DNA from: Candidatus Saccharimonadota bacterium
Lineage (GTDB): Bacteria > Patescibacteriota > Saccharimonadia > Saccharimonadales > Saccharimonadaceae
DNA: 40,643 nt
NCBI GenBank assembly: GCA_027492975.1
Contig: JAPUDS010000030.1
Coordinates: 1-40,643, forward strand
Direction: 5' to 3'
The notes beneath the pieces are model-generated. The model did not search any database and was not told the origin of the DNA. It worked only from the letters and a program-made list of their open reading frames with translations. This document shows positions 1 to 40,643 of the stretch, piece after piece. The first letter of the stretch is position 1. Each line of letters opens with the position of its first letter. Made by a program: the position numbers and the translations under genes.

Positions 1-1161
1 TATGGTAATCGAAACTTTTGGTATATTTGGAGCAACTGGTTCGGAAGTACGTGGAGTGTCAATGGGTTTATTAGCCTAGATGATCCAAGATGGATGCAGG
101 TAAGGATTAATACAAAAAAAATAAACGCATATACAGGAAATCAAATTGGACCCACTATCCAAGCAAGCGCACAAGCACGGTTTGTTGACAAAATATTTAT
201 AAATGGGAAATGGATTGCACGAACACAATGGGATTACGATAATGGTAATGCGGACGGATTCCCGGCAGACGAACTAACCGAAATCCAATTTACCGACATA
301 GCAGAAAGCTGGATGACTCTACCTGGCACCACCAGCAAAGTAGATCCTTTACGTAATAAAGCTTACGAGGCGGTCAGCGGTCAATCACTGGTAAAATTTG
401 TCGACAAGATAACGGTCAATGGTAAAACATACTACCGAACCGAGTACGAAAAGTCCCAGGGAAGAACGCGTACATTTCCTGCAGATCAAACTTCGACGTT
501 TCAACTATTCAACTTTAATAAACCTCGTCTAATGGTTAGTGAGCAGCAAGCAAGTAAAATTAATATCCTAACTGGTGAGTCGGTCGGCATAGTTAATCAA
601 TATGACATTTATTTCTATAATAAATTAATTAACCTTAACGGTGTTGTTTACGCACAAATAATGGCAGATAATGGTACAGTCTACGTCGTCAATTCTAATA
701 GCCTGGGTGAAATTGGTAGCAAGGTATTTCAGAAAGTTTCTGATGCAAAATATATGAGATTGTCCAGGAACACTACCAAATACAATGTTTTAACTGGTGA
801 CCCTGTTGGCTCAGAACTTGCATCAGGGACTGATGCGCTATTTGTCGACCAGGTTAGAGTGAATGGTATATGGTATACAAGAACAAAATGGGATAGCGAT
901 CAAAATAACCTTCACGGTATTCCGACTTCGGACATAATTGATATACCAATTATGTCAATTACAAGACAAGAATATACCATAGCAAACAATACCAAGAAGC
1001 TAAACCCCTTAACTGGTACTGTTTTTGAAAATATTAACAAGGGCTCCAAGGCTTATTTCGTCGATAAAATCACGGTCTTGGGTGTAGATTATTACAGGAC
1101 TGAATGGGAAGCAGACCAGCATAGACCGAGATTTATTCCAGCCAGTGATCTTATCAGATAA
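1..1161 (+). CDS. Repeat-built surface protein, C-terminal part (5' end outside window)
   Basis: The reading frame is open from base 1 to the TAA at 1159-1161. The first in-window ATG is at 94, but coding sequence rich in W, F and G continues upstream of it, so the gene is cut by the window edge. Counting from the ATG at 94, the protein is about five copies of a 65-75 residue unit (near residues 1-64, 72-136, 144-207, 216-285 and 290-355). Each unit has the pattern K-[IVL]-N-x-L/Y-T-G, then F-V-D-K-[IV]-x-V-N-G, then [YW]-x-R-T-[EK]-[WY], ending with [IF]-P-[AT]-x-D. The third copy is the most diverged. This layout resembles SH3-like or GW-type wall-binding repeats, but I cannot name a family. 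A surface adhesin or wall-binding role is inferred from the repeats and from the glycan genes next to it. It converges with the glycosyltransferase gene ending at 1166. Confidence 0.75.
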   Translation, partial: YGNRNFWYIWSNWFGSTWSVNGFISLDDPRWMQVRINTKKINAYTGNQIGPTIQASAQARFVDKIFINGKWIARTQWDYDNGNADGFPADELTEIQFTDIAESWMTLPGTTSKVDPLRNKAYEAVSGQSLVKFVDKITVNGKTYYRTEYEKSQGRTRTFPADQTSTFQLFNFNKPRLMVSEQQASKINILTGESVGIVNQYDIYFYNKLINLNGVVYAQIMADNGTVYVVNSNSLGEIGSKVFQKVSDAKYMRLSRNTTKYNVLTGDPVGSELASGTDALFVDQVRVNGIWYTRTKWDSDQNNLHGIPTSDIIDIPIMSITRQEYTIANNTKKLNPLTGTVFENINKGSKAYFVDKITVLGVDYYRTEWEADQHRPRFIPASDLIR

Positions 1162-1165
1162 ATAA

Positions 1166-3037
1166 TCATCGTTTGAGTCTCCGCTTTACTGCTCCTGCAA
1201 GCTTGTGCGACGCAAGCCTAATGGATGGTTTTCTCAGCTGTTCGAGTTCTACATTCTGCGATAATATTATGGATTGTAAATGTTCGATTTCCTCGTTTTT
1301 CCTTCGAACAATTCCTGCTCCATCTTGATAGCAGTAGATCAACACCATTTCCGCTTTTGTATCAGTGGTCATTATGGAATTATTTTTTATTATAGGCAGA
1401 AACATTTTGGACTGACGCTTTAACTCTGCTGTATTGTCTTTATTTAAAGAACCGTGCTTAGTAATGTAGTAGAATTTTTCTTGCATCATCCCACAATAAG
1501 CCTTAGCTAACTCATGATTGTCATAGCGTATGTGATTAGCTGTGAGATACTCCTCAAACTTAACGTATAAATCGGCAAAGGTTCGTAGTGCTGGTATCTG
1601 CACACCATTATAGTAATTGTATTGCGCCGCCTGGCCTTCCTTGCTAGTCGATAAGCCTCTTCGATAGCAATAAAGCTGTTCTTGAATAAAACTGAGACCA
1701 TTAGTTATAACGCTCGTCTGGATAGAGACAAACTCGTCCTCATTGTAACTATAGTTTGCCCATTCCCAGTCAACTTTTTCTAGCAGTGTTTGTTTATACA
1801 TCTTAGCCCACATAGGACCATTCCATGCACGCATCCCTAGATGTTGATAGCCGCCCCGCAGACTCCCTTTGACAATTTCTGATCTATCAAAGGTATGTGT
1901 AATTTTTAAGTCGTTTTCATTTTGTGTTTTGCTTATGTTATCCGTGTCGATAAACTCAACAAATTCACAAACTGCCATCTCAGTCTTGTTCGTAATACAA
2001 GCAAGATATAATTTTTCGACCATCTTCTCGTCAAGTACATCATCCGAGTCTACAAAAACAATGTATTTACCGCTTGATTGTTCAACTCCGTTTTTCCTTG
2101 CATATAATGATCCTGTGTTTTTCTGATGAATCACCGACCACCCTAGAGATTCGTGACGAGATACCCAGCTATCTATAAACTGAGATGTTTTTTTACCAGA
2201 ACCATCATCGACAAGTATAACCTCTACATTTTTGAATGATTGATTTTGTATTGATTCAAAACAGTTTTGAAGGTAGGTTGTTTCGGTATTATAAATAGTA
2301 ACAATAACCGTTACCTTGTCTGGGCTTTTTAATAACTCACCTCGCCGCAAGTTTTCTGTTCGCAGATTTTCTTCCTGCTCTCGCGATGCTTGATCGTGCC
2401 ATGATGCTGCCCATTGATGTACTGCTGCTGTATTATCTGTGAAGTTTTTTCTTATCCCTTCATAGTGAATTGGATAAAAATACTCTTCATCATAGACAAA
2501 AATTTTACCGTCGTAGATATCAACACCTTTATGCCTAATTTTAAGATAGCGGCCTAATACCTCATGTTTCAGTAAATCTGGAATAACATATCGAAACATG
2601 TCTTGTTCAAAAAAACCACCTTGTTGATCATAGTAATCGAGCAATCTGCCCAAATACTTATTTTTCGGCTTGCCCGCCCCCATGATAGCTGCATTTGGAC
2701 GACACTGCTCGCTATCTTCATAACCCAACCATAACTCATCTCTTACAAAATTATCAAGTGGCTTAAGAATCTCCATGTCAGTATCGAGATATAATCCTCC
2801 GTAGTCATACAAAACCTTCACCCTACAATAATCTGCCACAAATGCCCATTTTTTAGACTTATACGCATCCTTGGAAAACTTGGATAAATTAACGTTAAAA
2901 TTATTTTCATTCCATTCTTTTATTTCCCAATCTGGCATATATCTTTTCCAGGACTCTATACACTGTTTTGCTTTATCTGGCAAAGGACTTCTGCCAAACC
3001 AGCAATAATGGATCGTTTTTCTGGTATCTTTTTTCAT
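1166..3037 (-). CDS. Two-domain glycosyltransferase (DXD GT32-like + GT2)
   Basis: The N-terminal half (about residues 1-235) resembles the DXD sugar-binding glycosyltransferases (GT32/Gly_transf_sug, as in capsule enzymes): it opens with IHYCWFG and carries YGGLYLDTD, whose DTD is the nucleotide-sugar/metal site (about residues 85-87). The C-terminal part (from about 241) is a GT-A family 2 transferase with VTVIVTIYNTE, VDDGSG and VDSDD. I place the start at 3037 rather than 3067: this ATG overlaps the upstream TGA as ATGA (3034-3037) and has AAAGGA about 8 nt ahead, indicating translational coupling. The product is 623 aa. One chain that could add two successive sugars is unusual but known in capsule loci. 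The substrate is unknown. It is last in the leftward operon from the ABC ATPase gene. Confidence 0.85.
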   Translation of the reverse strand: MKKDTRKTIHYCWFGRSPLPDKAKQCIESWKRYMPDWEIKEWNENNFNVNLSKFSKDAYKSKKWAFVADYCRVKVLYDYGGLYLDTDMEILKPLDNFVRDELWLGYEDSEQCRPNAAIMGAGKPKNKYLGRLLDYYDQQGGFFEQDMFRYVIPDLLKHEVLGRYLKIRHKGVDIYDGKIFVYDEEYFYPIHYEGIRKNFTDNTAAVHQWAASWHDQASREQEENLRTENLRRGELLKSPDKVTVIVTIYNTETTYLQNCFESIQNQSFKNVEVILVDDGSGKKTSQFIDSWVSRHESLGWSVIHQKNTGSLYARKNGVEQSSGKYIVFVDSDDVLDEKMVEKLYLACITNKTEMAVCEFVEFIDTDNISKTQNENDLKITHTFDRSEIVKGSLRGGYQHLGMRAWNGPMWAKMYKQTLLEKVDWEWANYSYNEDEFVSIQTSVITNGLSFIQEQLYCYRRGLSTSKEGQAAQYNYYNGVQIPALRTFADLYVKFEEYLTANHIRYDNHELAKAYCGMMQEKFYYITKHGSLNKDNTAELKRQSKMFLPIIKNNSIMTTDTKAEMVLIYCYQDGAGIVRRKNEEIEHLQSIILSQNVELEQLRKPSIRLASHKLAGAVKRRLKR

Positions 3038-5235
3038 CTTTTTTCCTTTAACTGCTTTAATAGCCAATCACCACTCTCTTCTCGCAGTATAGTGAGCTTT
3101 TTATTTACCTTATCCCAGTTAATCGAACGTAATTTGGATAAATTCACCTCGTCCTTGTCAGTGACCAGCCTCTCTTCGTCGATATCAAATAGACGAAGTA
3201 GGGTTGTGAATCTTGCGCTTCCACGATCAGCGTTATTAAATGCTATAAAATCTTTATTGTTGATGATGGATAAGACTACGCCATGGAACGAGTCGGTGAC
3301 AACAACCCTACAATCCCTAAATCCCCTCAGCCATTCTTCAACAGGTTCGTATTTTTTATCAAATCGGGGATTTATAACCTGACAGCCCCCACCATACTTC
3401 TCTGACACCTCTTTTAGTGTTTTCCTTTTGCCATCGGTGAAGTCCAGTATATACCCAAAGACTTTCTGAATACTATTGCTGGTTGATTTAAAATTATCAA
3501 TGAGTCTGGAATAATCTTCTGCTTCTAGCAAAAATACAGGATCGAGAACAACTTTCACTGCAGTCTTTTTGTTACCGATAATTTCATTCACTAGACGAAC
3601 GCCCGACTCTTCGCGTACCGAGATAGCGTTAAATTTATTGAGCAACGGTTTTATCAACGCAACGTCCTCTTTACCGATATTTGCTTCGTCGAGATTATCA
3701 ACCCCAAAGCTAGCGGCATAAGAAATCCTGGTTGCCTTTTTATCATCCCCTAAAAAATTGAGAAAGTAGGGTGAGAATCTACTCCAGTCGTCAAACCAGT
3801 TTCGCCATACCTGATCAGATCCAACAATATAATTTCTATATCCAAGTATCTTTTTGGGATTAAATGGTTCTCCGCCGATATATTTATCGACAAAACTAGC
3901 CATGTGAGTAAATATCGTCTGGTTAATATCATCAGACTCGTCCCAAATCCTCACGTTATCAAAAGCGTAGTTTTTTTTACGCAAAAACTCTTTTAGCGCA
4001 TACCTTTGGATAATGCTGCCGTAATTAAAGATAGTGGACAAGGTAATGACGAGTCCATCTTTGCGACGATTTTTTCTCATTTGGCCAACCACACCAACGA
4101 TTGAGTCTGTAGGTGGTTTAGCTTGTGTGTTATTAGTATCCAGTGAATGAAGTTGCCACAAAACCAATTTTAATCTTGTTCTTGGTCGAAGTTTCTGTCG
4201 TAATATTTTTAGTTTTGTCCGCGGTTTAGTGCTTCGTAAGAACTTTACAAGACGTCCGTCTACTAAATTATCCATCGCCTCCTGAAACTCAACACTGCCC
4301 CCTGTTAGACTATTTGGTCTCCGAAGGAAGGACTCCAACTCTCTTTGTAGGCCTGTTTTTAGGATAGACAGCTCCTCTTGTTTCATACCGGTTGCTTTAA
4401 GAACTTTGGTATTATCCATGATTCGATCGAACATTCTATCGTAGAGTATCTGGTATTTGTTTGAACTTATCTTTAAGAAATCATTAAGCTTAACATACTT
4501 CACTTTGATATTGATAGCTTGCCGATAATATGTTAACACCTCCCTCCACGTCCTGCTCTCCCCCGTAACAACATTGAAGTCATCACCGAGAGTACTGTGA
4601 TCTAAGAGGAGTTTTGCAATCATCCGTGCGACGTCCCCTGCCCAAGTCATTGTTGTATATTTATCAAGCATCTCAACAGGAAATACTACTCGCTTCTTAG
4701 TTAAAACTCTGTATAAAAATGTATCAGCCTCCAGGACTCCGAGTTGAAACCTCTCTTTGGAGTACGTGATAGATGGTCGAACAATAGTCCAGTTGTTGCG
4801 TTTACTGGATCTTAAGATATTCTCTTGACGTGCCTTTGTTAGAGCATATTCGTCAGTCTTGAGATACTCCTTATTATCAGTGGTATCAAGTAGTTTAGGA
4901 GATTTTTCAGTAATCACGCTATCGTTGTTTGCAAACACTCGATAGGTTGATAAGAATACGTAACGGCCTGTATTTTGTAGCAGCATATCAATTCTGTCCT
5001 GAAATTCTTTCGTTGAATATACCATAAAATCAACGACTACATCATATTGTGTACGTTGTAGTACTGCCTTCAGAAACGTATCATCCTTAGCATCTCCGAC
5101 AATATATCTAAAACTTAGCCCAGCCTTCCCTCCACGTCTAGTCGTAATATCAACCGTATAGCCTTGCTTGATCAGTTCTGGTGTTAAATACACCCCCATC
5201 GCACCTGTACCACCGAGTAATAACGCTCTCTTCAT
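3034..5235 (-). CDS. NAD-dependent epimerase/dehydratase fused to polysaccharide pyruvyltransferase
   Basis: Residues 1 to about 300 form a short-chain epimerase/dehydratase fold: GGTGAMG (GxxGxxG) at the N-terminus, an STYR segment and a YALTK (YxxxK) active-site motif. Residues from about 395 to 733 match polysaccharide pyruvyltransferases (CsaB/WcaK type): FNYGSIIQRYAL, VGSDQVW, YAASFG, SVREESG, VLDPVFL and TDSFHG in the usual order. Known family roles are remodelling a nucleotide sugar and adding a PEP-derived pyruvate ketal to a glycan. A basic linker of about 90 residues (R/K-rich, near 305-395) joins the halves. The start at 5235 has AAAGG 8 nt upstream. The gene sits between the MenD-like gene (11 bp gap) and the GT32-GT2 gene (4 bp overlap), so all three are probably co-translated. 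The exact sugar substrate cannot be read from the sequence. Confidence 0.85.
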   Translation of the reverse strand: MKRALLLGGTGAMGVYLTPELIKQGYTVDITTRRGGKAGLSFRYIVGDAKDDTFLKAVLQRTQYDVVVDFMVYSTKEFQDRIDMLLQNTGRYVFLSTYRVFANNDSVITEKSPKLLDTTDNKEYLKTDEYALTKARQENILRSSKRNNWTIVRPSITYSKERFQLGVLEADTFLYRVLTKKRVVFPVEMLDKYTTMTWAGDVARMIAKLLLDHSTLGDDFNVVTGESRTWREVLTYYRQAINIKVKYVKLNDFLKISSNKYQILYDRMFDRIMDNTKVLKATGMKQEELSILKTGLQRELESFLRRPNSLTGGSVEFQEAMDNLVDGRLVKFLRSTKPRTKLKILRQKLRPRTRLKLVLWQLHSLDTNNTQAKPPTDSIVGVVGQMRKNRRKDGLVITLSTIFNYGSIIQRYALKEFLRKKNYAFDNVRIWDESDDINQTIFTHMASFVDKYIGGEPFNPKKILGYRNYIVGSDQVWRNWFDDWSRFSPYFLNFLGDDKKATRISYAASFGVDNLDEANIGKEDVALIKPLLNKFNAISVREESGVRLVNEIIGNKKTAVKVVLDPVFLLEAEDYSRLIDNFKSTSNSIQKVFGYILDFTDGKRKTLKEVSEKYGGGCQVINPRFDKKYEPVEEWLRGFRDCRVVVTDSFHGVVLSIINNKDFIAFNNADRGSARFTTLLRLFDIDEERLVTDKDEVNLSKLRSINWDKVNKKLTILREESGDWLLKQLKEKR

Positions 5236-5246
5236 ACGTAAGCCTT

Positions 5247-6893
5247 TTACTGCATTCTTATAAGATCAAAGCCAGCCTGCTCATCGGCAACGCTTGTAAA
5301 TACTTCAAACAAAACTGGTTTATTGAATTCTTGTGGGTCGCAGAAATCTTTTATCCGTTCATTGAATTGTTGTTTATCGTACGCAGTTATGTACTCAAAT
5401 CCCATAGATTTTGCCCATGCCTCAGCCTTGCCGTTATGACCTTTAGCTGCAATCAAAGTATCTGTTGCATCGTTCCATTGGCTTTCAAGTGTTGTATTCA
5501 ACCTAAATTCAACTCCCTGACCGTTATTGACAACAAGAATCCTGAGATTATTCGTTATATGTCGAATACCCAATGAATTCATATCATAGAAGAACGCCAG
5601 ATCACCGATAAGTCCAAAATAAAGTTTATCTTTTTTATGCATAGACTGCCCTATGAGAGTAGACACCGGACCATCAATCCCAAAACCACCTACATTACTG
5701 TTAACTACAATCGAGCCATCAAGGTCATAATGGTTAGTATTACGTAAGCTATTCAAAATACTAAGATGCAAGCTAGATCCGCGTGGAATATGTCGAGCAA
5801 GTTGACTTGATATATATGTTGTCGAAAGCGGCAATTCCGGATAAACAATTTCGTCTACTTCACGTTTGAGTTTATTATAATAACTGCTCTTCTTGCGCAG
5901 ACCGCCGCTCAAGGTGTCGAAAAAGGCTTCCTCTGAACAGTCAAAAAGCTTTTCAAGCCTACTCTTACGGAATCTTTTGTGGATCTCTCCATCCTCACTG
6001 ATCCTCCATACTGGTATATCATCATCAAGATTGAATATCGAATAATCGCCCGACACCGACCCTATATCTATTATGATATCTGGCCTATTTGTTGATACTG
6101 CCAAATCATAGAGTTGTCCTGTTAATATCTTGTTTTTACCCGTGTAGTTTGATGTGTGATCGGCGAGCACCGCACAGTCATATGTCGTTACGAAAGCATT
6201 CATCGTATGCTCCAGCTTGGTTGTAAATTGCTTATGAGATCCTATGAATATACCTATCTTCTTATCTCTAAGTTCAGACTTCAATGTAATCTTATCATTA
6301 CTCAGCCTTACTGTATTGTAATAATTGATTCTAGTTGGCTCAGGTAGGGTCGGTGTTTCACTAAATACATAACCTGAATCAACCGGAAGATTTATGTGTA
6401 CTGGCCCACCACCATTGCTGGTTGCTTTTATAAGCGCATCATTCACTAATATCTCACAAGCTTCACGATCTTCATCATCTTTAATGTACGGAAGCATAAC
6501 GGATAACTTTTTAACATCATTCTGCGAAACTCGCCTATCGGTAACTTGAGGAACCATATTTCTATAATCTGAGGTATGATGCTGTGAGGTTATGGCTATA
6601 ATAGGGATCTGTCGGTAGTAAGCTTCCGTAAGACCCGATAGGTAATTCCTTGATGCGGTCGCCCCGGTGCAAGACAAAGCAACTGGCTCTCCAGATTCAA
6701 AGGATAACCCAGTCGCAAAATAAGCAGCACTTCGTTCATCAACAACAGAATATACTTCAAACCAAGGATCATTTTGTACAGTCATCGCTACTGGTGCATT
6801 AGTGGTTCCTGGTGATACTACTATTTTTTTTACTCCATATTGTTTCAATAAGCTCAGTACAATATGGGCATTTTTATCCGTGGTGTAAAGCAT
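5247..6893 (-). CDS. MenD-like thiamine-diphosphate-dependent enzyme
   Basis: This 548-residue protein has the three-domain build of ThDP enzymes of the MenD branch: VSPGTTNAP and VVDERSAAYFATGL (the DER glutamate is the usual ThDP-activating position) near residues 25-65, CTGATASRN near 75-85, and a C-terminal ThDP/Mg site GDLAFFYDMNSL followed by VVNNGQGVEF. MenD makes SEPHCHC in menaquinone synthesis, but no other men gene is in view and the gene lies inside a glycan operon between an ABC exporter ATPase and a pyruvyltransferase fusion. A sugar- or keto-acid-modifying carboligase or decarboxylase is therefore more likely (inference). AAGGAGGG precedes the ATG, and only 1 bp separates it from the upstream stop. 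Confidence 0.8.
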   Translation of the reverse strand: MLYTTDKNAHIVLSLLKQYGVKKIVVSPGTTNAPVAMTVQNDPWFEVYSVVDERSAAYFATGLSFESGEPVALSCTGATASRNYLSGLTEAYYRQIPIIAITSQHHTSDYRNMVPQVTDRRVSQNDVKKLSVMLPYIKDDEDREACEILVNDALIKATSNGGGPVHINLPVDSGYVFSETPTLPEPTRINYYNTVRLSNDKITLKSELRDKKIGIFIGSHKQFTTKLEHTMNAFVTTYDCAVLADHTSNYTGKNKILTGQLYDLAVSTNRPDIIIDIGSVSGDYSIFNLDDDIPVWRISEDGEIHKRFRKSRLEKLFDCSEEAFFDTLSGGLRKKSSYYNKLKREVDEIVYPELPLSTTYISSQLARHIPRGSSLHLSILNSLRNTNHYDLDGSIVVNSNVGGFGIDGPVSTLIGQSMHKKDKLYFGLIGDLAFFYDMNSLGIRHITNNLRILVVNNGQGVEFRLNTTLESQWNDATDTLIAAKGHNGKAEAWAKSMGFEYITAYDKQQFNERIKDFCDPQEFNKPVLFEVFTSVADEQAGFDLIRMQ

Positions 6894-6894
6894 T

Positions 6895-8115
6895 TTAGCC
6901 CTCCTTATAATTCGATATGATAGTAAGCTTTTCGGCAGGCTTCCAATAAGTGTCCCACTTATGATCTGATCTTGGGCTTATCTCAAACTTTAAAATATCA
7001 TTAAATGTTCCGTAATCAATACTACGATCCTTTGACTTCACAACCAATAACACACCGTAATTGCCTTCGGGGAAAATATTATCCATTTCGACACTAAACT
7101 TAAGATTATCTAGGTTGATACCACCCTTTACCTGCTCATCTGACGCCCACCTATATATTTGTTCGCCTGATTCACGGACTATACCAAAAGCAATGATAAC
7201 ATTGCTATCAAACTGTTTTTCAAGCTTAGTGGCGATAGTAAACTTTAGTTTTTCCTGTGTTTGTTGCAGATCTACTTTAGCGGATACATAATCATTGCCA
7301 GCTAAACCATCACCAATCTGACCCTTGGATTGTTCATGCTGTATAGCGCTTTTATCCATAAATAACTCACGGTATTCCTGAGCAACCTGCGAAGGATTAC
7401 CTATATACACTAGTTCACCTTTTTCTATCATCATAGCTCGAGTGCAAAACTGCTGTATGTGCTCCATGGAATGAGTAACGAGAATAACCGTTCTCTTATT
7501 GCGACGTAGTTGGGCGAAGTAGCTGTAACATTTCTTTTGAAATGCCTCATCACCCACCGCGAGCACCTCGTCAAGTACCAAGATAGCACCGTCTGCGCGG
7601 ATTGCTATAGAAAATGCCAAGCGTACCTGCATACCGCTAGAATAATTTTTCAGCTTTTGATCCATAAAGTCATGCAGTTCAGCAAAGTCAACTATATCTT
7701 CATACATCGCTGATATCTCTTCGTGAGAAAAGCCGAGTAGCGCACCGTTGAGGTAAACATTCTCACGACCCGTCAGCTCATGGTTAAATCCAACGCCCAA
7801 CTCGATAAATGGTACTAGCTTGCCGTTGACGATTATCTCTCCTGCATCCGGCTCATATATCTGTGAGATGAGCTTGAGAAGAGTTGACTTGCCCGATCCA
7901 TTACGACCGACTATCCCGAAAAAGTCGCCTTTTTCTACTGTAAAACTGATATCTTTAAGGACATGTTGTTCAGTATAACCCTTGATACCCCGCATGCGGT
8001 TGATAAACGCTTGTTTGATACCATTCGCTTGCTCCGTCGGCAAGCGAAAACTCTTGCTAACATGCTTTACCTCCAGAGCAATATCTGACAATTTCGGTTG
8101 TGATTTCCTACTCAT
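6895..8115 (-). CDS. wzt: ABC transporter ATPase of a polysaccharide exporter (Wzt/TagH type)
   Basis: Nucleotide-binding subunit of an ABC-2 polysaccharide exporter. Walker A is GRNGSGKST (about 70-78), the signature YSSGMQVRL is at 158-166 and Walker B ILVLDEV at 178-184, followed by GDE and a VTHS switch. About 150 residues after the ATPase core (250-406) look like the Wzt C-terminal glycan-recognition domain, which in that family selects the finished polymer. The matching permease gene is at 9598-10419 but is separated from this one by the DUF4143 ATPase gene. Upstream of the ATG there is no SD; GGTATACTATAGA lies 7-20 nt away, so it probably has its own promoter and a very short leader. 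It leads the operon running to 1166. Confidence 0.9.
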   Translation of the reverse strand: MSRKSQPKLSDIALEVKHVSKSFRLPTEQANGIKQAFINRMRGIKGYTEQHVLKDISFTVEKGDFFGIVGRNGSGKSTLLKLISQIYEPDAGEIIVNGKLVPFIELGVGFNHELTGRENVYLNGALLGFSHEEISAMYEDIVDFAELHDFMDQKLKNYSSGMQVRLAFSIAIRADGAILVLDEVLAVGDEAFQKKCYSYFAQLRRNKRTVILVTHSMEHIQQFCTRAMMIEKGELVYIGNPSQVAQEYRELFMDKSAIQHEQSKGQIGDGLAGNDYVSAKVDLQQTQEKLKFTIATKLEKQFDSNVIIAFGIVRESGEQIYRWASDEQVKGGINLDNLKFSVEMDNIFPEGNYGVLLVVKSKDRSIDYGTFNDILKFEISPRSDHKWDTYWKPAEKLTIISNYKEG

Positions 8116-8156
8116 ACTGCACTCTATAGTATACCTTAAGTCCTGCCGTATTACCG

Positions 8157-9425
8157 CTATCTAAAACCCCTGACGCCGAGTGCAGTTACCGGTATAACAT
8201 TCACTCCATCTGGTCGCGTATATGCATAGCTGGATCCGGTGATGACATTTTTAGAAACTATACGTCTGGTTTTTGTTTCTTTGATGCTGTCTACGAACCT
8301 CAAAACCGCTCTCGCACCATCTTCAATAAACCCTTCGCCCAGTTTTATCTCGAAAACCGCCGAATCTCCATTTGGCTTTTGAATAACTGCATCAACTTCC
8401 AGCCCGGAGGAGTCTCGATAATAATAGACTTCGCCACCGACCCTAGCAGCATATACACGAAGGTCGTGTATAACTTGTGACTCGAATACAAAACCAGTGT
8501 AATTGAGATCGTTCAACAGTGATTGCGAATCTAAACCGAGAGCCGCAATAGCTAAGGACGCGTCTGAAAAATGAAGTTTCGAACTTTTTCTCAGTCGCGC
8601 AGAGGAACGTGTATGAATATTCCACGCTGGTTGATTTTCAATAATCATTAGTCTGTCGAGAGTATCTATGTAGTCGTTAATGGTTGGCCGAGATATATCG
8701 TTGTTGTCCATCTCTTTTATATCTCGCATAATTGTTGAGATATCGGTATTGGTTGATATGTTTCTAGCCAAAGACTGAAGTAAGTACGTAACTTTTACAG
8801 GATCTCGCTTAATATTTGATACTCGACTCATGTCTACTTCTGCCAAAAGTTTTACATACGAAGAGTTTATGCGTCTCGCGCTCTCTAGGGTCGAGCCGAC
8901 CAGCTCAGGCCATCCGCCAACCACTAGACGATTTATGATAGTTCCGATATCTAGCTTATATTCTTTGGGGGTTATGGGTTTACCATCAAACAAATCTTCG
9001 ATAGACACATAGCCGTCCGCGTAGCCCATTTCCTGCCACGACATAGTTCTCATATTCAAGCTAATAAATCTACCTGCGCCAGAATGAAGTACAGCCTCTT
9101 CGCCTGGATTGGATGAACCGGTCAGTATAAATTGACCTTTATTGGACCTGTCGTCCACCTCGTGTCGCACATAGTCCCATAGTCGTGGTTGAAACTGCCA
9201 CTCATCAATCAACCTTGGGGTTTCACCACTCAGCAAGATACTCGGATCTATAGCCATAAACTGTGCCACTTGCGGATCTCTATCCACCTGGAGTATGCTT
9301 TTCGCTTTCTGTTTTGCTGTTTCTGACTTACCACAAGCTTTAGGACCACGCAATAACACGGCACCAGCCGCTTTTAACGATTCGCTCAACTCCATATCAG
9401 TAATTCTTGGTAAATATCTGCTCAT
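8157..9425 (-). CDS. AAA ATPase with DUF4143 C-terminal domain
   Basis: The 422-residue protein starts with an AAA_14-type ATPase: Walker A GPKACGKS (27-34), Walker B RLIDEW (71-76) and FILTGSSNPG as sensor region. The C-terminal half fits DUF4143, with a PD-(D/E)XK-like end: LEVDAVIQK then AVFEIKLG. These proteins are common, often mobile genes of unknown role. It sits between wzm and wzt, which are normally adjacent, suggesting it was inserted there. The ATG at 9425 has no SD; TGCTAGAAT (an extended -10) ends 7 nt before it, so its mRNA is probably leaderless, and a 23-bp tandem repeat lies directly upstream. The repeats may bind the protein itself or another regulator (speculative). Confidence 0.85.
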   Translation of the reverse strand: MSRYLPRITDMELSESLKAAGAVLLRGPKACGKSETAKQKAKSILQVDRDPQVAQFMAIDPSILLSGETPRLIDEWQFQPRLWDYVRHEVDDRSNKGQFILTGSSNPGEEAVLHSGAGRFISLNMRTMSWQEMGYADGYVSIEDLFDGKPITPKEYKLDIGTIINRLVVGGWPELVGSTLESARRINSSYVKLLAEVDMSRVSNIKRDPVKVTYLLQSLARNISTNTDISTIMRDIKEMDNNDISRPTINDYIDTLDRLMIIENQPAWNIHTRSSARLRKSSKLHFSDASLAIAALGLDSQSLLNDLNYTGFVFESQVIHDLRVYAARVGGEVYYYRDSSGLEVDAVIQKPNGDSAVFEIKLGEGFIEDGARAVLRFVDSIKETKTRRIVSKNVITGSSYAYTRPDGVNVIPVTALGVRGFR

Positions 9426-9441
9426 AACGCTTATTCTAGCA
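9426..9441 (-). promoter_or_regulatory. Extended -10 promoter of the DUF4143 ATPase gene
   Basis: On the minus strand TGC-TAGAAT occupies 9441-9433 and ends 7 nt before the ATG at 9425. There is no SD, so transcription would start at or next to the start codon. The upstream half of the promoter overlaps the 23-bp repeat array. Confidence 0.6.
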
Positions 9442-9445
9442 TACT

Positions 9446-9505
9446 ACTTTCACTTTTTCAAGCATTTTACTTTCACTTTTTCAAGCATTTTACTTTCACT
9501 TTTTC
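9446..9505. repeat. 23-bp tandem direct repeat, 2.6 copies
   Basis: Copies run 9446-9468 and 9469-9491 (identical), then a 14-nt partial copy at 9492-9505. Each contains ACTTTCACTTTTTCAAGC on the plus strand. The array abuts the -10 element of the leftward ATPase gene, covering roughly -15 to -75, which is where an operator or activator site would lie. About two helical turns separate the copies. Confidence 0.9.
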
Positions 9506-9597
9506 CAAACTTGTCATTTTTGTATCCCTGATGCAGAAGCTTTCAGCCAACCAACTGCCTGGAATTTACATGTTAATTTAGGAATCAAATCCCGAAT

Positions 9598-10419
9598 CTA
9601 CAGGTTTTCTGCGAACTTTTTGGAATTACGCGCGAAGTATATCGCACCGACCGTGATGATGAATATCGTTAATACGATTGGGATGAACATAGCCCAGATA
9701 TTGTCCTGTACAGACCAGGTTGTTGGTACCGTATTTGGTGAGATAAGGTTGTGGCGTGCGTCTTGGATGGTTTGGGCTATAGGGTTGAGCATCATAAGTT
9801 GCTGCGCCTCGATACCAAAAATTTTATAGCTCGCAACAAGTGTTAGTGGGTAAAATATCGGCATTGAGTAAAACAGTATCTGTAGTACAACCTCCCATAT
9901 GTGACTAATGTCTCGGAACTTGACATAGAGTGTCGAAAGAAACAACGCTAAGCCAAATGCGAGTAGAAATAGCTGCAGTATACTGAGCGGTGTTAGCAAT
10001 GCAAGTGCCGTGAACTGAACACCGGTTAGAGATGCTATAACTATCACAACAACCAGATTGATACTCAGTGAGATCAGTGAACTCATCATCGCCGAAAGGA
10101 TGATGATGTACTTTGGAAAATTTATCTTGCGTAGTATATCGCCACGATCAACTACGGACTTCATACCGACATTTGTCGCCTCGGTGAAAAAACCCCAGAG
10201 AGCAATACCGAGGAGAAGTACCATGGGGTACTGTGGCGTACCATCAGTGAACTTTAGAAACCGTACAAACACTGTATACATGACCGCGAACAGCAGTAGC
10301 GGCTTTAGAACTGACCACAAAATACCCAGGAATGAACCTTGATACCGAAGTTTGAAGTCGGTTTTCACGAGTTCATATAGAAGTACTCGATTTTTTTTGT
10401 CCAAAAGTCCTTTTTTCAT
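9598..10419 (-). CDS. wzm: ABC-2 type polysaccharide exporter permease (Wzm/TagG type)
   Basis: Integral membrane subunit of the exporter, paired functionally with the ATPase at 6895-8115. The N-terminus has the family's FKLRYQGSFLGILWSVLKPL segment before the first membrane span. About six hydrophobic segments follow, including a PKYIIILSAMMSSLISLSINLVVV-type stretch. I choose the ATG at 10419 (273 aa) over 10461 because homologues begin shortly before the LRYQGS segment and AAGG sits about 8 nt upstream. The extra residues from 10461 look unlike a membrane N-terminus. It is divergent from the GT2 gene at 10466, with 46 bp between the two starts. Confidence 0.9.
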   Translation of the reverse strand: MKKGLLDKKNRVLLYELVKTDFKLRYQGSFLGILWSVLKPLLLFAVMYTVFVRFLKFTDGTPQYPMVLLLGIALWGFFTEATNVGMKSVVDRGDILRKINFPKYIIILSAMMSSLISLSINLVVVIVIASLTGVQFTALALLTPLSILQLFLLAFGLALFLSTLYVKFRDISHIWEVVLQILFYSMPIFYPLTLVASYKIFGIEAQQLMMLNPIAQTIQDARHNLISPNTVPTTWSVQDNIWAMFIPIVLTIFIITVGAIYFARNSKKFAENL

Positions 10420-10428
10420 AATGTGCCT

Positions 10429-10434
10429 TATAAT
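10429..10434 (+). promoter_or_regulatory. Consensus -10 element in the wzm / GT2 divergent gap
   Basis: TATAAT lies 31 nt before the GT2 start at 10466 in the 46-bp divergent gap. No convincing -35 is seen at 16-18 bp. The leftward start for wzm must share this same short gap. Confidence 0.5.
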
Positions 10435-10465
10435 GATACTAGAGTTTGCACAGAAAGTCATCGAG

Positions 10466-11500
10466 ATGGAAAAACCGTTAGTCAGTATTATTATCCCAGT
10501 CTATAACGCCGTACATACCGTACAGGATATTGTGATGACTATTCTGGATGAGAAGTTCCATGATTTTGAGTTGATATTGGTTGACGACGGTTCAACGGAC
10601 AATACGCCCGAGGTTTTGCGGAAGCTTGAAAATAAAGATTCTCGTGTCAAAGTTATTACAAAGAAAAACGGCGGACCGTCGAGTGCACGGAATGCTGGGC
10701 TTGAAAAGGCAAGTGGTGAGTACTTGATCTTTTTTGATGCTGACGACAATATCATGCCTGGCTCACTGCAGATTTTAGTTGACGCGATCCAAAAAACTAA
10801 CAGTGACTTGATCGTTTCGGGCTGGCAAATAGATACGAAAAAACACACCAAACAGTCCACCATGACCCCAAAACGAGTGTCAATCAACTATGAGTTATTA
10901 AAACCGTTTGTGATTCGCTCGCTTGGCATTAACGGAACACTCTATAACCTCTGGAATAAGGTATTTCGAGCAGACATCATCCGCTCAAACGATCTCCACT
11001 TTCGGGAAGATTTGCGTTTTGGCGAAGACCTTATATTTGGCTTGCACTATATGGAACATGTTCGTCAGCTCAATATTATCCCCGATGTTACGTATCGGTA
11101 CCTTGCCGGAAATGAAGGAGGAGTTTTTAGTAGCTCATCGCTGTCCCCAGACTATCGCCGTATAAATACCGAGGAGCTTGACAGGTTCGCTGGCCATAAC
11201 AGGACACCCGAGCTCAATGATCTGACCAACTGGGTGCTGTGGCGCTGGCAGTTGTCGTACTGGATAATTGTGGCTGGAGCAAAAAAAATACCACTTAGTC
11301 AAAAACTTGGACTTATCCGACAAAACCATGATGATAACTTGGTAGTTACCAAAAACTCAAAATATATTGGCGCCAAGAAATTGTGGATGGAACGAATTGC
11401 AAATGTTGTGCGACGCGTACCTATACTGGCTTTTTTGCTTGGTAAAGCCCTTCATTTACTCAAGCGTTTAATTATCTACATAAAATCAACTATTCGATAA
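10466..11500 (+). CDS. Family 2 glycosyltransferase
   Basis: The GT-A fold is clear: LVSIIIPVYNA at the N-terminus, ILVDDGSTDNT (first Asp pair), PSSARNAGLEKA and IFFDADD (metal-binding DXD-like) within the first 115 residues. The C-terminal half is less conserved and ends in a hydrophobic, basic tail that may attach it to the membrane. The frame is open upstream to 10352, but I set the start at the ATG at 10466 (344 aa), two residues before the conserved LVSIIIPVYN, because the upstream part overlaps the wzm coding sequence. The acceptor is unknown; it probably acts on the polymer exported by the adjacent Wzm/Wzt pair. It converges with jag. Confidence 0.88.
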   Translation: MEKPLVSIIIPVYNAVHTVQDIVMTILDEKFHDFELILVDDGSTDNTPEVLRKLENKDSRVKVITKKNGGPSSARNAGLEKASGEYLIFFDADDNIMPGSLQILVDAIQKTNSDLIVSGWQIDTKKHTKQSTMTPKRVSINYELLKPFVIRSLGINGTLYNLWNKVFRADIIRSNDLHFREDLRFGEDLIFGLHYMEHVRQLNIIPDVTYRYLAGNEGGVFSSSSLSPDYRRINTEELDRFAGHNRTPELNDLTNWVLWRWQLSYWIIVAGAKKIPLSQKLGLIRQNHDDNLVVTKNSKYIGAKKLWMERIANVVRRVPILAFLLGKALHLLKRLIIYIKSTIR

Positions 11501-11525
11501 TTCGGTCGCTAGTTACATCAAGTCC

Positions 11526-11999
11526 CTACTCCTCAACCGCAGTATTTCTACTCAGTACAATATGACGATCCCTGCCTTCACCTTCAGAATTTGTTACGAC
11601 ATCGCCATAGTCGGAAACAGCCTGGTGAACAACGCGGCGCTCTGCTGGGCTCATGGGCTGAAGATGGAGTGGTTTATCGCCGTCACGCACTTGCTTTATC
11701 CAGCCTTCAACCTGGCTTACTAGTCGGTCGTTACGTTGTCGTTTGTAGTCGGCAACATCGATATTGACACGTGTTAACTCAGCTTCTTGACTGTGTAGCG
11801 TCATGGAGACGAGGTGTTGCAAATTGCGAAGCGTTTCGCCGTGTTGGCCGATAAGAAACGCGTTGAGATGCGTTGACGGTATACTCATCTCTATAACATC
11901 TTCGTCTGCGCCGGCCCGTACGTCAGTGTTTAAACCAAAAAACGACAAGATATCTTCTATGTATTTTTTCGCGTACGCAATTGACTCTTCCCTGTCCAT
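11526..11999 (-). CDS. jag: KhpB/Jag RNA-binding protein (KH + R3H)
   Basis: This 157-residue protein has a KH domain whose GxxG loop is GQHG (51-54), followed by an R3H domain (SPAERRVVHQAV to DRHIVLSR). It lacks the N-terminal Jag_N domain found in Firmicutes KhpB, so it is the short form. KhpB binds RNA and in Gram-positives affects cell division and wall synthesis. It follows yidC with a 2-bp gap; the SD GGAGG overlaps the end of yidC, so translation is coupled. The rpmH-rnpA-yidC-jag order is the classic origin-proximal cluster. Confidence 0.92.
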   Translation of the reverse strand: MDREESIAYAKKYIEDILSFFGLNTDVRAGADEDVIEMSIPSTHLNAFLIGQHGETLRNLQHLVSMTLHSQEAELTRVNIDVADYKRQRNDRLVSQVEGWIKQVRDGDKPLHLQPMSPAERRVVHQAVSDYGDVVTNSEGEGRDRHIVLSRNTAVEE

Positions 12000-12001
12000 A
12001 A

Positions 12002-12928
12002 TTACCTCCGTTTACTTCGCTTCTTGCCACGCTGCTTCGGAGTCGATACCACCACCGCTTCCTGCGCATTTTTCTCCCGTACAGCGACTGTTTTCTGTCC
12101 GGCAAGCACTTTCATCTCTTCAACATCTTTCGACAGCACGAAATGCTGCTGAATGATCGCCACGATAGAACCAACGACTGTATATAGCGCGATAGCACCC
12201 GGCAAATAAATCATGATGAAGAATGTCATGAACGGGAAGATAATCAGCATACGCTGCGACATGATGGCACTTACCTCCGTCTGGTCAACCTGCTGACCGG
12301 ACGCTGTCGCTGCCATAACGTCGCGCAAACGCTTGTGTTCTGTGGGCTGCGGTGATATCTGTTTTGACTGATAGTACTGGAGTGCGGCGGCAAGAATGGC
12401 AAGAATCATAAGCGGCCAGTAGATTTGACCATTTTCAATTGCAGTCTTTGACAAATTTACAACACCAAGTAGTGATTCGTTGAAATAGTGATCGGCGTTG
12501 TTGATGATGTCATGAATCGGTCCGAGGTTTTGAACAAATCCGTACGTCCAATGCTCAATCTGATCGCGGTGCTGGGTGATGATACGAATAACGTTGAAAA
12601 GGGCTATGAAAATCGGCAGCTGCAAGAGCAAGGTACCGATACTCCCCATGGGATTCACCCCTTTTTCGCGGTACAGTTCGAGCATGAGCTGACCTTCGAG
12701 CTGTTTGTTGCCGTTTGCTTTTTGTTTGATCTTTTTTAGTTCGGGTTGAATTTCACGTTGAACCTTTGTCTGGTGTAGCTGTTTTTTTATCAGCGGCCAC
12801 ATCGCAAGACGGATTAGAACTGTAAAGATGATGAGCGCCACACCAAAGTCAGAGCCGGGCAACAGCCCGTAGATGATAGCGAGCAAGTTAAAAATAGGCT
12901 GGGTAATCAATAGATCAAAAATGTTCAT
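12002..12928 (-). CDS. yidC: Membrane protein insertase YidC/Oxa1
   Basis: 308 residues of the short Gram-positive type without a large periplasmic domain. It has an N-terminal hydrophobic segment, then VLIRLAMWPLIKKQ with the conserved groove arginine, a charged cytoplasmic coiled hairpin (QPELKKIKQK), the MGSIGTLLLQLPIF span and two later spans (WPLMILAILAAAL, and LIIFPFMTFFIM with LPGAIALYTVVGSI). The basic tail (about 40 residues, ending KRGKKRSKRR) is typical of ribosome-contacting YidC forms. It inserts membrane proteins with or without SecYEG. It starts 3 bp after rnpA. Confidence 0.95.
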   Translation of the reverse strand: MNIFDLLITQPIFNLLAIIYGLLPGSDFGVALIIFTVLIRLAMWPLIKKQLHQTKVQREIQPELKKIKQKANGNKQLEGQLMLELYREKGVNPMGSIGTLLLQLPIFIALFNVIRIITQHRDQIEHWTYGFVQNLGPIHDIINNADHYFNESLLGVVNLSKTAIENGQIYWPLMILAILAAALQYYQSKQISPQPTEHKRLRDVMAATASGQQVDQTEVSAIMSQRMLIIFPFMTFFIMIYLPGAIALYTVVGSIVAIIQQHFVLSKDVEEMKVLAGQKTVAVREKNAQEAVVVSTPKQRGKKRSKRR

Positions 12929-12931
12929 AAC

Positions 12932-13306
12932 TTACTCTACTATATCAGACTTCTTCCCTGTTTTATAGATACCAGCACGGCGCAGCACGCCGAGCACGGC
13001 CTGCTGCACGTCAGAAGCAGGAAGTACAGCCATATCGGCACTCAGCACTGTTACGGCAAAGTCGGTCTGCGCGGCTACGCCATCCCAGTGTGTACGGATA
13101 ACTTCATAAACTCGCCGGCGAATTCTATTTCGCACAACAGCGGATTTCGCAACCTTTTTTCCAACAACAACTGATACGCGACTTGTTTCGCGCCGGCGGT
13201 TCGGTACGGCCCTAACGAGCAACCGCGCACCACGTGTTGTGGTGCCGTTGCGGAACAAGTAGTTTAAACTACCGTGGCCATGGAATCGATACGATGCGCT
13301 TATCAT
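12932..13306 (-). CDS. rnpA: Ribonuclease P protein component
   Basis: 124 residues with the RnpA signature: RFHGHGSLNYLFRNG at the N-terminus, VSVVVGKKVAKSAVVRNR (the RNR region) and RRRVYEVIRTH. It is the basic protein cofactor of RNase P, which trims the 5' ends of pre-tRNAs. It lies 76 bp downstream of rpmH. The region before the ATG has TATGCTAGAAA and no SD, so a separate short-leader start is possible. Confidence 0.95.
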   Translation of the reverse strand: MISASYRFHGHGSLNYLFRNGTTTRGARLLVRAVPNRRRETSRVSVVVGKKVAKSAVVRNRIRRRVYEVIRTHWDGVAAQTDFAVTVLSADMAVLPASDVQQAVLGVLRRAGIYKTGKKSDIVE

Positions 13307-13382
13307 GGTTTTTCTAGCATACCACTATACAAACACTCCGGCATCTTTTTAAGAAACCGGGGCATCTTAGTAAACGTCGGTT

Positions 13383-13520
13383 CTATACGCTGATTTTTTT
13401 GCGGCCTTTTAGTCGGCGCGCTTTCAGCACTAGTCGTCCTGCTCTTGAAGCCATACGGGCACGAAATCCGTGCACGCGGAACCGTCGTCGTGTTTTTGGT
13501 TGGTACGTACGTTTTGGCAT
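13383..13520 (-). CDS. rpmH: 50S ribosomal protein L34
   Basis: This 45-codon gene reads [19 protein letters not shown] at its N-terminus, continues with [13 protein letters not shown] and ends KGRKKISV, the whole L34 family sequence. It heads the leftward rpmH-rnpA-yidC-jag cluster. The ATG at 13518-13520 is preceded by TATACA only 5 nt upstream and has no SD. Confidence 0.97.
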
Positions 13521-13525
13521 ATCGG

Positions 13526-13554
13526 TGTATATCCTACCATAGATACGCTTTCAC
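13526..13554 (-). promoter_or_regulatory. Putative rpmH promoter
   Basis: On the minus strand GTGAAA (13554-13549), a 17-bp spacer and TATACA (13531-13526) form a reasonable promoter. Only CCGAT separates the -10 from the ATG, so transcription would begin at the start codon. Confidence 0.5.
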
Positions 13555-13613
13555 CTCAAGCATAGGCGTGTTCTGACTTGATTTTTACTGCATTTCGTTG
13601 ACTGTATTTATTT

Positions 13614-13749
13614 TTATCCACCAAAATTACTACTTTTTCCACAGGTTTAACAGATGTAGCAAAAAATTGTGTATAAACCACCTGTCTTTGTACCCGTGTT
13701 TTGATATCAGATATAGGGGTTGTGGAAAACTCATGTTTTCCTCTATAGT
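13614..13749. promoter_or_regulatory. DnaA-box-like sites and probable dnaA promoter
   Basis: In the rpmH-dnaA gap, DnaA-box-like 9-mers are TTATCCACC (13614-13622), TTTTCCACA (13635-13643) and its reverse TGTGGAAAA (13721-13729). A candidate promoter is TTGTGG (13720-13725), an 18-bp spacer and TATAGT (13744-13749). The last box overlaps the -35, consistent with DnaA controlling its own gene. The rest of 13521-13783 is AT-rich with no gene seen. Confidence 0.65.
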
Positions 13750-13795
13750 AGTGGGTAGATAAGCTAACTGTGACGCGGGGAGTATGGGAGAGAAA

Positions 13796-15145
13796 ATGAA
13801 CCACGCCATCTGGCAGGCAGTGCTCGGAGAGATCGAGACGTCCGTCTCGCATGCTGTATTTGTCACCTGGTTCAAACCGACCGAGGTTATCATCAGCGAC
13901 GATGGGACATTTTCGGTTGCTGTTTCGAATGTGTTCGCAAAACAACAGTTCGAGTCAAAATTTAACCCGCAGGTCATCGCCGCACTGAAGAAAAATGGTA
14001 TAGCAACCGAACGAGTCAACTACGTTATAAAGTCCGAACAGCCCAAACGGTCGCGGCAAGAAGCAACTCCTCTTGCCGAAACGATCGCCGCACGGCCGGT
14101 CAAAAAAACCGCTCCTACTACACCGGTCGGTGACGGCCTGAATCCCCGCTATACATTCGAGAACTTTGTGGTTGGGTCAAGCAACGACCTCGCATACGCA
14201 ACCGCCCAAGCAGTAAGCACTTCACCGGGAACAAAGTATAATCCTGTGTTTATTTACGGAGGAGCCGGACTCGGTAAAACCCATCTCATCCAGGCGGTTG
14301 GTAACGAGATAAAACGCCGCACACCAGCAAACCGCGTACTATATGTCAGTTCGGAAACGTTTGTTAACGAATTTCTCGACTATGTACAGTTCAAGAAAAA
14401 GGGGTTTTCTGACAAGTACCGTTCTGTGGATGTACTTATCGTGGATGATGTGCAGTTTATAGCCGGCAAACAAGCTACCCAAGAGGCGTTTTTCCATACC
14501 TTTAACCACCTCCATCAGCTGAACAAGCAGATTATCCTCAGTTCCGACAAGCCGCCCAAAAGCATCCCAACCCTGACTGAACGGCTTCGCAGCCGGTTCG
14601 AGTGGGGTATGACGATAGATATACAAATGCCTGACCTTGAAACCCGTATCGCTATCGTCCGTGCCAAGGCGGCTCTCAGTGGTGTTGAACTTGAGAATGA
14701 TACCGTGACCTACCTCGCGGAGAACATCAACACAAACATCCGCGAACTTGAAGGCGCTCTCAACCAGCTGCTTGCGTTTTGCGAGGTTCGTGGACTTTCA
14801 CCGGACGTCGATACTGCGGTCGGCCTTCTCGGCAACATACGGCAAACTAGGCCGCATCACATCACACCAAAGCAAATCGTCGATAAAACTGCTAAGTATT
14901 TCCGTATAGAGCAAAAAGAAATTCTCGGTGAAAAGCGAGATAAGTATATCGTTGTACCGCGTCAAATCGCTATGTACCTGCTCCGTAGCGAGCTTCACCT
15001 TAGTTTCCCGCGCATCGCCGTTGAACTTGGCCGCAAAGATCACACAACTGCTATCCACTCTGTTGAAAAGATCGAAAAAGCGATAAAACTCGACTTTGTG
15101 ACCCGAGAACAAGTAGCGGATATCCGGGAGCGTCTATATGAATAG
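13796..15145 (+). CDS. dnaA: Chromosomal replication initiator DnaA
   Basis: All DnaA domains are present: domain I (IWQAVLGEIETSVS), a short linker domain II (near 80-110), AAA+ domain III with Walker A GGAGLGKTH and Walker B VLIVDDVQFIAGK, then the domain IV helix-turn-helix signature GRKDHTTAIHSVEKI. Two ATGs are possible, 13784 and 13796; I choose 13796 because GGGAG lies 5 nt ahead, while the first has its purine-rich stretch only 1 nt away. DnaA opens the origin; boxes lie on both sides of the gene. Confidence 0.97.
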   Translation: MNHAIWQAVLGEIETSVSHAVFVTWFKPTEVIISDDGTFSVAVSNVFAKQQFESKFNPQVIAALKKNGIATERVNYVIKSEQPKRSRQEATPLAETIAARPVKKTAPTTPVGDGLNPRYTFENFVVGSSNDLAYATAQAVSTSPGTKYNPVFIYGGAGLGKTHLIQAVGNEIKRRTPANRVLYVSSETFVNEFLDYVQFKKKGFSDKYRSVDVLIVDDVQFIAGKQATQEAFFHTFNHLHQLNKQIILSSDKPPKSIPTLTERLRSRFEWGMTIDIQMPDLETRIAIVRAKAALSGVELENDTVTYLAENINTNIRELEGALNQLLAFCEVRGLSPDVDTAVGLLGNIRQTRPHHITPKQIVDKTAKYFRIEQKEILGEKRDKYIVVPRQIAMYLLRSELHLSFPRIAVELGRKDHTTAIHSVEKIEKAIKLDFVTREQVADIRERLYE

Positions 15146-15406
15146 GTGTGTATATGTTGTGAATAACCTGTGGGATAATCCTGTGGGTATGTATCCACAG
15201 TTTGTCCGCAGGTTGGATGCTTCGGGATGGATGCTGGTAGTTTTCCGCTTTTTATCCCAAACAGCCGCTCAACTATCCGCACAATATCAGCATGGTTCTC
15301 CACAGGAAAATTCATCGAAAAAACAGTGGTCAACTAGTAAGTTATCCGCTTCTCCACAGTCGTTATTATTACTATTATTGTTTATATATAAGAAAGGACA
15401 ATAACA
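15146..15406. other. Probable oriC (dnaA-dnaN intergenic region)
   Basis: The 261-bp gap contains a cluster of DnaA-box-like sites: GTATCCACA (15191-15199), TTCTCCACA (15296-15304), TTATCCGCT (15342-15350) and TTCTCCACA (15350-15358), plus TGTGGGATAA (15169-15178) in reverse. Directly after the last box and a 4-nt GTCG comes TTA-TTA-TTA-CTA-TTA-TTG (15363-15380), which fits the DnaA-trio pattern described for Bacillus oriC, then AT-rich TTTATATATAAG. The dnaN SD AAAGGA lies at its right end. Confidence 0.8.
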
Positions 15407-16498
15407 ATGAAAGTAACTGTTACCCAGGAAAACCTAAACCGAGCTCTTGCCGCGGTGAACCGAGTCGCGAGCAGTAAAACCTCCTTGCCTATCTTGTCGA
15501 ATATTCTCCTTCGAACAGAAAAAAACCGGCTGCTCGTAGCGGCGACAAACCTGGAGATAGCCTCGGTGTATTTTGTTGGCGCGAAGGTTGAAAAAGAAGG
15601 AACACTGACCGTGCCCGCGCGGCTTGTGAGCGAGTTTGTGAACAACCTCCCAAAAGATAATGTCGTTTTGAAGGTGGATGGAAGTAAGTTGGATATCGGC
15701 TCTGGTAACTACAAATCAACCATCAACGGTGTTGTTTCGGATGAATTCCCTACTCTTCCGACGATAACTCCAGCTCACACGGTTGTTCTGCCGAGCGGGC
15801 TTCTCAAGCAAGCTATCGCTCAAACGATCATCACCGCATCTCATGATGACACACGGCCGGTACTAACTGGTGTGTTGTGTCACAGTTACGCAGGTAAGTT
15901 GTATTTTGCAGCAACAGACGGCTATCGCCTCGCCGAACGGAGCTTAGTATCAACCGATGAAACTATAAAAGCGCTTATACCAGCATCTACTCTCCAGGAA
16001 GTTGCGCGGGTTATCCCAGATGATATCGAAGAAGTAACGATGTTACTGGACGACTCTCAGGTTCGATTTCTTGCGGGCGATGTTGAGATAACTAGCCGGC
16101 TCATAGATGGAAACTTCCCGGACTACCAGCAGCTTATTCCGAAAACAACTGAGATTACAGCGACACTGCAGACTGCGGAACTAGTGAGGATTACTAAAAT
16201 CGCCAGTTTATTTGCCCGTGAAAGCGGCGGTAGCGTGACTATCCACACCGACACGACGAACAAATCAGTTTCCATCCACTCTATAGCCTCGCAACTCGGT
16301 GAAAATACGTCGGAAGCTCAAGCGGAAGTTGACGGCGAAGGTTCAGTGACGCTTAACTCGCGATACCTTCTTGAAGCACTTGGTTCTGTCGAATCGCCCA
16401 CGATCACATTTGGCTTTAGCGGCAAACTTGCTCCCTGTGTTATCCGTCCGGTTGGCGACGACAGCTACCAGCACATCGTTATGCCGCTCAAAAGCTAG
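15407..16498 (+). CDS. dnaN: DNA polymerase III beta subunit (sliding clamp)
   Basis: 363 residues, the normal clamp length, with the three-domain beta-clamp pattern: MKVTVTQENLNRALAAVNRV at the start, LPILSNILL, a middle domain with TGVLCHS and ATDGYRLAER, and IDGNFPDYQQLIP. The C-terminus ends HIVMPLKS, matching the clamp-loader-facing end (usual ending M-P-[LIM]). It forms the ring that tethers DNA polymerase and other clamp-binding proteins. The SD AAAGGA is 8 nt before the ATG. It is 34 bp from recF. Confidence 0.97.
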   Translation: MKVTVTQENLNRALAAVNRVASSKTSLPILSNILLRTEKNRLLVAATNLEIASVYFVGAKVEKEGTLTVPARLVSEFVNNLPKDNVVLKVDGSKLDIGSGNYKSTINGVVSDEFPTLPTITPAHTVVLPSGLLKQAIAQTIITASHDDTRPVLTGVLCHSYAGKLYFAATDGYRLAERSLVSTDETIKALIPASTLQEVARVIPDDIEEVTMLLDDSQVRFLAGDVEITSRLIDGNFPDYQQLIPKTTEITATLQTAELVRITKIASLFARESGGSVTIHTDTTNKSVSIHSIASQLGENTSEAQAEVDGEGSVTLNSRYLLEALGSVESPTITFGFSGKLAPCVIRPVGDDSYQHIVMPLKS

Positions 16499-16532
16499 GT
16501 ACTAGTAAGGCTATACTATTATAATAACTAGT
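16499..16532 (+). promoter_or_regulatory. Putative recF promoter in the dnaN-recF gap
   Basis: TATAAT at 16520-16525 ends 7 nt before the recF ATG, and a second candidate TATACT is at 16512-16517. No SD is present, so recF can be made from a leaderless mRNA in addition to any readthrough from dnaN. Confidence 0.5.
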
Positions 16533-17573
16533 ATGGTTCTTGAGCGCATACTGCTGAATAATTTTCGTTCGTACACCGAGCGCGAGTTTACTTTTTCACC
16601 CGATGTAACGGTTATTACTGGGCATAATGGCGTTGGAAAAACAAATCTTCTCGAGGCGATATATGTTCTATATACGGGTAAATCATTTCGCGACTCAGAC
16701 GCAGATCTCGTAAGATATGATGAAGCGTGGTTTCGGGTGAGTGGAGAGTATGGAAATCATCACCGCGAGGTGCGGTATCAGCCCATGCAAACTGTTCGTA
16801 AAACTATCCTTCTCGACGATATGATAGAAAAGCGCTTTACATACCGTCATCAACTACCGATAGTCCTGTTTGAGCCTGACGATATGCTGATGATACATGG
16901 TTCACCGAGTCTTCGGCGTGCATATCTCGACGGGATACTTATAAAAACTGAACCGACGTACAGGGCGCAGCTTGCGCGGTACGAACGCGCGCTCCTTCAG
17001 CGCAACAATATACTTCGGCAGGGACTTTCGCTTGCAGCGCTGCGTGATGCGGTGTTTGTGTGGGATGTTGCTCTCGCGGAGTATGGCGCGCTAGTGCAGG
17101 CGGCCCGAATGCGTCTAGTTGGGGAACTAAATAAAACAATTTCCGAGGTGTACTCCAAAATTGCCGGCAAGAAACAGACTGCGTCCATACACTATGCTGC
17201 AAAAGTAAGGGGCGACAATCAACGTCTTGCGAGCGCGCTTGCTCACGCGCTAGAGCACGATCGATTTCGCGGCACAACAAGCGTCGGACCACACCGGGAT
17301 GATGTTGAGCTGCATATCAACAAACAACCCGCTAAACAGACCGCCTCGCGTGGTGAGACACGAACACTGGTACTTGCCCTGAAAGAACTAGAACTCGCCC
17401 ATCTTAGTACTATGCTCGAACAAACGCCGTTGTTTTTGCTCGACGATGTGTTTTCTGAACTGGATGAAAAGCGGCAAAAAACAGTGCTTGCGAATATGGA
17501 CGGTGTTCAGAAGATTATCACGACGACACACAACTCGGACAAAACTAATACGACAACAATCAGGCTAATCTAG
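16533..17573 (+). CDS. recF: DNA replication and repair protein RecF
   Basis: 346 residues with RecF architecture: LNNFRSY at the N-terminus, Walker A GHNGVGKTN, the QLPIVLFEPDD segment, signature SRGETRTLVLALKELEL and Walker B LFLLDDVFSELDEKR. RecF is an SMC-like ATPase that helps load RecA at gapped DNA. It is the third gene of the dnaA-dnaN-recF unit. Its TAG stop (17571-17573) overlaps the convergent gene's stop in a 4-bp CTAG, so no terminator separates the two. Confidence 0.95.
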   Translation: MVLERILLNNFRSYTEREFTFSPDVTVITGHNGVGKTNLLEAIYVLYTGKSFRDSDADLVRYDEAWFRVSGEYGNHHREVRYQPMQTVRKTILLDDMIEKRFTYRHQLPIVLFEPDDMLMIHGSPSLRRAYLDGILIKTEPTYRAQLARYERALLQRNNILRQGLSLAALRDAVFVWDVALAEYGALVQAARMRLVGELNKTISEVYSKIAGKKQTASIHYAAKVRGDNQRLASALAHALEHDRFRGTTSVGPHRDDVELHINKQPAKQTASRGETRTLVLALKELELAHLSTMLEQTPLFLLDDVFSELDEKRQKTVLANMDGVQKIITTTHNSDKTNTTTIRLI

Positions 17574-18088
17574 ATTTTTGTAACGGAAATTTTCGTGTAA
17601 CCGACATCATTATTTCGGTTGTGTGCACCGAGCGCGACATCAACTTTGAAAGACCGACCATCATTAACCACAATAGTAAACGTTTTCCATATTCCCCAGT
17701 CGTCACTAAAATCACTCACAGTATTATTTTTAATCGTCAACAAATACCCACCTTTGTCGACTGCTGGGTATAATTCTTCATTTATCGAGTCAACCGCTGG
17801 AATTTTATCCTCATTTGCCGGACTACCGTTTTTCATAGACATATCTTTTGCAAGCGCAGCGTTTATCGCGTTTAGGATGTAGCCTATTGTATAATCGGAG
17901 AAGCTGTTATATAGAATATCAACATTTGACACAATAACAGTTGCTTTCATTTCTGGCTCTTCGTGTGCAGGATTGTCACCTTCGAAAAAATGTGTCAATA
18001 AGGCGATGATGACTAATAATAAAATAAGACTACCTGCGCCGATAAGTAAGGCTAATTTTTTATGATCTCGTATCCACTCGTATAACAT
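17570..18088 (-). CDS. Small single-pass membrane protein of the T4SS-like operon (unknown)
   Basis: About 172 residues: a short basic N-terminus (WIRDHKK), one membrane span (LALLIGAGSLILLLVIIALL, about 13-33), then a soluble exported domain rich in Asp and Asn ending VGYTKISVTKI. AGGAGG at 18098-18093 lies 4 nt before the ATG at 18088; a GTG at 18091 is also possible but too near the SD. It is last in the operon that starts with PrgI, 8 bp after the triple-domain hydrolase gene. I do not recognise a family; a small accessory or pseudopilus-like part is possible. Confidence 0.7.
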   Translation of the reverse strand: MLYEWIRDHKKLALLIGAGSLILLLVIIALLTHFFEGDNPAHEEPEMKATVIVSNVDILYNSFSDYTIGYILNAINAALAKDMSMKNGSPANEDKIPAVDSINEELYPAVDKGGYLLTIKNNTVSDFSDDWGIWKTFTIVVNDGRSFKVDVALGAHNRNNDVGYTKISVTKI

Positions 18089-18096
18089 CACTCCTC

Positions 18097-20394
18097 CTAT
18101 AAACTTGATGCACTAACATCTGACAGTTTCTCATATGAATCGCGTAGTTCTGTAACAATTTCGGCAAATCGATGCTCCTTAGCGATCGGACAGAAATTCT
18201 TTGATGCCGTGCAAGTACCTCTCCCCCCTTCACCGGGATTTTTTGACTTATCTATATGAAGATGTGGAGCCGTGCCCCATGCTTCTGTTGAGTTACCAAC
18301 ATATGCAATAACAGTCCCCGCCTCCACAGTATCCTTATCCTTCACTTGAGCTCCGCGTGACTGGCTTAAGTGTTGATAGTAGTATGTATACCCTTCAGAA
18401 TCTATAATTTGTATACTAAGCGCACCCATACTGTCAATATGCGGTGTACCGATGACCTTTCCTGCCCGGAAAGCAAGGACTGGTGTTCCTTCGGGTGCGA
18501 AGATGTCGACAGCATAATAACCCTCGAAAACACTTTCGTGGTAGCGTCCAGACTTCCACTCGGTTGTGCCCGGATCATTACCCCAGGTGCGAACCTGAGA
18601 TTTTGTTCCTTGAAGTGGAAATACATAGTCACCAGCAGATGTTGAGCAGCCAGTTTGATTTGTGGTCGATGAGAGAGTTGATACGTCGGTGTCCAACTCA
18701 TCATCATCTTCATCATCCTCATCGATAACTTCATCATTATTATTGCTTGGCGAATCAATTCCGGCAAAATCGTTAAATACACGTGTAGCGTTATCTTTAC
18801 GCTTAGACACACCACCGCCACCAGAGCGTTCATATAGTGTATCCCAGCGTTCAGCTGCTTTCTGTACGCCAGAGACATCGTTTGTAGCCGACTGAAACGC
18901 CGAGTCTTTAACGACAGCAGATTCCGCATTTTCAAGTTCATAGACCACGAATTCCAGCTGAATCTTCAAATCTTTCCAGTCAGTATCCTTGCTTGCGGCA
19001 AACTCCTTTAGACCGGTTATCGTCTTCGCTTTCGGGTTTGTCCATCTCGTACCGAGCCACTGTACTATACCATACGGTGATGTATAGTCAGGTTTTAAGT
19101 CATAAGTGTGGCCGCCCGACTCAGACATAAAATTACCAACAGCTCCCGCCGCCTGGGCTTGTGAAAGAGGCCGGCTGTTATTTGTTGATATAGGTGTCGT
19201 GATGAGGAAATTATAAGCTTTTTCTGCGTTCGTATCACCGATGAGCGACGACGAGCCTGTTCCACTATTGCAGCAGACTACCCCTCCGCTGGTATAAAGC
19301 ATGTTGTTGAGAGCTTTATCCGCGTTTGTTCGGTTCAGCGACAACGGGTCTGTGTTTGTAGTAGTGACACAGTTCATGTTTCCACCGCTGCCACTAAGGT
19401 CGTTAAACACAGCTTTAACTGGATGGTGGTCGGACGCGCAACTACCTAGTCCATCTCCCTGAGAGACGCAATCAAATGTTTCGTAATACGACGGCGCGGA
19501 TACATTTTTGTAAAAAATTTGGTCGATCGTGTTAGCTGATTTTTTACTGTTGCCGATACTTGCGATGGATTCGTTTTGTTTTATTGCGGCGTCGTCGTGT
19601 GCTACACCATACCCATACTCAGCAACTGTGTCGTAAAAAGCCTTCCACTGAGAACGCTTAGCTTTCTTGTTGTTTCCGGTTGCAGCGTTCATGTCACCGG
19701 TGATAATCACGGGAACAGTTTCTGATTTGAGTTTATTCATCAGGTTTTTAATTTCCATTTTTCGATGGTTGGCGGCAGTTTCTTCGCTCTTAGTGGCAAG
19801 GTGAACGTTTGCTACGATAAATGCCCGGCCGCTCCTGTCGGTAAAGTGTACTACATGGGCGAATCTAGTACCTCCATTGACGCTTGCGCTGTGGCCTTTG
19901 TGATACTCTGGTTTCGTATTGCTCGGCGTGTCTATGTCGACGATTTCTTGACTAGTCATCGTAACTACACTCGAATTCCATACTATCGTGACCTGATCCA
20001 TTCCATATTTTTTAACCTGGGTACTTTCTTTCCATACATCACCAGTTGAGTTGAGCGCGCTCAAAAGGTCTCCACGGCAATCCTCCCAGTTATGTTCCTG
20101 GAGGCCAACAACATCGAAGCCAAGTGATTGAATATTGGCAGCAGCAGATTTCATTCGTGTTTTATAGCTTTTGCCACCTTTATCGAAACAGTGAAGGACG
20201 TTATACGAACCAACAACAAGACCAGCGGTTGTCATATTGAGCGCTGTTGAGGTAGATATAAGAGGCTGAATAAGGGTGGTGAAAGAAAATACAATACTCA
20301 AAGCAATGAGACGCCATGAAAAGCGCATCGCTGGTAGGCGAAGCGGGTTGTTTTTAAAACGTAGTACCGATGGTTTCATGCTTATCTCTTTCAT
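18097..20394 (-). CDS. Secreted triple-domain protein: EEP nuclease + phage-type lysozyme + M23 peptidase-like
   Basis: The N-terminus has a basic stretch and a hydrophobic signal/anchor (24-50). Residues 57-335 form an endonuclease/exonuclease/phosphatase domain: SYN (N65), QE (E100), NVH (H198), GDMN (D234, N236), DQ (D291) and SDHH (D322-H324), so all key residues are present. Residues 392-545 resemble phage-tail lysozyme: SQAQAAGAVGNFMSESGG with catalytic-type E425, and YGIVQWLG. An Asp/Glu-rich linker (553-570) follows. Residues 588-715 resemble M23 endopeptidase: D630, QHL (H675) and HLH (H711, H713), but the first zinc ligand position (HxGxD) is Tyr626, so activity is uncertain. The start is either 20394 (touching the upstream stop as TAAATG) or 20379. 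It is in an operon with VirB4 and the M15 peptidase; likely acts outside the cell. Confidence 0.85.
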   Translation of the reverse strand: MKEISMKPSVLRFKNNPLRLPAMRFSWRLIALSIVFSFTTLIQPLISTSTALNMTTAGLVVGSYNVLHCFDKGGKSYKTRMKSAAANIQSLGFDVVGLQEHNWEDCRGDLLSALNSTGDVWKESTQVKKYGMDQVTIVWNSSVVTMTSQEIVDIDTPSNTKPEYHKGHSASVNGGTRFAHVVHFTDRSGRAFIVANVHLATKSEETAANHRKMEIKNLMNKLKSETVPVIITGDMNAATGNNKKAKRSQWKAFYDTVAEYGYGVAHDDAAIKQNESIASIGNSKKSANTIDQIFYKNVSAPSYYETFDCVSQGDGLGSCASDHHPVKAVFNDLSGSGGNMNCVTTTNTDPLSLNRTNADKALNNMLYTSGGVVCCNSGTGSSSLIGDTNAEKAYNFLITTPISTNNSRPLSQAQAAGAVGNFMSESGGHTYDLKPDYTSPYGIVQWLGTRWTNPKAKTITGLKEFAASKDTDWKDLKIQLEFVVYELENAESAVVKDSAFQSATNDVSGVQKAAERWDTLYERSGGGGVSKRKDNATRVFNDFAGIDSPSNNNDEVIDEDDEDDDELDTDVSTLSSTTNQTGCSTSAGDYVFPLQGTKSQVRTWGNDPGTTEWKSGRYHESVFEGYYAVDIFAPEGTPVLAFRAGKVIGTPHIDSMGALSIQIIDSEGYTYYYQHLSQSRGAQVKDKDTVEAGTVIAYVGNSTEAWGTAPHLHIDKSKNPGEGGRGTCTASKNFCPIAKEHRFAEIVTELRDSYEKLSDVSASSL

Positions 20395-23300
20395 TTATGG
20401 ATCATAGGTAAAATGGGCGCCATCCCACCCTTGTTTTTGATATACATCATCCCAGAATCCGTAACAGCGATTATTGGCTTCCCCATCAGTTGCGTTTTTA
20501 TATGTGCTGGTATTGTCATGCACACAAGCGCGCATCCATTTCTCACTTTGGTCATAAAAATCTATCGAGTATCCCATCATATGATTTGAATATACGGCAG
20601 TTGAGGTCCAGTTTCCAGGGATGGCCGTAATCCAACCCGGACAGACGCTCGGACGCTTCCCGAGGTTTCCTGGTTTCATGACTATAGAGCATTGTTCGTA
20701 AAGGCTTCGGTATCCAACAGACGCGGAAAGCTTAACACCGTCTTTTCCGGCTTGCTCGACTATCGTGGCGAGTGATTTGGCAGCTTCGGAGTTAACGGCG
20801 ATTTCGGTGATACTGCTGGCGGAGGTGCCCTCGTAGCGCGGATCCGACCAATGCGGCATCGTGCTCATATCTGTTCCTGGGATCGCGCACAGAGTGATGG
20901 ACTTTTGATTACCGCTTCTGTCCCAGCCCCTCGTTATTTTATCGATAATATTACCGTTAGCACAGCTACCCGTAGCCGTTGCGATGCTGGCACCACCAGC
21001 ATCAGGGTTACACTGTGCGGTTTCTCGGATGGATTCATCCATCGAACAGAGGATACTTTCTGCTACGGTACTGTCAATCTTACAGTTGTCAAAACCTTCA
21101 TACTCCGTAGTATCTATACCAAACCAGCTTGCGACCGTATCACCGGCGTCGATTGTGGCGCATGTTTCACCACTACTCACCTTTGGATTTACGGGAGCAT
21201 TTAATTCAGCATCGGTCATACCGATGGAAACTGCGTTAAGCACTGCTTCCGGACTCGTGAACGAGGCTGCACTGGTTTTATTTGTAACGATATCTGCAAG
21301 CGAGCTTGGCGTACTTTTGACAAGACCAAAGAGGCTTGCAACTGCATTTGAAGCGGTCGCTGCCATGCCGCCACCGAAAGAAGTCCTGCTTATTAGACGA
21401 GAGGTGACAGAGTTTCTCGCATCGGGGCTGAACAAAGCATACAAAGCCCCTTGACTCTTATCGTACTCGGTTTGTTCAGCTATGTATCGCTGTAGTTGGA
21501 GGGATCCAGTTTTAGAATCGATTTCATGTAACCCAAGCGAAGTCTCGGCGTAGCGGTTTCCGGCATACACCGAACCGTTAAGTAGTATATCGAGGAGTTG
21601 GTTGCCGCCGGAAAGCATACTGACATTGAGTCCGAAGACATTCAGCATGGTTTGCATTGCAAACTGAGCCATACCACCAAGTATTTGCTCAACATTTGCG
21701 TTGATATCTTCGACAGCTTTTTCTCCGAGTCCAATTTTAGCTACGGTAGAAGCTACATTAAAGGCGCCCTGGATCTGACCGATGATAGCATCCATAGCAA
21801 GGCCCATTATCGCGTCGTCTATATTGTAGATAAGACGGGCAAGTAGATAATTAGGACTGAAGTCCCATCCAAACTGCCATCCGTTCCAGAAATTGAGTAG
21901 GGTGTTGCCACCCATGATGTCGAGCATTACCTTGACGGCCTCGGGATTGGTTTCGTTGAGTTTTTTGTACAGAGGCTCGCCAGTCTTGTCGCAGTCTGTT
22001 TGCCAATTTTTATCGATACAGTTCCACCCAGAGGAGGTTTCAACCCCATCGAGAAATGGCGCATAGTAGTTAATCAAGTCAGTATCTAGTGTTCCGAGTT
22101 TTGCTTGAGTTGCTATGCCGCCCCACTTTGAATAGATACTACCCATAAGGATAGCCGCCGGCGTGGCGATTGCCCGAGCCACCTTGCCATTCTCAACATT
22201 CTTATATGCCCAGTGAGCAAACACTACGGCGGTTGCACCTGCAACAACCCAGCCGTAGACCGGGATGGCTTTCGTACCAATTTTTTTAGCAACAGTCTCG
22301 CTTACGTTGAGCCCCAGTTTTGTGCCGATCTCGAGCACCACCTTTGTGATGGCGCCACTGGTTGTCTCTCTGATTGTCGTACGAGCTACGTCGGCAGTCT
22401 CTGTCAACGCCTCGCGAACACTTGTTTTTGACGCCGCCTTTGCCGAGTCCGAGGCGACCTCGCCAGCTTCATTGCTCAATTGTCTTTCTGCGGTACCCAT
22501 AACATCAGTTGCTTGGTCTATAGCTCTACCCTGAGAATCTAAACTATCCGCGACATCGTCAAGTGCTGCGGTTTTCATTTTCTCTTCAGGTGTTGCTGCG
22601 TCGTTTGTTTTGGCGGTCCCAAAACGTTTCACGCCAAGGTAGCTCATCATCCACCGAGTCATTTTTCCTCGCACAAGGAATCCCCATACCCCCAAATCTT
22701 CTTTGATGATAGATTTCATGATCTTTCTTGTTACGGGGGCCTCAGCAAGAGCAGCTTCGAGATCATCAGCGTTTTTGAAGGCTTTTTTTAGAAGCTTTTT
22801 GGCCTCGTCGGTGTTATCTCCGATGAGTCGTATGGATACCGAAACCACTTTTCCACCTTCTTTGTTAGCTACAAATGTAATTCCCTTTTTAGCGAGCCGC
22901 TCCTCAAACTTATTGGTCGTCATTGTTTTGGCGATACGACTAATAAGGCTACCGCCTTTAACAAGATTTCGATCCTCAACTCCAATATTGTGAAATATAG
23001 CCTGAAAAACAATTTTCTGAGTTCGTTTCTCTATATACCCTTCGATACGCCCCATGCCTGTGCCAGTGACGGCTTCGATTATCCCTTGTAGCTTCAGGGG
23101 TGCGGCCAATGTAAAGAATCCACCAAGCAAAATGATAACGCTCCCCCCGCCTGCAACAGCTCCTTTGTGGCGCGAAAACCAGTTTTTCTTCTTCGCTGGC
23201 GGTTCGTCCGACATGAGACCGCGGTTTTTTAGGTATCCGAAGATATCTTCATTCGCATCGGAATTACCAGAGGGGCCATTCGCGTTTTGTTCAAGGGCAT

Positions 23301-23409
23301 TTATGCTTTCGCGTGAATCGTCGCTCTCCGGTTGGTTTATACCGGAGTCAGAGACGCTGTCGGCTTCCTTGCCCTCTGGTGTCGCTTCCTCTTTTGTGTC
23401 AAGCACCAT
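20395..23409 (-). CDS. Large T4SS-associated membrane protein with C-terminal VanY/M15-type carboxypeptidase domain
   Basis: 1004 residues. Residues 1-80 are hydrophilic and acidic, then a KKK-flanked span (about 84-108). The middle holds Ala-rich helical stretches and further hydrophobic segments (for example VYGWVVAGATAVVFAHWAY). The last 110 residues carry the M15 metallopeptidase pattern: SNHMMGYSID (H943, D950) and WDGAHF (H999), the zinc-binding set of D-Ala-D-Ala carboxypeptidases. Several Cys in the C-terminal region suggest disulfides in an exported domain. AAGGTGAT overlapping the virB4 stop acts as SD. The family role of M15 is cutting peptidoglycan peptides; here it may remodel the cell's own or a partner's wall at the secretion channel (inference). 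Confidence 0.8.
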   Translation of the reverse strand: MVLDTKEEATPEGKEADSVSDSGINQPESDDSRESINALEQNANGPSGNSDANEDIFGYLKNRGLMSDEPPAKKKNWFSRHKGAVAGGGSVIILLGGFFTLAAPLKLQGIIEAVTGTGMGRIEGYIEKRTQKIVFQAIFHNIGVEDRNLVKGGSLISRIAKTMTTNKFEERLAKKGITFVANKEGGKVVSVSIRLIGDNTDEAKKLLKKAFKNADDLEAALAEAPVTRKIMKSIIKEDLGVWGFLVRGKMTRWMMSYLGVKRFGTAKTNDAATPEEKMKTAALDDVADSLDSQGRAIDQATDVMGTAERQLSNEAGEVASDSAKAASKTSVREALTETADVARTTIRETTSGAITKVVLEIGTKLGLNVSETVAKKIGTKAIPVYGWVVAGATAVVFAHWAYKNVENGKVARAIATPAAILMGSIYSKWGGIATQAKLGTLDTDLINYYAPFLDGVETSSGWNCIDKNWQTDCDKTGEPLYKKLNETNPEAVKVMLDIMGGNTLLNFWNGWQFGWDFSPNYLLARLIYNIDDAIMGLAMDAIIGQIQGAFNVASTVAKIGLGEKAVEDINANVEQILGGMAQFAMQTMLNVFGLNVSMLSGGNQLLDILLNGSVYAGNRYAETSLGLHEIDSKTGSLQLQRYIAEQTEYDKSQGALYALFSPDARNSVTSRLISRTSFGGGMAATASNAVASLFGLVKSTPSSLADIVTNKTSAASFTSPEAVLNAVSIGMTDAELNAPVNPKVSSGETCATIDAGDTVASWFGIDTTEYEGFDNCKIDSTVAESILCSMDESIRETAQCNPDAGGASIATATGSCANGNIIDKITRGWDRSGNQKSITLCAIPGTDMSTMPHWSDPRYEGTSASSITEIAVNSEAAKSLATIVEQAGKDGVKLSASVGYRSLYEQCSIVMKPGNLGKRPSVCPGWITAIPGNWTSTAVYSNHMMGYSIDFYDQSEKWMRACVHDNTSTYKNATDGEANNRCYGFWDDVYQKQGWDGAHFTYDP

Positions 23410-23426
23410 GCCGTTATTGTATCACC

Positions 23427-25349
23427 TTACTGAACTTGATCCTGAGGAGTCGGAGGCTGTTCGTACATAGTTTGCGCTGCTTGAGCCTGCTGTTGCTCTT
23501 GGTATGCCTGCATCTGCTGAAGTTGCTGCGGGTTTGTCGTGATAAGGCTTTGCTCTGTTGGGCTCGGGACGATCTGTAGATGGACATGGTTCTGACCGGC
23601 AAAAAACAGCCCTTGTCCGACCGGAAAGTTCGCCAGGCGCTTTCGCTCCTCTTCTGTCAGTTTAAAGACGTCCGATAGTACATCGACGGCGCTGGTCGAC
23701 TGTTTGAGAAGTAGCTGCATAGAACTGTTTGCGACGATAGCGCGGCCCATCTTGCTGCCCATAAAGTCTTCGACATCCTGGGTGATGGTTGTAAGACCGA
23801 GGTAGTATTTGCGGGCACGTTTTGCGAGAGAGAACATAAAGTTTGCCGAGTCGTCGTATTTCATAAGCTGCCAAGCCTCGTCAACGATAAGCATGCGTTT
23901 TTTCTGCTCGGTGCGGATCCGGTTCCATATGTGACTCAGTACTATATACATCGCAACTGGTCGGAGCTCGTCCTCGAGGTCGCGTATGTTGAACACCACC
24001 ATGGTGTTGTTGATATCGATGTTGCTCTGCTGGCTGAAAATGCCGGCAAAGGTACCGGTGGTGTATTTGCGGAGGCGCTGCGCAAGTTGCGGACCACTAC
24101 CGCCCATGTGAAGCAGTGTCTCGTAGAGATCGTTGATAGTTGGTGGCAGTGAGTTGTGCGTAAGTGGGTCGGACGTGATGCCAGCTCTAGCGTATGTGTC
24201 GATAAGCGCCTGGTCAAGATCGGCTTCTTCGGATGGACTGAGCGTCGGCAACATAGCTGAGCCGCCGCCCTGAATTTGTGCACTGGCCCCGCCGAGCATG
24301 AGTCGAAGCAGACCGTGCATAGTAACGAGGTTGGCGCGAAGAGCGTCGTCGGCCTCATCGCTGTCGATAACGCGTGGCAAGTCGAACGGGTTTATACGTA
24401 CATCCGAGTTGAGGCTCAGGCGAATATAACTACCGCCAACGGCGTCTGCGAGCTTCTGGTACTCGTTTTCCGGGTCGATGATGAGTATGTCCGCCCCCAT
24501 CATCATAGTGCGTAGCGCCTCAAGCTTCACGGTAAATGATTTGCCGGCGCCGGACTTTGCAAACACGACCATGTTGGCGTTTTCAAGAGAGAAACGGTCA
24601 AAGATGACGAGGCCGTTGTTATGCATGTTTATGCCGTACAGGATGCCGTTGTTTTGCGTCAGGTCAGCAGAAGTAAATGGAAAACTTGTACTGACGGCAC
24701 CAGTATTCATATTGCGACGAATTTGCAACTGGTCGGTCATCTGCGGGATGGTGCTGTTAAGTCCCTGCTCTTGTTGACTAGAGGCAACCTTGCTTAGTAC
24801 GAGCTGTTGACCGAGGATGGTTTCGACTTTGTGCTGAACAAAGTTGAGCTCGTCCAGGCTTTCGCCGTAGAGGGTGATGTATAGCCCGTAGCGGAAGAAC
24901 CGTTCGGCGCCGACCTGGAGCTGGTCGCGCAGTTCTTCGGCATCCTGTATGGCCGCTTCGAGTGCTGGGTCGCGAACCTTACCGTGTTCGGCGTTGATAG
25001 ACATGCTAGCTTCAAGCTGACCAACTTTTTTGCGCAAGTTGTCGAGGACCACCTGGCTTTCAACTGGGTAGATGAACATACTGACGTCGATAACTTCGTC
25101 AACGTTGATAATACTACTCAGCCAGCCCGTATAAATCTGGCGCGGATAGCCGTAGACATAAAGTGTTCGGCCGTACCGTGTTCCGAGCCGGAAGTAGCTG
25201 CTCTGAATTTCTATAGAGCTCGGTGCGATGATATCGCGGAGTGTCGTGATGCCTTTGACAAATTCAGCCTCTATCTCCTGCTGCTCGCGTTCGCGTTGCT
25301 GCTGTGCGATGTCTATGGCACTCTGTTTTTTACCACCAAACAGTCCCAT
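23427..25349 (-). CDS. virB4: VirB4/TraC-family conjugation ATPase
   Basis: 640 residues. The N-terminal part (1-230) is the VirB4 N-domain; Walker A is AKSGAGKS (264-271), followed by DILIIDPENEY, and Walker B is MLIVDEAWQL (486-495), then ITQDVEDF and the NFPVGQGLFFAG C-terminal region. The tail is Gln-rich. VirB4 ATPases power pilus assembly and substrate transfer in type IV secretion systems. The ATG touches the upstream stop (TAGATG) and has GGGAGG about 7 nt ahead. No VirD4, VirB11 or relaxase gene is visible in the window. Confidence 0.93.
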   Translation of the reverse strand: MGLFGGKKQSAIDIAQQQREREQQEIEAEFVKGITTLRDIIAPSSIEIQSSYFRLGTRYGRTLYVYGYPRQIYTGWLSSIINVDEVIDVSMFIYPVESQVVLDNLRKKVGQLEASMSINAEHGKVRDPALEAAIQDAEELRDQLQVGAERFFRYGLYITLYGESLDELNFVQHKVETILGQQLVLSKVASSQQEQGLNSTIPQMTDQLQIRRNMNTGAVSTSFPFTSADLTQNNGILYGINMHNNGLVIFDRFSLENANMVVFAKSGAGKSFTVKLEALRTMMMGADILIIDPENEYQKLADAVGGSYIRLSLNSDVRINPFDLPRVIDSDEADDALRANLVTMHGLLRLMLGGASAQIQGGGSAMLPTLSPSEEADLDQALIDTYARAGITSDPLTHNSLPPTINDLYETLLHMGGSGPQLAQRLRKYTTGTFAGIFSQQSNIDINNTMVVFNIRDLEDELRPVAMYIVLSHIWNRIRTEQKKRMLIVDEAWQLMKYDDSANFMFSLAKRARKYYLGLTTITQDVEDFMGSKMGRAIVANSSMQLLLKQSTSAVDVLSDVFKLTEEERKRLANFPVGQGLFFAGQNHVHLQIVPSPTEQSLITTNPQQLQQMQAYQEQQQAQAAQTMYEQPPTPQDQVQ

Positions 25350-26216
25350 CTAGAATCCTCCCGTCTGGTTTTGGCTTGGCGGCACTCCGGCACCCTTTTG
25401 TGTGTACGTACCAACAAAAGCGTTTGGATCTGTGATAGCTTCACGGATGGCAGTATCTGGGTTGTAAGTGTTGTAGTACAGCGTACTGAGTTCATTCGTG
25501 TCCAGTTGCCGTGCCTTGACTCCCATCTGGAACATACCTGACATGACGGCGTTGGCTCGGTTGGACAGCTCATCTTTCGCCTTCGTATAGGCCGCTTGGT
25601 CTATCTTGATGTGCTGTTGCTCCTGTGGTTTTGCGAAAGCCGCAAAGATACTTTTGCTCGCGGCGGCTAAAGCGCTGAGATCACCGGTCGCAAAGTATGG
25701 CACGATGATATAGAAATGCTTGTCCATGATGTTTGTCTCGCGGGATAAGTCGTCTATGAAGTTTATGTAGTCTTCCATGAGCATGCCGAGCAGCATGTTG
25801 TCCTGCGAACGACGCAGGTCAACTAGTTTTTCTAAGTAGGGACCGATATCGACGCGCTCAGAGCGGATGAAAATCTGCACCGGGAAATAAAGCGAGTTCA
25901 GGAAACTCTGATAACTATACTCTACCCCTTCTCGTTCACGCCCGCTCATGAGGTCAAAGTTTATCGACTCGCAGGTAACAACTGCTCGGAAGCTACCGTC
26001 GTTCATGATGAGCATGCTTTCGCGGATCTCGGAGATGAGTAGCGTGTTTTGCGTGCTATTTGGGTTGCGTGCAGGGTTTTTTGGCGTTTGCTGTGCGGTT
26101 CCGGCCTGACTTGGAGAAGCTCCCGCCTGATTTGTGGCAGCAGCTGGTAATGGCGGCAATGTTGGCGCCGTGCCGGGTTGGGCAGGTGTTGGTTGTTGTT
26201 GAGTATTTGGATTCAT
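25350..26216 (-). CDS. VirB4 N-terminal-like / TraC-like T4SS protein
   Basis: 288 residues. The first 55 residues are a low-complexity Pro/Ala/Gln/Thr tract. The rest (from LISEIRESMLIMNDGSFRAVV) looks like the N-terminal domain of VirB4/TraC proteins without an ATPase domain: no Walker A is present. It also has FIRSERVDIGPYLEKL and YIIVPYFA, typical of that fold. Directly upstream of virB4, it probably forms the partner half of a split VirB4 or a separate inner-membrane platform part. No clear SD precedes the ATG at 26216, and the 32-bp gap after prgI holds nothing else. Confidence 0.75.
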   Translation of the reverse strand: MNPNTQQQPTPAQPGTAPTLPPLPAAATNQAGASPSQAGTAQQTPKNPARNPNSTQNTLLISEIRESMLIMNDGSFRAVVTCESINFDLMSGREREGVEYSYQSFLNSLYFPVQIFIRSERVDIGPYLEKLVDLRRSQDNMLLGMLMEDYINFIDDLSRETNIMDKHFYIIVPYFATGDLSALAAASKSIFAAFAKPQEQQHIKIDQAAYTKAKDELSNRANAVMSGMFQMGVKARQLDTNELSTLYYNTYNPDTAIREAITDPNAFVGTYTQKGAGVPPSQNQTGGF

Positions 26217-26248
26217 GAGCTTAAGCTAGTTCCCACTCGGACCAGCCG

Positions 26249-27241
26249 CTAGCGGAGCGAAACGACGACTTCCTCATCTTCGAGATGTTTTTTGTGGAGC
26301 CGCTCTGCCTCACGAGCGATAGTACTGATCGACAAGTCTTTACTTGTTGCCAGTCTCATTATATCAGGAGAGAGGGTTTCTTCGCTAGGTGCTTGTGCTT
26401 GTTTTGCTGGCGCTGCTTGTATGGCGGGCGGTTGTGCTGGTTGGCTGGGTGTGACATCTTGGCCGCCGGGTCGAATGACTTTTTGGTGAATGGCGGATGG
26501 ATATGGGTTATATACCACATGATCTGTCGGGTCCGGAGAAACAACGCTTTGTACTGGGTCGGGAGTTGCCGGTTCTTGCGGTGGTACTGGAGTTGTAGCG
26601 GTCGGTGCTACCCGGGGCTGAGTTGGCTGCTGAGCAGCGGCTTGTAGATTTGCCTGCATGGTCTGTAGCATTTCCTGTTTTCTCGCCTGGTCGCTTTCGG
26701 CGATCATCGTATCGATGTTTTGCGAAACTGCACCGCCGTTATCCAGTATATCTTCCGCGCTTTGGGCTTCCGCAACCAGCGTGTCACTGAGACTTAGGTT
26801 ATCAAGCGGAGATGTCAGCCCCCGGCTGGCCCAGCCGCCGGTGTCGACTATCTGCGAAAGATACCGTAGGCGCTGTGATGCTTCCTGCCCAGAAAAATCC
26901 TTTAGTGCCGGTCCTTCCGCAACTTTCAGCGCAGTTATCTCAACCAGACTTATATCTCCTTCCGGATCCCATAGCCTGACCCGCGGCTTCAAAAGGAACC
27001 GGACTATAGCCGTTAGGTACGTTTCCATGGGCTGATCTTTCTTTAGCGGCAGCGCAAGTACCAAGAAGAACAGCGCTATCGGCAGTGGTATGATAACAAG
27101 CCCCCAAAACAGTCGGTACAGTCCGTAGGCGAGAAACAGCGCAAGCGCTGTCACGATGAGGTAGATAAACTGCCGAAACGAAAACGGCCCGAGGAGCTTG
27201 TCCTCCGCCTCAACATCCTGTGGTACTTTATACGTTGCCAT
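26249..27241 (-). CDS. prgI: PrgI-family T4SS membrane protein (VirB3-like)
   Basis: Residues 1-95 match PrgI: MATYKVPQDVEAEDKLLGPFS (an amphipathic start), then two close membrane spans (FIYLIVTALALFLAYGLYRLF and LVIIPLPIALFFLVLALPL) and KDQPMETYLTAIVRFLLKPR. In Gram-positive T4SSs PrgI stands in for VirB3 next to VirB4. The remaining 230 residues are an unusual long cytoplasmic extension, Pro/Gln/Ala-rich, ending in a charged helix (ISTIAREAERLHKKHLEDEE). It is first in the operon down to 17570. There is no SD; an extended -10 (TGCTATACT) ends 8 nt before the ATG. Confidence 0.85.
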   Translation of the reverse strand: MATYKVPQDVEAEDKLLGPFSFRQFIYLIVTALALFLAYGLYRLFWGLVIIPLPIALFFLVLALPLKKDQPMETYLTAIVRFLLKPRVRLWDPEGDISLVEITALKVAEGPALKDFSGQEASQRLRYLSQIVDTGGWASRGLTSPLDNLSLSDTLVAEAQSAEDILDNGGAVSQNIDTMIAESDQARKQEMLQTMQANLQAAAQQPTQPRVAPTATTPVPPQEPATPDPVQSVVSPDPTDHVVYNPYPSAIHQKVIRPGGQDVTPSQPAQPPAIQAAPAKQAQAPSEETLSPDIMRLATSKDLSISTIAREAERLHKKHLEDEEVVVSLR

Positions 27242-27249
27242 ATGGGGTT

Positions 27250-27258
27250 AGTATAGCA
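27250..27258 (-). promoter_or_regulatory. Extended -10 promoter of the prgI-virB4 operon
   Basis: On the minus strand TGCTATACT spans 27258-27250. Eight nucleotides (AACCCCAT) separate it from the ATG at 27241 and contain no SD, so the six-gene operon appears to begin with a leaderless start codon. Confidence 0.6.
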
Positions 27259-27333
27259 TGAGCGGGTTGTTAAAAAAATGCCACCGTACCGCATCAAGAT
27301 CTCACCTCAGGAGGCTAGTTGGCTATTCTCAGG

Positions 27334-27339
27334 TATAAT
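27334..27339 (+). promoter_or_regulatory. -10 element of the toxin gene
   Basis: TATAAT ends 6 nt before the ATG at 27346, with no SD between, so the toxin mRNA is probably leaderless. No good -35 is seen. Confidence 0.55.
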
Positions 27340-27345
27340 ACGGAT

Positions 27346-27693
27346 ATGAAATGGGAAATTGAATACTATACTACACCGTCAGGACAAGAAGTTGTCAGGG
27401 ATTTCATAGATAGCCTACAAGCGGTTGACCAGGCAAAATTAGGCCATAACCTCGATCTTCTTGAGCGATATGGCTACGATCTTGGCATGCCTCATGCTAA
27501 ACCGCTTAGGAATGGCCTTATGGAGTTACGGGTGCGTAGTGGTCGTGGCAGGCAGGAGGTGCGTATCTTTTATGTTTTTGTTAAAGATCGTCGAATCTAC
27601 CTCTTGCATGGTTTTGTTAAGAAAAGCCAAACTACTCCAAAAAAGGAACTAAATATTGCCAGATCTCGTCAAGATGAGTTGAAAGCACTGTAA
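27346..27693 (+). CDS. higB: RelE/HigB-type (Gp49-like) toxin
   Basis: 115 residues fitting the phage-derived Gp49-like/HigB mRNA-interferase family: the N-terminus WEIEYYTTPSGQEVVRDFIDSL, then LGMPHAKPLRNGLMELRV, then VRIFYVF and IYLLHGFVKKSQTTPKKELNIA. These enzymes cut mRNA at the ribosome and are blocked by an XRE antitoxin, whose gene follows 73 bp downstream. The frame is open to 27319, but I start at 27346 where the family sequence begins and a -10 sits 6 nt upstream. The toxin-first order matches higBA systems. Confidence 0.88.
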   Translation: MKWEIEYYTTPSGQEVVRDFIDSLQAVDQAKLGHNLDLLERYGYDLGMPHAKPLRNGLMELRVRSGRGRQEVRIFYVFVKDRRIYLLHGFVKKSQTTPKKELNIARSRQDELKAL

Positions 27694-27713
27694 CACAAAA
27701 GCTACAACCCCTC

Positions 27714-27743
27714 TTGACATCATTGTTGCATATATGATACACT
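27714..27743 (+). promoter_or_regulatory. Antitoxin gene promoter
   Basis: TTGACA at 27714-27719 is a consensus -35. With an 18-bp spacer the -10 is TACACT (27738-27743) preceded by TGA as an extended element. It lies in the 73-bp gap, so the antitoxin can be made independently of the toxin. Confidence 0.6.
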
Positions 27744-27766
27744 CTATCTGAGGAGAAGATAGTACA

Positions 27767-28039
27767 ATGACTACCTGGAAAGAACACAAGCAAGAGCTCA
27801 TGAAAAACCCGAAGTTCAAGGAAGCTTACGAAGCTCTTGAGCCGGAATATCGTTTGGCGAGTGAACTCATCGCCGCTCGGCTAAAAAGCAAACTTACCCA
27901 AGAAGAGCTGGCTCAAAGAGCCGGCGTCAATCGAACAGTTATCGCCCGTCTTGAGAGCGGCATAGCTAATCCGACCGTCAATACAGTTAATCGTATCGCT
28001 AGTGTGCTTGGTAAGCAGATCAAACTTGTCAGTAGCTAG
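27767..28039 (+). CDS. higA: XRE-family antitoxin
   Basis: 90 residues with an N-terminal helical segment (TTWKEHKQELMKNPKFKEAYE) and a Cro/CI helix-turn-helix: LTQEELAQRAGVNRTVIARLE then ANPTVNTVNRIASVLG. HigA antitoxins bind the toxin and repress the operon. GAGGAG lies about 12 nt before the ATG, unlike the SD-less toxin gene, which suggests stronger, separately controlled antitoxin translation. The pair sits between the two leftward T4SS-like gene groups. Confidence 0.9.
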   Translation: MTTWKEHKQELMKNPKFKEAYEALEPEYRLASELIAARLKSKLTQEELAQRAGVNRTVIARLESGIANPTVNTVNRIASVLGKQIKLVSS

Positions 28040-28088
28040 ATCGTTGCAGCTACCAAGTGAGTCTCTTGCTTTCATTTACGCATTACCT

Positions 28089-28124
28089 TAACTTTATAAA
28101 CACAGTCAAGGGTTTATAAAGTTA
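28089..28124. repeat. Perfect 13-bp inverted repeat
   Basis: TAACTTTATAAAC (28089-28101) and GTTTATAAAGTTA (28112-28124) flank a 10-nt loop. Each arm contains the palindrome TTTATAAA. No T-run follows, so it looks more like an operator or a weak 3' hairpin of higA. Otherwise 28040-28160 shows no gene. Confidence 0.85.
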
Positions 28125-28160
28125 TATCGTCCAAAGTGGCTACAGTCTCTATACTCCAAC

Positions 28161-28205
28161 AAAAAAGAGGCGCGGCCCAAGCTATGCAGCAAGAGCGACG
28201 CCTCT
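28161..28205 (-). terminator. Probable Rho-independent terminator (minus strand)
   Basis: On the minus strand AGAGGCG (28205-28199) pairs with CGCCTCT (28172-28166) over a 26-nt, partly self-pairing loop, followed by a T-run (28166-28161). It would end the leftward unit containing the VirB6-like gene and the gene with the C-tract. Between it and 28342 I see no gene. Confidence 0.65.
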
Positions 28206-28342
28206 ACTGGTTAGTATGGCAAACTACTTACGAAAAGTCGAGCTGGGCTATTGCAGAATTCTCATCACACAACCCAGGAACTGTTCATTAGAAACTCAAC
28301 CTTTGGTGGCTTGAAGCCTGTAGCTGTTTGGGGACGAGAAGT

Positions 28343-28488
28343 CTAGAGACGAGGCACCTTTGGTGGTCGTCCCCCGGGGACAAACAGACCGGTATCATTC
28401 AGTGTGAACTGCTCGCCGCCAGGCGCGCGTGCCGTTGTCGGCTGTGATGCTGCTGGCGATGTTACGGTGTTGGTGCTGTCGGGGGGGG
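28343..28488 (-). other. Probable frame-shifted C-terminal extension behind an 8-C tract
   Basis: On the minus strand the coding sequence of the next gene runs through eight C residues (28488-28481) and stops soon after at 28462-28464. One extra C would open another frame to the TAG at 28343-28345. That frame adds about 45 residues starting DSTNTVTSPAASQP and ending GGRPPKVPRL, with the same Pro/Ala/Thr-rich style as the upstream C-terminus. Either the tract was miscounted, or it slips during replication or expression. Confidence 0.55.
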
Positions 28489-29469
28489 TGACGTAGGCGG
28501 AGCAGCCGGCCGTAGCCCTCGGGCATTGTATGCATCCGTATATGCCTTTCTCGCGGTCGGACTAAGTGAATGTTTGCCGCCAGGATTCTCGACTAGTTCT
28601 CGAAGAACATCATCATTTGCATATTGTGCAGCAACCTTTGCCTGATCCGAAGAGTAAGAAGCGTGTTTATCGGCCCCAACCTTGCTATACATTTCACGTA
28701 GCCCCGGGTCGTTCTCCATGTAATTTTGGATATCTATACCAGAATTTCCAGTTTGCAATACAGATGCGACGCCCGGGCTCTTTGGGGCCAGCTCGCCTCC
28801 CATTGTTGAGTAAGTATATCCCATTGAGTTATCAAACATTTTTTTGTGTTTTTTCATGTCGAGACTATCTTGAAGACTTGTATGAAATAGCTTGTATTCA
28901 TCTGCGCCACCCGAAGCAGCATGGGCGGCGTATGCATTGAATGCTACCTGGTCTCCCTCGTCGGCTGCTTTCCGTGCGGCTCGAACAAGACCTTGTATAC
29001 CATACTGTCCAGTCTCTGGGTCTGTGGCGTTCTCGCCAAGGGATCGATTCTTGGCATTGTATTCCTTTCGAACATTCTGCATCGCATACTTGACCCGAGA
29101 ATCCATGATCTTATCGTTCGCATCATTGATCTGCGTATCCATGAGCTGTCTGGTGTTTCCAGTCATTCCCCAACGAGCCATTCTTGCAATCTTGCCATCC
29201 TTTTTACCCATGCGTTCGATCGTTCGCTGCTGAGCATTTGCGTCTCTTGCGTTTCTGCGGGATGCCATGATGCCGCCGAACGTACTGTTTTTGTAAGCTC
29301 TCTGCGCGAACCCGTTGGCAGCTTTTGCGATGCCGCGCCCTACTCGGTTAAACCCATTCATGACGGCGCCAGTGAGCTTGCTGGAGTTTTTAACAACCAG
29401 ATAGGATCCGACTGCCGGACCCATCGCGATGATAGCGTATGCCATGATAACTTTTATATTTGGATCCAT
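28462..29469 (-). CDS. T4SS-associated protein with one N-terminal membrane span (unknown)
   Basis: 335 residues as read. It starts MDPNIKVIMAYAIIAMGPAVG, a single membrane segment (about 6-28), then a basic, Asn/Arg-rich stretch (GRGIAKAANGFAQRAYKNS, MASRRNARDANAQQRT) and a hydrophilic helical body to a Pro/Thr-rich end. It begins 3 bp after the VirB6-like gene (SD GGGA), so the two are co-translated. Family unknown; it could be the cytoplasmic partner of the VirB6-like channel. The C-terminus is uncertain because of the 8-C tract at 28481-28488. Confidence 0.7.
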   Translation of the reverse strand: MDPNIKVIMAYAIIAMGPAVGSYLVVKNSSKLTGAVMNGFNRVGRGIAKAANGFAQRAYKNSTFGGIMASRRNARDANAQQRTIERMGKKDGKIARMARWGMTGNTRQLMDTQINDANDKIMDSRVKYAMQNVRKEYNAKNRSLGENATDPETGQYGIQGLVRAARKAADEGDQVAFNAYAAHAASGGADEYKLFHTSLQDSLDMKKHKKMFDNSMGYTYSTMGGELAPKSPGVASVLQTGNSGIDIQNYMENDPGLREMYSKVGADKHASYSSDQAKVAAQYANDDVLRELVENPGGKHSLSPTARKAYTDAYNARGLRPAAPPTSPPPTAPTP

Positions 29470-29472
29470 AGT

Positions 29473-31221
29473 TTACGTCCCTGCCAAAATTATTTTTGCA
29501 ACTAGCGTACAGCCATATATGATAGCCATAATTATAGGATACATGGCGAGTAGTTTGAGTAGTGACGACCACCATTTTTTGAACAGTGGCTCCGTATTTG
29601 GCAAAATCATCGCGGCTATAGCGACCGGTGCGATGATGATGAGCAGAACTATGAGGACTTGTCGTATCGCGATCCCGACGAAAAATCCGAGAGTTGCCAT
29701 CGTTCCCGTGACGATGATCGGCAAGACGAAAGCTATGAGACCCAAAAATGCAAGCGCGGTTAGAGCCACCAGAGCACCACTGAGCGTTAGTATCCACGCC
29801 CCTATTTGATTTACGATATCGGTGGTTTTAACGGTTGCATTTTCAGAGTCAGGGAGTTGTGTCATCCCAACGTCGATAATTCCCTTGACGGCACCACCGA
29901 TGATGTTAAATATATCCACCAGCACACCGCAGATAAAGAACGACAAGTTTATGAGTATAGCTGCCGCTATGATACGTGGCAACATCTTCTTTATACCGTA
30001 AGCACTCAGCCCGACAGAGGTCGCCTGGGAAAATATAACGATCAGGAACGCAACGACGAGCAAGAGGTTTGCTATACCGACAAGTAGAGACCAGATTTCC
30101 TGTAGCGCTTTTCGTGGTTCCTTTTCTGTCATCATGCTGACCCGCAACATACTTTCTATGCTGTTTGCCATACTTTTGTTCAAGTTATCCATGACGGTAA
30201 CTATAGGACAGAGTAGCCATCCGAGGGCTCCGCCAACGCAGCTGGCTTGAGTACTTCCTTGGCACATACTTGTCTCTTCGTCCCAGGTGCCTCCGTTATC
30301 TGCACAAGATTGTTTATCTACGGCTTTTTCTGTGGCATCCGCGGTTGTGACCGCGTTGTCTTTATTTTTATTATTCCAATCATTGACGTCTTTAGCCACA
30401 TCATTCATTGCCGTCAGCAGCTCACCGCAGGTGGTGTTTTGGCCATTGTAGTCGTATTTTTGAATCGATTTTTTGGCTCCACCGATAGACGTATCGTATT
30501 GTCCCGTGCCAACACTACTGGGCGTGAATCCGACTTGGACATCTTGGGTTTTAAAGGCATCGCCATCTTTTACTAATTGTGTCTGTGTTACGGTATCATC
30601 CCCGCTATTTGGTGGTATATGTATGGTACAGTTCTTTGTGAAAATAGTGAGATAAGCGTAGAAACGTGCGGCGGTAATTTGCTGATTTTTCTTGATGATA
30701 TCTTGGGCTTTATCGTCGCCACTTATGACATATATAGTGTACTCTCGTGCTTCGCTGCAAATATTGGGTCCGGGATAGTTTCCGGTGCAGACTGGATCTT
30801 GGTGACCAGTAGTGGTTGTGTACCCTATAGCACGTAGGTAGTCTCCAGGCGTTGCATACCCCAAGTTGCTCGCAGCCGAATTGACACTGCTTGCGTCTGA
30901 GCAGCTCAGCTCGCCCGAGTCTGGCGCCAGCCATCTCCCAATATACACCCCGCGGTTTGCCGTACCTCCTTCTGCGAAGATTGTGGCATAGTCTCCCCGT
31001 ATCGACTTTTTGTCTTGCATCTGAGCGAGACAATCTCGTAGGAAGATAGCGCTGTAGTATTTGTTATTGATTGATCCTAAAAAAGAAGCCGCGTCGGCAT
31101 GAGCTGTCGGGACCAAGAGGGGCGATAGTGTGTTTGTAGCAAGTAACAGCGTGGCGGCGGCACCAAAAACAACACGACGCATACGCCCTGTTTGTCGATA
31201 CCTAGTGATTACCTTGTGCAT
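29473..31221 (-). CDS. VirB6/TrbL-like polytopic T4SS protein
   Basis: 582 residues. A signal-like N-terminus (RRVVFGAAATLLLATNTLSPLL, with an A-x-A-type AHADA site near 43) precedes a large exported domain with several Cys (about 45-330, for example CADNGGTWDEETSMC). The C-terminal 250 residues hold about six membrane spans, such as SLLVGIANLLLVVAFLIVIF, IIAAAILINLSFFICGVLV, LSGALVALTALAFLGLIAF and VLIVLLIIIAPVAIAAMI. This layout fits VirB6/TrbL channel proteins of Patescibacteria-type T4SS loci. Upstream there is an extended -10 TGGTATTAT ending 10 nt before the ATG and no SD, so its leader is very short. Confidence 0.78.
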   Translation of the reverse strand: MHKVITRYRQTGRMRRVVFGAAATLLLATNTLSPLLVPTAHADAASFLGSINNKYYSAIFLRDCLAQMQDKKSIRGDYATIFAEGGTANRGVYIGRWLAPDSGELSCSDASSVNSAASNLGYATPGDYLRAIGYTTTTGHQDPVCTGNYPGPNICSEAREYTIYVISGDDKAQDIIKKNQQITAARFYAYLTIFTKNCTIHIPPNSGDDTVTQTQLVKDGDAFKTQDVQVGFTPSSVGTGQYDTSIGGAKKSIQKYDYNGQNTTCGELLTAMNDVAKDVNDWNNKNKDNAVTTADATEKAVDKQSCADNGGTWDEETSMCQGSTQASCVGGALGWLLCPIVTVMDNLNKSMANSIESMLRVSMMTEKEPRKALQEIWSLLVGIANLLLVVAFLIVIFSQATSVGLSAYGIKKMLPRIIAAAILINLSFFICGVLVDIFNIIGGAVKGIIDVGMTQLPDSENATVKTTDIVNQIGAWILTLSGALVALTALAFLGLIAFVLPIIVTGTMATLGFFVGIAIRQVLIVLLIIIAPVAIAAMILPNTEPLFKKWWSSLLKLLAMYPIIMAIIYGCTLVAKIILAGT

Positions 31222-31231
31222 ATCTAATCAT

Positions 31232-31240
31232 ATAATACCA
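31232..31240 (-). promoter_or_regulatory. Extended -10 promoter of the VirB6-like gene
   Basis: On the minus strand TGGTATTAT (31240-31232) lies 10 nt before the ATG at 31221 in the 59-bp gap after the 322-aa gene. The predicted mRNA leader is about 4 nt. Confidence 0.5.
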
Positions 31241-31280
31241 CAAGAAGTATCGATGAACGACAACCAAGGTTTATCAACTT

Positions 31281-32249
31281 CTAGTGATGAAGTGTGCCAG
31301 GTTGTACGCCCGTGTCGTTACTGTAATGAGGATTGACTAGGGTGACTTCGTTGTTGCTATAAGCTTCCCTGAGAGTTGCGAGCACCTTTACTAACCAGGC
31401 GACCCGGCTTTCCTCAAATAAATTCGGTAGCAGTTCGTCGAACTCATCAGTTGTCGGCATTGTACAGTTTTCGGTAAACTTAGTTACGGTGTCGTCTATC
31501 GTGCCCCCTGCCTCCACCTGAATGTTCGACGCGGTACAGTTAACCTTAAAATAATCCATCGTAAGCCCTTGTCTGCGACCTGTTGCGGATACGTCAACCA
31601 GCTCCGCGATCCAGCGAGGGGGGCTATTTTCCATATTAGTATTAACTTCACTTCCCCATAGTTGTTCCAGTAGAGGACGATGATACGTTTCAAAAATATA
31701 ATCACCGTACTCAGGATATCTATCGTGTAAATCTGTATCACGCCAGTATGAGTGCTCCTCATCAGTCGTTCCGGCATTGTAAATAGCGGTTTGGATTTCT
31801 TCAAATCGTTTCACATAGCCTTCCGGGTTGTCAAGGTATTCTTCGCCTATCTTGATAGCTTCAAGTCGCTCTTCTGGACTCATTTTCCATAAGTTTATAG
31901 GAGACAAGGGGTCTTTTTCAACACTCTCGTTCTCTGTTTGGGTGGCGCTTGGGCTTGGCGTCGCTTCACCTGGTGTAGCAGAGCCAGTAGCAGCCGGTCC
32001 TGCTGGTGTTTCTTCGCCCCCTCGAGGTCCGAAAGCCATGACAGCTCCCGCTACACCACCAGCAAGAGCAACGCCCGCGCCGGCGACGATAGCTACGCCT
32101 TTTTTGCCGAGTCGACCCATAAGACCACCCGACTTAACGTCGAGCACCTCTTCGCGAACGACAGGTTTGGTTTCTTGAATTTCCGTTTTCGGCTCTGGTT
32201 GAACTTCTTCCGGCTGAGTGTGAATTATCGGTTCCTGGTCAACTGACAT
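31281..32249 (-). CDS. Membrane-anchored protein with exported C-terminal domain (unknown)
   Basis: 322 residues. An acidic cytoplasmic N-terminus (1-45, with repeated PE/QE), a Gly/Ala-rich membrane span (KKGVAIVAGAGVALAGGVAG, about 49-72), a Ser/Thr/Pro/Ala linker (75-112), then a soluble domain beginning DPLSPINLWKMSPEERLEAI and containing two Cys. I do not recognise the family. The ATG at 32249 has AAGGAG about 9 nt ahead and a strong promoter 57 bp upstream. It sits just before the VirB6-like gene, so a role at the same cell-envelope apparatus is likely (inference). Confidence 0.75.
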   Translation of the reverse strand: MSVDQEPIIHTQPEEVQPEPKTEIQETKPVVREEVLDVKSGGLMGRLGKKGVAIVAGAGVALAGGVAGAVMAFGPRGGEETPAGPAATGSATPGEATPSPSATQTENESVEKDPLSPINLWKMSPEERLEAIKIGEEYLDNPEGYVKRFEEIQTAIYNAGTTDEEHSYWRDTDLHDRYPEYGDYIFETYHRPLLEQLWGSEVNTNMENSPPRWIAELVDVSATGRRQGLTMDYFKVNCTASNIQVEAGGTIDDTVTKFTENCTMPTTDEFDELLPNLFEESRVAWLVKVLATLREAYSNNEVTLVNPHYSNDTGVQPGTLHH

Positions 32250-32305
32250 CTGGGTTGCTCCTTTTTGTAGAGACTTTACTAAGTTATTACTGTACCTATC
32301 TTTTT

Positions 32306-32334
32306 ATTATACACCAAAACATATAAAAATGCAA
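32306..32334 (-). promoter_or_regulatory. Strong sigma-70-type promoter of the 322-aa gene
   Basis: On the minus strand TTGCAT (32334-32329), exactly 17 bp, then consensus TATAAT (32311-32306). The leader would be about 50 nt and includes the SD AAGGAG, in contrast to the leaderless genes nearby. Confidence 0.75.
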
Positions 32335-32441
32335 GCAAAACCATTACTTTCCTACATTTCAAGAGGTAGCCTGAACACAAACCATCCCAATCTTACATAT
32401 ACAAAACCAGTATCTTGAGCTTTTTTATATGTGCTAAATGT

Positions 32442-32471
32442 GATAGCAATTTTCCTAGGAGAATTGCTATC
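32442..32471. repeat. 30-bp near-perfect palindrome without loop
   Basis: GATAGCAATT (32442-32451) and AATTGCTATC (32462-32471) flank a centre whose TCCTAGGA is itself palindromic. Only the 32452/32461 pair (T and G) breaks the symmetry. No T-run follows on either strand, so it is not a terminator. It lies mid-way in the 399-bp gap between the divergent 322-aa and Fic genes; the gap otherwise holds promoters and the two repeat arrays. Confidence 0.9.
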
Positions 32472-32537
32472 ACCAGCGGCAACCCCTTAACATCATGCTT
32501 ATGATACGTTACTAGGTGGTGAGTGAATACGACTTTA

Positions 32538-32574
32538 CCGATATATTTCCCGATATACTTACCGATATCGATAT
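32538..32574. repeat. 12-bp tandem repeat array upstream of the Fic gene
   Basis: CCGATATA occurs at 32538 and 32550, and CCGATAT at 32562, each exactly 12 bp apart, with a further CGATAT at 32569-32574. This iteron-like array lies 64-100 nt upstream of the Fic -10 element. Confidence 0.85.
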
Positions 32575-32586
32575 GCTCGAGTAACG

Positions 32587-32618
32587 TGGCACGATAGTTG
32601 GCACGATTTTGGCACGAT
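32587..32618. repeat. Three copies of a 9-bp repeat at the Fic promoter
   Basis: TGGCACGAT occurs at 32587-32595, 32599-32607 and 32610-32618, spaced 12 and 11 bp, about one helical turn. The third copy covers the expected -35 position of the Fic promoter, so a bound protein could block or recruit polymerase. Confidence 0.9.
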
Positions 32619-32631
32619 TCGTATGATTTTG

Positions 32632-32640
32632 TGCTATAGT
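32632..32640 (+). promoter_or_regulatory. Extended -10 promoter of the Fic gene
   Basis: TGCTATAGT ends 8 nt before the ATG at 32649. There is no SD, so the mRNA is probably leaderless or nearly so. The -35 position lies inside the third TGGCACGAT copy. Confidence 0.6.
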
Positions 32641-32648
32641 TACTCTGT

Positions 32649-33701
32649 ATGTATAAGCCAAAGTATACCATCACTGATGAGTTGCTTCGTAAAGTGGCGG
32701 AGATCGAAGCTCTCCGTACTAGCGTTGACTCAAGCTATATTTTGCCGGAGCGCGAAATAGAACTACGCTACAGAGCGACAGTTGAGGCTACACACAGTTC
32801 AACATCTATCGAGGGTAATCCGTTGAACCTCAAACAGGTTCAGCAAGTGCTCGGCAGCTCAGAACAGCTTACTCGACACCAGTATGCTGAAATAGAAGTC
32901 AAAAACTATAAAAAAGCACTGGATTTTATTGACAAGCGAAAGAATAGCAAGAAGCCAATCACCGTGGAAGACATCATGGCGATTCATGCGCTCGTCACAA
33001 ACCACCTACTGCCGGACGAAAAGGTGGGTAAGCTGCGTCAAAATCCTATCTATATAGCAGACCACAACGACACCACCGTGTATACCGGTCCGGAGGCGGA
33101 TACGGTAGGCGTGGAGCTTGATCGTCTGCTCGACTGGCTAGCGAATTCGCGTGACGTTCACCCGGTGATTGCGGCGGGTATCCTGCATTTTCAGTTCGTA
33201 TCAATCCACCCATTTGCCGACGGTAACGGTCGCACGACACGGTTGTTAACTGACCTGCATCTGGGGATACATGACTACAATTTTCGTGGCTCTTTGGTGC
33301 TCGACTCGTACTATTCTGTTGATAAGGCGGCGTATTATGAGGCGCTTAGTTTGTCTGATACGTACGGTGGTCGCAGATCTGCCATACTCAACCCGTGGCT
33401 CGAGTATTTTGCGAACGGTTTTTTATCATCCGCCAGGCTACTGACGGCAGAGGTGGTGGTTTTGTCTAGCCTTGCGGCAAATGTGACGAAGAGTAAACTA
33501 CCAGCAGATGAGGCGGATATATTGAGCTACGCCAGACAGTTTGGCTCGATAACACTCTCAGAAGCCCAGGCCATACTGCCCAGTATGTCAAAGAGAACCA
33601 TGCAGCGTCGTCTTATGGGGCTTGTTAAGAACGGATATCTTATGGTTCAGGGCAGCGCGCGCGACACCAGGTATGTCTGGAAAATAAAAGCTGGACAGTA
33701 A
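32649..33701 (+). CDS. fic: Fic-family protein (class II, with C-terminal winged helix)
   Basis: 350 residues. The Fic active site HPFADGNGRTTR (187-198) is complete (FIC proteins transfer AMP or similar groups to target proteins). The inhibitory helix motif SSTSIEGN at residues 50-57 fits the (S/T)xxxE(G/N) pattern in class II Fic proteins, where the motif precedes the Fic domain, so the protein should be self-inhibited through E55. The C-terminal 70 residues (ILSYARQFGSITLSEAQAIL, then MSKRTMQRRLMGL) look like a winged helix, which may bind the repeats upstream of its own gene. It is bracketed by T4SS-like genes on the left and the pilin-like cluster on the right. Confidence 0.92.
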   Translation: MYKPKYTITDELLRKVAEIEALRTSVDSSYILPEREIELRYRATVEATHSSTSIEGNPLNLKQVQQVLGSSEQLTRHQYAEIEVKNYKKALDFIDKRKNSKKPITVEDIMAIHALVTNHLLPDEKVGKLRQNPIYIADHNDTTVYTGPEADTVGVELDRLLDWLANSRDVHPVIAAGILHFQFVSIHPFADGNGRTTRLLTDLHLGIHDYNFRGSLVLDSYYSVDKAAYYEALSLSDTYGGRRSAILNPWLEYFANGFLSSARLLTAEVVVLSSLAANVTKSKLPADEADILSYARQFGSITLSEAQAILPSMSKRTMQRRLMGLVKNGYLMVQGSARDTRYVWKIKAGQ

Positions 33702-33715
33702 ACGCCGCCTTTTCT

Positions 33716-33743
33716 TTGCAAATTGTCAATATACAGCTATACT
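33716..33743 (+). promoter_or_regulatory. Promoter of the pilin-like cluster
   Basis: TTGCAA (33716-33721), a 16-bp spacer and TATACT (33738-33743). An overlapping alternative is TTGTCA (33723-33728) with TATACA (33745-33750). The first pilin-like gene starts at 33764 behind an SD (AAGAAGG). Confidence 0.55.
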
Positions 33744-33763
33744 CTATACATAAGAAGGCAAAA

Positions 33764-34174
33764 ATGAAAAAAATACTCGCCCTACCCGCTGTTTTCCTCG
33801 TCGCCTCCCTACTGACGGCGGTTTTTTCGTTTGCACAACCTGCCGCGGCAGCGACCTGCGGGACGGATTCTAACGGAAATCCCATAGAAACGTCGATAGA
33901 CTTCGGGAATGCCAGTTTCTGTAACGCCAAAGGTGCTAACCCTATCACCGCCATCCTCCTCTGGGCTATCGGCTTCCTCTCTATCGGTGTTGGTATAGCG
34001 GTCGTGATAGGAATAATCTTCGGCGGTATCACCTACGCTATGAGCGATGGCGACGAAGGCAAAGCGAAAGAGGGACGTGAAATCATCGTCAATGCTATCA
34101 TAGGATTGTTCCTGTTCATATTTTTGTGGGCGGCGGCGAATTTCTTAATGCCAGGAGGAGTATTTAACAAATGA
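33764..34174 (+). CDS. Pilin-like two-span membrane protein 1 (VirB2/TrbC-like)
   Basis: 136 residues. A signal peptide (KKILALPAVFLVASLLTAVF, cleavage near AAAA about 25-29) precedes a short exported loop with two Cys, then two spans (AILLWAIGFLSIGVGIAVVIG and IIVNAIIGLFLFIFLWAAANF) separated by GGITYAMSDGDEGKAKEGRE. This short, two-span, signal-bearing plan is that of VirB2/TrbC T4SS pilins. The frame extends to 33716 but the SD AAGAAGG sits before the ATG at 33764. The stop overlaps the next start in ATGA. It is more diverged from the other paralogues, with LW and FLW in its spans. Confidence 0.8.
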   Translation: MKKILALPAVFLVASLLTAVFSFAQPAAAATCGTDSNGNPIETSIDFGNASFCNAKGANPITAILLWAIGFLSIGVGIAVVIGIIFGGITYAMSDGDEGKAKEGREIIVNAIIGLFLFIFLWAAANFLMPGGVFNK

Positions 34175-34578
34175 TGAAGCGTCTCGTTGTATACACGTTG
34201 CTTGTTTCGGTGTTGTGTGCCGGGCTGTTTGCGCCGTCTGCGTATGCGGCGAAATGTCCGGACCAATCAATTCTTGGATTTCCGGCCTGGTTCCAGGGGT
34301 TGGAATGTGAAAAAGATACAGTCCAGATAACAGATATGAACCAGATCTGGATCATCGTTATGAACGTCGTCCAGTGGCTGATCATCGCCGGCGGATACGT
34401 GGCGTTGTACTTTATCGTCTGGAGCGGGTTCAAATACATCACAGCGGCCGGCGACCCGCAGAAGATCACCTCGGCGAAAAACGCTCTGACGAACGCTATC
34501 ATCGGGCTTATCATCGTTCTAGCGTCGGTGGCGATAGTACGGACGGTTCAGGCAAGTATAGGAGGAGTTATCACATGA
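34171..34578 (+). CDS. Pilin-like two-span membrane protein 2
   Basis: 135 residues with a signal peptide (VVYTLLVSVLCAGLFAPSAYAA, cleavage near 25), an exported segment with two Cys (KCPDQSILGFPAWFQGLECEK), and two spans (IWIIVMNVVQWLIIAGGYVAL and ALTNAIIGLIIVLASVAIV) around WSGFKYITAAGDPQKITSAK. AGGAGG 11-16 nt upstream serves the ATG at 34171 or 34174. It overlaps both neighbours through ATGA junctions, so genes 1-3 are translationally coupled. Confidence 0.8.
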   Translation: MMKRLVVYTLLVSVLCAGLFAPSAYAAKCPDQSILGFPAWFQGLECEKDTVQITDMNQIWIIVMNVVQWLIIAGGYVALYFIVWSGFKYITAAGDPQKITSAKNALTNAIIGLIIVLASVAIVRTVQASIGGVIT

Positions 34579-34868
34579 GTATATGGTCGCATTTACAGCT
34601 GTTAGCGGCAAAGGTTGACCCGCCGGACGGTATTTTCACACAAGATCTGAGTAACGACACGCTGAAAAATGTTTTTAACGTCGTCATGGCGCTCGCTGGC
34701 GCGGTCGCGGTCGCTTTCGTGGTGTTTGGCGGTATAAAATACACGCTGTCGCAAGGGGATGCGAACGATATCAAGCAGGCCAAAGACACTATACTATACG
34801 CGCTTATCGGCATAGTAGTTGTTGTTCTGGCGTTTGTACTGGTAAACTATGTTATAGGAAAGTTCTAA
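34575..34868 (+). CDS. Pilin-like two-span membrane protein 3 (short, no signal peptide)
   Basis: 97 residues. It begins MSIWSHLQLLAAKVDPPDG, without a hydrophobic signal, then has two spans (VVMALAGAVAVAFVVFGGI and TILYALIGIVVVVLAFVLVNY) around KYTLSQGDANDIKQAKD. The start at 34575 is fixed by AGGAGG and by the ATGA overlap with gene 2; a longer upstream frame from 34374 reads as the other strand's noise. Lacking a signal peptide, it may have a different membrane orientation or serve as a minor component. Confidence 0.8.
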   Translation: MSIWSHLQLLAAKVDPPDGIFTQDLSNDTLKNVFNVVMALAGAVAVAFVVFGGIKYTLSQGDANDIKQAKDTILYALIGIVVVVLAFVLVNYVIGKF

Positions 34869-35263
34869 TGCATATGAAGAAAGTTTCGCTTTTCGTCTTC
34901 TCGACCATCGCTGCCTTTACTATGCTGCTCGCTCCCGCGACGGTATATGCCGCTAACCCGGTAGATGTATTTACCCAGTCGTGCAAAACAAACCCTGACG
35001 GTGTCGGCTGTAGCGGCGGCAAGCCAGCAACGGGCGACGGGCTGTTTGGTATCATCAAAAATGTTATCCAGGTACTGCTGATCATCGGCGGGATTATCGC
35101 TGTTGTTATGATCATTCTCGGCGGTATTCGCTATACGACCAGCAACGGCGAGCAGGCGCATGTCAAACAAGCAAAAGACACCATACTCTACGCTATAGTC
35201 GGACTGGTTGTCTCTATCGCCGCGTTCGCTATCGTAACCTGGGTACTTGGAAATATAACATAA
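34868..35263 (+). CDS. Pilin-like two-span membrane protein 4
   Basis: 131 residues with a signal peptide (VSLFVFSTIAAFTMLLAPATVYA, cleavage near 28), an exported loop with two Cys (QSCKTNPDGVGCSGG), and spans IQVLLIIGGIIAVVMIILGG and ILYAIVGLVVSIAAFAIVTW around IRYTTSNGEQAHVKQAKDT. The start at 34868 (or the ATG two codons on) shares one base with the previous stop (TAATG). The core motif GGIRYxTSNG..VKxAKDTILY is nearly identical to gene 5. Confidence 0.82.
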   Translation: MHMKKVSLFVFSTIAAFTMLLAPATVYAANPVDVFTQSCKTNPDGVGCSGGKPATGDGLFGIIKNVIQVLLIIGGIIAVVMIILGGIRYTTSNGEQAHVKQAKDTILYAIVGLVVSIAAFAIVTWVLGNIT

Positions 35264-35264
35264 T

Positions 35265-35654
35265 ATGGGGGTTCCTCAAGTGGTAAAGAACATCATACAA
35301 AAAACATTCGTCGCGCTCATGCTGGTCCTTGGTTTTGCGGTGCTAGCTACACCAGTAACGGTGTCGGCTGTTGACACGACCCAGGTGGAAAACGGTATAA
35401 ACGCGGTTGGCGGTGGCGGCACTACGGGCGATGACTTGCCGAAACTTATCCAGAACATCATAAATATCCTGCTCTTTATCGCTGGTGCGGTCGCGGTGGT
35501 GATGATAATCCTTGGCGGTATCCGCTATATAACGAGCAACGGCGACCAAGCTCAGGTGAAGGCGGCCAAAGACACGATACTATACTCGGTGGTTGGTCTT
35601 GTCGTTGCTATCCTCGCCTTTTCTATCGTGAATTTTGTTGTTTCTAAACTGTAA
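35265..35654 (+). CDS. Pilin-like two-span membrane protein 5
   Basis: 129 residues. The N-terminus (MGVPQVVKNIIQKTFVALML) continues into a signal span ending near VSAVD. A Gly-rich loop (GGGGTTGDD) with no Cys follows, then spans NIINILLFIAGAVAVVMIIL and TILYSVVGLVVAILAFSIVN around GGIRYITSNGDQAQVKAAKD. It starts 1 bp after gene 4's stop with no good SD, so reinitiation is likely. Its loop is the shortest of the set with a signal peptide. Confidence 0.8.
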   Translation: MGVPQVVKNIIQKTFVALMLVLGFAVLATPVTVSAVDTTQVENGINAVGGGGTTGDDLPKLIQNIINILLFIAGAVAVVMIILGGIRYITSNGDQAQVKAAKDTILYSVVGLVVAILAFSIVNFVVSKL

Positions 35655-35657
35655 GTC

Positions 35658-35666
35658 TGCTATAAA
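35658..35666 (+). promoter_or_regulatory. Extended -10 promoter before pilin-like gene 6
   Basis: TGCTATAAA lies 39 nt before the ATG at 35706 in the 51-bp gap after gene 5. Together with the SD AAGGAGAA it suggests gene 6 can be transcribed separately. Confidence 0.5.
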
Positions 35667-35705
35667 TAGAGTCATATCATAAGCAAATAGGTAAAATAAG
35701 GAGAA

Positions 35706-36116
35706 ATGATGAAGTCACTAGTAAAGAAAATTAGCACAAGCCTGCTGCTCATCTCAGCACTTACTCTCGGGCTGAGCTTTGTTGCCCCTTCGGTGGTACA
35801 CGCAGTTGATTGTAGTACGAGTGAACTGAGTATCCAAAGCGGTGCGAACTGCGCCCAGGGTAACAACACACCGACAAATCTCTTCGACGGCGATAACAGT
35901 ATATTCAAAACCGTCGTCAACATTCTCCTGTTTCTCGTCGGTGCAGTCGCCGTTATCATGCTGATCTACGGCGGTATCCGCTACGTAACAAGTGGCGGCG
36001 CTCAAGATCAAGTAACAGCGGCGAAAAACACTATCATGTACGCTATCATTGGCATCGTTGTCGCTATCCTCGCCTTTGCTGTCGTGAACTTCGTGGTGAG
36101 CGGGTTGTCGACTTAA
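35706..36116 (+). CDS. Pilin-like two-span membrane protein 6
   Basis: 136 residues. A signal peptide (KKISTSLLLISALTLGLSFV, cleavage near VHAVD), an exported part with two Cys (VDCSTSELSIQSGANCAQGN), then spans TVVNILLFLVGAVAVIMLIY and TIMYAIIGIVVAILAFAVVN around GGIRYVTSGGAQDQVTAAKN. The SD AAGGAG is 8 nt ahead of the ATG. The Cys pattern and core match gene 7 closely, so the two are recent duplicates. A terminator hairpin follows 21 bp after its stop. Confidence 0.82.
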   Translation: MMKSLVKKISTSLLLISALTLGLSFVAPSVVHAVDCSTSELSIQSGANCAQGNNTPTNLFDGDNSIFKTVVNILLFLVGAVAVIMLIYGGIRYVTSGGAQDQVTAAKNTIMYAIIGIVVAILAFAVVNFVVSGLST

Positions 36117-36137
36117 CAGGATATTTCGCACTTCATG

Positions 36138-36170
36138 CGGCTCCGTATGTATGCGGAGCCGTTTTGGTTT
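36138..36170 (+). terminator. Rho-independent terminator after pilin-like gene 6
   Basis: CGGCTCCG (36138-36145) pairs perfectly with CGGAGCCG (36154-36161) over an 8-nt loop, followed by TTTTGGTTTT. It closes the cluster of genes 1-6. Confidence 0.85.
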
Positions 36171-36181
36171 TACTTTAAGAC

Positions 36182-36304
36182 CTGAGTCCTGAAAACCTCC
36201 CCCGACTCCGCATTTTTTGCACCTGCAAAAAGCTGAGATAAGATAGAAAATCATAGTTGGCGATTTGGCGAATGCGGGGAGCGGGGAGTGTTTTCGGGGC
36301 TCAG
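36182..36304. repeat. Long imperfect inverted repeat between pilin-like genes 6 and 7
   Basis: Arms of about 33 bp (36182-36214 and 36271-36304) are inverted and imperfect; both share CTGAG, GAAAAC, CTCCCC and CGCATT blocks in order. A smaller inverted repeat TTTTTGC/GCAAAAA (36214-36231) lies inside. The 234-bp gap 36117-36350 holds no gene besides these and a terminator and promoter. Confidence 0.75.
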
Positions 36305-36315
36305 ACATCAGGGAC

Positions 36316-36344
36316 TTGACCGCAAATATAAGATGCAGTATAAT
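36316..36344 (+). promoter_or_regulatory. Near-consensus promoter of pilin-like gene 7
   Basis: TTGACC (36316-36321), exactly 17 bp, TATAAT (36339-36344). The ATG at 36351 begins 6 nt later, so the mRNA should start at the A of the start codon. There is no SD. Confidence 0.8.
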
Positions 36345-36350
36345 AAAAGA

Positions 36351-36791
36351 ATGATATTTGCAAACATGCTTCATACCATAAAACGGTTTGTGACTCATCG
36401 TGTCGTCTTCGCGGTGGCGTTTTTGCTGTTCGCAGCAGTGGCGAGTACCATCTTTGGTGAAGCTACCGCAGCGGCGGTCTGTGATATGAATAATTTGTCT
36501 ATTTCCGCCGGTGCCGACTGTGCTCGCGGCAATGGTCAGCCGACGCAGCTCGTCGGAGACGGTGGAATTTTTAACCGTATCACGAGTATCCTGCTGTTTG
36601 TTGTCGGTGCGGTTGCCGTTATCATGCTGATCTTTGGTGGCATCCGGTACATCGTTTCAGGCGGCGACCAGGCGAACGTAACGGCGGCAAAAAATACGAT
36701 TTTATATGCGATCATCGGTATCGTTGTGGCGTTGCTTGCCTATGCAGCCGTCAAGTTCGTGACAACTTCCCTGCTCGCGGGCATGTCGTAG
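36351..36791 (+). CDS. Pilin-like two-span membrane protein 7
   Basis: 146 residues. A signal region (VVFAVAFLLFAAVASTIFG, cleavage near AAA about 38-40), an exported segment with two Cys (VCDMNNLSISAGADCARGN), and spans ITSILLFVVGAVAVIMLIFG and TILYAIIGIVVALLAYAAVK around GGIRYIVSGGDQANVTAAKN. I start at 36351 because the promoter places transcription there; ATGs at 36333 (upstream of the predicted transcript) and 36366 are alternatives. It is closest to gene 6 but lies behind its own terminator-separated, leaderless promoter. Confidence 0.82.
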   Translation: MIFANMLHTIKRFVTHRVVFAVAFLLFAAVASTIFGEATAAAVCDMNNLSISAGADCARGNGQPTQLVGDGGIFNRITSILLFVVGAVAVIMLIFGGIRYIVSGGDQANVTAAKNTILYAIIGIVVALLAYAAVKFVTTSLLAGMS

Positions 36792-36800
36792 AGAGGATTA

Positions 36801-36857
36801 GCCGACAGCAAGTACAAGTGTCGGTATATACAAAACCGGTAGCGATTTTCTGTCGGC
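36801..36857. repeat. Overlapping competing hairpins
   Basis: GCCGACAG (36801-36808) can pair with CTGTCGGC (36850-36857), or CCGACA (36802-36807) with TGTCGG (36819-36824). The first competes with the terminator stem at 36836-36863, so alternative folds are possible between the pilin-like gene 7 end and hsp20. Confidence 0.65.
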
Positions 36858-36863
36858 TACCGG
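36831..36863 (-). terminator. Terminator of the hsp20 gene (minus strand)
   Basis: On the minus strand CCGGTAGC and GCTACCGG (36863-36856 and 36843-36836) form an 8-bp stem followed by TTTTG, 24 bp after the hsp20 stop. Confidence 0.7.
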
Positions 36864-36886
36864 CTGTATGCTGTTGTCTTTTCTGA

Positions 36887-37357
36887 CTACATGATCTCGA
36901 TCTTGCGAGCCTGCTCCTGCTTGACTTTTGTAAAGCCGATAGTGAGTACGCCGTCTTTTAGGACCGCTTCGACTTCGTCTTCCTTAACAGGTACTGGGAG
37001 TGCAAGCGTGCGGCTAAATTCGCCCCAGTAGCATTCTTGCATGTGCCACTGTGCTGCGTCAGCGTCATCGCCACTCGAAAGTGTGCCAGATATAGTCAAG
37101 ATGCCGTCAGAGATGCTAACATCCAGGTCAGATTTGTTTACACCCGCGGTGCGAGCTTTTACGACCAATTTATCTTGCGTTTCGTATACGTCAACAGCAA
37201 GCTGACCGGGCATCGGCTCTTCCTCTTCCCAGCTCTCTTCGGTTGTCATAACTACGGCGCCGGTGTCGTCGGCTACAGCCGTGTCATCCGTCAAAAATGC
37301 TGCCGCAAGCTCATCTTCCATGAGCAGGTCGTCGTTTTGCTTTTGTCCTCGTGCCAT
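36887..37357 (-). CDS. hsp20: Hsp20/alpha-crystallin small heat-shock protein
   Basis: 156 residues. The first 50 are acidic and disordered-looking, then an alpha-crystallin domain: LAVDVYETQDKLVVKARTAG, DLDVSISDGILTISGT, FSRTLALPVPV and DGVLTIGFTK. The usual C-terminal I-x-I anchor is only approximated by KIEIM. It is an ATP-independent holdase. An SD (GGAGG) lies about 5 nt upstream and TATAAT at 37396-37391, giving a leadered mRNA. It is divergent from comFC. Confidence 0.92.
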   Translation of the reverse strand: MARGQKQNDDLLMEDELAAAFLTDDTAVADDTGAVVMTTEESWEEEEPMPGQLAVDVYETQDKLVVKARTAGVNKSDLDVSISDGILTISGTLSSGDDADAAQWHMQECYWGEFSRTLALPVPVKEDEVEAVLKDGVLTIGFTKVKQEQARKIEIM

Positions 37358-37390
37358 AATTCCTCCACTTCATCAGTAATCGACACCCTA

Positions 37391-37396
37391 ATTATA
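37391..37396 (-). promoter_or_regulatory. -10 element of hsp20
   Basis: TATAAT on the minus strand, 33 nt before the ATG at 37357. No clear -35, and no CIRCE-type inverted repeat is visible around it. Confidence 0.5.
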
Positions 37397-37429
37397 TCCG
37401 AAATTGTCGAAAAGCTGCAATAATATGGG

Positions 37430-38119
37430 ATGGAATACGTAAAAACTACAATGATTGACAAGCTTTTGAACGTTCTCGCACCCCACCGCTGTAGCTCTTG
37501 CGGCGAAATTGGGACCATTTTTTGTGAAAGTTGTAAATACGACATCATATCGGAACAATTCTCAGGTTGTATTGTGTGTCGGCGGCCCTGCGGGCAGCGC
37601 GGGCTGTGTACTACATGTGCCCGTTCGACCGGCATAACTCAGGCATGGTGTGTCGGCGAACGGCGTGATGGGCTGTTGCGACTCATAGACACATACAAGT
37701 TTTCGAGTAGTCGGGCGGCTTCGATGATCTGTGCCGAACTATTGGACGGTGTTGTCGCGCAGCTCCCGTCTGGTGTTGCGGTGACTGGCATCCCGTCGGC
37801 TCCTGGGACTATACGAATCAGAGGGTTTGATCATATGAGGCGGATTACTGATCTGTTTGCGAAAAAACGTGGATTATCTGTCGTGCAGCCGCTTGCGCGA
37901 GTATCTCCGGTAACGCTGCATTTTCTGCCGCGCCAGGAGCGGGTTCGGCTCGGGCCTTCCCTCTTCCGGCTCTCGGGCGAGCTTGTACCCGAGAAAGTTT
38001 TACTGCTGGATGATATCGTTACGACCGGCACGACGCTGACCGCCGCGGTGCGGTTGCTCAAAAACGCCGGTGCGAAAGAAGTATATGTTGCCGTTCTCGC
38101 CCGGCAGCCGGAGAAATAA
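37430..38119 (+). CDS. comFC: ComFC-family phosphoribosyltransferase-like protein
   Basis: 229 residues with the ComF plan: an N-terminal four-Cys zinc site (CSSCG and CESCK near 20-35) plus a second group (CIVCRRPCGQRGLCTTC), then a phosphoribosyltransferase-type fold with the PRPP-binding motif VLLLDDIVTTGTTL near the C-terminus. ComFC is needed for natural transformation in several bacteria, helping move incoming single-stranded DNA. The ATG at 37430 follows TAATAT closely and has no SD; the ATG at 37451 is an alternative. Its nearness to the T4SS-like and pilin-like genes hints at DNA uptake, but the family is also found without competence. Confidence 0.88.
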   Translation: MEYVKTTMIDKLLNVLAPHRCSSCGEIGTIFCESCKYDIISEQFSGCIVCRRPCGQRGLCTTCARSTGITQAWCVGERRDGLLRLIDTYKFSSSRAASMICAELLDGVVAQLPSGVAVTGIPSAPGTIRIRGFDHMRRITDLFAKKRGLSVVQPLARVSPVTLHFLPRQERVRLGPSLFRLSGELVPEKVLLLDDIVTTGTTLTAAVRLLKNAGAKEVYVAVLARQPEK

Positions 38120-38142
38120 CAGAGAACCAACCGCTCTCTTTC

Positions 38143-38190
38143 AATAGAAATACACCTCTAGCCATTCGGCATGAGGTGCATTTCTATTTT
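38143..38190 (+). terminator. Terminator after comFC
   Basis: AATAGAAATACACCTC (38143-38158) pairs with GAGGTGCATTTCTATT (38173-38188) with one mismatch over a 14-nt loop, followed by TTTTC. Confidence 0.8.
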
Positions 38191-38212
38191 CTAGTGTATC
38201 GTAGATAGAAGA

Positions 38213-38236
38213 CAAAAACCCATCTCATGATGGGTT
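38213..38236 (-). terminator. Terminator of tRNA-Ser(GCT), minus strand
   Basis: On the minus strand AACCCATC and GATGGGTT (38236-38217) form a perfect 8-bp stem with a 4-nt loop, followed by TTTG; it is 10 nt after the tRNA 3' end. Confidence 0.75.
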
Positions 38237-38245
38237 CTTCTCTTC

Positions 38246-38338
38246 TGGCGGAGGAGGGGAGATTCGAACTCCCGCACCAGATCTCTCCAGTCTAACGATT
38301 TAGCAAACCGTCCCCTTCAGCCACTTGGGTACTCCTCC
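38246..38338 (-). tRNA. tRNA-Ser (anticodon GCT)
   Basis: The acceptor arms GGAGGAG and CTCCTCC pair, with discriminator G and encoded CCA. The anticodon loop TTGCTAA gives GCT (reads AGC/AGU), and the T-arm carries GTTCGAATC. A long variable arm (about 93 nt in all) marks it as a class II tRNA. TATACT on the minus strand (38426-38421) may be its -10. Confidence 0.95.
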
Positions 38339-38353
38339 TCGTCGGCGCTTGCT

Positions 38354-38446
38354 TCAAGTTTTCGTTTCCAAAACAAGTTTGAAAACTGTCACTTTCGGCA
38401 GCCCCTCCTCTTCGATGCTCAGTATAGCCTTCGGCGTACTTCGCAT
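38354..38446 (-). CDS. Possible 30-codon small ORF between two tRNA-Ser genes
   Basis: An ATG at 38446 opens a frame reading MRSTPKAILSIEEEGLPKVT, then VFKLVLETKT, then TGA. The composition (hydrophobic-acidic alternation, few rare residues) looks more protein-like than typical random sequence, but there is no clear SD. It may be a remnant of a gene. The rest of 38339-38483 shows only a candidate -10. Confidence 0.25.
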   Translation of the reverse strand: MRSTPKAILSIEEEGLPKVTVFKLVLETKT

Positions 38447-38483
38447 CGGAAAATCGCAAATCGCTTCACGATTGTAGCACATT

Positions 38484-38571
38484 TGGCGGAGAGGGCGAGA
38501 TTCGAACTCGCGGTGAGTTGCCCCACGCTTGTTTTCAAGACAAGTACCATCAACCACTCGGTCACCTCTCC
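38484..38571 (-). tRNA. tRNA-Ser (anticodon TGA)
   Basis: Acceptor GGAGAGG/CCTCTCC, encoded CCA, long variable arm, and anticodon loop CTTGAAA giving TGA (reads UCA, UCG). T-arm GTTCGAATC is present. Upstream on the minus strand TGTTAAAAT (38591-38583) is a candidate extended -10. Confidence 0.95.
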
Positions 38572-38643
38572 GTAACACATCTATTTTAACAGAGAGTTAC
38601 CGCGAGAGTAAGTCGTTCATCTATTTTTCACTTATTTCGCTAA

Positions 38644-38652
38644 TGGTATAAT
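38644..38652 (+). promoter_or_regulatory. Extended -10 promoter of the 217-aa gene
   Basis: TGGTATAAT ends 6 nt before the ATG at 38659, with TTTTCA 16 bp upstream of the hexamer. No SD; the mRNA is probably leaderless. Confidence 0.65.
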
Positions 38653-38658
38653 CAAACT

Positions 38659-39312
38659 ATGGATCAGCAACCAGAACAATCCCAACAACCTGCGCAACCG
38701 CAGCCGCCTGAGCTGCCTGTTGTCCCGGTTATTCCGTCCATCCCTGAAGCACCGGCACAGCCCGTGCAGGCACAACCCTTGCCGCCTACACCAGTAGAGG
38801 TTTCAGAGGAACCGCCCCTTGAATCCGAGCCGACAGGTAGGCCGCAGCCGACTGGCGAGACGCTTGAGTGGCAGGCTTCCGAATACGTCGAACACGAAAA
38901 ATCCGCCAAATGGTTTATCGTCCTCGCGCTCGTGACGCTTGTTCTTGTTGCGCTTGCGATATTTCTCATGAAAAATTACACGTTTGCTCTGTTGCTCGTT
39001 GTGATGGCGGTTGCTATCGCACTATGGGCGAAGCGTCCGGCTACGGAAATGCGCTACCGACTCGACACAGCGGGTGTTTGGGTAAATGATAAATTTTTCG
39101 CGCTACATGATTTTCGTCACTTCGGGGTGTTGCAAGACGGTGGAATTTACGCTGTTACACTTGTGCCAAATAAGCGATTTGCACCAGGAGTAACAGTGTA
39201 TTTTCCTCATGATCTCGGCGAACAAATCGTCGATATGCTCGGGGCGTCTCTTCCTATGGAAGAAATTCAGCCTGACTGGATAGATAAACTGACCCGCCGG
39301 CTCAATTTTTAG
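38659..39312 (+). CDS. Proline-rich N-terminus two-span membrane protein (unknown)
   Basis: 217 residues. The first 60 are a Pro/Gln/Glu-rich cytoplasmic tract, then WQASEYVEHEKSAKWF before two tandem spans (IVLALVTLVLVALAIFLM and ALLLVVMAVAIALWA), then a soluble C-terminal region (about 125-217) with strands such as YRLDTAGVWVNDKFFALHDF and VTVYFPHDLGEQIVDML. The C-terminal domain resembles the PH-like domains seen after paired spans in other bacterial proteins; I cannot name a family. It is monocistronic between a tRNA-Ser and tRNA-Arg. Confidence 0.75.
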   Translation: MDQQPEQSQQPAQPQPPELPVVPVIPSIPEAPAQPVQAQPLPPTPVEVSEEPPLESEPTGRPQPTGETLEWQASEYVEHEKSAKWFIVLALVTLVLVALAIFLMKNYTFALLLVVMAVAIALWAKRPATEMRYRLDTAGVWVNDKFFALHDFRHFGVLQDGGIYAVTLVPNKRFAPGVTVYFPHDLGEQIVDMLGASLPMEEIQPDWIDKLTRRLNF

Positions 39313-39324
39313 CTCTCGGCACTG

Positions 39325-39353
39325 TTGCCTACCCCTGGGAAATGTGCTACACT
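39325..39353 (+). promoter_or_regulatory. tRNA-Arg promoter
   Basis: TTGCCT (39325-39330), a 17-bp spacer and TACACT (39348-39353), preceded by TGC as an extended -10 element. Confidence 0.65.
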
Positions 39354-39390
39354 AGCTCCTGTTTCCGCATGCATTGTGGTCACGTATTGT

Positions 39391-39467
39391 GCACCCGTAG
39401 CTCAGCTGGATAGAGCGTCGGCTTGCGGAGCCGAAGGTCGTGTGTTCGAATCACGCCGGGTGTACCA
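39391..39467 (+). tRNA. tRNA-Arg (anticodon GCG)
   Basis: Acceptor GCACCCG pairs with CGGGTGT, the CCA is encoded, the D-arm has AGCTCAGCTGGATAGAGC and the anticodon loop TTGCGGA gives GCG (reads CGC/CGU). 77 nt. Confidence 0.96.
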
Positions 39468-39472
39468 AGTAG

Positions 39473-39499
39473 AAAAGGTTAGCTTGTCTAGCCTTTTTT
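39473..39499 (+). terminator. Terminator of tRNA-Arg
   Basis: AAAAGGTTAG pairs with CTAGCCTTTT (one G-U pair) over a 5-nt loop and runs into TTTTTT. Pairing can extend outward into the tRNA CCA. Confidence 0.9.
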
Positions 39500-39527
39500 A
39501 CTTGGTCTATTTCGATGTGATTTGGGC

Positions 39528-39657
39528 ACACGACAGGGATTTTCCGAAGGAAAATACCGTAGTCGTGTTGTTCGGCGTAGCGCAGTGCGGCGAGAAAAGC
39601 ACCGAAGGTATTTTTCTCGCAAACAAGCGGAGGAGCGCAGGCGAAGCCGGAGCGATA
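39528..39657. repeat. Block of nested GAA-loop hairpins and a GC-rich repeat unit
   Basis: ACACGAC/GTCGTGT (39528-39534 and 39562-39568) enclose ATTTTCC-GAA-GGAAAAT (39539-39555). A second hairpin GCGAGAAAA/TTTTCTCGC (39590-39620) contains ACC-GAA-GGT. Then GCGGAGGAGCG (39627-39637) and CCGGAGCGATA (39647-39657) recur inverted at 40412-40445. No gene is seen in 39500-39697; a structured RNA or repetitive element is possible. Confidence 0.7.
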
Positions 39658-39697
39658 TCACGCCAGTATTCTAGTCACAAACCCTTTAAAGATGAGA

Positions 39698-39737
39698 CCT
39701 CACACACGGAAGCGTTTTATCGCTTCCGTGTGTGAGG
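39698..39737 (-). terminator. Perfect 17-bp hairpin after the small membrane protein gene
   Basis: CCTCACACACGGAAGCG (39698-39714) and its reverse complement (39721-39737) flank a 6-nt loop. It starts 5 bp after the stop at 39743. The minus strand then reads TCTCATCTTT, a weak T-rich tail, so it is probably the gene's terminator. Confidence 0.65.
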
Positions 39738-39742
39738 CATTG

Positions 39743-40096
39743 TTACCCGAACAGCCAGCCCAAGAACCAGATGGCCAGCACGATCAGGATGATGCCGCCA
39801 AAAATCATCACGAGGCCACCCACGCCATAGCCGAGGAACGAAGCGAGTACCCAGATGAGGAACGAACCCGGGAAGGCCCAGATTGCAAGCCTCTTGTCGA
39901 CATCGTTGCCCCAACTGGTATAGGCGATCCAGCTTGTAACGCAGACCAGTGGCGTGATAATCATCAGCGCTACACTGAACTGCTGGTGCCAGCTGTCGCC
40001 CCAGTAGTACCCACTCGTGGGGCCAACAACCAACACTCCGATTGCGATGCCGACCGCGCAGATGATGGCGAGGTAGATAGCCCTTGCTATTGCCAC
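39743..40096 (-). CDS. Small multi-pass membrane protein (unknown)
   Basis: About 117 residues with four hydrophobic segments: AIYLAIICAVGIAIGVLVV, FSVALMIITPLVCVTSWIAY, LAIWAFPGSFLIWVLASFLG and VMIFGGIILIVLAIWFLGW. It is short and almost entirely membrane-embedded. I choose the GTG at 40096 because it has GGGAG 6 nt ahead; an ATG at 40153 lies inside the -10 element of its promoter and cannot be on the mRNA if that promoter is used. The family is unknown. Confidence 0.6.
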   Translation of the reverse strand: MAIARAIYLAIICAVGIAIGVLVVGPTSGYYWGDSWHQQFSVALMIITPLVCVTSWIAYTSWGNDVDKRLAIWAFPGSFLIWVLASFLGYGVGGLVMIFGGIILIVLAIWFLGWLFG

Positions 40097-40148
40097 AGTG
40101 AACTCCCGATAACTAGACGGTACACAGGCCGGACGACCTGCTAAAGTA

Positions 40149-40177
40149 ATCATAATAAATATTTGACCATGAGTCAA
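40149..40177 (-). promoter_or_regulatory. Promoter of the small multi-pass membrane protein gene
   Basis: On the minus strand TTGACT (40177-40172), 17 bp, TATGAT (40154-40149). This gives a leader of about 45 nt before the GTG start. Confidence 0.65.
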
Positions 40178-40269
40178 TGTATTGGTGATAGTAAAATACG
40201 AAATTAGGGTCAACTAGACTGTCTGGTTTTGTATGAAAAGCGCCGAGGTAAGTATCTCGACGATTTTCT

Positions 40270-40357
<88 letters not shown>

Positions 40358-40372
40358 ATAAGACTAGTAGTT

Positions 40373-40381
40373 ATTCTATCA
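40373..40381 (-). promoter_or_regulatory. Extended -10 of tRNA-Ser(CGA)
   Basis: TGATAGAAT on the minus strand, 15 nt before the tRNA 5' end. Confidence 0.5.
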
Positions 40382-40393
40382 CGCTGAGTGATG

Positions 40394-40514
40394 GTTTTCG
40401 AGACAAGCCAGTATCGCTCCGGGCTAAAGCCCTCCGCTCCTCCGCCTCCTCATCGCCTCGCAAGCAAGCTTGCAGGCGATTTCGTTCGGCTCCGCCAACC
40501 ACTCCTGCACCTCT
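40394..40514 (-). pseudogene. Broken tRNA-Ser(CGA) copy split by an 83-nt insert
   Basis: GTTTTCGAGACAAGCCAGT (40394-40412) and CAACCACTCCTGCACCTCT (40496-40514) are identical to the adjacent intact tRNA (40317-40335 and 40337-40355), where only 1 nt separates them. In this copy 83 nt stand between them, in the D-loop. The copy also lacks the whole 3' half, so it is not functional. The insert carries a hairpin (40452-40480: ATCGCCT/AGGCGAT around GCAAGC/GCTTGC) and an inverted copy of the GC-rich unit at 39627-39657. Confidence 0.85.
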
Positions 40515-40587
40515 TCACGAACAGGGTAATTATAACAAAAACGCCCCAGATGACACAAACAACTGCCCCCTGCTGCAATTTCTGAAC

Positions 40588-40625
40588 CTATCACACTTTT
40601 CAGCTATAGCATAAAAGTGTGATAG
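40588..40625. repeat. Perfect 13-bp inverted repeat near window end
   Basis: CTATCACACTTTT (40588-40600) and AAAAGTGTGATAG (40613-40625) flank a 12-nt loop that contains the palindrome GCTATAGC. It may be a terminator or operator of a gene beyond the window. Nothing else is seen in 40515-40643. Confidence 0.85.
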
Positions 40626-40643
40626 ACAGGGGTGGAGAGGATA

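Follow-up and report, generated by a model that had tools for sequence, protein, structure and literature searches.

A predicted exported protein joining an EEP module to lysozyme and M23 domains in the dnaA-linked T4SS cluster of a Saccharibacterium

The window, i.e., the whole stretch of 40,643 nucleotides analyzed (contig JAPUDS010000030.1 of a Candidatus Saccharimonadota bacterium), contained a T4SS gene cluster convergent with dnaA–dnaN–recF (13784–17573, plus strand), a conserved neighbor which fixes the slot by synteny. On the minus strand, the genes followed each other in the order PrgI-like protein (26249–27241, Pfam), VirB4 N-terminal half or TrsD-like protein (25350–26216, NCBIfam match below the cut-off), VirB4 ATPase (23427–25349, Pfam P-loop_TraG), a 1004-aa membrane protein with a C-terminal VanY/M15 carboxypeptidase domain (20395–23409, Pfam), a protein with EEP, lysozyme and M23 domains (18097–20394) and a single-TM protein of 173 aa (17570–18091, identified by hydropathy, no Pfam match), which closes the run ahead of recF. 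Because these genes share a strand and are separated by gaps of 0–32 bases, the co-transcription of the EEP-lysozyme-M23 gene with the PrgI, VirB4 and VanY/M15 genes is likely. Upstream of the run, a polytopic VirB6-like protein with nine hydrophobic segments and homologues in relatives was encoded at 29473–31221 (minus strand), and a series of small, mutually similar membrane ORFs at 33716–36791 (plus strand) formed a T4SS pilin-like gene cluster, the three tested ORFs matching PF18895. That one cluster encodes both VirB4 and a PrgI-type protein, as detected with Pfam, is a trait of the MPF-FATA T4SS.

Other genes were interspersed on the plus strand. A Gp49-like (HigB-type) and HTH pair, likely a toxin–antitoxin, was located at 27319–28039 between the PrgI gene and a 335-aa gene of the T4SS run. 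The interval from the T4SS run to the pilin genes held a Fic/DOC family protein (32649–33701), and a zinc-ribbon phosphoribosyltransferase, ComF-like by reading, was encoded near these pilin genes at 37430–38119.

The ORF at 18097–20394 (minus strand) had no internal stop and encoded 765 aa. A single hydrophobic segment was detected near residue 28 by hydropathy; the region of residues 21–51 approximately (20242–20334), with a helix at residues 19–40 in the AlphaFold2 (AF2) model, suggests a signal peptide or anchor and a predicted Sec export. The Pfam matches, all above the gathering score, were Exo_endo_phos (residues 62–323, E = 7.9e-8) within an EEP module of residues 52–333 (19396–20241), Phage_lysozyme2 (PF18013, residues 389–543, 18766–19230, E = 8.7e-24) and Peptidase_M23 (residues 627–716, 18247–18516, E = 1.2e-16). 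The putative catalytic residue of the lysozyme, E425, lies within a GN..ES motif and was kept across relatives. The preliminary description had read an exported 765-residue protein with a phage-tail-type lysozyme from the DNA; the ORF with exactly these ends, the predicted N-terminal signal or anchor and the HMM matches to all three domains agree with it. The full-length AF2 model was of moderate quality (pLDDT 69, pTM 0.45), so the domain arrangement is not fixed by the model.

The closest known kind of protein is PrgK/VirB1, and the 765-aa protein is of this type plus an EEP. In PrgK of pCF10, a muramidase with relatives among phage-tail lysozymes stands between a degenerate LytM and CHAP (PMC11323569). 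The two proteins share the character of a multi-domain T4SS wall enzyme, extracellular in PrgK and predicted to be so here, with a phage-tail-type muramidase and an M23/LytM domain whose active site is altered; PrgK differs in its order, LytM-MUR-CHAP, and in having no EEP module. The preliminary description knew of no earlier account of the combination; its unusual part is the EEP module, whereas the lysozyme plus peptidase part is already known from the PrgK/VirB1 type.

The M23 assignment, also made in the preliminary description, stood as a domain match but not as an intact peptidase site. D630, H675, H711 and H713 were retained, with the HxH motif (H711, H713) intact, but the HxxxD motif was altered, with Y626 in the place of the first zinc ligand (Y626-x3-D630). 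The domain therefore appears real as a domain, while its zinc binding is doubtful. Several relatives from the same slot showed a displaced HH pair instead of the usual ligand, and H619 might serve here as a substitute displaced ligand; it sits in a low-confidence loop of the AF2 model, which does not fix its position.

In the EEP module, the catalytic set was complete (N65, E100, H198, D234, N236, D291, D322 and H323), as the preliminary description had stated. The AF2 model of this part, built from a 32-row alignment, reached pLDDT 82.5 and pTM 0.87, and a Foldseek comparison with the PDB matched EEP enzymes at E of about 1e-13. The same residues were retained in almost every one of about 30 related modules, which share only 16–34% identity with the EEP of the 765-aa protein. 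Such conservation bears on the idea that the EEP and the altered M23 are non-catalytic and control or target the muramidase, as LytM and CHAP do in PrgK. The missing canonical zinc ligand of the M23 domain would fit it, as would the degenerate LytM of PrgK, which together with CHAP reduces muramidase activity (PMC11323569). The retention of catalytic residues at such low identity is nevertheless hard to explain without catalysis, and we regard this reading as unlikely.

Which phosphoester the EEP might cleave was approached through its relatives. A search of the PDB with the single EEP sequence of the 765-aa protein matched no solved structure, and profiles alone gave matches. The EEP profile was closest to 3g6s (1.5e-37), 3mpr (1.3e-31) and the mannosyl-6-phosphatase BT3783 (4c1r, 5.4e-31), followed by nocturnin, CCR4 and TDP2, with DNase I more distant (3.5e-5). 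A profile of the five lysozyme-slot EEPs alone gave a similar list from which DNase I was absent, and the Foldseek ranking broadly matched that of the profile search, placing BT3783, 3g6s and 3mpr among the closest also by fold. These three differ from the EEP studied here in being single-domain Bacteroides structures, and we know of no wall hydrolase fusion or T4SS link for them. The family models pointed elsewhere: the best NCBIfam match of the EEP of the 765-aa protein was MnuA (1.7e-9), at 38 bits far below the family cut-off of 185 bits, and across 32 EEP modules the weak NCBIfam matches were xth (ExoIII; 14), MnuA (4) and ExeM/NucH (3). MnuA shares with the module the character of an EEP-type surface enzyme of minimal nucleotide-salvaging parasites, the mycoplasmas; to our knowledge, it has no wall hydrolase domains. 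EEP relatives in Actinobacteria, Bacteroidales and a Neobacillus carried fn3, RCC1, BACON or F5/8 domains, and no wall hydrolase domains were detected on those examined. BACON and F5/8 hint at glycan contexts and do not settle the substrate. No EEP relatives were found in the viral contigs searched. A housekeeping ExoIII was rejected as an explanation of the module, since a separate 268-aa EEP is encoded in the genome.

The distribution of the module was followed in a non-exhaustive sample of relatives, the family in the genome counts being taken as Saccharimonadaceae. VirB4 was present in 139 of 148 family genomes, and most family loci examined kept the fixed order VirB4, membrane/peptidase protein, lysozyme protein and recF. 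Downstream of VirB4, 55 further family loci mostly encoded a protein of approximately 1000 aa, a lysozyme-type protein, small genes and recF or dnaN. A first scan of the genome contigs with the full-length protein gave no match, and the plasmid search returned only separate lysozyme or M23 matches and no fusion. The EEP was matched in 4 of 393 order genomes by a single-sequence search and in 22 of 324 family genomes (10 of 60 genera) by a 12-domain profile, which was built from T4SS-linked copies and under-counts stand-alone EEPs. In about 18 of these 22 genomes, belonging to eight genera, the EEP lay within the dnaA-linked T4SS cluster.

Five genomes of four genera (G000, G034, G046, G110 and G145) carried the EEP in the lysozyme slot. 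These fusions began with the EEP, followed by the lysozyme and then, at the C-terminus, by M23, by weak NlpC matches or, in G034, by a stretch that looked CHAP/NlpC-like by eye. An assembly artefact was rejected, as the EEP plus lysozyme arrangement recurred in the same slot of four other Saccharibacteria genomes. In most EEP-bearing genomes, the membrane-protein slot held between one and three EEPs, with M23 after most of them; one such case, G203, came from another family. EEP and M23 proteins were also present in a second T4SS-like cluster of four genomes, two of them also with a weak NlpC match. At these loci (L036, L037, L126 and L132), the cluster comprised a Walker-A ATPase, a ParA-like protein and the EEP plus M23 protein, with little Pfam recognition; L037 also encoded one polytopic and one single-TM protein. 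In G034, a 634-aa ORF was present on the opposite strand at the expected position of the membrane-protein slot (L035, 7023–8927, minus strand). In another family of the order, EEP proteins that weakly matched the LPXTG anchor were encoded at L200 (6279–9071, minus strand) and L201 (8507–10252, minus strand), one of the two bearing a tyrosine-phosphatase domain.

In the EEP tree, the lysozyme-slot EEPs fell in at least three separate places, with the 765-aa protein and that of G034 forming one well-supported pair. The slot protein of G027, from the same genus, had a lysozyme and C39 without an EEP. Judged from the tree places and this absence, the EEP module in the T4SS slots is optional and repeatedly acquired, apparently having entered the lysozyme slot at least three times. 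Most slot proteins in relatives, that of G027 included, had no EEP, so the module is not needed for the core role of the machine.

The two slots were also occupied by other modules. Phage_lysozyme2 was detected in 45 of 56 lysozyme-slot proteins, the other modules of this set being CHAP (8), GDSL (7), C39 (6), NlpC (6), M23 (4), GH73 (3), SLT (3), GH3 (2), M15 (2), Amidase_3 (2) and single phage-lysin domains. The 44 membrane-slot proteins contained M23 (14), VanY (8), NlpC (3) and amidase (1). In UBA2951/UBA2952, GH43 replaced the EEP at the N-terminus of the lysozyme-slot protein (L123, 6132–8366, minus strand, where Pfam was applied; its near copy L129, 6276–8510, minus strand). Arabinans are frequent substrates of GH43 enzymes, and such an activity would suit certain actinobacterial walls. 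GH3 preceded the lysozyme in two other proteins (L146, 6958–9336; L168, 6894–9893; both minus strand). No nuclease family was found among the other identified modules of both slots; the rest were wall enzymes or GDSL esterases.

The dnaA-linked slot cluster corresponds to the T4SS cluster that is essential in S. epibionticum (PMC10633639), in which the peptidase/lysozyme genes just downstream of virB4 were also reported essential (PMC12102498). Both clusters are of the gram-positive conjugative type, include pilins and have peptidase/lysozyme genes following virB4, the S. epibionticum cluster (SEML1_0006–0019) being compared by its published description (PMC10633639); it differs in that the texts covered report no EEP or nuclease. 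Likewise, the texts searched on the Saccharibacterial T4SS cluster describe lysozyme/peptidase genes and no EEP or nuclease module. S. epibionticum is reported to lack a coupling protein and a relaxase (PMC10633639), and most Patescibacteria clusters have no relaxase (PMC12102498). What the Saccharibacterial T4SS does has been described as completely unknown (PMC11665869).

Competence can be dispensed with in S. epibionticum; for the T4SS, a role as nucleotide route was proposed (PMC11665869), and Saccharibacteria are without nucleotide biosynthesis (PMC10633639). On this dependence and this proposal rests the argument that the EEP is a surface or secreted nuclease at the T4SS mouth, cutting nucleic acid that the host releases when its wall is opened and so feeding a nucleotide-dependent bacterium, with mycoplasma MnuA as the analogue. 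The rank of MnuA as best NCBIfam match (at its sub-threshold score), the preponderance of nuclease families among those matches and the tandem EEP copies all favor it, while the much greater distance to solved DNase I than to mannosyl-6-phosphatase-type EEPs, the lack of nucleases among the other slot modules and the absence of the EEP from the majority of genomes, whose nutritional need is presumably alike, do not. Such a feeding role may apply, although we hold it to be short of probable. It shares its wall-opening part with our preferred reading and differs in the EEP substrate. Of the wall-opening and DNA-digesting device proposed in the preliminary description, the secreted T4SS wall enzyme was upheld, whereas DNA digestion was not, as the relatives tested do not point to DNases in particular. 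The domains being real and the fusion recurring in other Saccharibacteria, the refuting checks set in that description, on fold and on conservation in related genomes, did not overturn it.

The EEP fold is known from toxins and T4SSs deliver proteins, hence the EEP could be an effector translocated into the partner to damage DNA or lipids. In nearly all fusions, however, the EEP precedes the wall-enzyme domain instead of standing at the C-terminal end, the place of the toxin module in polymorphic toxins, no candidate immunity gene was apparent at the locus and the hydrophobic N-terminus suggests Sec export, which makes an effector very unlikely.

Taken jointly and leaving the substrate aside, the protein is probably a wall-opening enzyme with an active EEP, i.e., a VirB1/PrgK-type enzyme of the dnaA-linked Saccharibacterial T4SS with an added phosphoesterase module. 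It would reach the contact zone by export; there, the lysozyme domain would cut glycan strands, the M23 module would bind or cut peptides, or perhaps, given the missing zinc ligand, only regulate, and the EEP would hydrolyze phosphoesters in the same zone. The wall concerned may be that of the partner or the bacterium's own during machine assembly. As the structural relatives and the NCBIfam matches point in opposite directions, there is only a slight lean towards phosphate-carrying polymers in the wall of the actinobacterial partner as the EEP substrate, an argument made by association with the neighboring modules; nucleic acid comes close behind, and a lipid or another substrate seems rather unlikely.

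The EEP may be one of several interchangeable modules tuning the Saccharibacterial T4SS. The broadest form of this reading is possible but tentative, and we would not call it probable: a combinatorial kit for breaching walls, tuned to the host and borne by an essential T4SS, with the EEPs as a new class of wall-polymer phosphoesterases that would detach phosphate-linked glycopolymers before the lysozyme and peptidase cut peptidoglycan. Single EEP, lysozyme and M23 domains are open to assay without cultivation of the organism, and whether the EEP acts on nucleic acid or on the phosphoesters of the wall would distinguish feeding from wall breaching. Across relatives, the wall-enzyme slots of this T4SS, whose cluster is essential in S. 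epibionticum, are modular, with EEP modules recurring in approximately eight genera with their catalytic residues kept.
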